Assembly: GCF_000283655.1 (NCBI RefSeq)
Contig: NC_016588.1
Location: 1-64,000 of the forward strand
Direction of reading: 5' to 3'
DNA: 64,000 nucleotides
DNA from: Azospirillum lipoferum 4B
GTDB taxonomy: Bacteria > Pseudomonadota > Alphaproteobacteria > Azospirillales > Azospirillaceae
Notes under the pieces: generated by a model
Seen by the model: the letters and a program-made list of their open reading frames with translations, nothing else
Told to the model about the DNA's origin: nothing
The model's database searches: none
Shown: piece by piece, positions 1 to 64,000 of the stretch
How positions within the stretch are numbered: position 1 is the stretch's first letter
Layout of the letters: each line of letters opens with the position of its first letter
Translations under genes and position numbers: made by a program

Positions 1-296
1 GGCGTCTCGAAGCTCACATGGACGTGGCTCTGGGCCGCCAGATTGTAGATCTCGGTCGGCTGGATCTGCTGGACCAGACGGATCAGGTTGGTGCTGTCGG
101 TCAGGTCGCCGTAATGCATGAAGAAGCGCACGTCCTCCTCATGCGGATCGCGGTAGAGATGCTCCACGCGGCCCGTGTTGAAGGACGAGGAGCGGCGCTT
201 GACGCCGTGGACGACATAGCCCTTCCCCAGCAGAAGCTCGGCAAGATACGCGCCATCCTGGCCGGTGGCGCCGGTGATGAGGGCAACTTTGCGCAA
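1..296 (-). CDS. gmd: GDP-mannose 4,6-dehydratase, N-terminal part (cut by window edge)
   Basis: Converts GDP-D-mannose to GDP-4-keto-6-deoxy-D-mannose, the common precursor of GDP-fucose, GDP-rhamnose, GDP-perosamine and GDP-colitose. About 98 residues are visible. They open with the Rossmann motif ITGATGQDG, followed by the family-typical [10 protein letters not shown] and the [11 protein letters not shown] and [11 protein letters not shown] stretches. No ATG lies in frame near the conserved beginning, so the start is taken as TTG at 296, with AAGGG about 10 bases upstream. The rest of the gene lies outside the window. The GDP-fucose synthase-like genes at 7574 and 24931 and the ColD-like gene at 44266 would use its product. 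Family assignment is secure; which final sugar is made is inference. Confidence 0.93.
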
Positions 297-576
297 AGGA
301 CCGACCCTTGATCTGTACGGCGTTGATGATCGGGCACTATCCCCAAAGGGTCCGGGCAAGGCAAGGGGGCTTGCGTTCCGGTCGAGAAGGCACGGCGCAG
401 GAACGGGACCGGGCACCGGGATCGGGAGTGGAGCCGGGAGCAGCCCGCGGCATGAACGGAGTTGAAGCGCCTATCGCGGAACGATAGGGTGCGCGCCGAA
501 CGGGCCGGCCGTCCCCGGCGGCCCCGGCCGGGGTGCGGCCGCGGGATCGGGGCGGGGCCGCACTGCACGGATCCTC

Positions 577-2496
577 ATGACCACCGTCGCCGAAGCATTG
601 CAGATTGCCGTCGGATACCATCGCGCCGACCACTTCGACGAAGCCCGCGCGCTGTATCTGCGCATTCTGGCGGTCGATCCGCGCAATGCCCACGCCATGC
701 ATCTGTTGGGGCTGGCCGAACGCCGGCTGGGCCGCCCGGACAAGGCGCTGGAGATGATCCGCAGCGCCCTGGACATCCTGCCTGGGATGGCCGACGCCTG
801 CTACAATCTCGGCAGCGTTCTGGCCGAACTCGGGCGGATCGACGAAGCGGTGGCGGCTCACCGCCGTGCCCTGGTCCTGGCGCCGGAACTGGAGGACGCC
901 TACAACGCGCTCGCCGCGCTGCTGTGCGACCGTGGCGGTCCCCGCGACTGGGGGATGGCCATCCTGACCTTCCGCCGCGTGCTGAGGCTCAATCCGCACC
1001 GCGTCGCCGCCTATCATGACCTCGGAATCGCATTGCGCCAGACTGGTGCGCTCGAGGAAGCGCAAACCAGTCAGCGTCTTGCGCTTTCCCTGCAGCCGGA
1101 CTTTGGCGGTGCCTATGCGAATCTCGGGAATATCCGGATCGAAATGGGCGATCCGGACGGGGCCATGGCCTGCTTCCACCGCTCCCTTCTGCTGGAGCCG
1201 GAGCAGGGCGGGGTGCTCTACAACCAGGGCAATGCCCAGCATGCCGCCGGACTGGTCGAGGCGGCGGTCGAAAGCTATGCGCGGGCGGCCCGGGCCGGCA
1301 TCACGCTGGCGCTGCCCCGGCTGGGCCACGCGCTGATGGAGCTGGGCCGGCCGGCGGAGGCTGAGCAGGTCCTGCGCGTGGCTCTGCTCAGTCCCGGCGG
1401 CGACGTGCCCGGCGCCATCGACCTGCTGTCGACCCTCCTGATCCGTCAGGGCCGGCTGGAGGAAGCGCGGCGCTTCTTTGCCGAATACCGCTACCCGCAT
1501 GCGACCACCCCCGATGCCTTCCGCATCGACTGCCTGACCGCCATCGCCGAAAGCTGGGTGGCCGCCGGCGATTGCGAGCGCGCGGCGGCGATGCTGGACG
1601 ACGTGCAGTGGCACGGCAGCCGCTTCTTCACCGTCAAGTCGATCGCCTGCCTGGGCCGGACCCTTGCCCGACAGGGCCGGCGCCTGGAGCGGCGGGAGAA
1701 CCCCGATCCGTCGCAGCCGCGCATCTGCTCGTCGACGCTCGCCACCCATGGGCGCTTCGCCCACAATGTGCTGGAATATGTGCTGCTGCGGCTCTACGCC
1801 GAGACGTTCGGCTATCGGCTGGAAACGCCGGACTGGGTCGGCGGCTGTTATTTCGACCTCGACGATCCGAAGCCGTCGGGCGGGCTGAAGCCGCTGTCCT
1901 TCGGCCGGCACATGCTGAACGATCTGGTGACCGGCCGGCGCGACGACCCGCGTCCGGATGTCGACATCCTGTCGCCGCTGTTCCTGTTCGAGCATCGCGA
2001 GGAATGGCGCGAGCGGGTGCAGTCCTGGCTGCGGCCGCGGCCGGAATGGCTGCCCCATGTCGATCCGGTGATGCAGGCGCTGAAGGCCCGCGGCAACACG
2101 GTGGTGGCGCTGCACATCCGCCGCGGCGACTTCGTCTGGTTCCGCTACACCATCACCGAGACCTCCTGGTACGTCGACTGGCTGAAGGCGCTGTGGCCGA
2201 CGCTGGACCGGCCGGTGCTCTACATCGCCACCGACGATCCGGCGACCATCGCCGACTTCGCGGAATTCGCGCCGGTCTCGCTGACGGATGTGGCGCAGCC
2301 CTGGCAGGGGCTGGAGTTCCTGCAGGACTTCCACGTGCTGATGAATGCCGACGTGCTGGGCGTCAGCGCCCAGAGCGGCTACAGCCAGCTGGCGGCCCTT
2401 CTGAACCGCAATGCCCGCCTGTTCGTCGAACCGGATGCGGCGGCGCGGCGGATCAGGCCCTATTCCCCCTGGACGAGTTCGTCCAAGACCCCTTAA
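577..2496 (+). CDS. TPR protein with C-terminal fucosyltransferase-like domain
   Basis: A 639-aa protein. The first ~300 residues are TPR units of the usual 34-residue pattern (for example NAHAMHLLGLAERRLGRPDKAL). The C-terminal ~270 residues hold HIRRGD at about residue 513, the HxRxxD-type motif of GDP-fucose-dependent transferases (GT11/GT23), and end in FLQDFHVLMNADVLGVS. This organisation is shared with the protein encoded at 62379-63692, a clear paralogue. It lacks a signal peptide or membrane segment, so a cytoplasmic transferase acting on a protein or lipid-linked acceptor is likely. GDP-fucose synthesis genes lie on both sides. The donor is inferred; the fold could accept another GDP-sugar. 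The start is the only ATG before the first TPR. Confidence 0.8.
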   Translation: MTTVAEALQIAVGYHRADHFDEARALYLRILAVDPRNAHAMHLLGLAERRLGRPDKALEMIRSALDILPGMADACYNLGSVLAELGRIDEAVAAHRRALVLAPELEDAYNALAALLCDRGGPRDWGMAILTFRRVLRLNPHRVAAYHDLGIALRQTGALEEAQTSQRLALSLQPDFGGAYANLGNIRIEMGDPDGAMACFHRSLLLEPEQGGVLYNQGNAQHAAGLVEAAVESYARAARAGITLALPRLGHALMELGRPAEAEQVLRVALLSPGGDVPGAIDLLSTLLIRQGRLEEARRFFAEYRYPHATTPDAFRIDCLTAIAESWVAAGDCERAAAMLDDVQWHGSRFFTVKSIACLGRTLARQGRRLERRENPDPSQPRICSSTLATHGRFAHNVLEYVLLRLYAETFGYRLETPDWVGGCYFDLDDPKPSGGLKPLSFGRHMLNDLVTGRRDDPRPDVDILSPLFLFEHREEWRERVQSWLRPRPEWLPHVDPVMQALKARGNTVVALHIRRGDFVWFRYTITETSWYVDWLKALWPTLDRPVLYIATDDPATIADFAEFAPVSLTDVAQPWQGLEFLQDFHVLMNADVLGVSAQSGYSQLAALLNRNARLFVEPDAAARRIRPYSPWTSSSKTP

Positions 2497-2550
2497 GACC
2501 ACCACCATCACGACCAAAGGACGCCCTCGGAAGGGCGGGAGGGCAGCCCC

Positions 2551-3309
2551 ATGGATCTCGCGACCAAGGAATTCTACGACGACTTCTGGCCCCGTTTCGT
2601 GCCGATCTACGACGAGACCAAGAAGTACATGCTGGAGACGCTGACCGAGCGGCAGATCGGCCGGGCGCTGGATGCCGGCTGCGGCCACGGCATCTGCTCC
2701 GTCATCCTGTCGGAAATGGCGGAACAGGTGGTGTCGGTCGACGTCTCGTCGGACAGCCTCGCCACCGCGCGCCAGCAGGCCCAGCGCTTCGGCCGCGACA
2801 ACATCGAGTTCCACCACCAGGACCTCCAGGAACTGGACACGAACCTCGGCCCGTTCGATCTGGTCTGGTGCTGGGGCGTGGCGATGATGGCGCCCGACCC
2901 GATGAAGGTGATGCGCAACCTGATGGCCGTCACCAAGCCGGGCGGCACCGTCTATCTCGGCCTCTACCTGAAGACCTGGCTGTCGCCGGTGCATGAGGGC
3001 GTGCGCCATTTCTGCCGCGCCTACATGGACACGCCGGCCCGGCGCAAGCTGGTCGGCGGATTCTTCACCGGGCTGACCAAGGTCGCCTGCGCGCTGAAGG
3101 GGCAGGAGATCAACCGCCGCGCCGACAACGTGTCGATCCAGGCCCAGGTCGAGGACTGGTACTACCCGCCCTACAAGACCTTCTATTCGATCGAGGAGAT
3201 CGTGGCGCTGTTCGAGCGCAACGGCTTCAAGGCCGAATGCATCCAGGACCGGCTGGGCCGGATGAAGAGCGCCACGATCTTCGTGATCCGGGCGACGAAG
3301 AATGCCTGA
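2551..3309 (+). CDS. Class I SAM-dependent methyltransferase
   Basis: A 252-aa protein with the SAM-binding glycine-rich motif ALDAGCGHGI near residue 40, the acidic end of strand 2 (VVSVDVSSDSL), a motif II-like FDLVWCWGV, and the KPGGTVYLGL strand typical of Methyltransf_11/25 families. The C-terminal half has a YYPPYKTFYS segment of unknown role. It lies 54 bases after the TPR/fucosyltransferase-like gene and overlaps the next methyltransferase by 8 bases, so the three genes are probably co-transcribed. The substrate is likely a sugar or sugar intermediate of this cluster, judged from context only. Confidence 0.85.
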   Translation: MDLATKEFYDDFWPRFVPIYDETKKYMLETLTERQIGRALDAGCGHGICSVILSEMAEQVVSVDVSSDSLATARQQAQRFGRDNIEFHHQDLQELDTNLGPFDLVWCWGVAMMAPDPMKVMRNLMAVTKPGGTVYLGLYLKTWLSPVHEGVRHFCRAYMDTPARRKLVGGFFTGLTKVACALKGQEINRRADNVSIQAQVEDWYYPPYKTFYSIEEIVALFERNGFKAECIQDRLGRMKSATIFVIRATKNA

Positions 3310-4237
3310 GGCGGCGGCGGGGCAGGAGGGCCGGACGCTTCCCCCCGACCGGGAGACGCCCGACTGGGAGGAACTGGGCCGGCTGCTGTCCCGCGGCTAC
3401 ATCGACAGCGGCTTCATCGGTGGCGTCACCCGCGTGCCGGTGGAGGACGTGGTGCGCGACATGCTGTCGGAGGCGCGCGCCGACGAGCAGGTGGCGGAGC
3501 TGCGGCGAACCGCCGCGGCCGCCGGCGTCGATGCCGACAAGGCCCGCATCCTGGAGGTCGGCTCCGGCTGCGGCATGACCGTGCTTCGCGGGCGCACCGC
3601 CCACGGCCTCGACATCCACGGCATCGAGCCCAGCATGGGCGAATACAGTTCCACGCTCGACGTCTGCCGCCGGCTGATCGACCATTACGGCCTGCCGGCC
3701 GACGCGGTGCAGGATGCCACCGGCGAGGCGATCCCCTTCCCGGATGCCAGCTTCGACATCGTCTATTCCTCCAACGTGCTGGAGCATGTCGGTGACCCGG
3801 CGGCGGTGCTGGACGAGGCGCTGCGCGTGCTGAAGCCGGGCGGGCTGCTGCTGGTCGTCGTGCCCAACTACGGTTCCTGGTGGGAGGGGCATTACGGCAT
3901 CCTGTGGCTGCCGCGGATGCCGGCCGGGCTGGCGAAGCTCTATGTCCGGCTGTTCGGCCGCGACCCGTCCTATGTCGACACCCTCAACCTGATCGACCGC
4001 CCCTGGTTCGACCGCTGGCTCGGCCGCCATCCCGGCCGGCTGGAGGTGCTGGACTGGGGCTGGAGCGTGTTCGAGCAGCGGCTGCGCACGCTGGGTTTCG
4101 GCGACTGGGCGGCGCTGTCGGTCGCCAAGCGCATCGTCACCTTCGTCCACCGCTCCGGCCTGCTGGAACCGGCGATCTGGCTGGCGCGGCGCCTGCACTG
4201 GGAAACGCCGATCATCTTCGCGGCGCGCAAGCGCTGA
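3302..4237 (+). CDS. Class I SAM-dependent methyltransferase, second copy
   Basis: A 311-aa protein that starts inside the last codons of the preceding methyltransferase (ATGCCTGA overlap), indicating translational coupling. It shows the SAM motif ILEVGSGCGM near residue 82, then a FDIVYSSNVLEHV motif and VLKPGGLLLVVVPNY, the Methyltransf_11 pattern. An N-terminal ~60-residue extension precedes the fold. It differs clearly from its neighbour, so the pair are not a recent duplication and probably modify different positions or substrates. A glycan substrate is inferred from neighbours. Confidence 0.85.
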   Translation: MPEAAAGQEGRTLPPDRETPDWEELGRLLSRGYIDSGFIGGVTRVPVEDVVRDMLSEARADEQVAELRRTAAAAGVDADKARILEVGSGCGMTVLRGRTAHGLDIHGIEPSMGEYSSTLDVCRRLIDHYGLPADAVQDATGEAIPFPDASFDIVYSSNVLEHVGDPAAVLDEALRVLKPGGLLLVVVPNYGSWWEGHYGILWLPRMPAGLAKLYVRLFGRDPSYVDTLNLIDRPWFDRWLGRHPGRLEVLDWGWSVFEQRLRTLGFGDWAALSVAKRIVTFVHRSGLLEPAIWLARRLHWETPIIFAARKR

Positions 4238-4387
4238 GCGGGGCGGGGCGCGCTCCCGCCGCGACTTGCAGGTCCGGAAGCCGGCCCTTCGGTTGACCCG
4301 AAAAAACCCGCCGTGCTATGGCCGCAAACCGGAAGCCGGCACCGCCCGTCTTCATCCCGCCCCCGCAGGTCAGTGGACATCAGCACC

Positions 4388-6211
4388 ATGGGTCAAGACA
4401 CCGCGCGCGCCATCGAGCAGTACCGGGCCGGCCGCCGCGACGACGCTCTGGCCCTGGCCGAGCAGGCGTTGCGCGGGAACCCTGCCGACTCCGGGGCGCT
4501 CAATCTTGCCGGCGCCATCCTGTACGAACTCGGCCGCCTGGACGAGGCGGAGGGGATGCTGGCGCGGCTGGTCGCGCTCGACCCGCTTTTCGTGCAGGCA
4601 CGCATCAATCTGGCGGTCGTCCTCCAGACGAAAGGCGCCGGGATGGCGGCAGCCGCCCAGTTCCGCATCGTTGCGGCGCTGATTCCCGACCAGATGGAGG
4701 CGCATGAGCGCCTGGGCAGCCTGCTGCACGGGCTGGGCGACCATGCGGGTGCCACCCGCCATCTCCGCCACGCCGTCCGGCTGGCGCCCGAGGATCCCAA
4801 CCGCCGGGTGCTGCTGTCGGTGTCGCTGATGTCGAGCGGCGCCTATGCCGAAGCGGCCGAAATCCTGTCCGGCGTGCTGGCGCGGCATCCCGGCCATGGC
4901 GACGCCCGCAGCCATCTGGCCGGGGCGTGGTTGTCGCTCGGCCGCCCCGATCTGGCGGAGGAGGCCCTGTCGGAAGTGGGGGCGGATGACGCAGCCATGG
5001 CCGGCGGTGCGACCGAAATCCTCGGCCGCGCCCGCCTTTACCGCCGCATCGCCGACGAGGCGCGCCGGCCGCAGGTCCCGGACGGGATGCTGGTGCGCGC
5101 CCCCTTCTCGGTGCTGTCCGGCTACGGCGATTTCGCCCAGCATTTCGTGCGCAGCCTGATGGAACGCGGGCAGACCCTGCGGCTGGCCGGACTGAAGGGC
5201 GAGGAGAGCTGGCGCCCCTCCTTCTCCGACCCGATCCTGCAGGCGGCGGCACGGCGGCTGGACGAACCGCTGCGGCCCCGTCTGGCGCTCAGCATGCTGA
5301 CCCCGCCGCTGGTCGAGCCGATCCCCGGCGTGCCGACCGTCAACTATACCATGTTCGAGGGACCGCGGATCCCCGACGGCTGGGCTGCCTGCAACCGGGC
5401 GCACGATCTGGTGGTCGTCCCGACCGAATCCTCGCGGCTGGCCTGGATCGCCGCCGGCCATCCGGAGGACCGCATCCGCGTCTGCCCGCCCGGCATCTCT
5501 CCCAATCCGGCGGACGCCTCGGCCCGGCCGATGGCTCTTATGGGACCGCGCGGACGGGCGGTCATGGACTACCGGGTGCGCATCCTCAACATCTCCGACT
5601 TCGTTGCGCGCAAGAATCTGGACGGGCTGCTGCGGGTCTGGTTGCGCGCCACCCGCGCCGATGACGACGCGATCCTGATCCTGAAGGTGGGGAAGGGCGG
5701 GGCGTCGCTGGCCGGCGAGGTCCGCCGGCTGGTCGAGCAGGGCATGCGCGTCACCGGCCGCCGGCTGGAGGATGCCGCTCCCATCGCTCTGCTGACCGAC
5801 CGCTACGACGAACAGGGCATCGCCGCCCTCTACGCCATGGCGACCCATTATTTCAGCCTGTCGCATGGCGAGGGCTGGGACCTGCCGATCACCCGGGCCG
5901 GCTGCCTGGGCGCCGGCCTGATCGCCCCCCGGCACAGCGCCTACACCGCCTATCTGAACGACGAGGTCGCCCACCTGATCCCCTGCACCACCGGCCCCGC
6001 GCGGATGCCCTACAGCGAGGCCTATTACCCGCCCTTCCACGGGCTGGACTGGTGGCATCCGGACGAGGATGCCGCGGCAGATATCCTGTCCCGCGTCATC
6101 CGCGACCCCGAAGGCGAGCGCCGCGACGCCGCCCGTCACCTGAGGGAGAGCTTTACCTGGGACGCCGCGGCGCACCGGCTGCTGGAAGCCCTCGACGGGA
6201 TGGGGCGCTGA
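4388..6211 (+). CDS. TPR protein with GT4-like glycosyltransferase domain
   Basis: A 607-aa protein. Residues 1-200 are TPR units (for example AIEQYRAGRRDDALALAEQ). The rest is a GT-B fold transferase: VNYTMFEGPRIPDGW, LVVVPTESSRLAWIAAG, an ILNISDFVARKNLDGLL segment like the second Rossmann domain of GT4 enzymes, and SLSHGEGWDLPITRA near residue 490 carrying the conserved EGWxLP. The reading frame extends upstream to an ATG at 4313, but those 25 residues are low-complexity and not TPR-like, so ATG 4388 is preferred. It runs towards the next gene, which ends 12 bases away on the other strand. Donor and acceptor cannot be told. Confidence 0.82.
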   Translation: MGQDTARAIEQYRAGRRDDALALAEQALRGNPADSGALNLAGAILYELGRLDEAEGMLARLVALDPLFVQARINLAVVLQTKGAGMAAAAQFRIVAALIPDQMEAHERLGSLLHGLGDHAGATRHLRHAVRLAPEDPNRRVLLSVSLMSSGAYAEAAEILSGVLARHPGHGDARSHLAGAWLSLGRPDLAEEALSEVGADDAAMAGGATEILGRARLYRRIADEARRPQVPDGMLVRAPFSVLSGYGDFAQHFVRSLMERGQTLRLAGLKGEESWRPSFSDPILQAAARRLDEPLRPRLALSMLTPPLVEPIPGVPTVNYTMFEGPRIPDGWAACNRAHDLVVVPTESSRLAWIAAGHPEDRIRVCPPGISPNPADASARPMALMGPRGRAVMDYRVRILNISDFVARKNLDGLLRVWLRATRADDDAILILKVGKGGASLAGEVRRLVEQGMRVTGRRLEDAAPIALLTDRYDEQGIAALYAMATHYFSLSHGEGWDLPITRAGCLGAGLIAPRHSAYTAYLNDEVAHLIPCTTGPARMPYSEAYYPPFHGLDWWHPDEDAAADILSRVIRDPEGERRDAARHLRESFTWDAAAHRLLEALDGMGR

Positions 6212-6223
6212 TCCTTCCTGAAA

Positions 6224-7405
6224 TTACTGCGTGGCGTCGACGAACGTCTCGGCGAAGGCGCGCCAGGTCCGCTCGGTGCGGATGAAGGCCTTGGCGCGGG
6301 CGGCGCGGGCCTTGGCGGCGGCGCGGTCGGCATACAGCCGCTCCAGCGCCTCCACCAGCTCGTCGACCGAGGACTCGCCCCAGCCGAAGCGGCTGCCGTC
6401 GCGGTCGGCGACCGGGACCTGCCGGTCCAGCGTCAGGCACAGGTCGTCGCCCTGGGTCCGGCTCTTCAGCAGGTCGCGGTGGCCGGTGTTGTTGGACAGC
6501 ACCACCGGGACGCCGCAGGCCATCGCCTCCATCGCGACGAGGTTGGTCGCCCCTTCGCAGCGGTTGGGGAAGACGGCGGCGTCGCAGTCGGCCAGCAGGC
6601 CGGCGATCTGGTGACGGCCGAGGAAGCCGAGGTCGAGGAACCCCTCCTCGTCGGCGCCGTTCTCCATCGCCCAGCTCTTCACGTCGACCATGTTGTTGGA
6701 CAGGATGCGTGGCGGCTTCGGCGCCAGCGGCGATTCCGCCATGGTCATGCCGACCTCCGGCCAGGCGTTCTGCCAGGCGGTGACCAGCAGCGCGTCCGGA
6801 TGGCGCTGACGGAAGGCACGGAAGGCGGCCAGCACGATGTCCTGCCCCTTGCGGAATTCCAGCTTGCCGCCGGAGAAGACGACGAAGCGGTCGCCGAACC
6901 GGCCGCTCGGCTCCGCCTCCACCATCTCGGTCGGGTCGATGCCCTGGAAGGCGAGGCCGACATTGTCGAAGCCCCAGATCTCCAGAAGCTGTTTGTTGTA
7001 GGTGGAATGCACGACGATGCGGTCGTACTGGCGGGCGCGGGCCATCACCTCGGGCGTGAAGCGGGTGTCCTCATAGGCGATGACGCCGACGTTGCGCCGG
7101 CCGCGAAAGCGTCCAGACGGGCCGCCGGCGGTGAAACCGTTGCCCAGCGCATGCAGGACGTCGAACTCCTTCAGCAGCAGCATGTGGCCCTTGGCATTGT
7201 CGGCCATGGCGGCGACCTGCTGGCAGGGGCCTTCCAGCGACTGCAGCCTGGCGCGGTTCTCCGGCCGCAGGGTGCCCATCAGCGGCTTTTCGAGCAGCAG
7301 CGGCGGCCGGCCCTGGTCGGCGAGGTAGAGGGCGGTGTGCACACCCACCAGTCCCCAGCCGTGGACCTCCGTGAGCTGCCAGGTGAAAGCCAAGTTCGGA
7401 ATCAT
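6224..7405 (-). CDS. Glycosyltransferase, GT4 family
   Basis: A 393-aa GT-B glycosyltransferase. It contains FVVFSGGKLEFRKGQDIVLAAF (start of the nucleotide-binding domain) and the EGATNLVAMEAMACGVPVVLS region near residue 283, which carries the EX7E-type donor-binding motif of GT4 retaining enzymes. The chosen ATG (7405) gives an N terminus of MIPNLAFTWQLTEVHGWG; an ATG 13 codons further up is possible but lacks a better ribosome site. Convergent with the TPR-GT4 gene and divergent from the GDP-fucose synthase gene at 7574. Likely adds one sugar of the local glycan. Confidence 0.85.
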   Translation of the reverse strand: MIPNLAFTWQLTEVHGWGLVGVHTALYLADQGRPPLLLEKPLMGTLRPENRARLQSLEGPCQQVAAMADNAKGHMLLLKEFDVLHALGNGFTAGGPSGRFRGRRNVGVIAYEDTRFTPEVMARARQYDRIVVHSTYNKQLLEIWGFDNVGLAFQGIDPTEMVEAEPSGRFGDRFVVFSGGKLEFRKGQDIVLAAFRAFRQRHPDALLVTAWQNAWPEVGMTMAESPLAPKPPRILSNNMVDVKSWAMENGADEEGFLDLGFLGRHQIAGLLADCDAAVFPNRCEGATNLVAMEAMACGVPVVLSNNTGHRDLLKSRTQGDDLCLTLDRQVPVADRDGSRFGWGESSVDELVEALERLYADRAAAKARAARAKAFIRTERTWRAFAETFVDATQ

Positions 7406-7573
7406 GACGGAAACCCCAATTCTGGGCGCAAGTCGGCAGTCCAAGCGGGCGCCAAGGGGCCGGAAGATCCCGCGCCGGGCCGGCGCTTGTCAAGCCGAGC
7501 GGAGCGGACTGGATTCCTCGGCGGCCCGATGCTACGACAGCGGTGGCTTTTCATAGCGGCATGGGGCGCAAGG

Positions 7574-8542
7574 GTGCGGACGGAATCGCTTTTCTCCCTG
7601 GAGGGTAAACGGGTCTGGGTGGCAGGTCATCGCGGCATGGCGGGGGCGGCCATCGTCCGGCGGCTGGAGCGCGAGCCGTGCGAGCTGATCACCGTCGGCC
7701 GCGACCGCGTCGACCTGCGCCGCCAATCGGAGGTCGAGGACTGGATGGCCGAAGCGAAGCCGGATCTGGTCTTCGTCGCCGCCGCCACCGTCGGCGGCAT
7801 CCTCGCCAACTCCACCCGGCCGGCCGAGTTCCTCTACGACAACCTGGCGATCGAGACCAACATCATCCACGGCGCCCACCGGACGGGCGCGAAGAAGCTG
7901 GTCTTCCTGGGCTCGTCCTGCATCTATCCCCGGCTGGCCGAGCAGCCGATGCGCGAGGATTCCCTGCTGACCGGCCCGCTGGAGCCGACCAACGAGTGGT
8001 ACGCCATCGCCAAGATCGCCGGCATCAAGCTGTGCCAGGCCTACCGGCGCCAGTATGGCTGCGACTTCATCTCGGCGATGCCGACCAACCTCTACGGCCT
8101 GAACGACAATTTCGACCTGCAGGGGGGCCATGTCGCCGCTGCCCTGCTGGCCAAGATCCACCGCGCCAAGGTCGAAGGCCAGCCCTTCGTCGAGCTGTGG
8201 GGGACGGGCGCGCCCAAGCGCGAGTTCCTGTTCGCCGACGATCTGGCCGACGGCCTGCTCTTCCTCGCCCGGCATTATTCGGACGAGCCGCACGTCAATG
8301 TCGGCACCGGAACCGAGGTGTCGATCCGCGAGCTGGCCGAACTGATCCGCGACGTCGTCGGCTATGAGGGCGAGTTCCGCTTCGACACCTCCAAGCCGGA
8401 CGGCAGCCCGCGCAAGCTGATGGACGTCAGCCGGATGACGGAGATGGGCTGGACCGCCCCCACGGCCTTGCGCGAAGGCTTCGCCACCACCTACCGCTGG
8501 TTCCTGGAAAACGTCGACCGCGGCACCTTGCGGGGGCTGTGA
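7574..8542 (+). CDS. fcl: GDP-L-fucose synthase (GDP-4-keto-6-deoxymannose epimerase/reductase)
   Basis: A short-chain dehydrogenase of about 322 aa. The N-terminal VWVAGHRGMAG is the NADP-binding GxxGxxG. FLGSSCIYP carries the Ser and Cys of the active site, and the catalytic YxxxK is in WYAIAKIAG near residue 143. Together these are the GDP-fucose synthase signature; the expected two-step reaction converts the Gmd product to GDP-L-fucose. The frame is open far upstream, but only antisense to the preceding gene. A GTG at 7574 gives the family-typical N terminus (VRTESLFSLEGKR); ATG 7529 is an alternative. A paralogue lies at 23960-24931, so one of the two may instead reduce another GDP-4-keto sugar. 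Confidence 0.9.
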   Translation: MRTESLFSLEGKRVWVAGHRGMAGAAIVRRLEREPCELITVGRDRVDLRRQSEVEDWMAEAKPDLVFVAAATVGGILANSTRPAEFLYDNLAIETNIIHGAHRTGAKKLVFLGSSCIYPRLAEQPMREDSLLTGPLEPTNEWYAIAKIAGIKLCQAYRRQYGCDFISAMPTNLYGLNDNFDLQGGHVAAALLAKIHRAKVEGQPFVELWGTGAPKREFLFADDLADGLLFLARHYSDEPHVNVGTGTEVSIRELAELIRDVVGYEGEFRFDTSKPDGSPRKLMDVSRMTEMGWTAPTALREGFATTYRWFLENVDRGTLRGL

Positions 8543-8575
8543 CCCCCACGAGAGGTGCCGCAGAAGGTGCTGGCA

Positions 8576-9424
8576 TTACAGCTGCGGCACATACGCTTCG
8601 ACGGGCCAGGCGGCGGCCACATCCTGCTGGGTGCTGAACAGCAGGTTCAGGAAATAGTCAGACTGGAGCCGGGTGCCCGGGGGGATCAGCTTGGGAAGCG
8701 ATCCGTCCGGGTAGAGCAGGAAGGTCGAATAGCCGAGGCCTTCCATGAAGGACCGCAGGCTGGCCTGCGAGCATCCCATCTTGCTCAGCCCGAATTCGTG
8801 CAGTTCCGCGACGATGTAAGGCACCTTGCGATCCCCGATCAGGGAGCCGGCACCCTCCAGGATCCGCTGCTCGGCTCCCTCGGTGTCGATCTTGATCAGC
8901 CTGGGCACGGGGAGGCCGGCTGCTGCGACCGCCTGTTCCAGGGTGGTGGCCGACAGCGTATGGGCGATCGGATTTTCCGAAGTCTTCCGGTTGCCGGGGA
9001 ACTGGCCGGGATCCCACAGGGCATTGCCGCCGCTGTCGTCGCTGTTGATGAAGAAGCTGACCTCGCCCTCCTTGTCGGTGACCGGGCGGTCCGACACGGT
9101 CACATGGCTGAAGCCGTTCAGGGACAGGTTGTTCTTCAGCCGTGACAGGTTGTGGGCTCCCGGCTCGATGCTGAGGACCCGCCCGGCCGCTCCGGTGAGG
9201 GCGCCCAGAAGGACCGAGAAGAACCCGGCATTCGCGCCCACGTCCACGACGCTGTCGCCGTCGCGGACCAGACGGATCAGGGCCATCGACACGTCAGGCT
9301 CGTAATAGCGGCCGCTGCGGACGTAGGATGAAATGGTCTTTTCGTTGCTGTATTGCTCGTCGAGGTCGAGCTTGACCTGCAACTTCCTGTCAGGAAGCTC
9401 CAGGTTGATGGTGATCACGGACAT
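8576..9424 (-). CDS. FkbM-family methyltransferase
   Basis: A 282-aa protein with the FkbM fold: SVVDVGANAGFFSVLLG (SAM-binding motif) near residue 58, a VLSIEPGAHNLSRLKNN strand-helix, and LIKIDTEGAEQRILEGA, the family hallmark. Members typically O-methylate sugars or related small molecules. A strong ribosome site (AGGAAAG) precedes the ATG. It is followed on the same strand, upstream, by the GT41 gene, from which it is separated by 69 bases, so the two are likely co-transcribed. The sugar target is not deducible. Confidence 0.9.
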   Translation of the reverse strand: MSVITINLELPDRKLQVKLDLDEQYSNEKTISSYVRSGRYYEPDVSMALIRLVRDGDSVVDVGANAGFFSVLLGALTGAAGRVLSIEPGAHNLSRLKNNLSLNGFSHVTVSDRPVTDKEGEVSFFINSDDSGGNALWDPGQFPGNRKTSENPIAHTLSATTLEQAVAAAGLPVPRLIKIDTEGAEQRILEGAGSLIGDRKVPYIVAELHEFGLSKMGCSQASLRSFMEGLGYSTFLLYPDGSLPKLIPPGTRLQSDYFLNLLFSTQQDVAAAWPVEAYVPQL

Positions 9425-9493
9425 GGCGGCTTTCCTGTAGGATCGACTGTGTCTGCATCGGCTGCCGGACCGGCGGTTTTCGGGTGAAACATC

Positions 9494-11452
9494 TCACGCC
9501 TGGGGAGCGGCTGCCACCCAGTCGCGCCACATGGCGCGGTAGGCCGCTTCGACCGAGCGGGCGAAGCCCGTGTAGTCGGTCAGCGGGGCGGCATTCAGCC
9601 GGTCGCGCATCGTCCGGCGCAGCGTCGTCATCCGGTCCGGATCGCCGGCAAGCGCCACCGCGGTGGCGATGTAGTCCGCCTCGTCGGATGCCACCAGCTC
9701 GTTCAACCCGCAATGGGTCAGCAGGCTTGCGCCGACCCGGGCGACATGGTTTGCGCCGGCCACCGTCACCACCGGCACCCCCATCCACAGTGCTTCGCAG
9801 GTGGTGGTGGTGCCGTTGTAGGGGAAGGGGTCCAGTCCGATGTCGATGCGGTCGTAGGCGCGCAGATGCCCGTCGGCGGCATCGATGCGGGACAGCAGTT
9901 CGATGCGGCCGGCATCGATCCCGAACTTGACGAAGGTGTTCAGGTAGCGCCGGCGGGTCTCCTCGTCGCCCATCTGGGCGCTCTTGACGATCAGGCGGGA
10001 GTTCGGCACCCGCTTCAGGATTTCCGACCACACGCGCACCACCTCCCCCGTCACCTTGGAGGTGTTGTTGAAGGAGCCGAAGGTGACATGGCCGTTGGTG
10101 CGGAACGGCGGCTCCGCCGGCGGGGCGACGTCCACCGGGGGGCGGTAGCTGTGGAAGCCGTGCGGCAGCCGGACGATGCGCTCGGCGCTCAGCCGGTCGG
10201 CCTCGCCCGGCGGCTCGGCGACGGCGTCGCTGAAGCGCCAGTCGATGGCGCGCATGCCGGTGGTGTCGGGATAGCCCAGCCACGTCGCCTGGACCGGCGC
10301 CGGCTTGCGGGCGAACAGGGTCAGCCGGTTGTTGGCGGTGTGGCCGGTCAGGTCGACCAGGATGTCGATGCCGTCCTGCTCGATCAGCGCCGCGGCCCGC
10401 GCGTCGTCGATCCCGACCAGCGAGCGCCAGCCGTCGGCCACTCCCTTCAGCCGTCCGGTGACCACGTCCGAGCGCGTCGCCGCGTGGTAGCAGAACACCT
10501 CGAAGCGCCCGCGATCATGCTCGCGGATCAGCGGCTCGGCGAAGAAGGCGACCGAATGGGCGCAGAAGTCGGGCGAGACATAGCCGACGCGCAGGCGGCG
10601 TTCGGGATCGCGCGGGTTGGCGTGGCGCTTGCCGGCGGGCAGCAGCGGGTCGGCATGGCGCTGCGCCCACACCGCATGGGCCTTGAAGATGGTCTCGGGC
10701 GGGACGGCGGGGGTGTAGTGCAGGGCCAGCAGCAGGTTGGAATGCATCAGCGCATGGGTCGGATGTGCCTCCAGCCCCTTCTGGAAGACGCCGATCGCCT
10801 CCTCGATGCGGCCCATCTCCTTCAGCGTCTCGCCCAGATTGTTCCAGGCCTCGGCCGATTTCGGATCGGCCTTCAGCGCGGCGACGAAGCATTCCACGGC
10901 GCGGGCCAGTTCGACCGCCCCCTTGTGCAGGTCGCCCAGATTGCACAGGGCCGCCGCCATGTCCGGCTTCAGGCGCAGCGCCTCGCCGTAAGCGGCCTTG
11001 GCCGCCTCGCGGTCGCCGCGGCTGCGCAGGATGTTGGCCAGGTTGAAATGGGCCTCCGCATAGTCGGGCTTCAGCCGGATGGCGGTGCGCAGCGCCTCCT
11101 CCGCCTCCGCCGCCCGGCCCAGGTCGAGCAGCAGGCAGCCGTGGTTGCTGTGGACGAAGGGATCGGTGGCGTTGCGGGCAATCGCCCGGCGGTAACAGTC
11201 GATGGCCTCGTTCCAGTCGCCGCGGGCGCGCAGGATGACGGCGAGGTTGTTGTTGGCGTTGGCATGGTCCGGGTCGGCGGTCAGCACGGCGCGGTAGCCG
11301 GCCTCGGCCTCCGCCGTCCGGCCTGCCCGGTGCAGGGTCAGCGCGCGGGCGAAGCCGGCGTCCGCCGCCTCCGCCGGCACCGTGCCGCGCGGGGAGAGGG
11401 CCGGAGAGGCCGGGCGCCTGGCCTTGGCCTGCTTGCGTGAAGGCTTTTTCAT
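9494..11452 (-). CDS. TPR protein with GT41 (SPINDLY/OGT-like) glycosyltransferase domain
   Basis: A 652-aa protein: a basic N terminus, about eight TPR units (residues ~30-300), then a GT41 catalytic region with RVGYVSPDFCAHSVAFF, VDLTGHTANNRLTLFARKPAPVQ (split here by length), the WLGYPDTTGM motif, FGSFNNTSKVT, and the donor-site stretch DPFPYNGTTTTCEALWMGVP. These are characteristic of bacterial SPINDLY/O-GlcNAc-transferase homologues, which glycosylate proteins in the cytoplasm. Plant SPINDLY uses GDP-fucose, which this cluster can make, but donor choice here is inference. Two further GT41 proteins lie at 49654 and 59224. Confidence 0.9.
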   Translation of the reverse strand: MKKPSRKQAKARRPASPALSPRGTVPAEAADAGFARALTLHRAGRTAEAEAGYRAVLTADPDHANANNNLAVILRARGDWNEAIDCYRRAIARNATDPFVHSNHGCLLLDLGRAAEAEEALRTAIRLKPDYAEAHFNLANILRSRGDREAAKAAYGEALRLKPDMAAALCNLGDLHKGAVELARAVECFVAALKADPKSAEAWNNLGETLKEMGRIEEAIGVFQKGLEAHPTHALMHSNLLLALHYTPAVPPETIFKAHAVWAQRHADPLLPAGKRHANPRDPERRLRVGYVSPDFCAHSVAFFAEPLIREHDRGRFEVFCYHAATRSDVVTGRLKGVADGWRSLVGIDDARAAALIEQDGIDILVDLTGHTANNRLTLFARKPAPVQATWLGYPDTTGMRAIDWRFSDAVAEPPGEADRLSAERIVRLPHGFHSYRPPVDVAPPAEPPFRTNGHVTFGSFNNTSKVTGEVVRVWSEILKRVPNSRLIVKSAQMGDEETRRRYLNTFVKFGIDAGRIELLSRIDAADGHLRAYDRIDIGLDPFPYNGTTTTCEALWMGVPVVTVAGANHVARVGASLLTHCGLNELVASDEADYIATAVALAGDPDRMTTLRRTMRDRLNAAPLTDYTGFARSVEAAYRAMWRDWVAAAPQA

Positions 11453-11747
11453 CGGGCTAACCGCCTGGTGTTAAGTCTCTGTCGGCAAAGAACCGTCCTG
11501 CCGGTCGATAGCAATGACCGTACAGTGTTCGCAAGCGGCATCTCATCCATTGCCGGGCCTGCGCCCGGATGTGCCGAAACAGACACATGGACTGGGGACA
11601 TATGATGGACGGGGGATGGGCACTGGGACAGATGGCTTGCCGCTGTTGGGCGTCTTCTGCTATTCCAGCGGAATCGCGTGGTCATTCATCGTCCGCAAGT
11701 GGCGGACGCGAACCGCGCATCGTCGCGCCTCCGGGCCCAAGGAGCGC

Positions 11748-13985
11748 ATGGTCGATCGAGACCGGGTGACCGAACGGTATGAAGACCTTGCTTTCGCGAC
11801 GCAATTCCTATCCTTTACGGCGGTTCCCATGACACTCGCTGCGGAAGTCCCCTGCGCCCACACCGGGCTGCATTCCCTGGCTGTTGTCGCGCGTCAGCGC
11901 GGTCTCGACGTCTCGGCCGAGCGGCTTCAGCACAGCAACGTCATCGGGAACGAGGAGCTGGACACCGCCCGCCTGCTGCGCGTCGCCAAGTCGATCGGCC
12001 TGAAGGCCGAGGCGACGACGCTGGAGTGGGAGGATCTGGGCAAGCTCCAGGACGCCTTCCCCGCCATCCTGCGCCTGCGCAACGGCAATTCGATGGTGGT
12101 GGTCGGTTTCGGCAAGCAGGGCGATACCGAGGTCGCCATCCTGCAGGATCCGCTGGCAGGCCAGGAGCTGATCCTGCCGGTCGACCGTATCCGGCTGAGC
12201 CAGGCCTGGGCCGGCGAGATCGTGCTGCTGAAGCGCGACTATGGCCTGGCCGACGCCGAGCAGCCCTTCGGCATGAAGTGGTTCCTGGTGGAGATCCTGC
12301 GCCACAAGCGCATCTTCCGCGACATCGGCATCGCGGCCATCCTGATGAGCCTGTTCGCGCTCGCCGTCCCGATCTTCTTCCAGCTGGTGATCGACCGCGT
12401 GCTGGTCCACCGCAGCATGGGCACGCTCAGCGTGCTGATGATCGGCATGGTCGGCGTCATCATTTTCGAGGCGGCCTTCTCCTACCTGCGCCAGTACCTG
12501 ATGCTCTACGCGACGAAGAAGATCGACGCGAAGATGAACGTTCAGGTCTTCAACAAGCTCATCGGCTTGCCGATGCACTATTTCGAGCGGGTCTCCTCGG
12601 GCGAGATCGTCAAGAACGCCCAGCAGGCGGAGCGCATCCGCAACTTCCTGACCGGCCAGCTCTTCATGACGATGCTGGACACGGTCTCGCTGGTCGTCTT
12701 CCTGCCGCTGATGTTCATGTACAGCGTACCGCTGACCTTCCTGGTCCTTGGCTTCTCGTTGCTGATGGCGATCAACATCGGCATCATGATTCCGCTGATC
12801 AAAGGGCGGCTGAAGAATCTGTACAATGCCGAGGTGCGCCAGCAGTCCTTCCTGATCGAAAACATCCACGGCATGCGCACGGTGAAGTCGCTGGCGCTCG
12901 ATGCCCGCCAGAAGCAGGAGTGGGACCACCGCGTCGCCCGCGCCGCCGAGCAGCGCTTCGACGTGGGCCGCATCATGATCATCGGCCAGACCATCGCCCA
13001 GCCGTTGAACCAGCTGATGATGGCCTGCCTGCTGGGCCTGGGCACCTATCTGGCGCTGAACGGCGAACTGATGATGGGCGTCCTGATCGCCTTCTACATC
13101 CTGGCCGGCCGCGTCACCCAGCCTCTGCTGCAGATGGCCCAGCTGGTGCAGCAGTTCCAGGAGGTGTCGATCTCGATCCAGATGCTGGGCACGATCATGA
13201 ACCATCCGCCGGAGGAGGGCCGCACCGGCCGCGGCCTGCGCACGCCGCTGCGCGGCACGGTGGAGTTCCAGGATGTCCGCTTCCGCTATGCCCCGACCGC
13301 CCCGCCGGCGCTCGACGGCGTCTCCTTCACGGCGACCGACGGCACCATCCTCGGGGTCATGGGCCGCAGCGGATCGGGCAAGACGACGCTGACCCGCCTG
13401 CTGCAGGGGCTGCACCGGGCGCAGGAAGGGCTGATCCGCATCGACGGCCGTGACCTGCGCGAATACGATCTGGACCATCTGCGCGCGTCGATCGGCGTGG
13501 TGCTGCAGGACAATTTCCTGTTCACCGGCACCATCCGCGAGAATGTCTCCGCTGCCAAGCCGGGGGCCACGACCGACGAAATCCTGAAGGTCATCCAGCT
13601 GGCCGGCGCCGACGAGTTCGTCGAACGGCTGCCCAAGGGCCTGGACACCATGCTGGAGGAAGGCTCCGCCAACCTGTCCGGCGGCCAGCGCCAGCGTCTG
13701 GCCATCGCCCGCGCCCTGCTGACCAACCCGAAGATCCTGATCCTGGACGAGGCGACCTCGGCGCTCGACGCCGAGAGCGAGGCCATCGTCCAGGCCAACC
13801 TGATGAACATCGCCCGCGGTCGCACCGTGATCATCATCTCGCACCGCCTGTCGTCGCTGGTTCCGTCGGACAGCATCCTGGTGATGGACCGCGGCAAGGT
13901 GGTCGACAGCGGCAAGCATGACGAGCTGCTGGAACGCTGCGCCATCTACCAGCATCTCTGGCACCAGCAGAACCGGCACATCTAG
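11748..13985 (+). CDS. Type I secretion ABC transporter with C39-like domain (HlyB type)
   Basis: Inner-membrane exporter, 745 aa from this start. Order: an N-terminal C39 peptidase-like domain; six transmembrane segments (from about residue 190, IAAILMSLFALAVPIFFQLV); an ATPase domain with Walker A GRSGSGKTT near 538, signature LSGGQRQRLAIARALL near 641, Walker B ILILDEATSALD and the ISHRLSS H-loop. At the peptidase nucleophile the expected Cys of DCGLA is replaced (HTGLHSL), so it is a non-cleaving C39-like domain as in HlyB, suited to RTX-type substrates. ATG 11748 follows AAGGAG; ATG 11829 would give 718 aa and is the main alternative. Followed by HlyD 12 bases later. Confidence 0.9.
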   Translation: MVDRDRVTERYEDLAFATQFLSFTAVPMTLAAEVPCAHTGLHSLAVVARQRGLDVSAERLQHSNVIGNEELDTARLLRVAKSIGLKAEATTLEWEDLGKLQDAFPAILRLRNGNSMVVVGFGKQGDTEVAILQDPLAGQELILPVDRIRLSQAWAGEIVLLKRDYGLADAEQPFGMKWFLVEILRHKRIFRDIGIAAILMSLFALAVPIFFQLVIDRVLVHRSMGTLSVLMIGMVGVIIFEAAFSYLRQYLMLYATKKIDAKMNVQVFNKLIGLPMHYFERVSSGEIVKNAQQAERIRNFLTGQLFMTMLDTVSLVVFLPLMFMYSVPLTFLVLGFSLLMAINIGIMIPLIKGRLKNLYNAEVRQQSFLIENIHGMRTVKSLALDARQKQEWDHRVARAAEQRFDVGRIMIIGQTIAQPLNQLMMACLLGLGTYLALNGELMMGVLIAFYILAGRVTQPLLQMAQLVQQFQEVSISIQMLGTIMNHPPEEGRTGRGLRTPLRGTVEFQDVRFRYAPTAPPALDGVSFTATDGTILGVMGRSGSGKTTLTRLLQGLHRAQEGLIRIDGRDLREYDLDHLRASIGVVLQDNFLFTGTIRENVSAAKPGATTDEILKVIQLAGADEFVERLPKGLDTMLEEGSANLSGGQRQRLAIARALLTNPKILILDEATSALDAESEAIVQANLMNIARGRTVIIISHRLSSLVPSDSILVMDRGKVVDSGKHDELLERCAIYQHLWHQQNRHI

Positions 13986-13997
13986 GAGCGCGTCCCC

Positions 13998-15431
13998 GTG
14001 TCCGCACAAAAGCCGACCGCACAGAAGCTTGCGAAAATCGAGACGACGCGCGTTCCTGCCAACGACGCCGCACCGGGCACGCCGGTCCCGTCGCTGGACA
14101 AGCGCGCCAGGGCGCGTGGCCAGGCGGCGGTCGGTGCCTTCCAGAAGGATACGGAGGCGATCCAGAACGCGCCCGATCCCTTGCTGGCGCGCTTCACGCT
14201 GTATCTGCTGGCGCTGTTCGTGATCGGCCTGATCACCTGGTCGACGCTGTCCTACCTGGACAAGATCGTCGTCGCCCAGGGCAAGATCATCTCGGTCGAA
14301 TCCAACGTCATGGTCCAGCCGATGGAAACGGCGACGATCAAGAAGATACTGGTGCGCGAAGGCGACGTGGTGCGCAAGGGCGACATCCTGGCGACGCTGG
14401 ACCCGACCTTCACCCAGGCCGACGTCCTCCAGCTGGAATCCCGCCTCGCCAACGCCGATGCGCTGATCGCCCGGCTGCAAGCCGAGCATGACGGCAAGCC
14501 TTATGTTCCATTCGAGGACCGCTACGGCTTCGGCAGGCTGCAGGAGGCGCTGTGGCGTGAGCGCCAGGCCCAGTACCAGTCGCAGATGCAGAACTATGAG
14601 GAGAAGCTTGCGCGCCTGCAGTCCAACGTCACCAAGTTCGAGATGGACCGCGTGCATCTGAACGAGCGGCTGAGGGTGGTGCGCGAGATCGAGACCATGC
14701 GCTCCTCGCTGCTGGCGACGCAAGTCGGCAGCAAGCTGAACCTGCTGCAGGCGACCAGCGACCGCATCGACATCGAGCGCAATCTGGTCCTGAACCAGAA
14801 CGAGCTGCAGGGCAACCGCCACGACCTGCAGGCACTGCTGGCCGAGCGCGAAGTCTTCGTCCAGCAGTGGAACGGCAAGATCATCGAGGAGCTGACCACC
14901 CAGCGCAACGAGCGCGAAGCGATGCGCGAGCAGCTGAACAAGGCGCGCAAGCGCCAGTCGATGGTCCAGCTCGACGCCCCGACCGACGCCATCGTGCTGG
15001 AGGTGTCGCCCAAGGCGGCCGTCGGTTCCATCGCCAAGGAAGCGGAGGCGCTCTTCACCCTGGTGCCGGTCGGTTCCGCCCTGGAGGTGGAGGCCAGCAT
15101 CGACGCCCGCGACCTCGCCTTCGTCCAGGTCGGCGACAAGGTGCGCGTCAAGCTGGAGGCTTATCCCTACATGCAGCACGGCGCGCTCGACGGTGAGGTG
15201 GCGACGATCAGCGAGGACTCCTTCTCCAGCAAGGACGATCCGAACAAGTCGCTCTTCTACCGGGCACGGATCAAGCTGCTGACGACGTCGCTTGAAAACG
15301 TGCCGTCCAACTTCCGCCTGATTCCGGGCATGCCGCTGTCGGCCGACATCAAGGTCGGCGAGCGCCGGATCATCACCTATTTCCTGCGACCCATCCTGCG
15401 CGGGGTCGACGAAAGCCTGCGGGAGCCCTGA
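13998..15431 (+). CDS. HlyD-family type I secretion periplasmic adaptor
   Basis: A 477-aa membrane-fusion protein that bridges the ABC exporter and an outer-membrane TolC-type channel. A single membrane anchor (LYLLALFVIGLITW) lies near residue 70. It is followed by a split lipoyl/barrel-sandwich segment (VESNVMVQPMETATIKKILV, then LVREGDVVRKGDILATLDP), a long coiled-coil hairpin between about 150 and 320, and the closing barrel (ALFTLVPVGSALEVEASI). The start is GTG with AGGAG upstream. No outer-membrane partner gene and no RTX substrate is present in the window, so both must be encoded elsewhere. Confidence 0.92.
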   Translation: MSAQKPTAQKLAKIETTRVPANDAAPGTPVPSLDKRARARGQAAVGAFQKDTEAIQNAPDPLLARFTLYLLALFVIGLITWSTLSYLDKIVVAQGKIISVESNVMVQPMETATIKKILVREGDVVRKGDILATLDPTFTQADVLQLESRLANADALIARLQAEHDGKPYVPFEDRYGFGRLQEALWRERQAQYQSQMQNYEEKLARLQSNVTKFEMDRVHLNERLRVVREIETMRSSLLATQVGSKLNLLQATSDRIDIERNLVLNQNELQGNRHDLQALLAEREVFVQQWNGKIIEELTTQRNEREAMREQLNKARKRQSMVQLDAPTDAIVLEVSPKAAVGSIAKEAEALFTLVPVGSALEVEASIDARDLAFVQVGDKVRVKLEAYPYMQHGALDGEVATISEDSFSSKDDPNKSLFYRARIKLLTTSLENVPSNFRLIPGMPLSADIKVGERRIITYFLRPILRGVDESLREP

Positions 15432-15433
15432 TC

Positions 15434-16786
15434 TTGTTCGGCAAGCTGCTGAAGCGAAGCAAATCCACCGGTTCCCGCAAGCCCGATTTCCAGCGTGGTC
15501 TCGCTGCTTTCGAGGCCGAGGATTATGCTGCCGCGGTCGCCGACTGGCTGCCGCTGGCCGAGCGGGGCCACGCCGAGGCGCAGTACCGCATGGGCCAGCT
15601 CTATGCCCGCGGCCAGGGGGTGGTGCGCGATTTCGGCGATGCCGCCCACTGGTTCCGCAAGGCGGCCGAGCAGGGGCATACGGAAGCGCGCTTCTCGCTC
15701 GCCCTGTGCTATGCCAACGGCGAGGGTGCAGCGCAGGAGAGCGCGCTGCCGGTGCGCTGGTACAAGACCGTCTCCAAGACCAATCCGGCCGCGGCGGAAG
15801 CCAACCTGGCTCTGCTCTATCCCAACGGGCTGGGCATCGGGCCGGACATCGCCCAGGCCCTGCACTGGTACAGGCTGGCCGCCGAGGCCGGCCATGCCGA
15901 GGCACAGCACCATATCGGCCTGCTCCACGCCTTCGGGCAGGGGGTGCCGCAGGACCATGCCGTTGCCGCCGAGTGGTACAGGAAGTCGGCCGAGCAGGGC
16001 TATGCCGTGGCCCAGCATGCGCTCGCCTCCCTCTATGCCAACGGCCAGGGAGTGGAACGCGACATCGAACAGGCGCTCGCCTGGTACGAGCGCGCTGCCG
16101 AGCAGGGCTTCGTCAATGCCCAGCTTGCGCTCGCCATCGTCTACGAGCATGGCACCGGAGTGGAGGCCGATCCGGCCCGCGCGGCAGCCTTCTACCGTCA
16201 GGCGGCGGAGCAGGGCCATCCGGTGGCCCAGGTCAATCTCGGCCTGCTCTATGCCCGCGGGCAGGGGGTGCCCAAGGATTACCGCGAAACCCTGAAATGG
16301 TGCCGCCTGTCGGCGGAGCAGGGCAACGTCAATGCCCAGTTCAACCTGGGCCTGATCCACTCCAACGGTCTCACCGGCTCTCCCGATTACGCCGAAGCCG
16401 CGGTCTGGTACCGGAAGGCGGCGATGCAGGGCAATGTCGGTGCCCAGGTCAATCTGGGCCTGCTGCTGGCCCATGGCTGGGGTGGACGGCCCGAACTGGT
16501 CGAAGGCGTGGACTGGCTGCGCAAGGCCGCGGCGCAGGGGCACAGCGGTGCCATGTCCAACCTGGGCGCCCTCTATGCCACCCGCGACAGCAAGGCCTAC
16601 AACCCCATCCAGGCCTATGTCTGGTACATCATGGCCGCCGCCTCCACCCAGCCCGGTCCCGAGCGCGAAGGGCTGGAGGCCAAGGCCCATGAACTGGGAG
16701 CCGGGCTGACCAGCGAGGACCGCCACAAGGCCCAGGTCATCATGGAAGAGTGGAAGAAGAACCCCAAGCTGATGGTGACCGGCTGA
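15434..16786 (+). CDS. Sel1-repeat protein
   Basis: A 450-aa protein built of about eleven 36-residue Sel1-like repeats (pattern AxxWYRKAAEQGxAxAQxxLGxLYxxGxGV). It starts from a TTG two bases after the hlyD stop with GGGAG upstream, hence translationally coupled to the secretion genes. There is no signal peptide or membrane segment. Sel1 proteins serve as scaffolds for protein complexes; here a role in assembling or regulating the type I exporter, or in binding its substrate, is plausible but unproven. It converges with the large gene that ends at 16889. Confidence 0.9.
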   Translation: MFGKLLKRSKSTGSRKPDFQRGLAAFEAEDYAAAVADWLPLAERGHAEAQYRMGQLYARGQGVVRDFGDAAHWFRKAAEQGHTEARFSLALCYANGEGAAQESALPVRWYKTVSKTNPAAAEANLALLYPNGLGIGPDIAQALHWYRLAAEAGHAEAQHHIGLLHAFGQGVPQDHAVAAEWYRKSAEQGYAVAQHALASLYANGQGVERDIEQALAWYERAAEQGFVNAQLALAIVYEHGTGVEADPARAAAFYRQAAEQGHPVAQVNLGLLYARGQGVPKDYRETLKWCRLSAEQGNVNAQFNLGLIHSNGLTGSPDYAEAAVWYRKAAMQGNVGAQVNLGLLLAHGWGGRPELVEGVDWLRKAAAQGHSGAMSNLGALYATRDSKAYNPIQAYVWYIMAAASTQPGPEREGLEAKAHELGAGLTSEDRHKAQVIMEEWKKNPKLMVTG

Positions 16787-16888
16787 CGGCAACGGCCGGG
16801 GGCCGTCGGGTGGGTGCCATCGGGTGGGGGCGTTCCCATCGCCCCTGCCGGCCCCCTTGCCGGGAAAGCCCCTGCCGGTGGGGCGCCG

Positions 16889-19800
16889 TCATCTTTCCCC
16901 GCCATTCAGACGGTGCAGGCGAAGGCTGTCGATGGTTAGCGTGGCCTTGCCCAGATGGACGATGCGGAACTCCAGCCCGCCGTCCGGACGATAGGAAAGG
17001 CCGGGAATCCGGAAGCCGATGGTTGCACCCTCCGGAAGGCTCGCCGCGGCCAGACCTCCGGACAGCAGCTTGATGTCGCCGTCCTGGACGATCTCCATTC
17101 CCAACACGGGCTGGTCGGCGGCGCGAACCCTTTCGGCCCGTCCCGTCACCACAAGGCGGTAATCGCCGGCGGGAAGCTTGATGTGCGGACCGTGCAGCAC
17201 GTAGCTGGGCGCCGCATCCACCGGGACCCGGACCGGACCGGCATTCCCATGGCCGTCGACCGCAATGCTGCGCTCCATGCGCTCCAGCAGTTCCAGCCCC
17301 CCGTTGTCCATCCGAAGGCTGTCGGCCCGTCGGACGACCAGCGGGTTGCCCAGAAGGGGATGCCGCCGGTCCGAACCGGCAAGTCCCGGCCACAGCCGCA
17401 GACGCAGGGGGTCGGGAGGGGTCGCCGGCAGATCCGCCGTGGCCGGTTCCCGCACCGCCACGCCGTTCCTGCGCAGCCGGGCGGCGAAGTCGGCGATGCC
17501 GTCTGCGTTCCCCTGGAAGGCTTCGTGCTCGTCCAGCCCTCCCCAGGCCAGCAGGTCCGGCGTCCGCCCGACCAGGATGCCCCCCGTTCCGGAGAAACGG
17601 TGCAGCAGGATCTCCGCCGGCCCATCCGGCCGGGACAGCCGTTCCAGCGCCCGGGCCAGGAAGTCGACGGGTATTCCGTCGCCGCCCGCTGGAATTCCAG
17701 AGATGAGGGCGGTGACGCCGGCCGCCGCGGCGATCAGTCCGGCGTTCAACCCGCGACTGGCGTGCGGCACGCTGTCGGTCTGGCAGCAGGCGATCACCAG
17801 GTCGGACTGCCGCGCCGCGTTTTCCGTCACGTCGTCGTAGAGTTCGACCAGGATGCGCTCGCAACGGTCCCGGCTCACCGTCTGGCGGTCCAGCTCGGCA
17901 AACAGGGTCCCGCAGTTCCTCTGCGCCCTGTCCACCACCACCACCGACAATGCGGCGGCAGGGGCGGGGGCAGGGGCGTGGGCGGTCATCCGCTGCATCC
18001 AGGGGCCGCGCCAGCCGTTGCGGGCGATCTGCTGGGATCGGAAATAGGGGCTGGTCAGCCGGGCCCGGTAATTTTCCGTGTCGATCAGCGCCAGCTCGAT
18101 CCGCGCGGCATTGGGGGCGGGATCTTCGGCCGGGTTTCCGGTTAGCAGCTGCGGGGTCTCCGCCCGAAGGCGGAGCAGGATGTCACGCGCTTCGACCGCA
18201 ACCATGCTGGAGCCGGCAAGTCCGGTCAGCAGGGTGACGGCGTCGGCGCGTTCCGCTTCCCCGGCCATCACCGCCAGCCTCTTGGCCAGATCCAGCCGGA
18301 AGAACGGAAAGTCCGGGTCGAGACGGACGGCCTCGCGGGCATGGCCGAACCCTGCCGCTCCACCGCCTGCGGCACGGGCCAGATAATGGTGCAGCGAGGC
18401 GCGGATCAGCCGGACGAGCTCCGACCGCCGCCCTTCCGCCGGCAGCCGGTCTTCCTGCGCCTGTGCGGACAGGTCCGCGACGACCCGGTCCAGGTAGGCA
18501 CGGTAATTGAAAAAGCGCTCGAACAGGTCATAGGGCAGGACATCGTCTTCCGGGGCAAGAACCCAGCTGTCGGGGTTGACAGCCAGAATGGTCTTGATGG
18601 CCAGCAGTGCGCCGGCGACATCCTGTGCCGTGCCGAAATGCAGCCTTGCCCGCACTGCGTTGAAGCGCGGCACGAGGTCCCGCGGCCGGCGCGCGATCCA
18701 CAGATCCTGGAAGGCGAACAGCCGCGTGCGCAAGGCTGCGGCGGCGGAGCCGGCGGGAACCGGATCGGTGCCGCCCCGGCCCTCCTCCTCGCTCGACGAC
18801 ATCAGGCGGCATCCCAGCCCGATCAGCATTTCGCGGGCCATGTCGTTCGCCGCCCGGCCCACCGCGGGATCGTCCCAGGCGCCGCACCGTTTCAGCAGGG
18901 CTTCCCAGTGCGCGATGTTGGCGGCCTCCAGGGCCTCGACCGTCTCGGTGCGGCCGCCGCCCGGCTGCCACCCCTTCCAGAAGACGACGCGCTTCTGGAC
19001 CCGCTCCTGCAAGCCGACCTTGCTGCCCGGCCGCCGCGGCGGTCGCGGCCGGGCCGCCAGCACCGTGCAGAGCCGCAGGTAGTGCGATGCGGCGATGTCC
19101 GGGGCCAGGGCCTGGCGCAGGCGCGGCGCGGCACGCCAGGCGCGGGCCTCGAACTCGTCGTACTGGTCGAGCACTCGGCGGATGGTCCGCGCCAGCCCGT
19201 CCGCCGTGGCCGGGTAGCTGACCAGCCCGTGGTCGCTGCCGGCATAGAGCGGCAGGACGCTGCCCTCCTGCACCAGGGTGACGCAGCCCATGCAGGCGGC
19301 CTCGATCCCACGGGTCACCATGCCGCCGGGGCGCCGGTAATAGGCGACGGCCAGCTTGCTGCGCGACAGAAGGTCGTAATAGGTCGCGCTGTCCAGGAAG
19401 CCGTTGAAGCCGACCAGCCGCAGCCCTTCGATCCCCAACATCTGGTGGATCAGCGCCGCCTTGTCGGGGTGCCAGGCTGCGAACAGGGTGCCGGACAGGA
19501 AGAGGTCGACGTCGCGGTCGCGCCGCCGCAGCCGGGGCAGGCCGGCAGGGTGGCCGAAGCTCTTGGGCACGGTGGTGACGGGTGCATCCACCAGGGGCCG
19601 GACCCCGGCATGCTCGGTATGGTCGGTGACCAGGACCTCGTCGAACAGGCGGAGCCACGGCAGCATCGCCTGGATGTGCATGTCGTAATCGGCGGTCTGG
19701 CCCAGGAGCGGGCAGGGCAGGCTGTCCAGATCGGGTGGGATCTGGTGCCATTCCACCATTTCGCACAGGACGAAATCCGGCGGCTCCCCGCCCCGCCACA

Positions 19801-20272
19801 GCCGGTGCACCGAGGCATAGGGGGAGTTCGGCCGGTCGCCGGTCGCGTGGCCGATGTTGGTCAGGGCGAATTTCTGGTCCTGCGCCCCGCCGGCCAGCAG
19901 CACATGCGGACCGGAGGAGGGAGACGGCAGCAGCGACAGGACCTCGATCCGCGGCTTGCGCAGCAGGGCCAGCAGTGCGCGCGCATGAGCTTGCAAGGAG
20001 GCTTGCCAGGAGGACGGCGCATCCGGCGCCGACGCGGTCAGCCGTGCCAGCAGGGCGACGGCGCCGGTTTCGTCGCCGGCGATCCACAGGGCGGCGGCCT
20101 CATGGAAACGGGGGGCGAAGCCGTCGAAGCGGCCAAGCCCGTCGATGGCTTCGTCGGTCCGGCCGATGAGGCCGAGAGCGGCATGATGCTGCCAGAGGTC
20201 GTCACGCCCGAGTGCGACAAGGCCGGTATAGTTTCCGGTTACGAAGAGGTGTTCGGCGTCGTTTCTCTGCAT
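16889..20272 (-). CDS. Large multidomain glycosyltransferase-like protein (1127 aa)
   Basis: Residues ~1-90 are TPR-like helices. Residues ~100-430 look like a GT-B glycosyltransferase (DVDLFLSGTLFAAWHPDKAA, then GFNGFLDSATYYDLLSRSKL, then MVTRGIEAACMGCVTLVQEG). A helical middle includes VNPDSWVLAPEDDVLPYDLF. A region from ~770 resembles a degenerate GT2 domain (ALSVVVVDRAQRN). The last ~110 residues form a beta-rich module (YVLHGPHIKLPAGDYRLVVT) also found at the C terminus of the protein at 25364-27415. The ATG at 20272 is preferred; one at 20287 is also in frame. It overlaps the Nudix gene by 34 bases and so belongs to the same minus-strand operon. Exact donor unknown. Confidence 0.75.
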   Translation of the reverse strand: MQRNDAEHLFVTGNYTGLVALGRDDLWQHHAALGLIGRTDEAIDGLGRFDGFAPRFHEAAALWIAGDETGAVALLARLTASAPDAPSSWQASLQAHARALLALLRKPRIEVLSLLPSPSSGPHVLLAGGAQDQKFALTNIGHATGDRPNSPYASVHRLWRGGEPPDFVLCEMVEWHQIPPDLDSLPCPLLGQTADYDMHIQAMLPWLRLFDEVLVTDHTEHAGVRPLVDAPVTTVPKSFGHPAGLPRLRRRDRDVDLFLSGTLFAAWHPDKAALIHQMLGIEGLRLVGFNGFLDSATYYDLLSRSKLAVAYYRRPGGMVTRGIEAACMGCVTLVQEGSVLPLYAGSDHGLVSYPATADGLARTIRRVLDQYDEFEARAWRAAPRLRQALAPDIAASHYLRLCTVLAARPRPPRRPGSKVGLQERVQKRVVFWKGWQPGGGRTETVEALEAANIAHWEALLKRCGAWDDPAVGRAANDMAREMLIGLGCRLMSSSEEEGRGGTDPVPAGSAAAALRTRLFAFQDLWIARRPRDLVPRFNAVRARLHFGTAQDVAGALLAIKTILAVNPDSWVLAPEDDVLPYDLFERFFNYRAYLDRVVADLSAQAQEDRLPAEGRRSELVRLIRASLHHYLARAAGGGAAGFGHAREAVRLDPDFPFFRLDLAKRLAVMAGEAERADAVTLLTGLAGSSMVAVEARDILLRLRAETPQLLTGNPAEDPAPNAARIELALIDTENYRARLTSPYFRSQQIARNGWRGPWMQRMTAHAPAPAPAAALSVVVVDRAQRNCGTLFAELDRQTVSRDRCERILVELYDDVTENAARQSDLVIACCQTDSVPHASRGLNAGLIAAAAGVTALISGIPAGGDGIPVDFLARALERLSRPDGPAEILLHRFSGTGGILVGRTPDLLAWGGLDEHEAFQGNADGIADFAARLRRNGVAVREPATADLPATPPDPLRLRLWPGLAGSDRRHPLLGNPLVVRRADSLRMDNGGLELLERMERSIAVDGHGNAGPVRVPVDAAPSYVLHGPHIKLPAGDYRLVVTGRAERVRAADQPVLGMEIVQDGDIKLLSGGLAAASLPEGATIGFRIPGLSYRPDGGLEFRIVHLGKATLTIDSLRLHRLNGGER

Positions 20273-20904
20273 TCCCGCTTCAGCCATGCCAGGGCGCGGT
20301 AGATTCCGATCAGAGTCGCCGCATCCTCGATCTCGGAGTTGCCGGCCATCCGCTCCACCGTTTCCAGGTCGAACAGAGTGGTGGCGCCGAGGCCTATTTC
20401 GATTTCATCCGGCCCGCTTCCGTCGGGGACGGTGCCGGAGATGGCGGCGGCGGTATCCGGCCGGCCGGACGGCCGGCAGCGGCGGGCCAGGAACAGCAGG
20501 CCCCGTGCCGCCATGGTCGCGCCTTCCGGCGTGAAGGAGCCGAGCGGGACCAGATCCTCCGGGTCGCAAGCCAGACCGGTCTCCTCGGTCAGTTCGCGCC
20601 GGGCGGCATCGGCCGGGTTCTCGCCCGCGTCGATGAAGCCCTTCACCATCTCCCAACTGCGCTGTCCGAGCGGATGGCGATGGTTGTGCAGCAGGGCGAA
20701 CCGGCCGTCCGTTTCCCCCAGCACCGCCACGCCCGTGACCATGTCGGGGCCGGCATGCATCGGCTCGACGACCAGATAGCCGTCGACGGTGGTGCCGTCG
20801 CCGCGCAGGTCGTCGGCGTAAGCCCGCCATTTGCTGTTCGCATAGACAAGGCGGCGGGAGGTGAGGATGGGCGGCATCGGGTGAAAATCCGGGGCGGAGG
20901 TCAA
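20239..20904 (-). CDS. Nudix hydrolase
   Basis: A 221-aa Nudix protein. The box GX5EX7REUXEEXGU is complete (GFIDAGE, then RRELTEETGL about residues 90-112), so catalytic metal binding is intact. Upstream GVAVLGETDGRFALLHNHRH fits NDP-sugar or ADP-ribose pyrophosphatase relatives. A nucleotide-sugar or GDP-sugar substrate is suggested by its place between the heptose kinase and the large transferase. The frame begins with TTG at 20904, overlapping the stop of the kinase gene and preceded by GGAG; an ATG at 20877 is the alternative start. Confidence 0.88.
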   Translation of the reverse strand: MTSAPDFHPMPPILTSRRLVYANSKWRAYADDLRGDGTTVDGYLVVEPMHAGPDMVTGVAVLGETDGRFALLHNHRHPLGQRSWEMVKGFIDAGENPADAARRELTEETGLACDPEDLVPLGSFTPEGATMAARGLLFLARRCRPSGRPDTAAAISGTVPDGSGPDEIEIGLGATTLFDLETVERMAGNSEIEDAATLIGIYRALAWLKRECRETTPNTSS

Positions 20905-21908
20905 TCCGCTCCGACCTCATAGCTCGGTTCGTAGACGATGATCTTGCTGCCGCCGTAATCGATGCCGAACTTGACGGTGATCAGGCGGTTCAGCCGCTCG
21001 ATCAGGCGGCGGCGCATCTCGGGCTTGACGAAGAACAGCATGAAGCCGCCGCCGCCGGCACCCAGCAGCTTGCCGCCGCTCGCCCCGGCCGCACGCGCCT
21101 CCGCATAGATCTCGTCGACGATGGGGTTGCTGACGGAGCTGGCGAGCTGGCGCTTGAGCTGCCACGCCTCGTGCATCAGCTCTCCCAGCCGGTAGGTGGG
21201 TTCGCGTTCGTCGCTGAGCAGGGAGACCCCCTCGTCCACCATGGCGCGGATGCCCATCAGCTGGCGCTCGCGCTGCTCCAGGTTTTCGATCTTCTCCTTG
21301 GCGACTTCCGACGCGATGCGCGACAGGCCGGTGAAGACCAGCAGCATCGACGACAGAAGTTCGGCGCGCCGTTCCGGGCTGATGATCAGGGGCGTGACGG
21401 CGAAACCGCCGTCGGTGTGGAAATCGATCCGGTTCAGACCGCCGTAGGCGGCCCAGATCTGATCCTGGTAGCCGACATTCTCGCCGATCACCTGCTGTTC
21501 GATGCGGATCGCCTCATTCGCCAGATCGCGCTTGCCGGCCATCTCCCCACGCATGGCGTAGAGGGCGTTCAGCAGGCCGACGGTGAAGGACGAACTGGAC
21601 CCCAGGCCCGAGCGGGCCGGCAGGTCTGCGTCGTGATGAACCTCCAGCCCGCGATGGGCCTTCATCTCGGAGAAGACGGCGCGGACGGCCGGATGTTCGA
21701 TCTCCTCGATGGTCTTGGCCAACTCGATGCGCGAATAGGCGAGACGGTACTTGTGCTCGAAGAAGGGCGGCAGGTTGCGGACGTTGAGATAGCAGTATTT
21801 GTCGATCGCCAGCCCGAACACGGCCCCGCCATGGCGCCGCACCCAGGTCGGATAGTCGGTGCCGCCGCCGAAAAGCGAAATGCGGAAAGGGGTGCGGCTG
21901 ATGATCAC
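20901..21908 (-). CDS. hddA: D-glycero-D-manno-heptose 7-phosphate kinase-like GHMP kinase
   Basis: A 335-aa GHMP-superfamily kinase. It begins ISRTPFRISLFGGGTDYPTW, the HddA-type N terminus, carries the ATP loop LPARSGLGSSSSF near residue 100, and has the C-terminal GGKLLGAGGGGFMLFF motif. HddA phosphorylates C1 of heptose 7-phosphate in GDP-D-glycero-alpha-D-manno-heptose synthesis. The partners GmhA (60975-61574) and an HddC-GmhB fusion (48324-49595) are in the same window, completing the pathway. Start: GTG 21908, with AAGGAT eight bases upstream; the frame extends 13 codons further without a better signal. Overlaps the Nudix start. Confidence 0.87.
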   Translation of the reverse strand: MIISRTPFRISLFGGGTDYPTWVRRHGGAVFGLAIDKYCYLNVRNLPPFFEHKYRLAYSRIELAKTIEEIEHPAVRAVFSEMKAHRGLEVHHDADLPARSGLGSSSSFTVGLLNALYAMRGEMAGKRDLANEAIRIEQQVIGENVGYQDQIWAAYGGLNRIDFHTDGGFAVTPLIISPERRAELLSSMLLVFTGLSRIASEVAKEKIENLEQRERQLMGIRAMVDEGVSLLSDEREPTYRLGELMHEAWQLKRQLASSVSNPIVDEIYAEARAAGASGGKLLGAGGGGFMLFFVKPEMRRRLIERLNRLITVKFGIDYGGSKIIVYEPSYEVGAD

Positions 21909-22099
21909 GGGCGATATCCTTATGCTGATCCGGACCGCCGGCTTCAAAAATGTCCGGCCTGCTCGATGAATGGCGGCTCACCCCTTTCCGGGGCCCTCTA
22001 CCGTCCATCGGATGCTTACTGAAGCAAGAAATGGACGGTAACCTTCTGATTTCCCCTGGGATTCATGCGTCGGGCGACTTCGCCTGGAACGATCTCACT

Positions 22100-23620
22100 C
22101 TAATCGGCCAGGACTTCCATGCCGCTCTCCAGCAGAGCGCGGGACAGGGAATGCTTGGTCATCTGTTCGATATGCTCGCGGGTTTCCCAGCCGAAGCGCT
22201 GGGCCACCATGTCGAGATAGCGCTTGTTGGTGAAATATTCGGTAAAGGCCTGATCGCGGAAGCGCAGGACCTCTGCGGCGGAAATCTTTTCCGTCGGCAG
22301 GGGGGTACAGTCATGGCTGTGCTGGGAATAGCCGCTCCACTGTTCCGGCAAGGCCCATCCCTTTTCCACCGCCATGGCGTAGAGCGGCGATCCCGGATAG
22401 GCCATCGCGGAATAGAAGTTGCCGAATTCGCAGTTCAGTTCCTTGGCCAGTTCCAGCGTCGCCCGCATGCTTTCCACATCGTCGTCGGGCAGGCCGAAGA
22501 TGTAGTTGCCGATGACGTGGATGCCGGCGGCCTGGATCGACTGCACCACGACACGGATGTCGTCCTGGGTGAAGGACTTGGACGCGCCGTCGCGGACATG
22601 CTCGCTGCCGGATTCGATGCCCAGGGCAAGCCAGCGGAATCCCGCCTTGCGCAGCTTTTCCAGCATGTGCGGCTTGACCGTGTCGACCCGGGCGTAGGCC
22701 CAGATGTTCAGGTCATAGCCGCGCTCGATCAGCCGGTCGCAGATCGCCAGGACATGGCGCTCGTTCAGGACGAACATCTCGTCGATGAACTTGTAGGTCT
22801 TGACGCCATAGTCGTTGTACAGCCGGTCGATCTCGGCGACGACGGCGTCGGGCGAGCGCATGCGGTAACGGTTCACCCCGAACGGCGCGTTGATGCAGCA
22901 GAAGCTGCATTTGTAGGGGCAGCCGAGCGAGGTGTAGATGGAGGCATAGGGCTGCCGCGACCCGAGATTGCCGAAGCATTGCCAGTTGTGCGCCCGGTAC
23001 TTCTCCATCGGCAGCAGATCCCACACGTCGCCGTGCAGGTCGCGGTCGAGATCCTTGATCAGGGCCGGGGCGAGGTTGTTGCGGATCGTGCCGCCATCCG
23101 TCTCATCTTCGGTCCCCGCCACGCGGTAGACCAGCCCTTCCACCGCTTCGAGCGGCGGAGTCGGTTCCTTCAGCGCATCGAGAAGCTGGGCGACGGTCAC
23201 CGGCCCTTCGCTGTTGCAGGCGAAGTCCACCGCCTCCTCGCGCAGGGTGCGCTCGGGCAGGGCGGCGACATGGCCGCCGACGATGATGATCGGCTGTTCG
23301 GGCAGGCGCGCTTTGATGGCGCGGCAGGTCAACCCGGCTCCGACCATCTGCTGGGTCGAGGCGGAAGGCTGATGGCCGAACACCACCATCGCGACCAGGC
23401 GTGGCGCCAGTTGGGCGATGCGCTCCGCCACCTGGTCGGCGGTCAGGTGATCGGCCTCGGCGTCGATGATATGGATGGAATGGCCGCGGTCGCGGACATA
23501 GCCGCCGATCAGCCGGCACCACAGCGGCGGTTCGATCGCCGTCAGAGTTGACCCGAGGGACTGATAGATCTTGGTCCGCTCACCAGGGTTGACGAGGACG
23601 AGATCGACGTTCGGACTCAT
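22100..23620 (-). CDS. B12-binding domain radical SAM protein
   Basis: A 506-aa protein. The N-terminal ~150 residues form a cobalamin-binding-like Rossmann domain (PIIIVGGHVAALPER) without the DxHxxG lower-ligand motif, as usual in this class. The radical SAM core has Cys234, Cys238 and Cys241 (SLGCPYKCSFC) for the 4Fe-4S cluster. The pattern EMFVLNERHVLAICDRL, with ALGIESGSE and HVIGNYIFGLPDDD, is typical of class B radical SAM methyltransferases and related enzymes. It lies next to the heptose kinase gene, so a C-methylation or rearrangement of a sugar is possible. The true substrate is unknown. No strong ribosome site was seen before ATG 23620. Confidence 0.88.
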   Translation of the reverse strand: MSPNVDLVLVNPGERTKIYQSLGSTLTAIEPPLWCRLIGGYVRDRGHSIHIIDAEADHLTADQVAERIAQLAPRLVAMVVFGHQPSASTQQMVGAGLTCRAIKARLPEQPIIIVGGHVAALPERTLREEAVDFACNSEGPVTVAQLLDALKEPTPPLEAVEGLVYRVAGTEDETDGGTIRNNLAPALIKDLDRDLHGDVWDLLPMEKYRAHNWQCFGNLGSRQPYASIYTSLGCPYKCSFCCINAPFGVNRYRMRSPDAVVAEIDRLYNDYGVKTYKFIDEMFVLNERHVLAICDRLIERGYDLNIWAYARVDTVKPHMLEKLRKAGFRWLALGIESGSEHVRDGASKSFTQDDIRVVVQSIQAAGIHVIGNYIFGLPDDDVESMRATLELAKELNCEFGNFYSAMAYPGSPLYAMAVEKGWALPEQWSGYSQHSHDCTPLPTEKISAAEVLRFRDQAFTEYFTNKRYLDMVAQRFGWETREHIEQMTKHSLSRALLESGMEVLAD

Positions 23621-23959
23621 GGGATTGTTGCCAGACTCGGGTCTTGAGAAGTGTGTCGGTCAGCATATTCCGAAGGTAAAGGGCGGTCTAGGGAAAACAA
23701 ATCATCTTGTGCAATAATTTAAGGTACATATCACCAGCAACCGGGCCGCCGACCATTGAAGCGCGGGGCCGGCATGTTAAAAACCTGAAATTATTTATTG
23801 CGCATAGAGGAGTATGACAAACCCGATACCAGAAAACCTCCGGATGTCGCCGCGCGATCTCTTAAGACCTATTCAGGTCCCGGCGCATGGAGGATGGCCG
23901 CCTTCGGTTCGGGCCGGCATAGCATGCCATAATATGCCACGTCTCTCCGGTAAACGGGA
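23621..23959. other. Intergenic region, AT-rich, upstream of the radical SAM gene
   Basis: About 340 bases between the radical SAM gene start and the end of the second GDP-fucose-synthase-like gene. The part from ~23640 to 23830 is much richer in A+T than its surroundings, which suits a promoter for the minus-strand radical SAM operon, but I found no convincing -35/-10 pair. A well-placed AGAGGAG before an ATG at 23814 opens a 97-codon frame that runs antisense into the neighbouring gene; I do not call it a gene. Confidence 0.5.
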
Positions 23960-24931
23960 TCAGGCGGATTGTCGCGCATTCCACCAGACGCATGTCCGCT
24001 CCAGGCCGTCGCGCAGCGGTGTCCTGGCGCGCCACCCGAGCGTCAGGCAGCGCGAGGCGTCCAGGCCTTTGCGCGGCATGCCGTCGGGCTTCTCCACGGC
24101 ATAGTGGAAGCCGCCGTCGTAACCGACCGCCGCGGCCACCATCTCCGTCAGTTCGGCGATGCTGACATCCTCGCCCGAGCCGACATTGACGATCTCTTCG
24201 CCGCTGTAACGCTCCATCAGGAAAACCAGGGCATCGGCGGCATCGTCCACATAGAGGAACTCGCGCCGCGGCCGGCCGGTCCCCCAGACCTCCACCGGCC
24301 CGGTCCCGGCCGCCTTCGCCGCCTGGATCTTGCGGATCAGGGCCGGCACCACATGGCTGGCGGCCAGGTCGAAATTGTCGCCGGGACCGTAGAGGTTGGT
24401 CGGGACGACGGCGATGAAGTCGCGGCCGTACTGGCGGCGATAGGCCTGGCACAGCTTGATGCCGGCGACCTTCGCGGTGGCATACCACTGGTTGGTCGGC
24501 TCGAAAGCGCCGGTCAGCAGGGAGTCCTCGACGATCGGCTGGTCGGCGAATCTGGGGTAGATGCAGGACGATCCGAGGAACATCAGCTTTTCCACCCCGG
24601 CCAGATGGGCGCCGTGGATGATGTTGGCCTCGATCGCCAGGTTGTCATAGAGGAATTCGGCCGGCCGGGTGTCGTTGGCCAGGATGCCGCCCACCGTGGC
24701 GGCGGCGACGAACACGGCTTGCGGGCGTTCGCGCAGCATCCAGGCCTCGACGTCGCCCTGGCGGCGCAGATCGACCGCACCGCGGCCGACGGTAAGCGGT
24801 TGCGCGCCTTCGGCCGTCAGCCGGCGGAGCAGGGCCGAGCCGACCATGCCCGTATGCCCCGCCACCCATACCCGCTTTCCGGCAAGCGGATACACCACCG
24901 GAGCCGCCTGCGTTCCAGTCGTGCTGTCCAT
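23960..24931 (-). CDS. GDP-L-fucose synthase-like epimerase/reductase, second copy
   Basis: A 323-aa short-chain dehydrogenase, strongly similar in motif order to the protein at 7574: VWVAGHTGMVG (NADP binding), FLGSSCIYPR, and WYATAKVAG with the catalytic Tyr near residue 150. AGGAAGGA before ATG 24931 is a strong ribosome site. Because a first fcl copy exists, this one may act on another GDP-4-keto sugar. Candidates are the 3,6-dideoxy sugar from the ColD-like enzyme (as ColC does) or an oxidised GDP-heptose (as the fcl-like reductase of the C. jejuni heptose pathway does). Sequence alone does not decide. It stands alone between two AT-rich gaps. Confidence 0.87.
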   Translation of the reverse strand: MDSTTGTQAAPVVYPLAGKRVWVAGHTGMVGSALLRRLTAEGAQPLTVGRGAVDLRRQGDVEAWMLRERPQAVFVAAATVGGILANDTRPAEFLYDNLAIEANIIHGAHLAGVEKLMFLGSSCIYPRFADQPIVEDSLLTGAFEPTNQWYATAKVAGIKLCQAYRRQYGRDFIAVVPTNLYGPGDNFDLAASHVVPALIRKIQAAKAAGTGPVEVWGTGRPRREFLYVDDAADALVFLMERYSGEEIVNVGSGEDVSIAELTEMVAAAVGYDGGFHYAVEKPDGMPRKGLDASRCLTLGWRARTPLRDGLERTCVWWNARQSA

Positions 24932-25363
24932 GGTGCATCCTTCCTGTCCGTCGGCATGCCGTTCGGCCGGGGGCGAATGCCGTTGGCCAGTAAAAGGAAA
25001 ATAACGACCCATTGTGCGCACCGCAATCCAAATGCCGCATCCAGGCGACCCGCCCAGAAGTGAGTATCCAAGTATGAGGAGGCATCTTCCGCGGCATCGG
25101 CGCGCCACCGATCCAAGAATGCGGAAGGACCATCCGCCGCATCGTCCCGGTTTCCACCGCCTCCACGGACGCCGTCGAGAAAGTTTTACAGTTTGATTAA
25201 GGATAATAAATAAAGAGAGAATCCACTCTCGCTTTCTCGATTCATTATTGATAAAAATTGATGTTTCCATTCGGCCCGCGGCGTAATATCAAAAGTGCAT
25301 GTCGGCTGCATGTCCTTTTTAGGAAAATATTCTGGCTTAACCCTCGCGCATCCCAGGGCTTCC
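24932..25363. other. Divergent intergenic region, AT-rich
   Basis: About 430 bases separate the minus-strand reductase from the plus-strand 25-37 kb block. The half from ~25180 to 25300 is strikingly AT-rich (TTTGATTAAGGATAATAAAT), with a short hairpin GAGAGAATCCACTCTC. It probably carries the promoter of the following block, but no sigma-70 pair with correct spacing could be assigned. No gene was recognised in it. Confidence 0.45.
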
Positions 25364-27415
25364 ATGATCAAGACAGAATTCAAAAGCAATGTTAAGAAGG
25401 CTCCTAAAGTTAGCTTTGTTCTTCTTGATTGGAAATGCCGGGAAAGTTTCCACTCCCTTGATTACTTGGCAGATCAGGATGTTCCGCGGCATGATTATGA
25501 AATCATCTGGATTGAGTACTACGCTCATAGGTCAAAAGAGATAGGCGATAAGATATCCGACTATAAGGGTAAGGGGCGTCCGGCGCCTGTTGACCTTTGG
25601 ATTATTATGAATATGCCGGATGCCCTATACTATCATAAACACCTAATGTACAATATTGGTATTGCAAAGAGTCGGGGTGATATTGTCATCATCTGTGATT
25701 CTGATGCGATGTTCACGAAATCCTTTGTTCGGACGGTGATCGAAACCTTTGAACGCACGCCTGAAATTGCCCTGCACTTTGACGAAGTGCGCAATTCCAA
25801 GCAGGATTTCTATCCTTTCAACTATCCGCCGTTCGAACTGCTGACCGGGGATGGGGCGATCAATTGGCGCGACGGCAAGACCACCGGGCTGTGGGATACC
25901 GAGGATCCGCTGCATAGCCGCAATTACGGGGCGTGCCTGTGCGCCAGGCGTTCCGACCTGATCGCCATCGGCGGCGCCGATGAACACATGGATTACCTTG
26001 GCCATGTCTGCGGCCCGTACGAACTGACCTTCCGCCTCGTGAACAAGGGCCTGAAGGAGGTCTGGCACGAAAGCGAATTTCTGTACCACACGTGGCATCC
26101 GGGATCGGATGGCGACTTCAACTACATCGGACCCACCGATGGCCGGCACATGTCCTCCACCGCACTCGAAGCGCTGGAGACCGGTCGCATCATGCCGCTC
26201 ACCGAGAATCCGGTCATCCGCCACGAGCGCGAAAACGGGGTGCCGCCGGCGAACGGCCAGTTCATCGATCCTGCCTGCCTGACGGCCTGGACGCAGGAGG
26301 AGGTGGCGAAGTCGCCCCGCTTCAAGCTCTTCAAGCGCGGCCAGGGCGGCACCAAGCTGGTGCGGGAACTGGCCACCTACAACATCCTGTCCTACGACGG
26401 CAAATTCTACGGCGTCCCGCATTCCCTGGGGCCGGTGGATCTGGCCAGGAAGGAGGATCGGGAAAAGCCGCAGATCGTCGAAGGTGCCTCGGCCGACGAA
26501 ATCGAGGCGCTTCTGGCCGGGGGCCCGCCCCCCGCTCCCGTCGCGGCGCTTCCTGTGCAGCAGCCCTCCCAACCCTCCAGACGGCGGGGCGTCCAGGCTC
26601 CTCCGGTTCTGGTCGGTATGGTCGGGCCTTTCAACGTGGTCTCCTATGACGACGCCTATTTCGGCGTTCCGACCTCGCTGGGGCCGGTCGACCTGGCGGA
26701 TCCGGCCCAGCGCGCCTTGCCGGAAATCCTGAAGGCCGCGACATGGAGCGACGTGGACTCCATGATCCGGGCGCAGCGCCTGATCCGGCTGGAGGTGGAG
26801 AGCCGTGCCCGGGAACAGATGCTGGAGCAGTTGCGGGCGGAACTTGCCGCCAAGGACGCGATGATCGCGGACTTCCTGGACACGATCACCGCCTTGCGCG
26901 GTGAAAGCCAGAGCTGGAATGAGGAACGCGAGCGCCTGCGTCGGGAGGTGTTCAGCTTGCAGTTCCGGTTGAACGGTGCCGAGCTGTTGGACTCGTTCAC
27001 GCCGACCGACATCGCGGAGCGCCGTGCCGACGGCATCCGCGTCACCGCCGACAAGCCGGTCGGCTGTTTCCTGCACGGCTCGCGCCTGTCGCTGGGCAAG
27101 GGCAAGTACACGCTCGACATCTGGGGCGCAAGGCAGCACGCGTCCGCAGCGGGTCTGCCGGTTTTGAATGTGGAATTGATCAGCAACGGCACGACCACCG
27201 TCGGGACGTTCAATACCGAGCACTTCGCCGAAACGGCCACGCTGGTCTCGCTGGTGTTCCAACTGAACGATGCGCCCACCGACGCCGGGCACGAGTTCGA
27301 AATCCGCCTCACCCATTATGGCCGTGTGGATCTGGTCGTCTCGAGGGTTCGGCTGCGCTTGATCTCCGATACGAGCGCAGCCTCCCCGGCGGGTCTTCAC
27401 AGACAGCACGCATGA
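25364..27415 (+). CDS. GT2-like glycosyltransferase with repeated SLGPVDL modules and C-terminal beta domain
   Basis: A 683-aa protein. Residues ~10-260 form a GT-A fold: VSFVLLDWKCRESFHSLDYL, then GIAKSRGDIVIICDSDAMF with a DSD metal-binding motif, and a galactosyltransferase-like YGACLCARRSDLIAIGGADE. Two copies of a ~45-residue module follow (near 339-384 and 422-467; core FYGVPHSLGPVDL and YFGVPTSLGPVDL). Then comes a coiled coil (~470-545) and a beta-rich end (CFLHGSRLSLGKGKYTLDIW) also seen in the 1127-aa protein. The first ~430 bases are AT-rich, unlike the rest of the gene, suggesting a mosaic origin. ATG 25364 starts the conserved part; an earlier in-frame ATG is less likely. Confidence 0.78.
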   Translation: MIKTEFKSNVKKAPKVSFVLLDWKCRESFHSLDYLADQDVPRHDYEIIWIEYYAHRSKEIGDKISDYKGKGRPAPVDLWIIMNMPDALYYHKHLMYNIGIAKSRGDIVIICDSDAMFTKSFVRTVIETFERTPEIALHFDEVRNSKQDFYPFNYPPFELLTGDGAINWRDGKTTGLWDTEDPLHSRNYGACLCARRSDLIAIGGADEHMDYLGHVCGPYELTFRLVNKGLKEVWHESEFLYHTWHPGSDGDFNYIGPTDGRHMSSTALEALETGRIMPLTENPVIRHERENGVPPANGQFIDPACLTAWTQEEVAKSPRFKLFKRGQGGTKLVRELATYNILSYDGKFYGVPHSLGPVDLARKEDREKPQIVEGASADEIEALLAGGPPPAPVAALPVQQPSQPSRRRGVQAPPVLVGMVGPFNVVSYDDAYFGVPTSLGPVDLADPAQRALPEILKAATWSDVDSMIRAQRLIRLEVESRAREQMLEQLRAELAAKDAMIADFLDTITALRGESQSWNEERERLRREVFSLQFRLNGAELLDSFTPTDIAERRADGIRVTADKPVGCFLHGSRLSLGKGKYTLDIWGARQHASAAGLPVLNVELISNGTTTVGTFNTEHFAETATLVSLVFQLNDAPTDAGHEFEIRLTHYGRVDLVVSRVRLRLISDTSAASPAGLHRQHA

Positions 27416-27478
27416 CGGGGCGGCTCTGCCGAGAGCCGGCCAGAAACAGATCATTCGCTTTCCAGCGGAGGGGACGGG

Positions 27479-27823
27479 GTGTCCAACAGGATGTTTGAGC
27501 AGCGTCTTGCCACGGTAGAGAGGCGGATGGCCGAACGAGACCGGCGGAACCAGGAGCTGTCGGCCCTGGTCGAAGAGGTGGGCGAGCAGAATCGGCTGCT
27601 CCGGCAGGTCTTGAGCGAACAGGACATGCGTATCCGGTCCCTGGAAGGCGCCTTGGCCGAACAGGCTCGCGTGCTTCAGGCCATCCGGGGGGAACGCGCG
27701 GATGCCGGCAGGCCGGCGGAGGGCGGCCCGGCTCTCCTCAGCCTGTCGGCCCGCGTTCAGCTGATCGACGATGCGCTGACCGACCTCCGCCTTGCTGTTT
27801 TGGAAAGGTCCGGCACCCGGTAG
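27479..27823 (+). CDS. Small coiled-coil protein
   Basis: A 114-aa protein, almost entirely a predicted heptad-repeat coiled coil (EQRLATVERRMAERDRRNQE, then LSALVEEVGEQNRLLRQVL). It starts from GTG 27479, preceded by GGAGGGG. It has no signal peptide, cysteine or catalytic motif. It sits between the modular glycosyltransferase, itself with a coiled coil, and the sulfotransferase/kinase fusion, and could be an oligomerisation partner for either. I do not recognise a family. Confidence 0.7.
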   Translation: MSNRMFEQRLATVERRMAERDRRNQELSALVEEVGEQNRLLRQVLSEQDMRIRSLEGALAEQARVLQAIRGERADAGRPAEGGPALLSLSARVQLIDDALTDLRLAVLERSGTR

Positions 27824-27860
27824 AGTGCCGCCGCCCGGTCATTCAGGCCGGGAGTGGCCG

Positions 27861-30401
27861 ATGAAAGAGAGCCGCATGTTTATCCATTTCGACCTGCCCC
27901 GTGCCGCCGGGGATTCGCTGATGGACTGTGTCGAGCGCGTCTATGGCGCGTCGCGGGTGCTGCATCTTGGACGCGGGCTTCGCTTCGATATGTCGTACGA
28001 AGCCCTGCTCAGCAAAACACCTGACGAACTTGAACTGATAAAGAACCACTACGGATGCGCAGTGACGAAGCATGCCTTCGCTCTGCACAAGATAATAGGG
28101 GTTCCGTATGTTGGTTTCGTTCGCAATCCGTTTGACTGGTATATTTCTTCATATTATTGGGCAAAAAAGAACAGCCTGGGGAACCCGTCTGAATTTTATG
28201 GATATATGATCGACAAGCATAATATGTCATTGGAGTATTTTGTTCACTGGCTTCATGACATAGGCCACGACAACAATCAGACCAAGAATATTTTCTACCT
28301 TTCAAAAAGCTATGCCAGCGTCCTGCCTCCGGATCCGGCGGACATCACTCTCGATGAGGCGAATTTCGCCCAGACCATCGAACTGACCGAGACCGCGTTT
28401 GCGGTTCTTGCGCCGACCGATCTGTTCGGTCGGGCGCTCTATGTCATGGGCATGCTGTTCGACTGGCCGGACCTGCCGCTGTGGCGGCTGCGCTCTTCCT
28501 CCAACTGGCGCGCCTCGGCGTCGATCCCCTACACGCTCGAGGACTTCGTGCGCGAGCGCAGCCCCTATGACTGGAACCTGTTCGCCACCGTGCGGAAGGG
28601 ATTCGAACAGCGTTATGCCGATGTTCTGGCGGCCCGCGCCGCCGAGATCGCGGACTACGACGCCTGCTCGCGGAATCCCGCGTGGCAGGACGCGATGCCG
28701 TTTCATGTCCGCGACCTTCCGGAACCTCTCCTGCAGGGCGTCCGCCTTCAGGCACCGCCGCCGCCCCGTGACCCGGTCGCCATCCCCGGCGCCCTGCGGG
28801 GGAACTGCATACCAGGGCTCAACCTGTATCTTCACGGCGTGGTCCATGGGCATTTCCTGCTGTCGCCCCGCCCGGACAGTCCGCCCTTCCTGGCCGTACC
28901 GCTGATCAGCCTGATCGACCGGATGGCCGCCCCGGAGCAGCTCTGGCCATTCTACGGCCCGGGCGTCCTGTTCGACCGGTCGCTGGACGGGCTCCGGCAA
29001 CGGCTCGAGGCGGGAGAGGTCCCGAGCCTGGTGGAGAGCCAGGGGGATCTCCAGATCTGGTTCTACCGGGGCGCGTACCGGTTCCTGGAGTGGACGGCCG
29101 GCACCGACATCGACGTGCTGTACAGCGATCCCGAGGGGGCGCTGAACGGCTCCCTCCATGCCACGGACTGGCCGACGGCCCGCCAGTTCTTCACGCTGTT
29201 CACCGATCCGTTCCAGCGGCAGCGGATCGACGGGTTCGGCATCGTCGAAGGGGTGGAGGGTGAGCCCTGGAGGGCCGAACCGACGGCCGGCGGACCGGCG
29301 GTCACCGCCCCGTCCCTGCTGCGGCTGCTCGAAGCGCTGCAGAGCAGCGGGCGCCTTTCCCTGCGGTCACCGCCGCCGTTCCTGATCGACAGCCTGACCG
29401 ACTACAATCTGGTCAAGTACCAGGGTCGGAACTATGGCGCGCACCAGGGGGGCGGGGATCTGGAAGACCTGCTGGCGGAGCCGGGGGAAAACCTCATCGA
29501 GGCTGCGACGCTGAAGGATGTCCGCCGGGCGATCATCGACCGCTGGCTCTCTCACCGGTCGCCGGATCCCCACCTGATCGAAACCTTGGGCGTGACCAAC
29601 ATCGTCCTGTTCCGGGACCGCTTCGTCGCGTTGCCGCAAGCCCTCGGACCCGTCGATCTGTCCGATCCCGCGACGTTCCACCTCCCCGGCGTGATCGTCA
29701 GCCGCAGCCGGACGCGCCTGCGGCATCTGGTCGCAACGGAAGCCGCCGGCCAGGGGGGGGACACGCAGGCGGGGACCGCGCCGGAATCGGGCGGCCGTCC
29801 GGCGCCCTTGCTGCCGGACGCGTCCGGAAAGGGGCGGCTGTTCTGGCTGACCGGTTTGTCCGGGGCCGGCAAGACGACGGTCGCCCTGCGCGTGTGTGCG
29901 CGGTTGCGGGCAGCCGGGCTGCCGGCGGTGCTGCTCGACGGCGACCGCTTGCGCGCCGCCATCGCCCCCGATGCCGGTCACAGCCCTGACCAGCGCCGCC
30001 AGTTGGCCCTTTCCTACGCCCGCCTGTGCCGGGAACTGACGGAGCAGGGCCTGGTCGTCGTCATCGCCACCATTTCAATGTTTCATGCAGTCCGCCAATG
30101 GAATCGCGAAAACATAGAAGGTTATCGCGAAATATATTTGCGCGTTCCGCTTGAACACCGCGCTGGTCGTGACCCGAAGGGCTTGTACCGCAACGCTGCT
30201 GTGGATATGGTCGGAATGGATACCTCCATTGAGGAGCCGGATCACCCCGATCTCGTAATTGACAATTACGGCACGATGACACCGGACGGCGCGGCCGACC
30301 TGATCTGGGACCGATTGATTGCGTCCGATGCCGCTCTGATCGGCTTATCGACTGCAGTCCCCAAAGACGGGGACTATAAAGAACCCCATACATCACAATA
30401 G
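27861..30401 (+). CDS. Fusion: sulfotransferase-like domain plus APS-kinase-like domain
   Basis: An 846-aa protein. The N-terminal ~280 residues resemble a sulfotransferase, with the 3'-phosphate-binding-like FVRNPFDWYISSYYW at residues 86-100. The middle is unassigned. Two SLGPVDL-type modules lie near 515-558 and 579-624. From ~660 a kinase domain has Walker A GLSGAGKTT, DGDRLR, ATISMFHAVRQWNREN and RDPKGLYRNA. That last pattern is the APS-kinase fold, but the Cys/Phe-rich assimilatory consensus is absent, and it looks more like the APS-kinase homologue of the C. jejuni MeOPN locus (Cj1415, a cytidine diphosphoramidate kinase). With the genes at 31197-35023 it would complete that pathway. 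GC content drops within 28000-28320 and 30070-30400. Start chosen for GGAG upstream of ATG 27861. Confidence 0.8.
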   Translation: MKESRMFIHFDLPRAAGDSLMDCVERVYGASRVLHLGRGLRFDMSYEALLSKTPDELELIKNHYGCAVTKHAFALHKIIGVPYVGFVRNPFDWYISSYYWAKKNSLGNPSEFYGYMIDKHNMSLEYFVHWLHDIGHDNNQTKNIFYLSKSYASVLPPDPADITLDEANFAQTIELTETAFAVLAPTDLFGRALYVMGMLFDWPDLPLWRLRSSSNWRASASIPYTLEDFVRERSPYDWNLFATVRKGFEQRYADVLAARAAEIADYDACSRNPAWQDAMPFHVRDLPEPLLQGVRLQAPPPPRDPVAIPGALRGNCIPGLNLYLHGVVHGHFLLSPRPDSPPFLAVPLISLIDRMAAPEQLWPFYGPGVLFDRSLDGLRQRLEAGEVPSLVESQGDLQIWFYRGAYRFLEWTAGTDIDVLYSDPEGALNGSLHATDWPTARQFFTLFTDPFQRQRIDGFGIVEGVEGEPWRAEPTAGGPAVTAPSLLRLLEALQSSGRLSLRSPPPFLIDSLTDYNLVKYQGRNYGAHQGGGDLEDLLAEPGENLIEAATLKDVRRAIIDRWLSHRSPDPHLIETLGVTNIVLFRDRFVALPQALGPVDLSDPATFHLPGVIVSRSRTRLRHLVATEAAGQGGDTQAGTAPESGGRPAPLLPDASGKGRLFWLTGLSGAGKTTVALRVCARLRAAGLPAVLLDGDRLRAAIAPDAGHSPDQRRQLALSYARLCRELTEQGLVVVIATISMFHAVRQWNRENIEGYREIYLRVPLEHRAGRDPKGLYRNAAVDMVGMDTSIEEPDHPDLVIDNYGTMTPDGAADLIWDRLIASDAALIGLSTAVPKDGDYKEPHTSQ

Positions 30402-30420
30402 AATAGGGACTTTGAAGCAT

Positions 30421-31188
30421 ATGCGCGGTCATGGTGATTTCACCGGGTTGGCAGAGAATTACTCGAAATACCGCCCGACTTATTCAGCGACGGTCAGGGA
30501 TGCGCTGATCGGCATGCTGCCGAAGCCGGCCGGGGAGATCGAGGCAGCCGACATCGGCGCCGGCACCGGCATCTGGACCCGCCTCGTGGCCGAGCGGGTC
30601 CGCCATGTCACGGCGGTCGAGCCCAACGACGACATGCGCCGGCTCGGCATCGCCGATTCCGCCGGTCACCGGATCGAATACCGTGTCGGCTCCGGCGAGC
30701 AGACCGGCCTTGCCGATGCCTCGGTGGACATGGTCAGCATGGCGTCGTCCTTCCACTGGGTCGATTTCGAGCGCGGCCTGGCCGAGTTCCACCGCATCCT
30801 GCGTCCGGAAGGCCGCTTCGTCGCGCTGTGGAACCCGCGACTGATCGATGCCAATCCCCTGCTGGTCGAGATCGAGGCGGAGATCACCCGGCTGGCTCCG
30901 GAAGTCAAGCGGGTGTCGTCCGGCAATTCCGGCATCACCGAGACCCTGACCGAGCGGCTGTGGGCCAGCCGGCAGTTCGACGACGTGGTTTATCTGGAGG
31001 GCCGCCATTCCATCGACCAGACCCCCGAACAGTATCTGGGCGTCTGGAATTCGGTGAACGACGTGCGCCACCAGCTCGGCCCCGATCGCTGGACTGCCTT
31101 CATGGCCTTCGTCGAGGCGCGGATCGCCGGCCTTGACGTGATCACCACGACCTATCGCACCCGTGCCTGGTCTGCACGCCGTCGGTGA
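30421..31188 (+). CDS. Class I SAM-dependent methyltransferase
   Basis: A 255-aa methyltransferase with AADIGAGTGIWTRLVAER (SAM motif near residue 43), VTAVEPNDDM, MVSMASSFHWVDFERGL and ILRPEGRFVALWNPR, the Methyltransf_11/UbiE-like pattern. It lies between the kinase/sulfotransferase fusion and the glutamine-kinase-like gene. C. jejuni carries two methyltransferases (Cj1419, Cj1420) in the equivalent place, proposed to act on the phosphoramidate. By position, this is the best candidate for O-methylation of a phosphoramidate group; that is inference. ATG 30421 is preferred over a TTG three codons earlier because AGGGA is correctly spaced. Confidence 0.85.
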   Translation: MRGHGDFTGLAENYSKYRPTYSATVRDALIGMLPKPAGEIEAADIGAGTGIWTRLVAERVRHVTAVEPNDDMRRLGIADSAGHRIEYRVGSGEQTGLADASVDMVSMASSFHWVDFERGLAEFHRILRPEGRFVALWNPRLIDANPLLVEIEAEITRLAPEVKRVSSGNSGITETLTERLWASRQFDDVVYLEGRHSIDQTPEQYLGVWNSVNDVRHQLGPDRWTAFMAFVEARIAGLDVITTTYRTRAWSARRR

Positions 31189-31196
31189 GACTGCCC

Positions 31197-33551
31197 ATGG
31201 ACACCTCCGCCTTACCGCTCCGGATCGCCTTCGGCAGCAAAGCCGAAACCCTGGAGCGCCTCGCGCCGCATCTGAGGACGGCGCGCGTCCTCGATCTGGT
31301 TCGCTTCCGGGCCGTCGATTGGAACGCGGGCGGCATGGAGGCGATCCTCGACCGGATCGCCGCCACGCCGTGGGGCAGGCGGGGGCCTCTGATCGTCCGC
31401 TCCTCCGCGGCGGCGGAGGACCGGGAGGGGCAGTCCCTGGCCGGGCATTTCGTGTCGATCGGCAACGTCGATCCGGCCGGGCTGCCGGCCGCCGTCGCCG
31501 AGGTGGCGGCCTCCTTCGGGGACGAGCCGGTACCGGCCGACCAGATCTTCGTCCAGCCCATGCTGACGGCCGCCATGAGCGGCGTCGCCTTCACCCGGGA
31601 TCCCAACACCGGCGCCCCCTATCTGATCGTCAATTACGAGGAGGGCGGCGACACCGCCGCGGTCACCGGCGGCCACGCCGCCGAATTGAAGACCTTCGTC
31701 TACTGGAAGGGCGCCACGGTGCCGTGCCCGCCCCCCCTCGACCGGGTGGTGGCGCTCGCCGGCGAATTGGAAGGGCTGCTCGGAGAGGAAAGTCTCGACA
31801 TCGAGTTCGCCTTCTCGCCGACAGGCGAGCTGTACCTGTTCCAGGTGCGGCCGCTGTCCGCCGCCGCCGGAACGGCCGTCGGCACCGACGAGCACCGGCC
31901 GCTGCTGGAAGCCATCGCCCAGAAGATCGCCCAGGCCAATCGGCCGCACCCCTACCTGCGCGGCCGCCGCACCCTGTACGGCGTCATGCCCGACTGGAAC
32001 CCGGCCGAAATCATCGGCATCCGGCCGCGGCCGCTGGCGCTGTCGCTGTACCGGCAGCTGGTGACCGACAGCGTCTGGGCCTACCAGCGCCACAATTACG
32101 GCTACCGGAACCTGCGCAGCTTTCCGCTGATGCGGTCCTTCCATGGGTTGCCGTACATCGACGTCCGCCTCAGCTTCAATTCCTTCATTCCGGGCGACGT
32201 GCCTGACACGCTCGCCGACCGTCTGGTGGACTGCTACATCGACCAGCTCGCGGCGGCACCGGTGCTCCACGACAAGGTCGAGTTCGAGATCGTCTTTTCC
32301 TGCTACACCTTCGACCTCGACACCCGTCTGCAACGTCTGCGCGGCTTCGGCTTCTCGGAGCGCGATCTCGAGGAATTGACCCACAGCCTGCGCCGGCTGA
32401 CCAACCGGGTCATTCACCGTGAAACCGGCTTGTGGCGCAACGACAGCAAGAAGATCGGGATCCTGGAGGAGCGGCAGCGGACCATCCGCAGCACCGACAT
32501 GGACATCGTCAGCCGCATCTATTGGCTGATGGAGGATTGCAAGCGCTACGGCACCCTGCCTTTCGCCGGTTTGGCCCGCGCCGGCTTCATCGCCGTCCAG
32601 ATGCTGAAATCGCTGGTGGCGGTCGGCGCGATCGAGCCGCAGCAGTACGATGCCTTCATGACCAGCCTGGAGACCGTCAGCGGCCGCATGACGCGCGACC
32701 TGCGCGCCCTGTCCCGCTCGGAATTCCTGGAGAAGTACGGGCACCTGCGCCCCGGGACCTACGATATCCTGTCGCCGCGCTACGACGAGGATCCGGAACG
32801 CTACCTCGGTGCCGAGCATGGGGCCGGTCAGCATGACGAGGGCGCGGTGCCGACCTTCGCCCTGTCTCTGCCCCAGATGCGCCGGATCGACGCCCTCCTG
32901 AACCAGCACTCCCTGGAAATGGACGTGGTCAGCCTGTTCGACTTCTTCCAGGCCGGCATCCAGGGCCGCGAGCATTCGAAATTCGTCTTCACCCGTTCGC
33001 TGAGCGAGGTGCTGTCGCTGCTGACCCGCCTGGGCGACCGCTATGGACTGTCGCCGGACGACATGTCCTACTTCGACGCCTCTCTTATCGACGATCTCTA
33101 CGCGTCGAGTTGCGACATCGAGGCGACGCTGCGCCACAGCATCAGCCAGGGCCGCGCCCGCTATGCGGAAACCCAGCGCATCGTGCTGCCGCCGCTGATC
33201 AGCCAGCCCGAGGAGGTCTGGGCTTTCCACATTCCTCCAACCGAACCCAACTTCATCACCCAGCGGACGGTGGAGGGGCCCGTGCGGTCCCACAAGGCGC
33301 CGGCGTCGGAGCTGAAGGGGGCGGTGGTGGTAATCCCCAGCGCCGATCCGGGCTTCGACTGGATCTTCTCCCACGGCATCGGCGGCTTCATCACCGCCTA
33401 TGGCGGGGTAAATTCCCACATGGCCATCCGCGCCGGCGAACTGAACCTTCCTGCGGTGATCGGAGCCGGGGAGACGCTGTTCAACCAGTGGAAGGACAAC
33501 CGTCGCCTGCGCATCGACTGCGCATCCCGCCGGGTGGATGTCCTGCAATGA
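31197..33551 (+). CDS. PEP synthase-like enzyme; candidate L-glutamine kinase
   Basis: A 784-aa protein of the PEP synthase/pyruvate phosphate dikinase superfamily. The N-terminal ATP-grasp part has GPLIVRSSAAAEDREGQSLA, GVAFTRDPNTGAPYL and LDIEFAFSPTGELYLFQVRP. The C-terminal swivelling domain has GGVNSHMAIRAGELNLPAVIG with the phosphorylatable His near residue 741. The pyruvate-binding barrel of true PEP synthase is missing, replaced by a helical middle. That architecture and size fit Cj1418, which phosphorylates the amide nitrogen of glutamine with ATP. Neighbours match Cj1417 and Cj1416. A rifampicin phosphotransferase-like role is the main alternative. ATG 31197 or GTG 31185 (overlapping the previous stop) may be used. 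Confidence 0.85.
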   Translation: MDTSALPLRIAFGSKAETLERLAPHLRTARVLDLVRFRAVDWNAGGMEAILDRIAATPWGRRGPLIVRSSAAAEDREGQSLAGHFVSIGNVDPAGLPAAVAEVAASFGDEPVPADQIFVQPMLTAAMSGVAFTRDPNTGAPYLIVNYEEGGDTAAVTGGHAAELKTFVYWKGATVPCPPPLDRVVALAGELEGLLGEESLDIEFAFSPTGELYLFQVRPLSAAAGTAVGTDEHRPLLEAIAQKIAQANRPHPYLRGRRTLYGVMPDWNPAEIIGIRPRPLALSLYRQLVTDSVWAYQRHNYGYRNLRSFPLMRSFHGLPYIDVRLSFNSFIPGDVPDTLADRLVDCYIDQLAAAPVLHDKVEFEIVFSCYTFDLDTRLQRLRGFGFSERDLEELTHSLRRLTNRVIHRETGLWRNDSKKIGILEERQRTIRSTDMDIVSRIYWLMEDCKRYGTLPFAGLARAGFIAVQMLKSLVAVGAIEPQQYDAFMTSLETVSGRMTRDLRALSRSEFLEKYGHLRPGTYDILSPRYDEDPERYLGAEHGAGQHDEGAVPTFALSLPQMRRIDALLNQHSLEMDVVSLFDFFQAGIQGREHSKFVFTRSLSEVLSLLTRLGDRYGLSPDDMSYFDASLIDDLYASSCDIEATLRHSISQGRARYAETQRIVLPPLISQPEEVWAFHIPPTEPNFITQRTVEGPVRSHKAPASELKGAVVVIPSADPGFDWIFSHGIGGFITAYGGVNSHMAIRAGELNLPAVIGAGETLFNQWKDNRRLRIDCASRRVDVLQ

Positions 33552-34186
33552 CGACGGTCCGGCCCGTGGCCGCGCGCCTGATCGCCGTCAGTCAGCGGGT
33601 GGACGTGATCGCCGGCCGCAATGAGCGGCGCGACTCCCTGGATCAGCGGTGGACCGGCTTCCTGGACGCCTGCGGCCTGCTGCCCGTGGCGATGCCCAAC
33701 ACGGCGTCGCCCGCTCTTGCGGCGGCCTGGCTGGAGGAGGTGGCTCCCGCCGGCATCCTGTTGACCGGCGGCAACGATCTGGCGGCCTATGGCGGCGACG
33801 CCCCCGAACGCGACGCCGTGGAAGCCCTGCTGATCGAGCACGCGGTCACCCGGCGCATCCCGCTGATGGCCGTCTGCCGGGGCCTGCAGATGCTGATGCA
33901 CCATTTCGGCGCCGGGCTGGAACGGGTGACGGGCCATGCCGGCACCGATCATCCGGTCGTCCTGGACGACGGCGCGACGGACACCGTGAATTCCTATCAC
34001 AACTGGAGCTTCACGAGCGTTCCGCCCGGTTTCACCGCCTGGGCGACCGCGCCCGACGGCGTGGTCGAGGCGGTCCGCCACGACACGCTGCCACTGTTCG
34101 GCATGCTCTGGCATCCCGAACGCAATGCCCCCTACCGCGCCGTGGACCTCGATCTGGTCCGCCGTCATTTCGGGGGTGATCGGTAA
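33548..34186 (+). CDS. Class I glutamine amidotransferase-like gamma-glutamyl hydrolase; candidate gamma-glutamyl-CDP-amidate hydrolase
   Basis: A 212-aa protein of the peptidase C26/PuuD-like group. The nucleophile is Cys110 in MAVCRGLQML, with the His189 and Glu191 of the triad in MLWHPERNAPY. ILLTGGNDLAAYGG forms the oxyanion region. It overlaps the kinase gene by ATGA, showing tight coupling. In C. jejuni the homologous Cj1417 releases glutamate from CDP-glutamine to give cytidine diphosphoramidate; the same role here follows from its place between the glutamine-kinase-like and nucleotidyltransferase genes. Without the context it would be annotated as a gamma-glutamyl-GABA hydrolase. Confidence 0.86.
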   Translation: MTTVRPVAARLIAVSQRVDVIAGRNERRDSLDQRWTGFLDACGLLPVAMPNTASPALAAAWLEEVAPAGILLTGGNDLAAYGGDAPERDAVEALLIEHAVTRRIPLMAVCRGLQMLMHHFGAGLERVTGHAGTDHPVVLDDGATDTVNSYHNWSFTSVPPGFTAWATAPDGVVEAVRHDTLPLFGMLWHPERNAPYRAVDLDLVRRHFGGDR

Positions 34187-34236
34187 CGGGGTCTTGCTGC
34201 ACCGTCCACGGGTCCGCCGCATCCGCGCCTTCCCGC

Positions 34237-34267
34237 TTTCCCTGAATTTGGTTTTCCCTGAATTTGG
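34237..34267 (+). repeat. Direct repeat upstream of the nucleotidyltransferase gene
   Basis: The 15-base sequence TTTCCCTGAATTTGG occurs twice with a 16-base period (34237-34251 and 34253-34267). The second copy runs into the GGAG ribosome site of the next gene. It is probably a slippage duplication; a regulatory role is possible but unsupported. Confidence 0.8.
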
Positions 34268-34276
34268 AGTGCTTTC

Positions 34277-35023
34277 GTGAAAGCGATCATCCTTGCCGCC
34301 GGGCGTGGCAGCCGCATGAAGGCCATGACCGAGGACCGGCCGAAATGTCTGGTCGAAATCGCCGGGCGCAGCCTGCTGGACTGTCAGCGTGCCGCCCTGA
34401 CCGGTGCCGGCGCCGGCCCGTTGGCCGTGGTGCGTGGCTATCGCGGCGAGGCGTTCGAGGGACGCGGGCTGACCCTGTTCGACAATCCCCGCTGGGCCGA
34501 AACCAACATGGTCATGTCGCTGGTCCAGGCGGCCCCGTGGCTGAGCGCCGAACCGTGCCTCGTCAGCTACGCCGATATCTTCTACCCGGCGGAGACGGTG
34601 CGCCGGCTGATGGCGGCCGAAGGCGACATCGTCATCAGCTACGATCCCGACTGGCTGGCCCTGTGGCAGTCGCGCTTCGCCGATCCACTGGTCGACGCCG
34701 AGAGCTTCCTGCTCGACGCGACCGGCCGGGTCGTCGACATCGGCCGCAAGGTCCAGAGCCTCGACGAGATCCAGGGCCAGTACATGGGCCTGCTGAAATT
34801 CACCCCCGCCGGCTGGGCCCAGGTCACCGGCTATCTCGACGGGCTGGAACCGGCGGCGCGCGACAAGCTGGACATGACCGGCCTGCTGTCGCGGCTGATC
34901 GCCGCCGGCGTGGCCATCCGGGCGGTGCCGAGCGCCCCCGGCTGGGGCGAGGTCGATTCCCAAAGCGATCTCGACCATTACATCGCAGAGGTGGCTGCCG
35001 GGCGCGTCGCGCTGCCGGTCTGA
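34277..35023 (+). CDS. Nucleotidyltransferase (LicC-like); candidate CTP:phosphoglutamine cytidylyltransferase
   Basis: A 248-aa NTP-transferase. The N terminus has ILAAGRGSRM (nucleotide loop, residues 5-14), Lys23 in RPKCLVEIAG, the metal-binding D in LVSYADIFYP, and a C-terminal WGEVDSQSDLDHY motif shared with phosphocholine and phosphosugar cytidylyltransferases. It starts from GTG 34277 after GGAG. In C. jejuni the equivalent Cj1416 couples glutamine phosphate to CTP. The preceding hydrolase and kinase genes make the same reaction likely here. Alternative: a sugar-1-phosphate or phosphocholine cytidylyltransferase. Confidence 0.87.
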   Translation: MKAIILAAGRGSRMKAMTEDRPKCLVEIAGRSLLDCQRAALTGAGAGPLAVVRGYRGEAFEGRGLTLFDNPRWAETNMVMSLVQAAPWLSAEPCLVSYADIFYPAETVRRLMAAEGDIVISYDPDWLALWQSRFADPLVDAESFLLDATGRVVDIGRKVQSLDEIQGQYMGLLKFTPAGWAQVTGYLDGLEPAARDKLDMTGLLSRLIAAGVAIRAVPSAPGWGEVDSQSDLDHYIAEVAAGRVALPV

Positions 35024-35093
35024 GGCCGCTGCACGGACACGGTCCACCGCCCCGCCCCGGAAGCCCCTGCCTCGATCAAGGAACAAGACGGTT

Positions 35094-36158
35094 ATGAGTC
35101 GGCGTTTCATCGACCATGGAGACGGCACCATCACCGATGCCGAGACCGGCCTGATGTGGCGCGCCGATGGCGGCACGCCCGATCTGCCGGGCATGCCGGG
35201 CGGGCGGAAGCCATGGTCCGGTCCCCTCTCCGCGCCGCCCGCCGACCTGCCGACTCTGCGCACCGGCTGCTATGGGCCGCTGCCCGATCTGGACCTCTCC
35301 GGCCGGCCGGTCGGCTATGCGGTGTTCGACTATATCGACGCGCTGAACGCCGCGGCCTTCGCCGGTTACGCGGACTGGCGCCTGCCCAACGTCAACGAAC
35401 TGGCCAGCCTGATGAACGAGGCGGTGCCGCAAAGTCATCTCTGGCTGATGGAGAACGGCTTCCGCAACATCGAAACCCATTGCAACTTCTGGAGCTCGAC
35501 CACCTGCCACGGTCATCCCGAACAGGCGTGGCACGTCCACTTCACCAACAGCGGCAACGTCCACACCAGCTGCAAGGCGTGGTGCGCCCATCATGTGCTG
35601 CCGGTGCGTGGCCTGAACAGCGGCCCGCGCCGCCTTCTTCAGACCGGGCAGACCCTGTGCTACAGCGCCGATCTGGTGCCGCAGCCCCTGCCGGACGGCA
35701 GCGGGCGCGGCCAGGATGGCGACCTGCGCCTGGGCACGCCCCGGCCGGCGGACCGCTTCGAGCTGCGCGACGGCGGGGCGTCCGGCCGGGTGGTGGTCGA
35801 CCGCTTCCTGGGGCTGGCCTGGGCATCGCCGCTGAATCTGGGCATGCCGTGGGACGCCGCCGTGGAGATGGTGCCGCGATGCTATGCCGGGTATGGCGGG
35901 CTGGACGGCTGGCGCCTGCCGGAGCGGGAGGAACTGCGCTCGCTCACCGACTATGGCTGTTCCAACCTGCTGGGCCTGATGCAACAGGCCGGTTTCGAGG
36001 ATGTGCGGAACGTCGATTACTGGACCGGAACACCCTACGCCAACGATCCCGACCGCTACGCATGGTCGTTCGGCCTCGGATGGGGACTTTACGGACGCGA
36101 GCGGGCCGGGTTCCGGGCGGGGGTGTGGCCGGTCTGCCCTTTCCCGCAGCCGGTGTAG
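35094..36158 (+). CDS. DUF1566 (Lcl-like) domain protein, two tandem halves
   Basis: A 354-aa protein made of two divergent repeats of the DUF1566/Lcl C-terminal domain. Each half opens with a DxxTGLMW-like or DRFLGLAW segment, contains WRLPNVNELASL or WRLPEREELRSL, and ends with a WSSTT/YWTGT core and a VLPVRG or VWPVC strand. Related domains occur in surface proteins, including collagen-like adhesins, but no signal peptide is visible here. It has no known role in sugar modification. Its insertion between two genes of the modification block suggests it belongs functionally, perhaps as an acceptor or binding protein. Confidence 0.82.
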   Translation: MSRRFIDHGDGTITDAETGLMWRADGGTPDLPGMPGGRKPWSGPLSAPPADLPTLRTGCYGPLPDLDLSGRPVGYAVFDYIDALNAAAFAGYADWRLPNVNELASLMNEAVPQSHLWLMENGFRNIETHCNFWSSTTCHGHPEQAWHVHFTNSGNVHTSCKAWCAHHVLPVRGLNSGPRRLLQTGQTLCYSADLVPQPLPDGSGRGQDGDLRLGTPRPADRFELRDGGASGRVVVDRFLGLAWASPLNLGMPWDAAVEMVPRCYAGYGGLDGWRLPEREELRSLTDYGCSNLLGLMQQAGFEDVRNVDYWTGTPYANDPDRYAWSFGLGWGLYGRERAGFRAGVWPVCPFPQPV

Positions 36159-37327
36159 GAGAAGGCGCTGCCTGCACCGGCGCCGCTGCGCCGTCCCTGG
36201 CCATCCTGACCTCCCCGCCCTTTGCCTGCGGAGTGGCCTGGCTGGTCAACGTGCTGCTGGAATTGGGCATCCGCACCACGCATTGGGGCACGGCAAGGGG
36301 CGCGGGCGGCGGCAGCCCCTGGCGGGAATGCGGCGACGGCTGGACGCTGGATGAGCCGGCGCTGAGCCTGCTCAAATGGCATCTGCCCATCCTGCACCAC
36401 GACGGGCCGCTGCGCTTCCGCGACGGCCTGGAGGTGGTGTGGGAGCACCGTCTCGATCTTGCCCGCGAACCGGGTGAGGCCGTCATCCTCTATCTGCGCG
36501 ACCCGCGCGACGCCATCCATTCGCTGTACCGGCGCGACTACGCCCACGCCCTCGGCTACCACGCCTATCTCGACCGCCCGGACGTCTGGCCCGACCATTT
36601 CCCGAACCTGTTCTTTTTGCCGCCGCCCGAGACCTATCTGCTGTTCACCCTGTTCTGGCTGACCGTCGGCGAGACGGTGCCGCTGCTGACCGTCACCTTC
36701 GAAGGCATGCGTGCCGATCCGGTCGGGACGGTACGCCGCGTGCTCGCCCAGCTGGGGCAGACGCGGCCGGATGACGGGATCGTCCGCGCGCTGGAACGCT
36801 CCAGCTTCCATGCGGCACGCCAGGCCATGCTGCGCACCAGCGCCGAGCAGGGAACGGAGCGCCTGACCGCGACCAAGGGTGAAGTCGGCGAATGGCGGAC
36901 CACCCATGACGACGCGGCCCTCGCCCGCTTCGCCCGGCCGCTCGCCCGGTTCGAAGCGCTGTTGGCCGACCTGCCGGCCGCCGAGGCAACGTGGCAGGCC
37001 GAGGCCATTCCACGCGATCCCTTCGGTTGGCTGGAGGAGGGCGCTCCGGCCAATCTGGCCGCGGTTCTGGACGCGGTGCCGGCGGTGGCCGGCAGGCCGG
37101 CGGCGCAGCTCTCCGCCCACGCCGCGGTGGCGGCCGGCTGGTTTACCGCCCAGGCAGCCGGAGGACCGGACTTCACACCGCCGCTGCCGCGGCGCCTGTT
37201 CCTGCGCTTCTACGCCTTTCTTCTTGAAGGACTGGACTCCGCCCCCATCGACACCCTGCTCCGTTCCCGCCACATCGACCGCATCCACGGACTTTGCCGG
37301 GAGATGGTGGGAGCGATGCCGGAGTGA
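36125..37327 (+). CDS. Sulfotransferase-family protein
   Basis: About 400 aa. The N-terminal ILTSPPFACGVAWLVNVLLE takes the place of the 5'-phosphosulfate loop, and LYLRDPRDAIHSLYRRDY near residue 121 matches the 3'-phosphate-binding RxxxDxxxS pattern. The C-terminal ~120 residues are unassigned. No ATG precedes the conserved loop in frame; GTG 36125, overlapping the end of the DUF1566 gene, is the best start. True sulfation would need PAPS. Transfer of another group from a 3'-phosphonucleotide, such as phosphoramidate from 3'-phospho-CDP-amidate, is an alternative favoured by its neighbours. Confidence 0.75.
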   Translation: MAGLPFPAAGVGEGAACTGAAAPSLAILTSPPFACGVAWLVNVLLELGIRTTHWGTARGAGGGSPWRECGDGWTLDEPALSLLKWHLPILHHDGPLRFRDGLEVVWEHRLDLAREPGEAVILYLRDPRDAIHSLYRRDYAHALGYHAYLDRPDVWPDHFPNLFFLPPPETYLLFTLFWLTVGETVPLLTVTFEGMRADPVGTVRRVLAQLGQTRPDDGIVRALERSSFHAARQAMLRTSAEQGTERLTATKGEVGEWRTTHDDAALARFARPLARFEALLADLPAAEATWQAEAIPRDPFGWLEEGAPANLAAVLDAVPAVAGRPAAQLSAHAAVAAGWFTAQAAGGPDFTPPLPRRLFLRFYAFLLEGLDSAPIDTLLRSRHIDRIHGLCREMVGAMPE

Positions 37328-37404
37328 CCGCTTCCGCCGGCCACCGAGCGAACGCCAAAATTAGGAATTATGTCTTGATATACCGGTCAGAAAGCGGATA
37401 AAGC

Positions 37405-37426
37405 TCCTATATTGCGCCATATAGGA
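37405..37426. promoter_or_regulatory. Perfect inverted repeat before the tail-fibre-like operon
   Basis: TCCTATAT and ATATAGGA form a perfect 8-base dyad with a 6-base loop, ending just before the AAGGAAG ribosome site of the gene at 37443. It sits in an AT-rich 115-base gap with TTGATA upstream (37374-37379). It could be an operator, part of a promoter (TATATT) or an mRNA hairpin controlling translation; function not shown. Confidence 0.5.
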
Positions 37427-37442
37427 AAGGAAGCGGACCACC

Positions 37443-37775
37443 ATGAAGGGATTGCTCCTCGCCACCGACGACATGGGGCGGTGTCTGGACGTGATCGGCG
37501 TGTCGGACAGCCGCCACACCCTGGTGATGGCCCCAGGGCAGGGCAAGACGCTGCCGGTGCCGGCCGGCGCCACGATGATGCTGGTCAACGCCACGGCCAA
37601 TGTCTGGGTTCAGTATGACGGGCCGGCGGCCGTGCCGGTGGTGGACGATCTCGGCGGCGGGGCGCCGGAACTCAATCCGGGGCCGCGTTTCATCAAGGGG
37701 ATCGCCGCCATCGGCATCAGCGCGGCACAGGCGTGCGAAGTGGGCGTGACGTTCTATCGGGGAGGCAGCCTGTGA
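37443..37775 (+). CDS. Small hypothetical protein of a tail-fibre-like operon
   Basis: A 110-aa beta-rich protein with a very good ribosome site (AAGGAAGCGG). It has two strands with GLLLATDDMGRCLDVIGVSD and a Gly/Ala-rich centre. I do not recognise a family. Its stop overlaps the GTG start of the next, fibre-like gene, so it is coupled to it. By position it may be a short baseplate or fibre-adaptor protein, which is inference. Confidence 0.7.
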   Translation: MKGLLLATDDMGRCLDVIGVSDSRHTLVMAPGQGKTLPVPAGATMMLVNATANVWVQYDGPAAVPVVDDLGGGAPELNPGPRFIKGIAAIGISAAQACEVGVTFYRGGSL

Positions 37776-38689
37776 CCTCACGCTACAGTTTCGCGCCCGT
37801 CGGCGCGTCGACCGAGCGGCCGGTCTTCACCGGCACGGTGACTCTGCCGGCCGGCACCGCGGCGGCGCCGGGATTGGTCTTCGCCGGCGACGTCGCCACC
37901 GGCTTCTACCACGCCGCGCCCGGAACCGTCGGCCTGGCGGGAGCCTTGCAGGTCGACAGTCATCCAGTCTGGCATGCCGGGAACGATGGCGCCGGATCGG
38001 GCTGCGACGCCGACCTGCTCGACGGACAGCAGGGCAGCTATTACCAGCCGGCCGCCCCCAACCTGGGCGCGCTTGCCGGACTGGACACCGCCGTCGGGTT
38101 GGTCGAGCAGACCGGCTCCACCCTGTTCGCCAAGCGCCCGCTCGGCACCGGATCGGCTGGCGCGGTCCCCACCCTGGGCGACGCCGACGCCCGCTATGCC
38201 CGGCTGAGCGGAGCGACCTTCAGCGGCGCCTTGCGGAACACCGGACAGCCCGCCTTCCTGGCCTTCCTGTCGTCCCAGCAACTGAACGCAACGGGGGATG
38301 GAACGCTCTACACCATCCTGTGCGATGCCGAGGTTTTCGACCAGACCAACGCCCACAACCCGGCAACCGGGATCTTCACCGCACCGCTGACCGGTTTCTA
38401 CCGGTTCGACTGCACGGTCTGCCTGATCGTCGGCGCGACGCACACGCGCGCCGAACTGATCCTGGAGACGAGCAACCGCCTGCATTTTCTTGGTCAGATC
38501 AACGCAGCGGCGCTGCGGGACGCGACCGGGAACGCGGTGATCATGACCGGCTCCCGCCTCGTGGACATGGACGCCGGGGACACCGCATTCATGCGGGTCA
38601 AGGTTTCGAACGGCACCAAAGGCGTGTCGGTGTTCGGCACGACGGCGGGTGCGATCTACACGTCTTTCTCAGGGAGGCTGGAATGCTGA
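37772..38689 (+). CDS. Tail-fibre-like protein with C1q-like C-terminal domain
   Basis: A 305-aa protein. Residues ~70-95 carry the VWHAGNDG and DADLLDGQ motifs that recur in phage tail fibres and related bacterial proteins. Around 145 there is DADARYARLSGATFSGAL, another fibre repeat. The C-terminal ~135 residues look like a C1q/TNF jelly roll (GIFTAPLTGFYRF), a trimerising, ligand-binding fold. There is no signal peptide. The GTGA overlap with the upstream stop shows coupling. It may be part of a contractile-injection or tailocin relic, or a self-assembling surface adhesin. Confidence 0.78.
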   Translation: MTSRYSFAPVGASTERPVFTGTVTLPAGTAAAPGLVFAGDVATGFYHAAPGTVGLAGALQVDSHPVWHAGNDGAGSGCDADLLDGQQGSYYQPAAPNLGALAGLDTAVGLVEQTGSTLFAKRPLGTGSAGAVPTLGDADARYARLSGATFSGALRNTGQPAFLAFLSSQQLNATGDGTLYTILCDAEVFDQTNAHNPATGIFTAPLTGFYRFDCTVCLIVGATHTRAELILETSNRLHFLGQINAAALRDATGNAVIMTGSRLVDMDAGDTAFMRVKVSNGTKGVSVFGTTAGAIYTSFSGRLEC

Positions 38690-38901
38690 GCGACCATCAG
38701 CGCGCCGTGCTGGCCGACATCGTCGTGGATCCGGACGCGTGGGCCGCCCATGTTCTGGATGAATTCGGGCCGGAGGCCGGCATGGCCCACCTGGAGGCCA
38801 AGGTCGCCCGGGCGGCCCCGGTGTACGAGGCCGCCCGCCGGACTCTGGGGTCCGCCTACCGAACGCGAGCCGAGCGCACCGCCTTGCCCGGCGGACCCTG
38901 A
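38683..38901 (+). CDS. Small hypothetical protein (tail-fibre operon, third gene)
   Basis: A 72-aa acidic, helical protein (LSDHQRAVLADIVVDPDAWA, then HVLDEFGPEAGMAHLEAKVA). It overlaps the end of the fibre-like gene by seven bases and is preceded by AGGGAGG, an excellent ribosome site. Small genes of this kind often follow fibre genes as chaperones or assembly factors, but no specific family is recognised. Confidence 0.68.
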   Translation: MLSDHQRAVLADIVVDPDAWAAHVLDEFGPEAGMAHLEAKVARAAPVYEAARRTLGSAYRTRAERTALPGGP

Positions 38902-38917
38902 TCTCATGATCAAGCTT

Positions 38918-38963
38918 GGGGTGCGATCACTTCAAACGATTTCGGTCGAAGCGATCACACCCC
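38918..38963. terminator. Imperfect inverted repeat after the tail-fibre-like operon
   Basis: Arms 38918-38933 (GGGGTGCGATCACTTC) and 38948-38963 (GAAGCGATCACACCCC) pair at 14 of 16 positions around a 14-base loop. It follows the operon by 16 bases and lacks a T-run on the plus strand, so a transcription terminator is only a possibility; a protein-binding palindrome is the alternative. Confidence 0.45.
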
Positions 38964-39146
38964 AAACAACGCCGTCAAATATTCACCAAGGCTTTCTATG
39001 AAAGAAAAAATCTTGGGGAGTTGCAATAAATAGCCTGTTGCTAGTTTAGCCTATTCAGCCAGCCGGCATACTGAAGATTCCTGTGGCGCTTTGCGTCCAT
39101 TCCAAGTTAATTACCATTAATCTGCGCATTTGAAGGGAATTGACTG

Positions 39147-39725
39147 GTGACTCGGATATTTATGATTCGCCATGGCAAATCCGCGGCGGGCTTTGATGAA
39201 GCGCTCGATGCCGATCTGTCGGAGCTTGGGCATCGGCAGGCGGCAATTGCGGCTGCTGCGGTTGCCCGCCGGCTGCCTCCTATGCCGATCATTGCCTCTC
39301 CGTTTCAAAGAGCCAGAAGTACAGCGGAACCTTTGGCCAGAGCATGGCGCCAGCCAATGGCAATTTCCCCTGAGATTACTGAAATTCCAACGCCTCCTCA
39401 TTTGGGAGAAGAAAATCTTGCGGCACGCCGTCCATGGCTTACCGCCATCATGGCCAGCCGATATGGAAATCTCGGCGATGACATTGAGATATGGCGTCAA
39501 AGCCTGATTGATTTCGTTGCGAATACGAAACAAGATTCTATCTTGTTTACCCACTACCTGACGATCAACGCCATCGTCGGGGCGGCGCAGAACGATGATC
39601 GAGTGGCTTTGTGCGACCCGGGATATTGTACTGTGACGGAGTTGGAGGTCTGTAGCGGTCAGATTTCCGTTATCGGCATCGGTCTCGACTACGATCTGCT
39701 CCCCGCTGTTCTCCCGGATGTCTAG
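39147..39725 (+). CDS. Histidine phosphatase family protein (phosphoglycerate mutase-like)
   Basis: A 192-aa protein with the RHG phosphohistidine motif (FMIRHGKSAAG near residue 8), the conserved ELGHRQ helix, IASPFQRARSTAEPLA with the second arginine pair, and the late His in ILFTHYLTINAI. All catalytic residues of the family seem present. Base composition is lower in GC than the flanks. Start GTG 39147 after GAAGGGA. The substrate might be a sugar phosphate of this cluster; this is not determinable. It stands alone after a ~250-base gap. Confidence 0.87.
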   Translation: MTRIFMIRHGKSAAGFDEALDADLSELGHRQAAIAAAAVARRLPPMPIIASPFQRARSTAEPLARAWRQPMAISPEITEIPTPPHLGEENLAARRPWLTAIMASRYGNLGDDIEIWRQSLIDFVANTKQDSILFTHYLTINAIVGAAQNDDRVALCDPGYCTVTELEVCSGQISVIGIGLDYDLLPAVLPDV

Positions 39726-39817
39726 TGGACTTGATGGATACTGCCAAGCTCACTTGTTTTAAGTTTGGCAGTACTCTTGTGCAAATCATGGGCGAAAGGG
39801 TGACGTGGACGGAGCGC

Positions 39818-40552
39818 TCAGACGCCGTCCACAGTGCGAGGCAAGCAGGGCTCGTAACCGAGGAGGGCAATTTCGGCGCCCAGTTCCTTGTCCCACGACT
39901 CCAGGGCTTCAGGCGAGAACAGGCGGCGCCATTCGCCTGAAACCCCTTTGCGGACGATATAACGATTTCTCACCATCTCGCCATCCGAACCGCGCGGGCG
40001 GTTGGACATGGCCTCGAAGGAGTATTTCGTGTCATAAAGAGAGCGAATCTTCTGCTCTAGTTCCGGATCGCGGGTAAATCCATAGAACTCAAGCACATCA
40101 AGCGTTACTCCAACAGTGTCCTGCTTAAGCTCGTCGAACTTTATGACCTTTATCGGCCTCTCTTGGGCCAGGGCGACCCACTTGCATGCCTCTCGGATCG
40201 TGTTGGCGAAATTACCGTAAGCCAATCCGTGCAGTGTCTCCCGCAGCTTTGCTCGATCGACAATCCCGCGGAAAATGTGATCCTCGAGATACGAAATAGC
40301 CACATCACGAGGGTCTCTTTGCAAGAAAACAATCGATACTTCTTCGCGCTCGAAAAATGGGATGAAGAAGTCTGAATTATTGTGTGTCCAATGAAAATAA
40401 GGGCCCGGCGGCGGATCGTCGACGAGGCGTCTGGTCGATTCCGGTCCATAATTCAGGACGTTCACGTGTGTCGTCCTGAGATAATCCTCCAGAATCGGCA
40501 CTATTGCTGAGGATCCTGAGTAAAATAAATTACAGAAGACCAAATTCTTCAT
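39818..40552 (-). CDS. Sulfotransferase-family protein
   Basis: A 244-aa protein with a short 5' loop (NLFYSGSSAIVPILEDYL), then VFLQRDPRDVAISYLEDH at residues 76-90, the 3'-phosphate-binding pattern, and a C-terminal GVSGEWRRLFSPEALESWD, the KxGxxGdWk-type region seen in many sulfotransferases. GAGGAAGAAATG marks a strong start at 40552. Length is typical for a stand-alone domain. It is AT-richer than its surroundings, suggesting later acquisition. Donor could be PAPS or, if the neighbouring phosphoramidate pathway works, its 3'-phospho-CDP analogue. Confidence 0.85.
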   Translation of the reverse strand: MKNLVFCNLFYSGSSAIVPILEDYLRTTHVNVLNYGPESTRRLVDDPPPGPYFHWTHNNSDFFIPFFEREEVSIVFLQRDPRDVAISYLEDHIFRGIVDRAKLRETLHGLAYGNFANTIREACKWVALAQERPIKVIKFDELKQDTVGVTLDVLEFYGFTRDPELEQKIRSLYDTKYSFEAMSNRPRGSDGEMVRNRYIVRKGVSGEWRRLFSPEALESWDKELGAEIALLGYEPCLPRTVDGV

Positions 40553-40743
40553 TTCTTCCTCAGAATCGGAGCAAATGGCTATGCTGAAAGGTATAGCAAT
40601 CCCCGTGTCACATACCAATGGGAATCTTCCTGCCTGGAAGACAATGGAGCGTCGGGCCTCAGTGTCACGATGGCATCCGCTGGACAAGGGCAAGGGAAAC
40701 CGTCCTCCGGCAGAAGCGACACCGGGTTTACGCGGCTCGAAGC

Positions 40744-41835
40744 TCAGCCCCGCTCCGGAAACAGCCCGAGCAGCCCGTCGCGCGTGGCCGGGCAGACGCC
40801 GCGCTCGGTGATCAGGCCGGTCACCAGCCGCGCCGGGGTCACGTCGAAGGCGTAGTTTGCGACCGGGCTGCCGTCGGGGGTGACGCGCACCGTCTCGATC
40901 CGGCCGTCGGCGGTGCGGCCGGTCAGCTCGCTCACCTCGCGGCCGTCGCGCTCCTCGATGGGAATCTCCCGCACCCCGTCGGCGATGGTCCAGTCGATGG
41001 TCGGCGAGGGCAGCCCGACATAGAAGGGCACGCCGTTGTCGTGCGCGGCCAACGCCTTCAGATAGGTGCCGATCTTGTTGCAGACGTCGCCGGTCGCGGT
41101 GGTGCGGTCGGTGCCGACGATGCACAGGTCGACCTTGCCATGCTGCATCAGATGGCCGCCGACATTGTCGGCGATCACGGTGTGGGGAACGCCGTGGTGC
41201 TTCAGCTCCCAGGCGGTCAGGCTGGCGCCCTGGTTGCGCGGCCGCGTCTCGTCCACCCAGACATGCAGCGGGATGCCCTGCTCGAAGGCGGCATAGACCG
41301 GGGCAAGCGCCGTGCCCCAGTCGACGGTGGCGAGCCAGCCGGCATTGCAGTGGGTCAGCACATTCACCGGCTCACCCGGCGCCTTGCGCTCCGCCGCGGC
41401 GCGGATCAAGGCGGCGCCGTGCAGGCCGATGGCGCGGTTGATCTCCACATCCTCGTCGGCGATGGCCGCTGCTTCCGCCTCGGCCGCGCCGACGCGTTGC
41501 GCTTCCGGCAGCGGCGCCAGCAGGCCGCGCATGCGCTCCAGCGCCCAGCGCAGGTTCACCGCCGTCGGCCGGGTCGCCAGCAGGGTGGCGCAGGCGCGCT
41601 CCAGCCCGCGGTCGCTGGCGTCGGCGCGCAGGGCCAGCGCCACGCCATAGGCGGCGGCGGCACCGATCAGCGGGGCGCCGCGCACCAGCATGGCGCGGAT
41701 GGCGTGGGCGGCCTCCTCCAGGCCGGTCAGGCGGACGACGGCGAAATCATGCGGCAGCCGGGTCTGGTCGATGATGGCGACGACGCCGTCGCCCTCCGGC
41801 CAGATGGTGCGATAGGCCGCCCCGTCGATCCGCAT
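40744..41835 (-). CDS. mtnA: S-methyl-5-thioribose-1-phosphate isomerase
   Basis: A 363-aa enzyme of methionine salvage that isomerises methylthioribose-1-phosphate to methylthioribulose-1-phosphate. The sequence has the family's [18 protein letters not shown], the catalytic Cys in [19 protein letters not shown], and the Asp in [23 protein letters not shown] 41835 follows GGAG at nine bases and is preferred over two earlier in-frame ATGs. Divergent from mtnP, which supplies the pathway's substrate. This is an ordinary housekeeping pair set in the glycan island. Confidence 0.97.
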
Positions 41836-42121
41836 GACATGACACTCCATCAAAAGCCGGACTGGTCAAAACCGGATTGGTTCCAGAGCCGAGCTGGCGA
41901 GATTAGGTGGTGGACGGCCCGGCATCAATGCACTTGTGGCGGGAGGCCGCAGCCCCAGGGTCGCCGAATGCGACATCCTGCGCGTCAGGGGAAGCGTCCT
42001 GGGAAATGCCTGCGGGATCCTGCGGCGACCGGTGGTTTTCTGCACTCCGCCCGAGGTCCGCTGTTGCTTTCTCCCGGTGTGCTCGGAATAGTCCCACCAG
42101 CTTCAGCGGAGAGAGCGGGAC

Positions 42122-43009
42122 ATGAGCAACGGTGCAGTTGGCGAAACGGTTTTGGGCGTGATCGGCGGCAGCGGCCTTTACGACATCGACGGGCTGGAGA
42201 ACACCCGCTGGGTCAAGGTGACGACCCCCTTCGGCGACCCGTCCGACGAGCTGCTGACCGGCGAACTGGCGGGCCAGAGGCTGGTCTTCCTGCCGCGCCA
42301 CGGCCGTGGCCACCGCATCCCGCCGTCGGAGTTGAATTTCCGCGCCAACATCCACGCGCTGAAGCAGCTGGGCGTGACCGAGATCCTGTCGGTCTCCGCG
42401 GTCGGCTCGCTGAAGGAGAATCTGCCGCCCGGCACCTTCGTGGTGATCGACCAGTTCATCGACCGCACCTTCGCCCGCGACAAGACCTTCTTCGGCAGCG
42501 GGCTGGTCGCCCATGTGGCGCTGGGCCATCCGGTCTGCGGCCGGCTGGGCGACCTGATCGAGCAGGCGCTGGTCGAGCTGGACATCCCGCACCAGCGGCG
42601 CGGCACCTACATGGTGATGGAGGGGCCGCAATTCTCCACCGTCGCCGAATCGAACCTCTACCGCAGCTGGGGCTGCGACGTCATCGGCATGACCAACATG
42701 CCGGAGGCCAAGCTCGCCCGCGAGGCGGAGATGTGCTACGCGACCGTCGCCATGGTCACCGACTACGACTGCTGGCACGACGGGCACGACCATGTGTCGG
42801 TCGATGCGGTGATCAAGGTGGTGGTCGCCAACGCCGGCAAGGCGCGGTCGCTGGTCTCGGCCCTGGCGCCGAAGGTGGCGCGGCGCGAGGGCGCCTGCGC
42901 CCAGGGCTGCCACACCGCGCTCGACAACGCCATCATGACCGCCCCCGGCCACCGCGACCCGGCGATGCTGGAAAAGCTGTCGCTGATCGTGAAGCGCACG
43001 CTGGGCTGA
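42122..43009 (+). CDS. mtnP: S-methyl-5'-thioadenosine phosphorylase
   Basis: A 295-aa phosphorylase that cleaves methylthioadenosine to adenine and methylthioribose-1-phosphate. It starts VLGVIGGSGLYDIDGLE, has LPRHGRGHRIPPSELNFRAN, and the purine-site GPQFSTVAESNLYRSWGCD with NMPEAKLAREAEMCYA, all typical of MTAP. GGAGAGAGCGGG upstream. Divergent from mtnA and followed by a strong bidirectional terminator. Confidence 0.97.
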   Translation: MSNGAVGETVLGVIGGSGLYDIDGLENTRWVKVTTPFGDPSDELLTGELAGQRLVFLPRHGRGHRIPPSELNFRANIHALKQLGVTEILSVSAVGSLKENLPPGTFVVIDQFIDRTFARDKTFFGSGLVAHVALGHPVCGRLGDLIEQALVELDIPHQRRGTYMVMEGPQFSTVAESNLYRSWGCDVIGMTNMPEAKLAREAEMCYATVAMVTDYDCWHDGHDHVSVDAVIKVVVANAGKARSLVSALAPKVARREGACAQGCHTALDNAIMTAPGHRDPAMLEKLSLIVKRTLG

Positions 43010-43033
43010 TCCGCCGGCTGATCCGTCATGCGC

Positions 43034-43083
43034 AAATGAAAACGGCGCCCGCTCCCTGGGGAAGCGGGCGCCGTTTTCATTTT
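43034..43083. terminator. Strong bidirectional rho-independent terminator
   Basis: A perfect 20-base-pair stem (AAATGAAAACGGCGCCCGCT, arms 43034-43053 and 43063-43082) with a 9-base loop lies between mtnP and the oppositely oriented aminotransferase-like gene. The stem ends in TTTT on the plus strand and in A-rich sequence on the other side, so it can stop transcription from both directions. Confidence 0.93.
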
Positions 43084-43096
43084 CAGATCGAGGATC

Positions 43097-44266
43097 TCAG
43101 CGGCAGGCCGCGTCGAGAACCTTGTGCAGGCGGGTGATCTGTTCGTCGAGCGGGAAGGGATGGTTGCCGACGAAGAAGCCCTGGTCATGCGCCAGATTGG
43201 CGTTCTCGACGCCGCCGACCACCTCGTAATCGTAATGCTTGATCACGTCGTGGCGCAGGAAGCAGCCGCCGGTGATGATGCGGAAGCCGATGTCGGCCTC
43301 GGTCAGGGCGGCGAACACCGCCTTGCGGTCCTGCGGGCGCTTCGGGTTCAGGATGATGGTGAAGCTGAAGCAGGAGCTCTTGCCGTTCTCGCGCTGGATG
43401 ATGAAGCGCTCATCCCCGGCGAACAGCGACTGGAACAGGGCCAGGTTCTTGCGGCGCGCCTCGGTGAAGGCGGGCAGCTTCTTCAACTGCTCCAGGCCGA
43501 CGGCACCCTCCATCTCCAGCGGACGGACGTTGTAGCCGGGCAGGATGAAGCGGTAGGCCTCGAAATGGTCGTTGCCGCCGCGCTGGTACAGCGGGGTGTC
43601 GTGCGGCAGGTCGCGGGTCCAGCCATGGGCGCGCATCGCCTTGACCAGATGGTAGAGTTCCAGGTCGTCGGTCAGCACCATCCCGCCTTCCATGGTCGAG
43701 ATGTGGTGCGAGAAGAAGAAGCTGAAGGTGTTCAGGTCGCCGAAGGTGCCGGTCTTCTTGCCGCCCAGCTCGGCATCCATCGATTCGCAGTTGTCCTCGA
43801 TGAAGTACAGCCCATGCTCGTCGGCGAAGCGGCGCATCACGTCGAGCGCTGCCGGGTTGCCCAGGATCGACACCGCCATGATCGCGCGGGTGCGCGGCGT
43901 CAGCGCCTGCTCCAGCTTGGAAACGTCCATGTTCAGCGTGTCGAGCTCGACGTCGATGAACTTCAGCTTCAGGCCGTACTGCTGCAGCGGGTGGTAGGTG
44001 GTGGCCCAGGAGATCGCCGGGACGATCACCTCGTCGCCGCGCTGGAGCGGACGCTCCTTCTTGTAGAACAGGGCGGCGACCGCAACCAGATTGGCCGAAG
44101 AGCCCGAATTGACCATCACGGCGTATTTGGCGCCGAAATAGTTGGCGAAGGCCGCTTCGAAGGCGGCGACATTCTCGCCCATGGTGAAGCGCCCGCTCTT
44201 CACCACGCGCTGGATCGCCTCAACCTCTTCCTCGCCCCAAGTCGGCGCGGCAAGCTCATAGAACAT
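43097..44266 (-). CDS. ColD-like PLP-dependent 3-dehydratase (DegT/DnrJ fold, His for Lys)
   Basis: A 389-aa DegT/DnrJ/EryC1-fold protein. At the position of the PLP-binding lysine there is His188 in SFFFSHHISTMEGGMV, the change that turns the aminotransferase into a 3-dehydratase, as in GDP-4-keto-6-deoxy-D-mannose 3-dehydratase ColD. Other PLP residues are present (NSGSSANLVAVAALFY, IEDNCESMDAELGG). Its length also matches ColD. It would remove the C3 hydroxyl from the Gmd product. It is the last gene of a minus-strand set with E1 alpha/beta genes. Start ATG 44266 with GGGGAT upstream. Product inferred from the His change; substrate sugar untested. Confidence 0.88.
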   Translation of the reverse strand: MFYELAAPTWGEEEVEAIQRVVKSGRFTMGENVAAFEAAFANYFGAKYAVMVNSGSSANLVAVAALFYKKERPLQRGDEVIVPAISWATTYHPLQQYGLKLKFIDVELDTLNMDVSKLEQALTPRTRAIMAVSILGNPAALDVMRRFADEHGLYFIEDNCESMDAELGGKKTGTFGDLNTFSFFFSHHISTMEGGMVLTDDLELYHLVKAMRAHGWTRDLPHDTPLYQRGGNDHFEAYRFILPGYNVRPLEMEGAVGLEQLKKLPAFTEARRKNLALFQSLFAGDERFIIQRENGKSSCFSFTIILNPKRPQDRKAVFAALTEADIGFRIITGGCFLRHDVIKHYDYEVVGGVENANLAHDQGFFVGNHPFPLDEQITRLHKVLDAACR

Positions 44267-44421
44267 GGATCATCCCCGGATGGTTCGGACGGCGGGACGA
44301 AGGCCTTCCCCGCGCGCCGCAGACGTGAGTGATAAAGACGGGGGAGGGCGTTCCGCGCAACCACCCGCTCCGGGGGACGCGTGGAAGCACCCCCCGGAAT
44401 GGAGCCCTTCAACGGCCCCTC

Positions 44422-45492
44422 TTAGAACGGACCCTTGAACTGTGCCTGATAGGCCAGCCGCGCGTGTTCGGGATCCGGGCGCCAGGGCGAGCCGTTCGGG
44501 CGGGCCATGGCATAGGCCGCCTCGGCGATGGTCGAGGGGTTGGGGTAGAAATGCTGTTCCAGCGCCGGCGTGGTCGGGCAGGTGGTGGGGGCGAAGCCCA
44601 TGCGGCGGATCTGCAGCGGCCCGGAGCCGCCCAGACGTTCCGACACCTGGGAGGCGATCTCGGCACTGGCGCCGCAGTTGATCCAGCTGTTGTCGACCAC
44701 CAGCAGCCGGCGGGTGCGGGCCACGGAGTCCACGATGGTATCGATGTCCAGCGGAACCAGCGTGATCGGGTCGATCAGGTCCACGCCGACATCCACCTCG
44801 CGCAGCAGCTCGGCGGCGCGCAGGCATTCGATCGCCATGTTCGACACGCCGACGACGGTGATGTCCCCGCCCTCCAGCATGCGGCGGGCCCGGCCGAACT
44901 CGACCGTGTAGGGGGCCTCAGGCACCGGCGCCTCGGTCGGATAGAGCAGGCGGTGCTCCATGAAGATGACCGGGTTGTCGTCGCGGATGGCCGCGATCAT
45001 GCAGCCCTTGGCGTCATAGGCGTTGGACGGCGCCACCACCTTCAGCCCCGGCACATGCATGAACATCGAATGCAGGCCTTGGGAATGCTGCGCGCCCTGG
45101 CCCCAGGACTTGCCGATCATCGACCGGGCGACCATCGGCACCTTGACGGCACCGCCATACATGTAATGGGCCTTGGCCGCCATGTTGACGAGCTGGTTCA
45201 TGCACAGCAGCAGGAAATCCATGCGGATGTGGACATGGATCGGCCGCATCCCGGCCATGGCGGCGCCGATGGCGACGCCGGTCATCGCGTCTTCCGACAA
45301 GGGCGTGGTGAAGATGCGCTCCGGCCCGAAGCGCTCCAGCAGGCCACGGGTCGACCCCTGGATCGCCTTGTGGTCGTCGACGTCGAGACCGAAGACGAAG
45401 ACGCTCTCGTCGCGCGCCATTTCCTGGGATACGGCCTCGGCCAGGGCGTCGACGTAGCGGAGCTGGCGCGTCGCGGCGTTAGGCGAAGACAT
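44422..45492 (-). CDS. Alpha-ketoacid dehydrogenase/transketolase-like E1 beta subunit
   Basis: A 356-aa protein of the pyruvate dehydrogenase E1 beta/transketolase C-terminal family: ETxxxxx-type FTTPLSEDAMTGVAIGAA, PIHVHIRMDFLLLCMNQLVN, VPMVARSMIGKSWGQGAQHS, and a transketolase-C domain (LLVVDNSWINCGASAEIASQ). It overlaps E1 alpha by 14 bases. No E2 or E3 gene is near, so it is unlikely to serve energy metabolism. E1-like pairs attach two-carbon units to keto-sugars in some antibiotic pathways (as proposed for AviB1/AviB2 in avilamycin). Here it follows a gene set that can make a 4-keto-3,6-dideoxy sugar. Confidence 0.87.
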   Translation of the reverse strand: MSSPNAATRQLRYVDALAEAVSQEMARDESVFVFGLDVDDHKAIQGSTRGLLERFGPERIFTTPLSEDAMTGVAIGAAMAGMRPIHVHIRMDFLLLCMNQLVNMAAKAHYMYGGAVKVPMVARSMIGKSWGQGAQHSQGLHSMFMHVPGLKVVAPSNAYDAKGCMIAAIRDDNPVIFMEHRLLYPTEAPVPEAPYTVEFGRARRMLEGGDITVVGVSNMAIECLRAAELLREVDVGVDLIDPITLVPLDIDTIVDSVARTRRLLVVDNSWINCGASAEIASQVSERLGGSGPLQIRRMGFAPTTCPTTPALEQHFYPNPSTIAEAAYAMARPNGSPWRPDPEHARLAYQAQFKGPF

Positions 45493-46435
45493 GACGGTAC
45501 AGCTCCTCGGCGGCGGGGAAGGGGCTTTGCTCGGCGAAGGCGACGGCGGCGTCGATGGCGGCCTGGGCTTCCGCCTCGATGGCGGCGCGTTCCGCCTCCG
45601 GCAGCAGGGCGGCGATGCGCGGCACTTCGTCGCGGGCTTCCCACGGCTCCATTTCCGTCCGCGGACGGTAGCCCTGGTCGTAATCCTCGTTCGGGCCGAC
45701 ATGCTCGCGCCAGCGGTAGGCGTGGCATTCGATCAGCGCCGGCCCTTCGCCGCGGCGCAGCTTGTCCACCAGCTCGGCCGCGGTGTCGCGGACCTCGAAC
45801 AGGTCGCCGGACGTGATCTTGCGCGCATCGATGCCGAAGGTGGCCACCCGCTCGCAGAAGCGGTCGGTCGCCCAGCGCTTCGACTGCGGCTCGTGGATGG
45901 CGTAGAAGTTGTTCTCGCAGACGAACAGGATCGGCAGCTTATGCAGCGCCGCGAAGTTCAGCGTCTCATAGAAGCAGCCCTCCTCCGACGCGCCGTCGCC
46001 GAAGAAGGCGACGACGACCCGGTCGGTCTTCTGCCGCTTCAGGGCGAGGGCGTAGCCGGCGGCGATCGGGATCGTCGTGCCGACCACGGCGGAGGCGCCG
46101 AGCACATTGGCCTTGGTGTCGATCAGATGCATGGATCCGCCGCGTCCGGCGGCGCTGCCGGTCGCCTTGCCGTACATCTCGGCCATCATCGCGGCCGGAT
46201 CGCCGCCCTTCGCCAGATAGGCGGCATGTCCCCGGTAGGTGCCCGACACGGCATCGTCCGGCCGCAGAACGTCGCAGACGCCGACCGAGATGAATTCCTG
46301 GCCGATGGAGAGGTGCACCGGGCTCTTGATCCTGTCCGAAGGGTAGATCGCAGCCACCCGCTCTTCGTAATGGCGGATGAAGTAGAGGGAGCGGTACAGC
46401 CTAGCGATGGTCTCCGGGGTATACTGGGATGTCAT
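45479..46435 (-). CDS. Alpha-ketoacid dehydrogenase E1 alpha-like, thiamine-diphosphate-dependent
   Basis: A 318-aa protein with the ThDP-binding motif GDG (146-148) ending NN (175-176), preceded by GTTIPIAAGYALALKRQ, and the E1 alpha-type AGRGGSMHLIDTKAN and TYRGHAAYLAKGGDP. The two subunits form the alpha2beta2 active site. The ATG at 46435 is preferred because the frame upstream lacks family similarity. Being first in the minus-strand set with the ColD-like gene downstream, it suggests acyl (two-carbon) transfer to a sugar. An alternative is an acetoin or branched-chain dehydrogenase E1, but partner genes are missing. Confidence 0.88.
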   Translation of the reverse strand: MTSQYTPETIARLYRSLYFIRHYEERVAAIYPSDRIKSPVHLSIGQEFISVGVCDVLRPDDAVSGTYRGHAAYLAKGGDPAAMMAEMYGKATGSAAGRGGSMHLIDTKANVLGASAVVGTTIPIAAGYALALKRQKTDRVVVAFFGDGASEEGCFYETLNFAALHKLPILFVCENNFYAIHEPQSKRWATDRFCERVATFGIDARKITSGDLFEVRDTAAELVDKLRRGEGPALIECHAYRWREHVGPNEDYDQGYRPRTEMEPWEARDEVPRIAALLPEAERAAIEAEAQAAIDAAVAFAEQSPFPAAEELYRHVFA

Positions 46436-47009
46436 TGATACGGATCCCGCGAAGAGATGAAGAGGGGCCACGATCCAGTCGCGATGATGAGGCTGCACGC
46501 AAAGACCTTTTGCCGAAGGTCGAAGGCACGCCGCCGGATCCCACGCCACATCGAATAGCATACGCCAAAGGCCACATGCTTTTACCCCGCCATTCCGCAA
46601 TGAATCAAGGGTTCCTGCAGGACCGCCATTTGTCCGGTAAATAATCCATTGCCATCGTCACTGGACGATATCCCAGGTGGGGAAGGCCTGTTACGGCGTT
46701 ATAATATGGGAATATGTGAGTATGTGGGGCGGCCGGCTCCATAGGTCGCTGATTTTCAGGATTTTCCCCCTTTCCCGTTGGGCCGACACTTCTTTCAGCG
46801 TCATCCCCGCGAAGGCGGGGATCCAGGCTTACCCATTGGTTCTGCTTGGAAAACCCTGGATCCCCGCCTTCGCGGGGATGACGGTCGACAAGAGATGCGC
46901 TTGGCTTCGACAGCAAGCGAACCCGTAAGTCAGCGCCTATGGACGGCCGGATCCGATCTTCCAGCCCGGCCGGCCCCATATGCCCTTCCGGATAACGATG
47001 CTACGGCGA
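46436..47009. other. Intergenic region with a palindromic repeat element
   Basis: About 570 bases between the E1 alpha start and the end of the epimerase gene. It carries the nested inverted repeat at 46799-46883 and moderately AT-rich stretches near 46640-46760, where the E1 alpha promoter (minus strand) may lie. No convincing open reading frame or RNA gene was recognised. Confidence 0.6.
46799..46883. repeat. REP/MITE-like nested inverted repeat
   Basis: Two perfect 29-base arms (46799-46827, CGTCATCCCCGCGAAGGCGG continuing, and 46855-46883) face each other across 27 bases. Each arm contains its own small palindrome, ATCCCCGC-GAAG-GCGGGGAT. The core CATCCCCGCGAAGGCGGGGATCC resembles intergenic repeat elements widespread in proteobacterial genomes. 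It can form a long hairpin and may attenuate transcription or bind proteins. Confidence 0.88.
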
Positions 47010-47957
47010 TCAGACGACGTTGCCGTAGACCGCGTTTCGGATCATGCGATAGCCCTTGATCAACTCCTGGATGCCGTCATCCAGCGAGAAGGCCGGCTTG
47101 TAGCCCGTCGCCTCGATCCGTTCGTTGGAGACGATGTAATCGCGCTTGTCCGGATCCTCGCCGATCGGCGCCTCCAGGAAGACGAACTTCGGCAGGTGCT
47201 TGTGGATCCGCTCGCACAGCTCCCACTTCGACAGGTTGGCGTCGGACAGGCCCACATTGTAGGGGCGGCCCTGCATCGTCTCGAAATTCTCCAGCCCGTG
47301 CAGGAAGGCGCGGGCCACGTCGCGGACATGGATGTAGTTGCGCTTGAAGTGCGGCTCGAACAGCACCACGGCGCGGTCGTTGACGGCGCGGTAGACGAAG
47401 TCGTTGACCAGCAGGTCGATGCGCATGCGCGGCGCCATGCCGAACACGGTGGCCAGACGGAAGCTGATCGAGTTGCCGCGGTCCAGCACCGCCTTCTCGG
47501 CCTCGACCTTGGTCCGGCCATAGAGCGAGATCGGATTCAGCGGGCTGTCTTCGGTGCAGAACTTGCCCTGTTCCCCGACCCCGTAGCCGGAGTTGGTGAC
47601 CGGCATCACCAGGCGCTGCGACGGCGACAGGATCCTGGTGAGGGTGACCACCGCGTCGCGGTTGATGGTCTCGGCCCCGATCTTGTCGGCGTCGCACAGC
47701 GGGGCGCCCACCAGCGCCGCCAGCGGGATGACGACGTCGGCGGTCTTCGTCAGGCTGCGCAGGGTGGCTTCGTCACGGGCGTCGCCGCGGACCAGATCGA
47801 ATTTCGGATGGGCGCAGACATGGCTCAGCGACGCCTGGCGGAACATGAAGCTGTCGAGCACGGTTACCGAATGGCCGGCGTCGAGCAGCGCCGGGACCAT
47901 GATCGAGCCGAGATAGCCGGCACCGCCGGTGACGAGGATGTTCAGAGACTGGGACAT
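47010..47957 (-). CDS. NAD-dependent epimerase/dehydratase (extended SDR)
   Basis: A 315-aa extended short-chain dehydrogenase: ILVTGGAGYLGSIMVPALL (nucleotide site), PVTNSGYGVG with the catalytic Ser/Thr, and YxxxK in SLYGRTKVEAEKAV. The C-terminal half is typical of sugar-nucleotide epimerases and reductases. A GAGGT ribosome site precedes ATG 47957. It is upstream of the E1 alpha/beta and ColD-like genes on the same strand, so it may reduce or epimerise the product of that set. It is about as long as a 4-keto reductase; the exact sugar is unknown. Confidence 0.88.
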   Translation of the reverse strand: MSQSLNILVTGGAGYLGSIMVPALLDAGHSVTVLDSFMFRQASLSHVCAHPKFDLVRGDARDEATLRSLTKTADVVIPLAALVGAPLCDADKIGAETINRDAVVTLTRILSPSQRLVMPVTNSGYGVGEQGKFCTEDSPLNPISLYGRTKVEAEKAVLDRGNSISFRLATVFGMAPRMRIDLLVNDFVYRAVNDRAVVLFEPHFKRNYIHVRDVARAFLHGLENFETMQGRPYNVGLSDANLSKWELCERIHKHLPKFVFLEAPIGEDPDKRDYIVSNERIEATGYKPAFSLDDGIQELIKGYRMIRNAVYGNVV

Positions 47958-48323
47958 GATATGACCTCTACCGACAAGACGGAGCAGCCGCCGTCAGCGG
48001 CACGGGGCACGCGGCGAGCGGCGGGATAGGCGGACGGCGCTGGGCCGGTCGGAAGCCGGCGAAGCCAACGGAACGAGCCGCGGCATTGGTAGTCCGGCAA
48101 CCGTTGAGGGCGCAAGGCTTGTGTGGGCACCGGCACCTGCCGGCGCGGGCAGGCGTCCGCGTCCGGTCAACGCACCTCTCCGGCCCCGTCGCGGCATGCC
48201 TCGGCATGCCAGGACATGTGGCGGCATGAGGCCTGGACGGGCGGAAAGACGCCGTGATAGGTGGATCGTCCCCACTCCCGGCTCACCCCCGGCCCACCCC
48301 CGACATAGAACGCGCATCGCCCC
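47958..48323. other. Divergent intergenic region
   Basis: About 365 bases between the epimerase and the HddC-GmhB gene. GC-rich throughout. It contains the palindrome GGCATGCC twice (48193-48200 and 48203-48210) followed by similar GGCATG steps, possibly a protein-binding site or a small slippage tract. Promoters for both flanking genes are expected here but no clear motif was found. Confidence 0.45.
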
Positions 48324-49595
48324 ATGAGCATGCCCACCCCCGCCCCCGCCGACAATTCCGCCCTGCCGCCGCTTCCCCGCCAATGCGTCATCCTGGTCGG
48401 CGGCCTCGGCACCCGGCTGGGGGACCGCACGCGCCTGACGCCGAAGCCCCTGCTGGAGGTGGCGGGCAAGCCCTTCCTCGATCACCTGATCGGCAACCTC
48501 GCCCGTTTCGGCTTCGAGCGGGTGCTGCTGCTGGGCGGTTACCGGGGCGAGGTGCTGCGCGACTATTGCGCTGCGGCGGCCACGGAGGATGGCCGGTCGA
48601 GCCGCTTCGGCGTTGCGCTCTCCTGCCTGATCGAGGGGGAGCCGGCCGGCACCGGCGGCGCCCTGGTCCAGGCCGGCGACGCCCTGGACGAGCGCTTCCT
48701 GCTGCTGAACGGCGATTCCTTCTTCGACATCAACTATCTGGATCTGACGGCGCCGCTCGGCGACGGGATGCTGGCGCGGGTGGCGCTGCGCCGGGTGGAG
48801 GATGCGGCGCGCTACGGCGCCGTCCGCCTGGAGGGCGAGCGGATCCGCGCCTTCGCCGAACGGCCGGAGCAGGGGGGCGAGGGTCTCATCAACGGCGGCA
48901 TCTATTGGATGGACCGCCGCATCCTCGACCATATTCCAGCCGGCCCCTGCTCGCTGGAGCGCGACGTGCTGCCCGGGCTGGCCGAACGGGGCGAGTTGGC
49001 CGGGCGCTGCTATGACGGCGCCTTCATCGACATCGGCATTCCCCAGGATCTGGCGCGGGCCGATGCTCTCGCGGCCGAATGGCACCGGCGTCCGGCCGCC
49101 TTCCTCGACCGCGACGGGGTGCTGAACCGCGATCACGGCTATGTCCACCACCGGGGCCATTTCGAGTGGGTCGACGGGGCGATGGAGGCCGTCAAGCTGC
49201 TGAACGATCGCGGCTATTACGTCTTCCTCATCACCAACCAGGCGGGCGTCGCCCACGGCCATTATGACGAGGAGGCGATCCACGCCCTCCATGGCTGGAT
49301 GCGGGAGGAGTTGCGCCGCAACGGCGCCCATCTCGACGATGTCCGCTATTGCCCCTACCACCCGGAGGGGGCGGTGGAGCGCTATCGCCGCGTTTCGGAC
49401 TGGCGCAAGCCGGAGGCGGGCATGCTGCGCGACCTGATGGCGCATTGGCCGGTGGACCGCACTGCCAGCTTCGTCATCGGCGACCGCGACACCGACATGG
49501 CGGCGGCGCGGGCCACCGGCATTCCGGGCCACCTCTTCACCGGCGGCAACCTGCTGGAGCGCGTGCGCGCCATTCTGGGTGAGCACGGGGGCTGA
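48324..49595 (+). CDS. Fusion: heptose-1-phosphate guanylyltransferase (HddC-like) and heptose bisphosphatase (GmhB-like)
   Basis: A 423-aa two-domain protein. Residues ~20-250 are a nucleotidyltransferase (VILVGGLGTRL, TPKPLLEVAGKPFL, LLLNGDSFFDIN). Residues ~255-420 are a HAD phosphatase with FLDRDGVLNRD (catalytic Asp near 262 and 264), LITNQAGVAHG, KPEAGML and VIGDRDTDMAAA, the GmhB/HisB-N type. GmhB enzymes bind zinc through a CxH and a later CxC; here CPYHPEG keeps the first pair but the second is lost (SDW before RKP). The fusion would carry out the third and fourth steps of GDP-D-glycero-D-manno-heptose synthesis. Start ATG 48324 or 48330. GDP as nucleotide is inferred from HddA. Confidence 0.85.
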   Translation: MSMPTPAPADNSALPPLPRQCVILVGGLGTRLGDRTRLTPKPLLEVAGKPFLDHLIGNLARFGFERVLLLGGYRGEVLRDYCAAAATEDGRSSRFGVALSCLIEGEPAGTGGALVQAGDALDERFLLLNGDSFFDINYLDLTAPLGDGMLARVALRRVEDAARYGAVRLEGERIRAFAERPEQGGEGLINGGIYWMDRRILDHIPAGPCSLERDVLPGLAERGELAGRCYDGAFIDIGIPQDLARADALAAEWHRRPAAFLDRDGVLNRDHGYVHHRGHFEWVDGAMEAVKLLNDRGYYVFLITNQAGVAHGHYDEEAIHALHGWMREELRRNGAHLDDVRYCPYHPEGAVERYRRVSDWRKPEAGMLRDLMAHWPVDRTASFVIGDRDTDMAAARATGIPGHLFTGGNLLERVRAILGEHGG

Positions 49596-49614
49596 AGCCC
49601 CCTGGGGTGAAAAC

Positions 49615-49637
49615 GGGGGCTGGGCGCCCCCTTTTCC
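49615..49637 (+). terminator. Rho-independent terminator after the HddC-GmhB gene
   Basis: A perfect stem GGGGGC/GCCCCC (49615-49620 and 49626-49631) with a five-base loop is followed by TTTTCCC, 19 bases after the stop codon. An overlapping second hairpin (AGCCCCC with GGGGGCT) could add to it. Convergent with the GT41 gene ending at 49654. Confidence 0.75.
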
Positions 49638-49653
49638 CTTCAGCCGGCTTTCG

Positions 49654-51693
49654 TCAGCCCGCCGGCAGGATAAAGCCCTGCGGCGGCCGGCCGGCGCCGT
49701 GCAGCGACCACATGACCTGATAGGCGCGTTCCAGGTTGCGGGTGAAGCGGTGGCTGTCGAACAGCGGCACCGTCATCCGCCCGTCCTCCAGCCGTTTGCG
49801 CAAGGCCGCTCGCCGTCCGGGATCGCCGGCGAGCGCCACCGCCATCTCCTCATACTCGGCCAGCGAGCGGGTGACGGTGTCGGGCAGGCCGGCGGCGTTC
49901 AGCAGGCTGGCCGCCACCCGCGAGGCGAAGGTGCCGCCCAGGCAGGTCACCACCGGACAGCCCGCCCACAGCGCGTCGCTGGTGGTGGTGTGGCCGGTGT
50001 AGGGCAGGGTGTCGAGCGCCAGATCGGCCACCCGGTAGCGGGCGATGTGGTCCGGCAGCGGGCGGGGCGGGGCGAAGACCAGCCGGGCCGGATCGACGCC
50101 CTGGGCCTGGGCCGACGCCGTCAGGTTGGCGGCCGCCAGCGGGTTGGCCTCGAACAGCCACAGCACCGATCCCGGCACGCGCTTCAGGATGCGCATCCAC
50201 AGGGCGAACATGGCGGGGCTGATCTTGTAGGCGGTGTTGAAGGCGGCGAAGACGACGCCGTCCGCCGGCAGGCCGCACTCGGCGCGGGACGGCACCCGGT
50301 CCGGCAGCGGACGGCGGCGGTCGTTGATCTGGTAGGCGTCGGGCAGGATCGCCAGCCGCTCGGCATAGAAGGGCTGGTGCTCCGGCGGGGTGACGAAGCG
50401 GTCGCCGATCACATAATCCATGTGCGGACAGCCGATGGTGCCGGGATAGCCCAGGTAACTGACCTCGATCGGTGCCAGCCGGCGCGACAGCAGGTCGAGC
50501 CGGGTCTGCTTCGTGTAGCCCTTCAGGTCGACCATGATGTCGACGCCGTCGTCGGCCATGCGGCGGGCGACGGCATCGAGCGGCACGCTGCGGATGTCGC
50601 GGAAATGGTCGAAGGCCTGGACCAGCCGTTTGCGCATCGCGCTGCCGTCGTCGGGTCCGTAGGAATAGGCCAGCACCTCGAACCGCTCGCGGTCATGCAG
50701 CTCGAACAGCTCGGCCGCCAGATAGGCGGTGGCGTGCTCGTGGAAATCGGCCGAGACATAGGCGATGCGCAGCCGGCCGTCGCGTCGCGGATCCGGCCGC
50801 GCCGGCATCGGCACCGACGAGGCGCGCTTGATCAGCCGGTCGAAGAACATCCGGGCGGCGCGGTCCTGCTGGGCCGGCGTGGTATCGATCGACAGGGCGG
50901 CGAGCGGGATGACCACGCCGACGTCGCGGTCGATGGTGTCCGTCACCATCCGGCAAAGACGGTCGTAGTCGGTCCAGGCGCACAGCGTCTGCTTGAGATA
51001 CAGGTGATAGCACAGCGCCTCGGTCTTGGCCGGGGTCAGCGCCACCGCCCGCTCGTAGGCCGTGTGCGCCTCGGCGAAGCGTCCCAGCTCGCGCAGGACA
51101 TGGGCATAGCCCAGCATCGCCTCGCCATGGGCGGGATCGGCGATCAGCGCCCGGCGCAGCGCGCGCTCGGCCTCCGCCACGCGATGGCCTTCGCGCAGGG
51201 CCACGCCGAGGTTGGCGGCGGCGAGCGCGTCGATCGGCCGCAGCCGCAGCGCGCGGGCGAAGTCGGTTGCCGCCCCGTCGCGGTCGCCCAGCGTCAGCCG
51301 GGCCGAACCGCGGTTGATGTAGCCTTCCGCTGCGGCGGGCCCCAGCAGGACGCAACGGTCGTGCGCCGCCAGCGCCTCTCCCATGCGGCCCAGCGACTGC
51401 AGCACGGTCCCGAGATTGCCGTGGCTGTCGGCAAGGTCGGACCGGACGGAGATCGCCTGCCGCAGGATGCTTTCCGCCTCCTGCGGCCGGTTCTGCATCA
51501 TCACCGACACGCCCAGCAGCTGGAGGATCTCGCCCTGGTTGGGAACGGCATTCAGGATCGCCCGGCACAGCCGCTCGGCTTCCGCGGCCCGGCCGGCCCG
51601 GAAATGGTCGAGCGCCAGCCGCGCCGCCTCGGTGAGGGTCATGGTCCCCGGGGGCGGTGCGGAGGGTGCGGCGGAGGCCGTTCCGGCGGTCAT
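49654..51693 (-). CDS. TPR protein with GT41 (SPINDLY-like) glycosyltransferase domain, second copy
   Basis: A 679-aa protein: about seven TPR units (residues ~20-250), then a GT41 catalytic part with LRIAYVSADFHEHATAYLAA, VDLKGYTKQTRLDLLSRRL, VSYLGYPGTIGCPHMDYVI, FAAFNTAYKISPAMFALW and LPYTGHTTTSDALWAGCP. It starts at ATG 51693, overlapping the stop of the upstream gene (ATGA), so the two TPR transferases are coupled. The donor-binding loop differs from the 9494 protein, so different specificity is likely. The cytoplasmic protein glycosylation role is inferred from the family. Confidence 0.9.
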   Translation of the reverse strand: MTAGTASAAPSAPPPGTMTLTEAARLALDHFRAGRAAEAERLCRAILNAVPNQGEILQLLGVSVMMQNRPQEAESILRQAISVRSDLADSHGNLGTVLQSLGRMGEALAAHDRCVLLGPAAAEGYINRGSARLTLGDRDGAATDFARALRLRPIDALAAANLGVALREGHRVAEAERALRRALIADPAHGEAMLGYAHVLRELGRFAEAHTAYERAVALTPAKTEALCYHLYLKQTLCAWTDYDRLCRMVTDTIDRDVGVVIPLAALSIDTTPAQQDRAARMFFDRLIKRASSVPMPARPDPRRDGRLRIAYVSADFHEHATAYLAAELFELHDRERFEVLAYSYGPDDGSAMRKRLVQAFDHFRDIRSVPLDAVARRMADDGVDIMVDLKGYTKQTRLDLLSRRLAPIEVSYLGYPGTIGCPHMDYVIGDRFVTPPEHQPFYAERLAILPDAYQINDRRRPLPDRVPSRAECGLPADGVVFAAFNTAYKISPAMFALWMRILKRVPGSVLWLFEANPLAAANLTASAQAQGVDPARLVFAPPRPLPDHIARYRVADLALDTLPYTGHTTTSDALWAGCPVVTCLGGTFASRVAASLLNAAGLPDTVTRSLAEYEEMAVALAGDPGRRAALRKRLEDGRMTVPLFDSHRFTRNLERAYQVMWSLHGAGRPPQGFILPAG

Positions 51694-53243
51694 CGCCCGC
51701 CCTCCGGGGCGGAGAGCGCCGCCACTTCCGCTGCCACATCGGCCGTCACCCTGGCCATCACCTCGGCCCAGTCGTTGGACGTCGCCTGACGGAACAGGCG
51801 CATGGTCGGATACCAGGGGCTGTCGAGCCGGTCGCGCATCCAGCGCCAGTCGGCGAACCATTTCAGCACCACCCAGGTCGGCCGCCCCATGGCGCCGGCG
51901 AGATGGCAGACCGAGGTGTCGCAGGTGATGACCAGATCGAGGTTGGCCATCACCGCGGCGGTGTCGAGGAAGGCGTCCGGGCCGGCGTCGAAATCCGCCC
52001 CCAGTTCGGTCACCGCCACCCGGTCGCGCAGCCGCTCCAGGTGATCGAGGCCCGACACCTTCTGCAGGCTGTAGAGCCGGACGCCGGGCAGCCGGCCCAT
52101 CGCCTCGAAGCACTCCAGCGGGATCGACTTGCCGGTCTCGTTGCCGTGCCAGTTGATGCCGACGCGCAAGGCCGGGCGCTCGCCGCCCTCCAGCCGGTCC
52201 AGCCGCTCCGCCCAGCGGGCCGCCAGCTCCGGTTCGGCCCGGATATAGGGCACGCCGCCGGGAACATTGTCCGGCGTGGTGCCCAGCCGGTGCATCAGGC
52301 TCATCAGCGAGACGTGGTAGTCGTAGGCCGGCAGCGGCTCGCCGAAGGCGAACAGCCCGTCCAGGTCGGGGGCGGTCGACAGCACGCGCTTCAGCGCCGG
52401 CTGGCATTCGTAGAGCACCCGCGCGCCCATCCGCTTCAGCACGCCGGCATAGCGGATATACTGGAAGGAATCGCCCAGCCCCTGCTCGAAATGCACCAGC
52501 AGGGTCTTGCCCGCCAGCGGCTGGCCCTGCCACAGCACGCCCGGCATGTTGCGCTTGCGCCAGACCCCCTGCTCCAGCCGGCCTTCGTAGGCGACGGTGC
52601 CGTTGGGATAGTCGCCGGCCATCAGCAGGCAGGTGCCGAGATTCTTGCGGTATTCCGGCTTGCCGACGTCGATGGCGAGCGCGCGGCGGTAGTTCAGCGC
52701 CGCCTCCGGCGGATGGCCGAGGCTGAGATTGACGGCGCCGAGATTGTTGTAGTTGACGGCCACGTCCGGCTCGGCGGCAAGCGCAAGCCGGTAGGTGGCG
52801 CGCGCCCGTTCTCCGTCGCCGGTGAACATGAACAGGTTGCCGAGGGTCAGCAGTGCGCCCGGATAATCCGGCTTCTGGCGAGCCAGTTCCCGGAAGGCGA
52901 CCAGCGCATGGTCGAAGTTGCGCTGGTCCATCAGGATGCCGCCCAGCGCGTTCAGCACGTCCGGATAGGCGGAACGCAGGCGCAGCGCCTGGCGCAGCGG
53001 CTCCATCGCCTCCTCCGGCCGGCCGGCGGCACGCAGGCAGAGGCCGAGGTTGCCGTGCAGGGTGGCGACGCCGGGATGCTCTTCGGCCAGTCGGCGGAAG
53101 GTCGCGGCCGCTTCGTCGAAGCGGCCGGCCTGGAACAGGACGGCGGCGCCGTTGAAGGCCTCGATGAAGGCCGGTGAGAACTCGGAAATGGCAACCCCCA
53201 ACGCTTCGCCCGACTGCCTGCCGCACGGATGGATCCGCCGCAT
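51690..53243 (-). CDS. TPR protein with GT9-like glycosyltransferase domain
   Basis: A 517-aa protein. About seven TPR units (residues ~30-230) precede a domain with LLVHFEQGLGDSFQYIRYA, VGINWHGNETGKSIPLECF and LVITCDTSVCHLAGAMGRP, the EQGLGDxxQ and DT-H-A-G features of GT9 heptosyltransferase-fold proteins fused to TPRs. With a GDP-heptose pathway in the window, heptose transfer is an attractive guess. The start is uncertain: ATG 53243 has no ribosome site; TTG 53201 just before the conserved VAISEFSPAF is the alternative. The downstream GT41 gene overlaps by four bases. Confidence 0.83.
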   Translation of the reverse strand: MRRIHPCGRQSGEALGVAISEFSPAFIEAFNGAAVLFQAGRFDEAAATFRRLAEEHPGVATLHGNLGLCLRAAGRPEEAMEPLRQALRLRSAYPDVLNALGGILMDQRNFDHALVAFRELARQKPDYPGALLTLGNLFMFTGDGERARATYRLALAAEPDVAVNYNNLGAVNLSLGHPPEAALNYRRALAIDVGKPEYRKNLGTCLLMAGDYPNGTVAYEGRLEQGVWRKRNMPGVLWQGQPLAGKTLLVHFEQGLGDSFQYIRYAGVLKRMGARVLYECQPALKRVLSTAPDLDGLFAFGEPLPAYDYHVSLMSLMHRLGTTPDNVPGGVPYIRAEPELAARWAERLDRLEGGERPALRVGINWHGNETGKSIPLECFEAMGRLPGVRLYSLQKVSGLDHLERLRDRVAVTELGADFDAGPDAFLDTAAVMANLDLVITCDTSVCHLAGAMGRPTWVVLKWFADWRWMRDRLDSPWYPTMRLFRQATSNDWAEVMARVTADVAAEVAALSAPEGGR

Positions 53244-53315
53244 GGAACCGCGGCTTCTTACCCCAAGAGCCCGGCAGGCGGCAATAAAGGGCTGCCCTGT
53301 TCAGCCTCCGCGGGA

Positions 53316-54140
53316 CTATTCCCGCGGCTTGCGGCCGATCGCCGCCCAGGAGATCTCGTTGACCCAGGCAAGCTGCACGTCTTCCAGCCCGGCGCCCGTC
53401 ATCAGCGCCTCCACCTCGTCGCGGCGCCAGTAATTGGCGATCTTCGGCAGCATCTGGTCGAAGACGATGGAACGCAGATGCGCGAAGTCGAAGCGGCGGA
53501 TCAGGCGGAAATATTCCAGCCGGTCCAGCCCCAGCCGCAGGGCCAGCCACAGAAGCGCGGTCGGCGGCAGGGACAGCGCATGGACCAGCCCGATCGGCAG
53601 GCGGCTGAACAGCGCCTTGCGCAGCGGGTCGGCGAAGCGGACGATCCAGCCGTTGTTCTCGCGGCCATAGACCCAGATCATCACCCGCCCGCCGGGCTTC
53701 ACCGCGCGCACCATGTTGGCGAGCGCCGTTTCCGGGTGGGCCAGATGGTGGATGACGCCGATGGAGAAGGCGAGGTCGAAGCGTTCCACCTCGTTCAGCT
53801 CATAGGCGCTCTGGCGGCGCACCTCCATCGCCCGGTGCGGCGCCAGGGTGGCGCGGGCCGAGGCCAGGCTGCGCTCGTCGATGTCGATGGCCAGCCCGCC
53901 GGCCGCGCCGTAGCTCATCGGCCAGTGGCTGTTGCGCCCCATGCCGCAGCCGACGTCGACGAAGGTCAGGCCGCGCCAGTCCTCCGGTTTCAGGAAGGGC
54001 GTCCAGCGGCGGAACTGCTCCTCGTAGATGTCCTTCAGCTCGGCATAGCGGCCCCACTCGTAGCCGAAGCGGTCGGCCGACCCGCTGTGCACCGCGGAGG
54101 CGGTGTCGGGAGCGGCGGAAGGGGGCGGCGCTTCGCTCAT
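53316..54140 (-). CDS. Class I SAM-dependent methyltransferase
   Basis: A 274-aa protein with FVDVGCGMGRNSHW (SAM motif near residue 60), LAIDIDERSLASARA, FDLAFSIGVIHHLAHPETAL and AVKPGGRVMIWVYGRENNGW, a Methyltransf_11/25 pattern. The C-terminal part has a hydrophobic ALSLPPTALLWLALRLG that may contact lipid. The ATG at 54140 begins a Pro/Ala-rich tail before the fold. Likely acts on a glycan or lipid-linked intermediate; context only. Confidence 0.86.
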   Translation of the reverse strand: MSEAPPPSAAPDTASAVHSGSADRFGYEWGRYAELKDIYEEQFRRWTPFLKPEDWRGLTFVDVGCGMGRNSHWPMSYGAAGGLAIDIDERSLASARATLAPHRAMEVRRQSAYELNEVERFDLAFSIGVIHHLAHPETALANMVRAVKPGGRVMIWVYGRENNGWIVRFADPLRKALFSRLPIGLVHALSLPPTALLWLALRLGLDRLEYFRLIRRFDFAHLRSIVFDQMLPKIANYWRRDEVEALMTGAGLEDVQLAWVNEISWAAIGRKPRE

Positions 54141-54269
54141 CGCGGCGGTCCGGTGTTGTGGGTGGGGCAAGGGCGGGGTGTGGGCGGGCGGTATGGCGGC
54201 TATCGGTAGAAGCCGGGGGGCGGGCTTGTCAAGCCGGGCCGCCCGTTTCGCTTGTCCTGTGCCGGCGCG

Positions 54270-54345
54270 CGACGCTGTCCGCCAGTCGCCGAACGGCGAC
54301 GCTGTCCGCCAGTCGCCGAACGGCGACGCTGTCCGCTTGTCGCCG
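54270..54345. repeat. 27-base tandem repeat
   Basis: The unit CGACGCTGTCCGCCAGTCGC followed by CGAACGG occurs twice perfectly (54270-54296 and 54297-54323), with a third partial copy to 54345. It lies between the divergent methyltransferase and GDPD-like genes. Copy number may vary between strains; effect on expression unknown. Confidence 0.9.
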
Positions 54346-54410
54346 TCCGCCGGTTTATGCCAAACATGGGCGCCGTCGATGCGGACGGCATATTGGCGGC
54401 CTCGGAAGAC

Positions 54411-55082
54411 ATGATCGCGATATTGGCGCACCGCGGGTTCTGGACGGAACCGGCCGAAAAGAACAGCCGGGAGGCGCTCGAGCGGGCGTTCCGCGAAGGC
54501 TTCGGCATCGAGACCGACATCCGCGACCGGAACGGCGCGCTGGTCGTCAGTCATGATCCTCCGGCAGGCGACGGCCTGATGTCCTTCGACGAGTTGCTGG
54601 AGCTGTACGGGCGCCATGCGCCCCGGGCAGATGGCCAGGGGGCAGGTGGCCGGGCCGGAACGCTGGCGCTCAACATCAAGGCCGACGGCCTCCAGGGGCC
54701 GCTGCTCGATGCCCTGGCGCGCCATGGCGTCGACGACTGGTTCGTGTTCGACATGGCGGTGCCCGACGGCATCCTCTATCTGCGCCGCGGCGCCGTCGCC
54801 TACACCCGGCAGAGCGAATATGAGCGGGAGCCGTCCTTCTACGAGCGGGCAGCCGGCGTCTGGCTCGACGCCTTCGAGAGCGACTGGATCGACGCCGCCG
54901 CGATCGAGCGGCATTTGGCCGCGGGCAAGCGCGTTGCCCTCGTCTCGCCCGAACTGCACGGACGCCCCCATGCCGCCGCGTGGGAAAGCTGGAAGGCGGT
55001 CGCGACCCGGGCTGAACCCGGCATGTTGGCCCTCTGCACCGATTTCCCCGACAAGGCGCGCGAGTTCTTCGATGCCCCCTGA
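54411..55082 (+). CDS. Glycerophosphodiester phosphodiesterase-like protein
   Basis: A 223-aa protein with the GDPD TIM-barrel start ILAHRGFW, then IETDIRDRNGALVVSHDPP, which has the E..D metal pair and catalytic His, and LNIKADGLQGPL. The active-site pattern HRG/ExD/H is intact, but the length is short for the family. Start is ATG 54411, just before the first barrel strand; earlier ATGs at 54357 and 54366 are in frame. It opens the tightly coupled operon 54411-59202. A substrate such as a glycerophosphodiester on the glycan is inferred. Confidence 0.8.
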   Translation: MIAILAHRGFWTEPAEKNSREALERAFREGFGIETDIRDRNGALVVSHDPPAGDGLMSFDELLELYGRHAPRADGQGAGGRAGTLALNIKADGLQGPLLDALARHGVDDWFVFDMAVPDGILYLRRGAVAYTRQSEYEREPSFYERAAGVWLDAFESDWIDAAAIERHLAAGKRVALVSPELHGRPHAAAWESWKAVATRAEPGMLALCTDFPDKAREFFDAP

Positions 55083-55752
55083 AACGCCTGCCGGAACGCC
55101 CACCGGGATGCCGGCCCCGTCCCGGATCAAGGCCGTCCTCTACGACATGGACGGCGTGCTGATCGATGCCAAGGACTGGCATTACGAAGCGCTGAACGAG
55201 GCGCTCGCCCTGTTCGGCATGGAGATCAAGCGCGACGAGCATCTGGCGCTCTATGACGGCCTGCCGACCCGCCGTAAGCTGGAGATGCTGAGCGCCAGCC
55301 GGCAGCTGCCGGTCCGGCTGCACGGCTTCATCAACGAGATGAAGCAGCGCCGCACCATCGAGCTGGCCTATTCGCGCTGCCGTCCCTTCTTTCCCCACCA
55401 GTACGCGCTGTCGCGCCTGCAGGCGGAGGGTTACCGGCAGGCGGCCTGCTCCAACTCCATCCGCAACACGGTGGCGGTGATGCTCGGACAGGCGGCGCTG
55501 CTGCCCTATTTCGAGTTCTACCTGTCCAACGAGGACGTGGCGCAGGCCAAGCCGCACCCGGAGATCTACCTGACGGCGATGCAGCGGATGGGCCTGTCGC
55601 CGCAGGAATGCCTGATCGTCGAGGACAACGAGCATGGCATCCGCGCGGCCAGGGCCAGCGGCGCCCATGTGATGGAGGTCGGGGACGTGTACGACGTCAC
55701 CTACGACCGCATCCGCCGGCACATCGCCCGCGCCCAGGGAGAGACGCCGTGA
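55072..55752 (+). CDS. HAD-family phosphatase/phosphatase-like (beta-phosphoglucomutase type)
   Basis: A 226-aa HAD-IA protein: KAVLYDMDGVLIDAKDWHYE with the DxD nucleophile, AACSNSIRNT motif II, AQAKPHPEIYL with Lys and LIVEDNEHGIRAARASG motif IV. A small helical cap sits between. It overlaps the GDPD-like gene by 11 bases and the next gene by GTGA. It may remove a phosphate from a polyol or sugar phosphate before nucleotidyl transfer, or act as a mutase. The first 15 residues (Pro/Thr-rich) may be dispensable; ATG 55108 is an alternative. Confidence 0.85.
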   Translation: MPPETPAGTPTGMPAPSRIKAVLYDMDGVLIDAKDWHYEALNEALALFGMEIKRDEHLALYDGLPTRRKLEMLSASRQLPVRLHGFINEMKQRRTIELAYSRCRPFFPHQYALSRLQAEGYRQAACSNSIRNTVAVMLGQAALLPYFEFYLSNEDVAQAKPHPEIYLTAMQRMGLSPQECLIVEDNEHGIRAARASGAHVMEVGDVYDVTYDRIRRHIARAQGETP

Positions 55753-57362
55753 ACATCCTGATCCCGCTGGCGGCCCCCGACCGCTATTTCTCCGCCGACG
55801 AGTTCCATTTCCCCAAGCCGCTGGTCGAGATCGACGGGCGGCCGATGATCGAACAGGTGGTGGCGCCGCTGCGCGGCTGCTTCCCGGACGCCCGCTTCAT
55901 CTTCATCGTCAAGGAAGAGGACTGCCGCCGCTTCAATCTGAACGACGTCCTGCGCCAGATCGCCGGTCCGGAGGCGGTGGTCATTCCGCTCCGCGCCCTG
56001 ACCAGGGGGGCGGTCTGCTCCTGCCTGATGGCGATCGAGCATATCGAGACCGATGGGGAGCTGATCGTCACCAACGGCGACCAGGTGATCGAGGCCGACA
56101 TCGCCGCGGTGGTCCAGCGCTTCCGGTGGCAGCGGCTGGACGCGGCGGTGATCACCTTCGATTCCGTCCATCCCCGCTATTCCTACATCCGCACCGGCGA
56201 TGACGGGCTGGTGGTGGAGGCGGCGGAAAAGCGCGTCATCAGCCGCCATGCCATCGCCGGCTTCTATTATTTCGCCGCCGGCCGGCTGTTCGTCGAGGCG
56301 GCGATGGAGTCGATCCGGCACGACGTGCAGATCGACGGCGCCTTCTACATCGCCCCCACCCTGAACGAGCTGGTGCTGACCGGACGCCGGGTCGGGCATT
56401 GCCCGGTCTCCGCCGACCGCTACCACAGCTTCTACGCGCCCACGCTGATCCCGCAGTACGAGCGGCTGCTGCAGGGACGCCGGGTCGGGCATTGCCCGGT
56501 CTCCGCCGACCGCTACCACAGCTTCTACGCGCCCACGCTGATCCCGCAGTACGAGCGGCTGCTGCAGGGCCGCCGCCTCGCCGGCACCGCCGCCGCCACG
56601 GGGCCGAAGCGGCTCAACGTGCTGATCCCGATGGCCGGGCGCGGCAGCCGCTTCGCCCGCGTCGGCTACGCCAAGCCCAAGCCCTTCATCGACGTCGCCG
56701 GGCGCACGATGATCGAGCGGGTGCTCGACAATCTGGCGATCCCCGGCGCCCGCTACATCCTGATGGGCCGGCGCGAGCATTTCGAGGCGGAACCGGAGCT
56801 GGCCGCCCAGCTGGAGGCGCGGCCGGACGTGGTGCTGTGCCCGGTCGATCTGGAGACGGAAGGCACCGCCTGCACCGTCCTGCTCGCCCGCGGGCTGATC
56901 GACGGCGACGAGCCGCTGCTGATCGCCAACTGCGACCAGATCGTCGATTTCGACTGCCGCTCCTACATCGACGACGCCGTGCGCCGCGGGCTGGACGGCT
57001 CCATCCTGGTGTTCCGGGACAGGGACCGCGACCCGAAATGGTCGTTCGCCCGGCCGGGCGAGGACGGGCTGGTCCGCGAGGTGCGGGAAAAGGTGGCGAT
57101 CTCCGATCTGGCGACGGTGGGCATCTACCATTTCCGCACCGGACGGATCTTCATCGACGCCGCCGTCGACATGATCGCCCGCAACGACCGGACCAACGGC
57201 GAGTTCTACACCTGCCCGGTCTACAACTACGCCATCGCCGCCGGGGCGCGGATCGGCGTCTTCGAGATCCCCGCCGGCGCCATGCACGGCCTCGGCACGC
57301 CGGAGGATCTTGAGCGCTATCTGGCCCGCGGACCCGGCATGGATGAGGTCCGCATCCCGTGA
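55749..57362 (+). CDS. Tandem nucleotidyltransferase protein (two NTP-transferase domains)
   Basis: A 537-aa protein. Domain 1 (residues 1-~245) starts NILIPLAAPDRYFSADEFHF, with FPKPLVEIDG and LIVTNGDQVIEAD, but lacks the GxGxR loop. Domain 2 (~295-530) has ILIPMAGRGSRFA, AKPKPFIDVAG and LLIANCDQIVDFD with the usual metal Asp, so only it keeps a complete catalytic set. GTG 55749 overlaps the HAD stop. A perfect 93-base duplication (56382-56567) repeats 31 residues between the domains. The pairing with HAD, GDPD-like and WavE genes suggests one nucleotide-activated building block, identity unknown. Confidence 0.84.
   Translation: MNILIPLAAPDRYFSADEFHFPKPLVEIDGRPMIEQVVAPLRGCFPDARFIFIVKEEDCRRFNLNDVLRQIAGPEAVVIPLRALTRGAVCSCLMAIEHIETDGELIVTNGDQVIEADIAAVVQRFRWQRLDAAVITFDSVHPRYSYIRTGDDGLVVEAAEKRVISRHAIAGFYYFAAGRLFVEAAMESIRHDVQIDGAFYIAPTLNELVLTGRRVGHCPVSADRYHSFYAPTLIPQYERLLQGRRVGHCPVSADRYHSFYAPTLIPQYERLLQGRRLAGTAAATGPKRLNVLIPMAGRGSRFARVGYAKPKPFIDVAGRTMIERVLDNLAIPGARYILMGRREHFEAEPELAAQLEARPDVVLCPVDLETEGTACTVLLARGLIDGDEPLLIANCDQIVDFDCRSYIDDAVRRGLDGSILVFRDRDRDPKWSFARPGEDGLVREVREKVAISDLATVGIYHFRTGRIFIDAAVDMIARNDRTNGEFYTCPVYNYAIAAGARIGVFEIPAGAMHGLGTPEDLERYLARGPGMDEVRIP
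56382..56567 (+). repeat. Perfect 93-base in-frame tandem duplication
   Basis: The 93-base unit starting GGACGCCGGGTCGGGCATTG is repeated exactly (56382-56474 and 56475-56567), adding 31 codons (GRRVGHCPVSADRYHSFYAP and on) between the two nucleotidyltransferase domains. Identity is complete over both copies, which indicates a very recent event or an assembly artefact. Confidence 0.95.
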
Positions 57363-58081
57363 ACGCCATCATCCCGCTGGCCGGGCCGGACTTCATCCAT
57401 CCCCGCTTCGGCATCCGCCCGCTGGTCGAGGTGGAAGGCGAACCGCTGGTCCGCCGGGCGATCACCGGCCGCCCCTGGTGGCGCGACGGAACGCTCGGCC
57501 CCGCCGATCTGGTGTTCGTCCTGCGCGACGTTCCGGAGGCGCGGACCGTGCAGGGCTTTCTGCAGGTCTGGTTTCCCGGCTCTCGCGCCCTGCTCCTGTC
57601 CGACCTGACCGGCGGCGCCCTGCTGTCCGCCCTGGCCGGAACGGCCCTGCTGTCCCGCCCGGCGGCGCCGGTCTGCGTCGATCTGGTGGACATCCTCTAT
57701 GACGGTCCCGCGATGGCCGGGCTGTTCGCCGATCCGGCGGTCGGTGGCGTCCTGCCCTGCTTCCCGTCGGACGAGCCCTGTTACAGCTATGCCGAGATCG
57801 CCGCCGACGGCTCGGTGGTCCGCACGGTGGAGAAGCGGGTGATTTCCTCCCACGCCTCGGCCGGCACCTATCTGTTCCGCGACGCCCCCCTGTTCCTGCG
57901 CGCCGCCGCCCATTCGCTGGAGCATGCCGACGCCCTCGCCCACAAGGGGGCGCTGTTCCTCTGCCCGGCGATGAACGGCGTGATCGCCGAGGGGCTGCGG
58001 GTGCTGCCGGTCCCGGTCGGCAACGTCCGTCCTGTCAGCAAGAGCTTCGCCGAGCCGGCCGGGAAGGACGCCGACGCATGA
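57359..58081 (+). CDS. Nucleotidyltransferase-like protein, catalytic loop degenerate
   Basis: A 240-aa protein similar to domain 1 of the preceding protein: AIIPLAGPDFIHPRFGIRPL replaces the GxGxR nucleotide loop, followed by LVEVEGEPLVRR and VCVDLVDILYDG. AEIAADGSVVRTVEKRVISS resembles the matching segment of domain 1. GTGA overlap with the previous gene. Because the loop is changed, it may be catalytically inactive and act as a partner subunit, or use a phosphate-binding mode of its own. Confidence 0.8.
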   Translation: MNAIIPLAGPDFIHPRFGIRPLVEVEGEPLVRRAITGRPWWRDGTLGPADLVFVLRDVPEARTVQGFLQVWFPGSRALLLSDLTGGALLSALAGTALLSRPAAPVCVDLVDILYDGPAMAGLFADPAVGGVLPCFPSDEPCYSYAEIAADGSVVRTVEKRVISSHASAGTYLFRDAPLFLRAAAHSLEHADALAHKGALFLCPAMNGVIAEGLRVLPVPVGNVRPVSKSFAEPAGKDADA

Positions 58082-59202
58082 TCGCCCCCCGCGACGTTTC
58101 GGTGGTGGTCCAGGGGCCCTGGAGCCCGGACCAGACCCCCCAGGCACTGGCCAGCCTGCGTGCGCATCTGCCGGGCGCGCAGGTCGTCCTGTCGGTGTGG
58201 AAGGGAGGCCCCGACTTTCCGGCCCATGCCGTGGACGCGGATACCGTCCTGCTGAACGCGGATCCTGGTGCGGTCGACCTGCGCGGCCTCCTGCATCCGG
58301 ACATCGAGTACCGCACCGCGACCGCCTCCTCCAACTTCAACCGGCAGGCGGACTCCACGCTGGCCGGCCTGCGGCTGGCCGACCGCCCCTATGCGTTGAA
58401 GCTGCGCACCGACATGGTGCTGGAGCATGCGGGCTTCCTGGCCTATCCGGCGCTGTTCCGGGACATCCCGGCGCCGATGCGGGTGTTCGGCGAACGCATC
58501 GTCACCACCAACGTCCGCTGCCCGCAGCGCTCCTTCGCCATGTTCGTGCAGGATTTCTGCTCCTTCGGCCGGACCGAGGACATGCGGCTGCTGTGGGAGG
58601 CCGAGCGCCATCCGTCGCGCCAGGCGCTGCTCGACATGCCGCGCGAGGAGCGGGAAGTCCGGGTGCTGGTGCCGGAACAGCAGCTGGTGGTCTCCGCCCT
58701 GCGCCGCCGGCAGCACGAGGTGCCGATGCCGAATTCGCTCGCCAACGGCCCGGCTCTGGCGGAGTTGACCGAACGGGCGGTGGCGGGAAACTTCGTCTGC
58801 CTGGATGTCCGGCGTTTCGGCGTGCGCACGCTGAAGCCGTCGCTGGAGTGGGTCAACAGTGCGGATGCGATGCGGCTGTCCTGGCTGTGGATCCTGCGGG
58901 CGAGCTACGAGGAATATCTGTCCTGGTGCCGGCGCCATTGCGGGGACGCCGTGGACGCCCTGATCGCGGAATGCGGCGACGGCTACGCCCCCGCGATGGA
59001 GGATGCCGCCCTCAAGCGGCGGCTGGTGACCGGCCCCAACGCCCTGGCGCCGCAGCCGCTGTTCGACGAGGCCCTGCGCTGTTTCCTCGCCGGACGGAAC
59101 GACGATGCCCTGCATGGGGCGACCACCCTGCAACGCGCCGGCCTGCGCGATCCGGCGCTCGACCGGCTTTTCGAACGGCTGGGCCGCCGGCCGCCGGGAT
59201 AG
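58078..59202 (+). CDS. WavE-like lipopolysaccharide synthesis protein
   Basis: A 374-aa protein similar to the WavE family: VSVVVQGPWSPDQTPQALAS, LPGAQVVLSVWKGG, SSNFNRQADSTLAGLRLA and YALKLRTDMVLEH are the family's conserved blocks, which resemble a GT-A fold. The ATG overlaps the previous stop (ATGA). It closes the operon 54411-59202. WavE is needed for core lipopolysaccharide in Vibrio; here it probably transfers the building block made by the upstream genes. The C-terminal ~80 residues have no recognised match. Confidence 0.86.
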   Translation: MIAPRDVSVVVQGPWSPDQTPQALASLRAHLPGAQVVLSVWKGGPDFPAHAVDADTVLLNADPGAVDLRGLLHPDIEYRTATASSNFNRQADSTLAGLRLADRPYALKLRTDMVLEHAGFLAYPALFRDIPAPMRVFGERIVTTNVRCPQRSFAMFVQDFCSFGRTEDMRLLWEAERHPSRQALLDMPREEREVRVLVPEQQLVVSALRRRQHEVPMPNSLANGPALAELTERAVAGNFVCLDVRRFGVRTLKPSLEWVNSADAMRLSWLWILRASYEEYLSWCRRHCGDAVDALIAECGDGYAPAMEDAALKRRLVTGPNALAPQPLFDEALRCFLAGRNDDALHGATTLQRAGLRDPALDRLFERLGRRPPG

Positions 59203-59223
59203 GACGCCGGGAGACGTGCCGGT

Positions 59224-60975
59224 TCAGGCGGTGGGTTGTCCGCCGCATTGCCCGCCAGATTGCTCCTGGCACCAGCGGCGCCACATCAGCCGGTAGGCGC
59301 TCTCCAGATTGCGCATGAAGCGCGCCTCGTCGCACAGGGCCGAGGTCCGGACCCGCTCGCGCATGCCCATCCGCAGCCGCATCAGCCGGCCGAGGTCGCC
59401 GGCCAGCTCGGCGGCGATGGCGGCATAGCGGTCGGGGGTGGCGGCGACCAGCTCCGGCAGGCCGATGGAGGCCATCAGGCTGGCGCCGACGCGGGCGGCG
59501 TGCCGTCCCCCCGCCAGCGTGACCAGCGGCGCCCCCATCCACAGCGTGTCGCAGGTGGTGATGGTGCCGTTGTAGGGGTGCGGATCCAGCGCGATGTCGA
59601 TCCGGTTGTAGGCGGCGAGATGGCCCGCCGCATCCTTGATGAAGCCGACGAGGTCGAGCCGGTCCGGGGCGATGCCGGCGGCGGCGAAGCGCGCCCGGAG
59701 CCCGGCGGCGGTGCCCGGATCGGACAGCGGCCGGTCCTTCAGCAGGAGGCGCGAGTCAGGCACCCGCCGCAGCACCTCCGCCCACAGCCGGACCGTGTGG
59801 TCGGTGATCTTGGACAGCTTGTTGAAGGAGCCGAAGGTGACATGCCCGGTCGCCCCGGCCGGCAGCGGCACCACCGCCGGCGCATCGGTCGGCGGACGGA
59901 AGCACAGGAAGGGCGGCGGCAGCCGCACCAGCGTCTCCACCGCATGGCCGTCGGTCGATCCGACCGGGTCGCTGACCGGGTCGACGATGCGGTAGCCGAC
60001 CGTCTCCATGCCGGTGCCGTTGGGATAGCCCAGCCACGTCACCTGCACCGGTGCCGGCCGGCGGGCCAGCATCGGCAGACGGTTCAGCCCGGAATGGCCG
60101 GCGAGGTCGACCAGGATGTCGATGCCGTCGGTCCGGATCAGCTCGGCGAGGGCGGTATCGTCCAGATGGCCCACCGTGCGCCAGCCGTCGGCCTGCGCCT
60201 TGAAGCGGGCGGTGTAGGCGTCGGCATGGGTGTCCGGCAGGATCGAATAGCAGACGATCTCGAAACGGCTGCGGTCGGCGGCTTCGAACAGGGGTGTGAG
60301 GAAATAGGCGCCCAGATGCTCGCGGAACTCGACCGAGAGGTAGCCGATGCGCAGCCGCCTCTCCGGGTCGGGCCGGTTGGCATGCGCTGCCGGCGCCACG
60401 GCTGGACGGCCGAAGCGTTCGTCGAAGCGGCGGTGCTCGGCCAGCAGCCGGTCGCCGGGAAGCTCGAGGTAGTTCAGGCAGAGCAGCCGCTGGCTGGCGA
60501 TGCGCGGATCGCCGGGAGCCAGCCTTTCGGCCTGGCCGAAGCACAGGGCGGCGGCGGCGGCCTCGCCGCGCATCTGCCGGACCACGCCCAGGTTGAACCA
60601 CAGGTTGGCTTCCTGGTTCGGGTCGGTCTGGATCGCCCGGCTCCACAGGCGCACCGTCTCGTCCAGCCGGTCGTTGCCATAGGCGTCGCCGCCCAGCCCG
60701 ACCCAGGGCTTGGCGTAATCCGGCCTGAGGACCAGGGCGCGGCGCAGCGCCGCCATCCCCTCGGCCGGCCGGCCGAGTTCGCTCAGGACGAAGCCCAGGT
60801 TGTTCCACAGGTCGGCCGCCATGCCCTCCCCCGCCAGCAACTCGCGGTAGAGCGACGCGGCCTCCTCCAGCCGTCCGGCCATGAAGGCGTCGAGCGCGCG
60901 GCGCTTCAGGGCCTCTCCGGAAGACGGAGGAGCGGAAGACGGCAGGGAGGAGGAGGGAACGGCGGGCAGGGACAT
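59224..60975 (-). CDS. TPR protein with GT41 (SPINDLY-like) glycosyltransferase domain, third copy
   Basis: A 583-aa protein: four or more TPR units (to about residue 200), then RIGYLSVEFREHLGAYFLTP, VDLAGHSGLNRLPMLARRP, WLGYPNGTGMETVGYRI, FGSFNKLSKITDHTVRLWAE and DPHPYNGTITTCDTLWMGAP, the GT41 set. It is closer in motif detail to the 9494 protein than to the 49654 protein. The ATG at 60975 overlaps the gmhA stop (TGATG), so it is co-translated with heptose isomerase. Protein glycosylation is inferred from family membership. Confidence 0.9.
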   Translation of the reverse strand: MSLPAVPSSSLPSSAPPSSGEALKRRALDAFMAGRLEEAASLYRELLAGEGMAADLWNNLGFVLSELGRPAEGMAALRRALVLRPDYAKPWVGLGGDAYGNDRLDETVRLWSRAIQTDPNQEANLWFNLGVVRQMRGEAAAAALCFGQAERLAPGDPRIASQRLLCLNYLELPGDRLLAEHRRFDERFGRPAVAPAAHANRPDPERRLRIGYLSVEFREHLGAYFLTPLFEAADRSRFEIVCYSILPDTHADAYTARFKAQADGWRTVGHLDDTALAELIRTDGIDILVDLAGHSGLNRLPMLARRPAPVQVTWLGYPNGTGMETVGYRIVDPVSDPVGSTDGHAVETLVRLPPPFLCFRPPTDAPAVVPLPAGATGHVTFGSFNKLSKITDHTVRLWAEVLRRVPDSRLLLKDRPLSDPGTAAGLRARFAAAGIAPDRLDLVGFIKDAAGHLAAYNRIDIALDPHPYNGTITTCDTLWMGAPLVTLAGGRHAARVGASLMASIGLPELVAATPDRYAAIAAELAGDLGRLMRLRMGMRERVRTSALCDEARFMRNLESAYRLMWRRWCQEQSGGQCGGQPTA

Positions 60976-61574
60976 CAGGCCAGTCGGGCTTCGACCTGTT
61001 CGCACAGATAATGGTACAGGCAGATATGGACCTGCTGGATCAGCGGGGTGGAGCGCGAGGGCACGTCGAGCAGGATGTCGCTCAACCCCGCCATCTTGCC
61101 GCCGCCCTCGCCGGTCAGTGCGATGGTGGTCATACCCAGGCTCTTCGCCACCTCGAAGGCGGCGATGACGTTGCGCGAGTTGCCGCTGGTGGAGATGCCG
61201 AGGATGACGCCGCCAGGCTCGCCATAGGCCTCGGTCTGGCGGGAGAAGACGGTGTCGTAGGAATAGTCGTTGCTCCAGGCGGTCAGCACCGCCGGGTTGG
61301 AGCTGAGGCAGATCGCCTTCAGCCCGCGGCGCTCCTTCAGGAAGCGGCCGACCAGCTCGCCGGTGATGTGCATGGCGTCCGACGCCGAGCCGCCGTTGCC
61401 GCAGACCAGCAGCGCCTTGTTGGCGCCGAGCGCCGCGGTGACGGCGGTGACGGCGGCCTCCACCCGGGCGGGATCCAGGCTGTCCATGGTGCGCCGCAGG
61501 ACATCGATGGCGGCGGTGAGGCAGCCGTGCAGGGCGGCGGCGGAGTCCTGGGAAACCGGGTCCGGGGAAACCAT
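60975..61574 (-). CDS. gmhA: Sedoheptulose-7-phosphate isomerase (GmhA-like)
   Basis: A 199-aa SIS-domain protein with CGNGGSASDAMHITGELVGR, AICLSSNPAVLTAWSND and ILGISTSGNSRNVIAAFEVA, all GmhA features. It converts sedoheptulose 7-phosphate to D-glycero-D-manno-heptose 7-phosphate, the first step of the GDP-heptose route continued by HddA (20901) and the HddC-GmhB fusion (48324). Start ATG 61574, chosen for AAAGGTG upstream and because it gives the usual family length; the frame extends further without similarity. Confidence 0.92.
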   Translation of the reverse strand: MVSPDPVSQDSAAALHGCLTAAIDVLRRTMDSLDPARVEAAVTAVTAALGANKALLVCGNGGSASDAMHITGELVGRFLKERRGLKAICLSSNPAVLTAWSNDYSYDTVFSRQTEAYGEPGGVILGISTSGNSRNVIAAFEVAKSLGMTTIALTGEGGGKMAGLSDILLDVPSRSTPLIQQVHICLYHYLCEQVEARLA

Positions 61575-61798
61575 GGGCGGAACACCTTTGTGCTGAGGCG
61601 GACGATATGGGGCGGGCATGAGGAGTGCCGGGGCCGGAGACGGCCTGGACGGTCTCCCATCCGGTGCGCAGTGCATCCTACGGATCACCGTTGCCTGTCA
61701 ACCGGGCGCCATGCAATGACCGCTTTGCCGCACCGGATGGAAAGCTTATTTTCCACCGATGCTCCCGAAAGCGGGAGAGTGGATGGCGGAACTGGCCC

Positions 61799-62359
61799 AT
61801 GACAACGCGAACGGTCCGACTGGGCCCCCTCAGCGTGAAGATGTATTGCGCGATCGGCATGATCGCCGTGTCCTGGGCCCAGCTCGAGGACATGGTTTCG
61901 CTGTGCATTTCGCGCCTTCTCGGCACCGACCATACCGATTTCCTTCCCATCGCCTCCAACATGCAGGTCAAGGCCCGCTTCGACGCGCTGAAGACCATCG
62001 CCACCCTGCGCCTGCCCGCGGACGAGGCGAAGGCGCTGATCGCCCGCTGCGACGAGGCGCTGGAGCTGGGGCGGGAGCGCAACAAGATCCTGCACGGCTC
62101 CTGGATCCAGGGGGAAACCGACGATGTCGCCATCCGCCTGAACTACCGCGCCCATGGCCGCGTTTCCGCCAACGCCCCGGTCATCTCCGCCCGCGAGATC
62201 GCGGAGATCAGCGACCGCATCACCATGCTGACCGAAAGCTTCGCCCAGATCCTGCTGCGGCTGGGCCTGCTCGATCCGAAGAACCCGATGCGCAGCCCGG
62301 GGCGCGCCGCCGGGGGAGCGGGTGGCGATGGCAAGCTGCGGGAAGCGGGAGAGGACTGA
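61799..62359 (+). CDS. Hypothetical helical protein with a HEPN-like RxxxxH motif
   Basis: A 186-aa, mostly helical protein. GRERNKILHGSW near residue 83-95 contains RNKILH, an RX4H pattern seen in HEPN-fold proteins; the surrounding long helices (MIAVSWAQLEDMVSLCISRL) are compatible with that fold. The C-terminal ~30 residues are Gly/Arg-rich. The start at ATG 61799 leaves the helical core intact. I do not recognise a family and give no function. It converges with the TPR/fucosyltransferase-like gene ending at 62379. Confidence 0.65.
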   Translation: MTTRTVRLGPLSVKMYCAIGMIAVSWAQLEDMVSLCISRLLGTDHTDFLPIASNMQVKARFDALKTIATLRLPADEAKALIARCDEALELGRERNKILHGSWIQGETDDVAIRLNYRAHGRVSANAPVISAREIAEISDRITMLTESFAQILLRLGLLDPKNPMRSPGRAAGGAGGDGKLREAGED

Positions 62360-62378
62360 GGCGCTCCCGCCGTTCTCC

Positions 62379-63692
62379 CTACCTCCAGGGATCGAACCTT
62401 TCCAGGGCGGCGTTGCCGGGGGCGGGGCGCAGCAGCAGGCGCGGGGACGGGTTCAGGGCCGCGGCGGTGGCGGCGAAGGAACCGGTGCTGATCGCCAGGA
62501 TGTCGGACCGGGTCAGGACATGGAAGTCCTGCAGATAGTCGAGCCCCTCCCAGCGGACCGGGAAATCGTCCTTCGTCACCGGGGAGAAGCGGGCGAATTC
62601 CGGCACCACCTTCGGCTCGTCGGTGGCGACGAACAGCACCGGATCCTCCAGCGTCGGCCACAGCCCGTCCAGCCAGTCGAGATAGAGCGACAGCGGCGTG
62701 TAGTCCTGGTTCCACCAGTCGGTCTGGCGGATGTGCACGGCGACCAGGGTGCGGCCGCGGCGGCGCAGCATCTCCACCGGCGGTTCCAGGAAGCGGTCCC
62801 AGCAGGAGCGCGGCGTCAGCCAGGACAGGATGTCGGCCTGCCGCGCCTTCAGCATCGCGTCGACCGGCGAGCCGCCCAGGAACAGGTCGCGGTCGCGGAG
62901 CGGATCGGCGACCCGTTCCGCGAAGCCGTCGGCGAACTCCCTGCGGCAGCGCAGCCAGCCCTGGAATTCCGGCAGGACCGCCGGATCGAGCCGGGGGTCG
63001 TCGAGGTCGAAGAAGGCATGGCCGACCCAGTCGGGGGTCAGGAACTCCATGCCGTAGGACTCGGCATAGAGGCGGACGGCGACATACTCGTTCACCGTCT
63101 GGGCGAAGCGGCCGTAATTGCCGAGCGAGGCCATGCTGAGCCAGGGGCGGTCGCCCCGCACCTCCCGCCGCCGGTTCCATCGGGCGTCCGGCGGCAGCGA
63201 CCGGTCGAAACGCATCAGCGAATAGGCGATGTAGGCCGGGGAGTGGTTGTTCTTCAACTCCACGGCCCGTTCCAGCAGCCCATAGGCGCCGTCCGCGTCT
63301 CCCTTCGCCTTGAGCACCTCGGCAAGCCCGGTCATCGCCTCGGCATAGTCGGACCGCGCGCCCATGGCGCTCCTGAAGGCCAGTTCCGCCCGGTCCAGAT
63401 CCCCGGACAGCAGCAGGGCCATGCCCAGGTGATGGGCGGTGTCGGGGGAGGCCGGGTTCCGGCGCAGCGCGAGGCTCAGGATCGGCACCGCCGCCGCCGG
63501 GTCGCGGGCCTTGTAGGCGGAGATGCCCTTGACCAGCAGCGCCTCGGGGTTTTCCGGAACGGCCGCCAGGATGCGGTCGCAGATGGCGGCGCTGATGTCG
63601 AGCCATCCGGAATTGCAGTAGTCGAGCGCCTGCCGCACGGCATCGGGCAGGGACAGCTGCTGTCCGGCTATGGTTTCGATCCGGATGGACAT
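62379..63692 (-). CDS. TPR protein with fucosyltransferase-like domain, second copy
   Basis: A 437-aa paralogue of the protein at 577-2496. TPR units span residues ~40-170; the catalytic part has VAVHIRQTDWW near residue 320 (HxRxxD kept, second Arg replaced by Gln) and YLQDFHVLTRSDILAISTGS. It shares SGLDYLQDFHVL-type order and the FFDLDDP segment with the first copy but has fewer TPRs. A GDP-sugar transferase is inferred from the motif. GGAACC precedes ATG 63692. Confidence 0.82.
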   Translation of the reverse strand: MSIRIETIAGQQLSLPDAVRQALDYCNSGWLDISAAICDRILAAVPENPEALLVKGISAYKARDPAAAVPILSLALRRNPASPDTAHHLGMALLLSGDLDRAELAFRSAMGARSDYAEAMTGLAEVLKAKGDADGAYGLLERAVELKNNHSPAYIAYSLMRFDRSLPPDARWNRRREVRGDRPWLSMASLGNYGRFAQTVNEYVAVRLYAESYGMEFLTPDWVGHAFFDLDDPRLDPAVLPEFQGWLRCRREFADGFAERVADPLRDRDLFLGGSPVDAMLKARQADILSWLTPRSCWDRFLEPPVEMLRRRGRTLVAVHIRQTDWWNQDYTPLSLYLDWLDGLWPTLEDPVLFVATDEPKVVPEFARFSPVTKDDFPVRWEGLDYLQDFHVLTRSDILAISTGSFAATAAALNPSPRLLLRPAPGNAALERFDPWR

Positions 63693-63934
63693 GGCGGTTC
63701 CGAAGGCTTCTGCCGAAGAGGTACCCCGTCTGGGCGGACCTCACTTGCACCCTTGCCCGCGAGGGGTCAAGTTGCCTCGTTGCAAAACCTCAAGATTTCA
63801 CCGATCTTCCCGGCCCCAGCCCCGCCCCATCCAACCCGATCGTCCCAGGCCCGATCCAGGTCCCGAGATCCAAATCCCGGGTTTGGCGGGCCGCTTCGCC
63901 AGCACCCGTTCCTCCCCAGGATGCCAGCCCTGAC

Positions 63935-64000
63935 ATGACCTCGATCCAAGACATCCTGCAGAAGGCCGTCGGCCTGCATCATGGCGCGGAGGCCGGCCGT
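63935..64000 (+). CDS. Start of a further TPR-type protein (cut by window edge)
   Basis: An ATG at 63935 opens a frame to the end of the window (MTSIQDILQKAVGLHHGAEA). It resembles the first residues of the TPR protein at 577 (VAEALQIAVGYHRADHFDEA), so another TPR-glycosyltransferase probably begins here. Only 22 residues are visible and the ribosome site is weak. Confidence 0.5.
   Translation, partial: MTSIQDILQKAVGLHHGAEAGR

Follow-up and report, generated by a model that had tools for sequence, protein, structure and literature searches.

The window analysed here, 64,000 nucleotides of Azospirillum lipoferum 4B, contains between positions 27861 and 35023 a block of five intact, co-directional ORFs, all on the plus strand (Table 1). 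Profile searches assign one enzyme class to each gene, namely APS_kinase (PF01583), Methyltransf_11, PPDK_N together with PEP-utilizers, Peptidase_C26 and NTP_transf_3, so that both the ORF coordinates and the profiles bear out a preliminary description in which these enzyme classes, with a methyltransferase among them, had been read as standing in one block; the ATGA overlap of the hydrolase gene with the 31197 gene, also claimed there, is present as well. The block is 92.9% identical over 97% to a stretch of the Azospirillum ramasamyi plasmid NZ_CP029835, where the counterparts are annotated as a PEP-utilizing enzyme, a gamma-glutamyl-GABA hydrolase and an adenylyl-sulfate kinase. The surrounding island encodes GDP-L-fucose synthase, several glycosyltransferases, WavE and a DegT aminotransferase. 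A peptidase-domain ABC transporter and its HlyD partner belong to the same island.

Table 1. Genes and domains of the five-gene block and two nearby sulfotransferase-type genes (positions in the window)
Feature	Position	Strand	Details
Gene of the fused protein	27861-30401	+	846 aa
Sulfotransferase-fold domain (modelled) of the 27861 protein, candidate phosphoramidate transferase	27861..28640	+	aa 1-260
Middle part of the 27861 protein, between its two domains	28641..29810	+	no Pfam match; phmmer
APS-kinase-like domain of the 27861 protein, predicted cytidine diphosphoramidate 3'-kinase (mpnD/Cj1415 type)	29829..30317	+	aa 657-819
Class I SAM methyltransferase, candidate phosphoramidate O-methylase	30421..31188	+	255 aa; Methyltransf_11
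Putative L-glutamine kinase (mpnA/Cj1418 type)	31197..33551	+	784 aa; NF004508
Putative gamma-glutamyl-CDP-amidate hydrolase type (mpnB/Cj1417)	33548..34186	+	212 aa; NF045546 top family
Putative phosphoglutamine cytidylyltransferase type (mpnC/Cj1416)	34277..35023	+	248 aa, GTG start; NTP_transf_3
STA, sulfotransferase-type gene, candidate phosphoramidate transferase	~36125..37327	+	Sulfotransfer_1; start uncertain (GTG 36125)
STB, sulfotransferase-type gene, candidate phosphoramidate transferase	~39818..40552	-	Sulfotransfer_1 on enclosing ORF

The Campylobacter jejuni genes Cj1418-Cj1415 (mpnA-D) are each placed in Table 1 at the step that we take to be theirs. The 31197 protein consists of an ATP-binding domain, a central part and a C-terminal phospho-His domain (His741) and, to judge from its profile match, is a full-length member of the NCBIfam family NF004508 (931.8 bits, cut-off 501), whose cut-off is passed in none of 14 control genomes. 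A best match to PEP synthase had been named in advance as the outcome that would count against this gene; NF004508 is far ahead of the PEP synthase models (50.2 bits at best, cut-off 883), and a PEP synthase or pyruvate water dikinase was rejected on this difference. His741, Arg68 and the motif YGVMPDWNP (261-269) are invariant in an alignment of 32 sequences. For the 33548 hydrolase, the top NCBIfam family is NF045546 (gamma-glutamyl-CDP-amidate hydrolase), at a score below the cut-off (106.9 bits, cut-off 250), with the next family at 56.1; the same family is at the top for all five hydrolases tested, that is, the one from the window and four relatives from other loci, the latter with 59.6-128.6 bits against the same cut-off. 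Cys110, His189 and Glu191 of the hydrolase are conserved at ≥95% in 87 sequences, a set that contains duplicate loci (L003=L093, L004=L082, L005=L013). Adjoining the hydrolase is a predicted cytidylyltransferase with a LicC/GlmU-like fold (NTP_transf_3, 6e-19), and its PDB neighbours include 1jyk, a CTP:phosphocholine cytidylyltransferase.

Among 80 glutamine kinase loci, a sample biased to close relatives because it comprises the top 80 among 173 matches to the window's own kinase, the hydrolase was found in 79, the cytidylyltransferase in 78, and the APS-kinase-like protein and relatives of the 30421 methyltransferase in 71 each; absences are in part due to truncation because some loci come from MAGs or short contigs. 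The neighbour genes were called with a home-made gene finder that lost the kinase itself in 6 of the 80 loci; the upstream neighbour analysis covered 108 of 132 candidates (same strand), and the downstream and internal analysis took in a selection of 86 out of 139 downstream plus 48 internal candidates. The order GlnK-Hyd-Cyt is seen in 74 loci, and all five genes are present in 68, so that the grouping of these genes is not due to chance. With loci from about ten phyla, as judged by record titles, the set is not confined to the alphaproteobacterium of the preliminary description. Viral contigs gave no DNA match to six exact back-translated patterns, a search that distant copies would escape. 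Among the papers listed from the open-licence literature, none describes the cassette outside Campylobacter, and those listed for Azospirillum and phosphoramidate have neither word in title or abstract; in the passages of PMC10269466 at hand, phosphoramidate comes up only through a reference on a C. jejuni phage, and in those of a 2022 review glutamine kinase is termed C. jejuni-specific (PMC9561416).

The APS-kinase-like domain at the C-terminus of the 27861 protein, which matches PF01583 at aa 658-801, was already part of the preliminary description, although its fusion with a sulfotransferase-fold domain was missing there. With 135.6 bits, this domain exceeds the cut-off (127) of NF004041, a broad NCBIfam subfamily named 'adenylyl-sulfate kinase', but it falls under that of the apsK equivalog TIGR00455 (111.3 versus 138.7 bits). 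In a tree built from the best-scoring APS kinase domain of each protein, 81 cassette kinases (window included, and with duplicates of this kind) are cleanly split, with a support of 0.787, from 27 canonical APS kinases, which are the part of those found in cassette-bearing genomes for which the locus was retrieved. An assimilatory APS kinase, the outcome named beforehand as speaking against the pathway, is thus not what was found: the domain sits among 80 further copies from cassettes instead, and the CysC reading was rejected because the domain lies outside the canonical clade and under the TIGR00455 cut-off. In three loci (L028, L029 and L033), the kinase domain is fused to the glutamine kinase. 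The generic annotations 'adenylyl-sulfate kinase' and 'PEP-utilizing enzyme', the score above the NF004041 cut-off and the presence of several sulfotransferase-fold neighbours would fit a sulfation cluster, with the kinase domain acting as a genuine APS kinase that supplies PAPS and with 31197 as a PEP-synthase-like enzyme that has some different role. Such a cluster is highly improbable, given the position of the kinase domain in the tree and its equivalog score, the preference of 31197 for NF004508 (932 versus 50 bits), and the more than one APS kinase match in 27 of the 35 cassette genomes; it would also leave without reason the gamma-glutamyl hydrolase and CTP transferase present in 78-79 of the 80 loci.

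New here is the beginning of the 27861 protein, which is modelled as a sulfotransferase: an AF2 model of low confidence (pLDDT 60) matches the sulfotransferase fold across most of aa 1-260. The middle part is linked by phmmer (E 3e-9) to the glycosyltransferase protein encoded at 25295-27415, and the two genes have a short repeat in common. The sulfotransferase motifs for PAPS are the 5'-PSB Lys (sulfate site) and the 3'-PB Arg/Ser. The 3'-PB pattern R-x-P-x(5-8)-S is found in 6 of the 7 rows of the fused-domain family, and the position of the 5'-PSB Lys is occupied by Arg in the 27861 domain, which may replace Lys in function, and by N, G or further residues in its distant relatives; STB also has another residue there. 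STA (Sulfotransfer_1, 8.7e-8) is found in the Azospirillum relative G001, with relatives adjoining the cassettes of Nitrospira and Rhodocyclaceae MAGs, and has no match in A. ramasamyi within the 18 kb covered there. For STB, the enclosing ORF matches Sulfotransfer_1 at 2.4e-17, and an iterated model, which takes in STA too, matches 21 of 95 scanned sequences, window included; G001 and A. ramasamyi have another sulfotransferase type at this position.

Across the cassette genomes, 10 Sulfotransfer_3 genes lie within 15 kb of the glutamine kinase, in 8 of 35 genomes, compared with 0.68 genes expected, a comparison that ignores contig ends and includes a locus, L063, known to have such a gene when its genome was chosen. 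In three of the eight (G338, G343 and G348), no Sulfotransfer_3 gene was found away from the cassette, and no second APS kinase match was detected at E ≤ 1e-10. A gene for a CysQ-like 3',5'-bisphosphate nucleotidase is located between the hydrolase and cytidylyltransferase genes in 11 of the 80 loci. The family models detect no sulfotransferase-fold gene near the cassette in 45 of the 80 loci, including at least one (L030) in which they missed it, and a TagF-like protein is encoded in 31 loci instead of or besides the sulfotransferase type. The two types tend to avoid each other (4 loci with both, 31 with the sulfotransferase only, 27 with TagF only and 18 with neither; Fisher p 8e-6, or 0.008 without 17 Pseudomonas loci, kinship ignored). 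This type of transferase is therefore not universal.

A variant of the phosphoramidate reading, to which we give a somewhat less than even chance, holds that the cassette does make the donor but that its sulfotransferase-fold neighbours and domain are normal PAPS-using sulfotransferases which happen to share the island, while phosphoramidate is transferred by a different protein, perhaps a glycosyltransferase or a TagF-like protein encoded elsewhere. The Azospirillum relatives G001 and G014 each encode canonical APS kinases in addition to the cassette copy, and in such genomes the sulfotransferases could make true sulfate esters; the TagF-like neighbours are numerous, and the passages of PMC10714395 at hand treat the TagF-like CD0244 together with a CDP-linked donor of the Clostridioides difficile flagellin glycan. 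The Arg at the sulfate-site Lys is no necessary sign of a new donor either. Against this variant, the domain has the divergent kinase as its fusion partner, not a canonical APS kinase, and in G338, G343 and G348 the only such genes detected (Sulfotransfer_3) are at the cassette even though a second APS kinase was not found.

The gene of the 30421 protein (Methyltransf_11, 3.8e-18) is placed as in C. jejuni, where, in the gene tables of PMC7901785, a methyltransferase likewise adjoins mpnA. The preliminary description counted Cj1419/Cj1420 among the makers of the capsule modification; according to the passages of PMC11800397 at hand, these are not established methylases and are without assigned function because their knockouts left the capsule unchanged. 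In C. jejuni 81-176, the putative capsule methyltransferase CJJ81176_1419 and the MeOPN transferase CJJ81176_1435 are both required for serum resistance in one phasotype (PMC13317227, in the part seen), which favours a link of the methyltransferase with the pathway. Since Cj1419/Cj1420 are not established MeOPN methylases, the O-methyl part of our reading is one that we infer.

Comparison with the published C. jejuni tables shows the same four enzyme classes at similar sizes (mpnD 170, mpnC 253, mpnB 200, mpnA 779 and methyltransferases 253/257 aa), the same GlnK-Hyd-Cyt order and a methyltransferase directly before mpnA (PMC7901785, as far as these tables go). In Azospirillum, however, the kinase is located behind a sulfotransferase-fold domain and ahead of the other genes rather than after them, there is one methyltransferase instead of two, and the host and glycan differ. 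The product of the C. jejuni pathway is given as CDP-phosphoramidate 3'-phosphate in the passages of PMC11800397 at hand. For MeOPN, a 31P signal at 14.05 ppm is listed in PMC7901785, and PMC3907429 puts the O-methyl signal at about 3.7 ppm. The cassette also resembles PAPS-dependent carbohydrate sulfation in having an APS-kinase-related 3'-kinase, sulfotransferase-fold transferases and, in part of the loci, the CysQ-like gene, but differs in the kinase lying outside the canonical clade, in the predicted donor, a cytidine phosphoramidate, and in the residue at the 5'-PSB Lys position. Among the open-licence papers listed for phosphoramidate and sulfotransferase in Campylobacter, none deals with phosphoramidate transfer by its title. 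A P-N group on a surface glycan outside Campylobacter has been chemically reported for the LPS of Xanthomonas campestris and Shewanella MR-4 (PMC3907429 and PMC8042644, in the passages at hand). The C. difficile type A flagellin glycan (CD0241-CD0244) is comparable to the TagF-type cassettes in combining a cytidylyltransferase with a TagF-like protein and a CDP-linked phospho-group, whereas the compound there is CDP-threonine, not a phosphoramidate, and the passages at hand name no glutamine kinase (PMC10714395).

With a probability of about 0.85, the block is an mpnABCD-type cassette for a phosphoramidate donor and forms part of a surface-glycan island on an Azospirillum plasmid, the four donor steps being predicted from homology and context; the pathway proposed in the preliminary description is supported, and the sequence tests of 31197 and the kinase domain did not refute it. 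The C. jejuni pathway serves as the template for the individual steps. The 31197 glutamine kinase would phosphorylate the amide nitrogen of L-glutamine, the 34277 cytidylyltransferase would yield gamma-glutamyl-CDP-amidate, the 33548 hydrolase would take off glutamate to leave CDP-phosphoramidate, and the APS-kinase-like domain would place a phosphate on the 3'-OH of the latter. The resulting 3'-phospho-CDP-phosphoramidate would be the donor for sulfotransferase-fold transferases, with a PAPS-like logic: the sulfotransferase-fold domain of the 27861 protein, and probably also the 36125 and 39818 products, would recognize the 3'-phosphate like that of PAPS and transfer phosphoramidate to a glycan hydroxyl, with the release of cytidine 3',5'-bisphosphate, and the 30421 methyltransferase would add the O-methyl. 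For these last steps beyond the donor, transfer by the sulfotransferase-fold proteins and O-methylation, the chances appear roughly balanced.

The donor might also be made but used on a target other than a surface glycan, for instance a small molecule or protein that the cell secretes. This is unlikely in view of the many sugar enzymes nearby, but the ABC transporter and HlyD partner of the island would be compatible with it, and the cassettes of three Pseudomonas loci (L024, L026 and L027) adjoin flgK/flgL-type genes, so that a flagellin glycan is possible in these bacteria.

In its general form, the preferred reading, that of a donor cassette serving surface glycans, would make phosphoramidate glycosylation a bacterial system parallel to sulfation, with a 3'-phosphorylated CTP-based donor, transfer by sulfotransferase-fold proteins and CysQ-type clearing, a proposal that has perhaps one chance in two of being correct; the same even estimate applies, jointly, to the 27861 protein as a self-contained kinase-transferase fusion and to P-N glycans in about ten phyla. 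Biological P-N bonds are rare. Where a cluster has just one methyltransferase, it would provide a clean setting for the question of the O-methylase, and the reading suggests a reason for the 3'-phosphate of the donor and the identity of the transferring proteins. If it is true, phosphoramidate-decorated glycans would have been widely overlooked, soil bacteria included, given that the five-gene set is found in many phyla.

The preliminary description had placed four enzyme classes and a methyltransferase in one block, and this is indeed the case: between 27861 and 35023, there are five consecutive, intact ORFs on the + strand with matching families. The glutamine kinase candidate scores 931.8 bits against the NCBIfam family NF004508 (cut-off 501), which has no name and is titled only 'hypothetical protein', compared with 50.2 bits for the highest-scoring PEP synthase model; this profile comparison bears out the proposed glutamine-kinase type, and the PEP synthase identity is rejected. 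None of the 14 control genomes exceeded the NF004508 cut-off, and the PDB holds no near entry for this protein, the top one being 5fbs (E 3e-6). The hydrolase scores 106.9 bits against NF045546 (cut-off 250) and 56.1 against the second family; NF045546 is also the top family, again under the cut-off, for the hydrolases of four other loci (L083, L081, L087 and L055).

Genes of the predicted phosphoramidate cassette in Azospirillum lipoferum 4B
Feature	Position	Strand	Family or domain
APS-kinase-like domain	end of 27861-30401	+	NF004041 over cut-off, TIGR00455 under
methyltransferase	30421-31188	+	class I methyltransferase
glutamine kinase candidate	31197-33551	+	ATP-binding domain; C-terminal PEP-utilizer phospho-His domain
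hydrolase	33548-34186	+	top family NF045546, gamma-glutamyl-CDP-amidate hydrolase, under cut-off
cytidylyltransferase candidate	34277-35023	+	nucleotidyltransferase; PDB relatives include a phosphocholine cytidylyltransferase

The kinase domain passes the cut-off of the subfamily NF004041 (135.6 bits vs 127) and misses that of the apsK equivalog TIGR00455 (111.3 bits vs 138.7). Its identification as an assimilatory APS kinase is rejected given that the tree separates the 81 cassette copies from 27 fetched canonical APS kinases, with none misplaced and a support of 0.787. In 35 cassette-bearing genomes searched with PF01583, canonical copies mostly score 166-240 bits and cassette copies mostly 75-130, with a few intermediate (G235, G351). 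Eight of these genomes contain a single match (E <= 1e-10), which adjoins the glutamine kinase in seven, the exception being G215.

A single scan of a species-genome collection with the glutamine kinase yielded 173 relatives; the 80 best of these, with 47-60% identity over the best segment, span about ten phyla as judged from record titles (Pseudomonadota, Planctomycetota, Acidobacteriota, Bacillota, Verrucomicrobiota, Cyanobacteriota/Sericytochromatia, Nitrospirota, Spirochaetota, Balneolota and Kapaibacterium), many of them MAGs. By phmmer with the window proteins as queries (E < 1e-8), these best 80 loci include the hydrolase in 79, the cytidylyltransferase in 78, the APS-kinase-like protein and the methyltransferase in 71 each, and all five genes in 68; the exact order kinase, methyltransferase, glutamine kinase, hydrolase, cytidylyltransferase is found in 51. 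The 71 methyltransferases split by score into 23 window-like and 48 distant ones, and in three loci (L028, L029, L033), a single ORF encodes both the glutamine kinase and the APS-kinase-like domain. The glutamine kinase family is uncommon in the sampled genomes: 14 of 289 in the host's class, 14 of 398 in its phylum and, around Paenibacillus L063, 1 of 299 at phylum level, the centre genome counted in each case, and 5 of 25 in the genus Azospirillum (G001-G025). The same gene set is present on a second Azospirillum plasmid, p2 of Azospirillum sp. TSA2s (L094), where the 'adenylyl-sulfate kinase' is encoded separately and the glutamine kinase lies on one strand, the rest of the set on the other. 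An uncultured Prochlorococcus contig (L049, 77-2389) encodes the glutamine kinase, hydrolase and cytidylyltransferase; this match lies at the contig end of a MAG, so that truncation or contamination is possible.

Among 108 co-directional genes directly upstream of cassettes, Sulfotransfer_3 is the top Pfam family (14) and Sulfotransfer_1 the second (10); among 86 downstream or internal genes, Sulfotransfer_3 occurs 4 times. The 35 cassette genomes contain 97 Sulfotransfer_3 matches, 10 of which, in 8 genomes, lie within 15 kb of the glutamine kinase (0.68 expected); the remaining 27 genomes have none within this distance, and Sulfotransfer_3 matches are absent altogether from 12 of the 35. In four genomes, every Sulfotransfer_3 match is at the cassette (G338 1/1, G343 1/1, G348 2/2, G235 2/2), and the first three of these lack a second APS kinase match (PF01583, E <= 1e-10). 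Our own family models detect a sulfotransferase-fold gene in 35 of the 80 loci, a TagF-like gene in 31, both in 4 and neither in 18, although one scored 'neither' (L030) has a cassette-adjacent sulfotransferase gene by Pfam in its genome, G338. A CysQ-like gene is found in 13 of the 80 loci, in 11 between the hydrolase and the cytidylyltransferase, and two of three tested exceed the TIGR01331 cut-off; the same search detects none in the window.

By homology, the steps up to 3'-phospho-CDP-phosphoramidate would follow the C. jejuni pathway (probability roughly 0.85), with this compound as the product of the pathway genes. The sulfotransferase-fold domain would then transfer the phosphoramidate group, a role with about even odds. 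This fold binds a 3'-phosphorylated nucleotide, and the domain is fused to the kinase predicted to add the 3'-phosphate; moreover, the 3'-phosphate motif is retained, in 6 of 7 rows of the fused-domain family alignment, and some cassettes include a gene for a 3',5'-bisphosphate nucleotidase. The Lys usual at the sulfate site of sulfotransferases is replaced by Arg in the window's fused domain and by various residues in more remote relatives; both donors would fit this substitution. The 30421 methyltransferase would add the O-methyl group.

In C. jejuni, Cj1415-Cj1418 convert glutamine, ATP and CTP to CDP-phosphoramidate 3'-phosphate (PMC11800397). There, mpnD, mpnC, mpnB and mpnA encode 170, 253, 200 and 779 aa, and mpnA is followed by two methyltransferases (253 and 257 aa) and the MeOPN transferase (~610-640 aa) (PMC7901785). 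Compared via published tables, the C. jejuni order from the transferase end is two methyltransferases, glutamine kinase, hydrolase, cytidylyltransferase and, last, the APS-kinase-like protein (PMC7901785), whereas in the window the kinase is in front of the otherwise similar series with one methyltransferase. The preliminary description went too far in counting Cj1419/Cj1420 among the makers of the capsule modification: PMC11800397 assigns them no function because knockouts altered nothing. The pair is listed at 33% in a table row whose 104/257 gives 40% (PMC7901785), which suggests paralogues, and redundancy could mask knockout effects. In one phasotype, serum resistance requires CJJ81176_1419, a putative capsule methyltransferase, and a MeOPN transferase (2026; PMC13317227). 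The phosphoramidate pathway is already known in Campylobacter, and PMC3907429 cites unmethylated phosphoramidate in lipopolysaccharide from Xanthomonas campestris and from Shewanella MR-4; in the openly licensed literature searched, we came across no paper describing these genes in bacteria other than Campylobacter, and none on sulfotransferase-fold phosphoramidate transferases.

Window 27000-36500 matches the A. ramasamyi plasmid NZ_CP029835 (92.9% identity, 97% coverage), and 22826-38893 aligns to another Azospirillum genome, G001, at 96.3% within the stretch read. In A. ramasamyi, the cassette is embedded in a surface-glycan island, with GDP-L-fucose synthase, glycosyltransferases, TPR proteins, DegT aminotransferase, WavE and a peptidase-domain ABC transporter with its HlyD partner. 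Window 38893-40743 is unlike both relatives, though its flanks align; each of the three versions has a sulfotransferase-type gene, accompanied in the window by a histidine-phosphatase gene (39147-39725). Downstream of the cassette, 35094-36158 and 37772-38689 encode Lcl_C (DUF1566) and C1q-like domains, possibly in surface or secreted proteins. A short repeat spotted by eye (~N-[LI]-V-x-Y-...-YG-x-P-x2-LGPVDL) is shared by the glycosyltransferase 25295-27415 and the middle of the 27861 protein (28641-29810), two proteins linked by phmmer. In three Pseudomonas loci (L024, L026, L027), the cassette is directly downstream of flgK/flgL-type genes, and because of this adjacency, the acceptor there may be a flagellin glycan.
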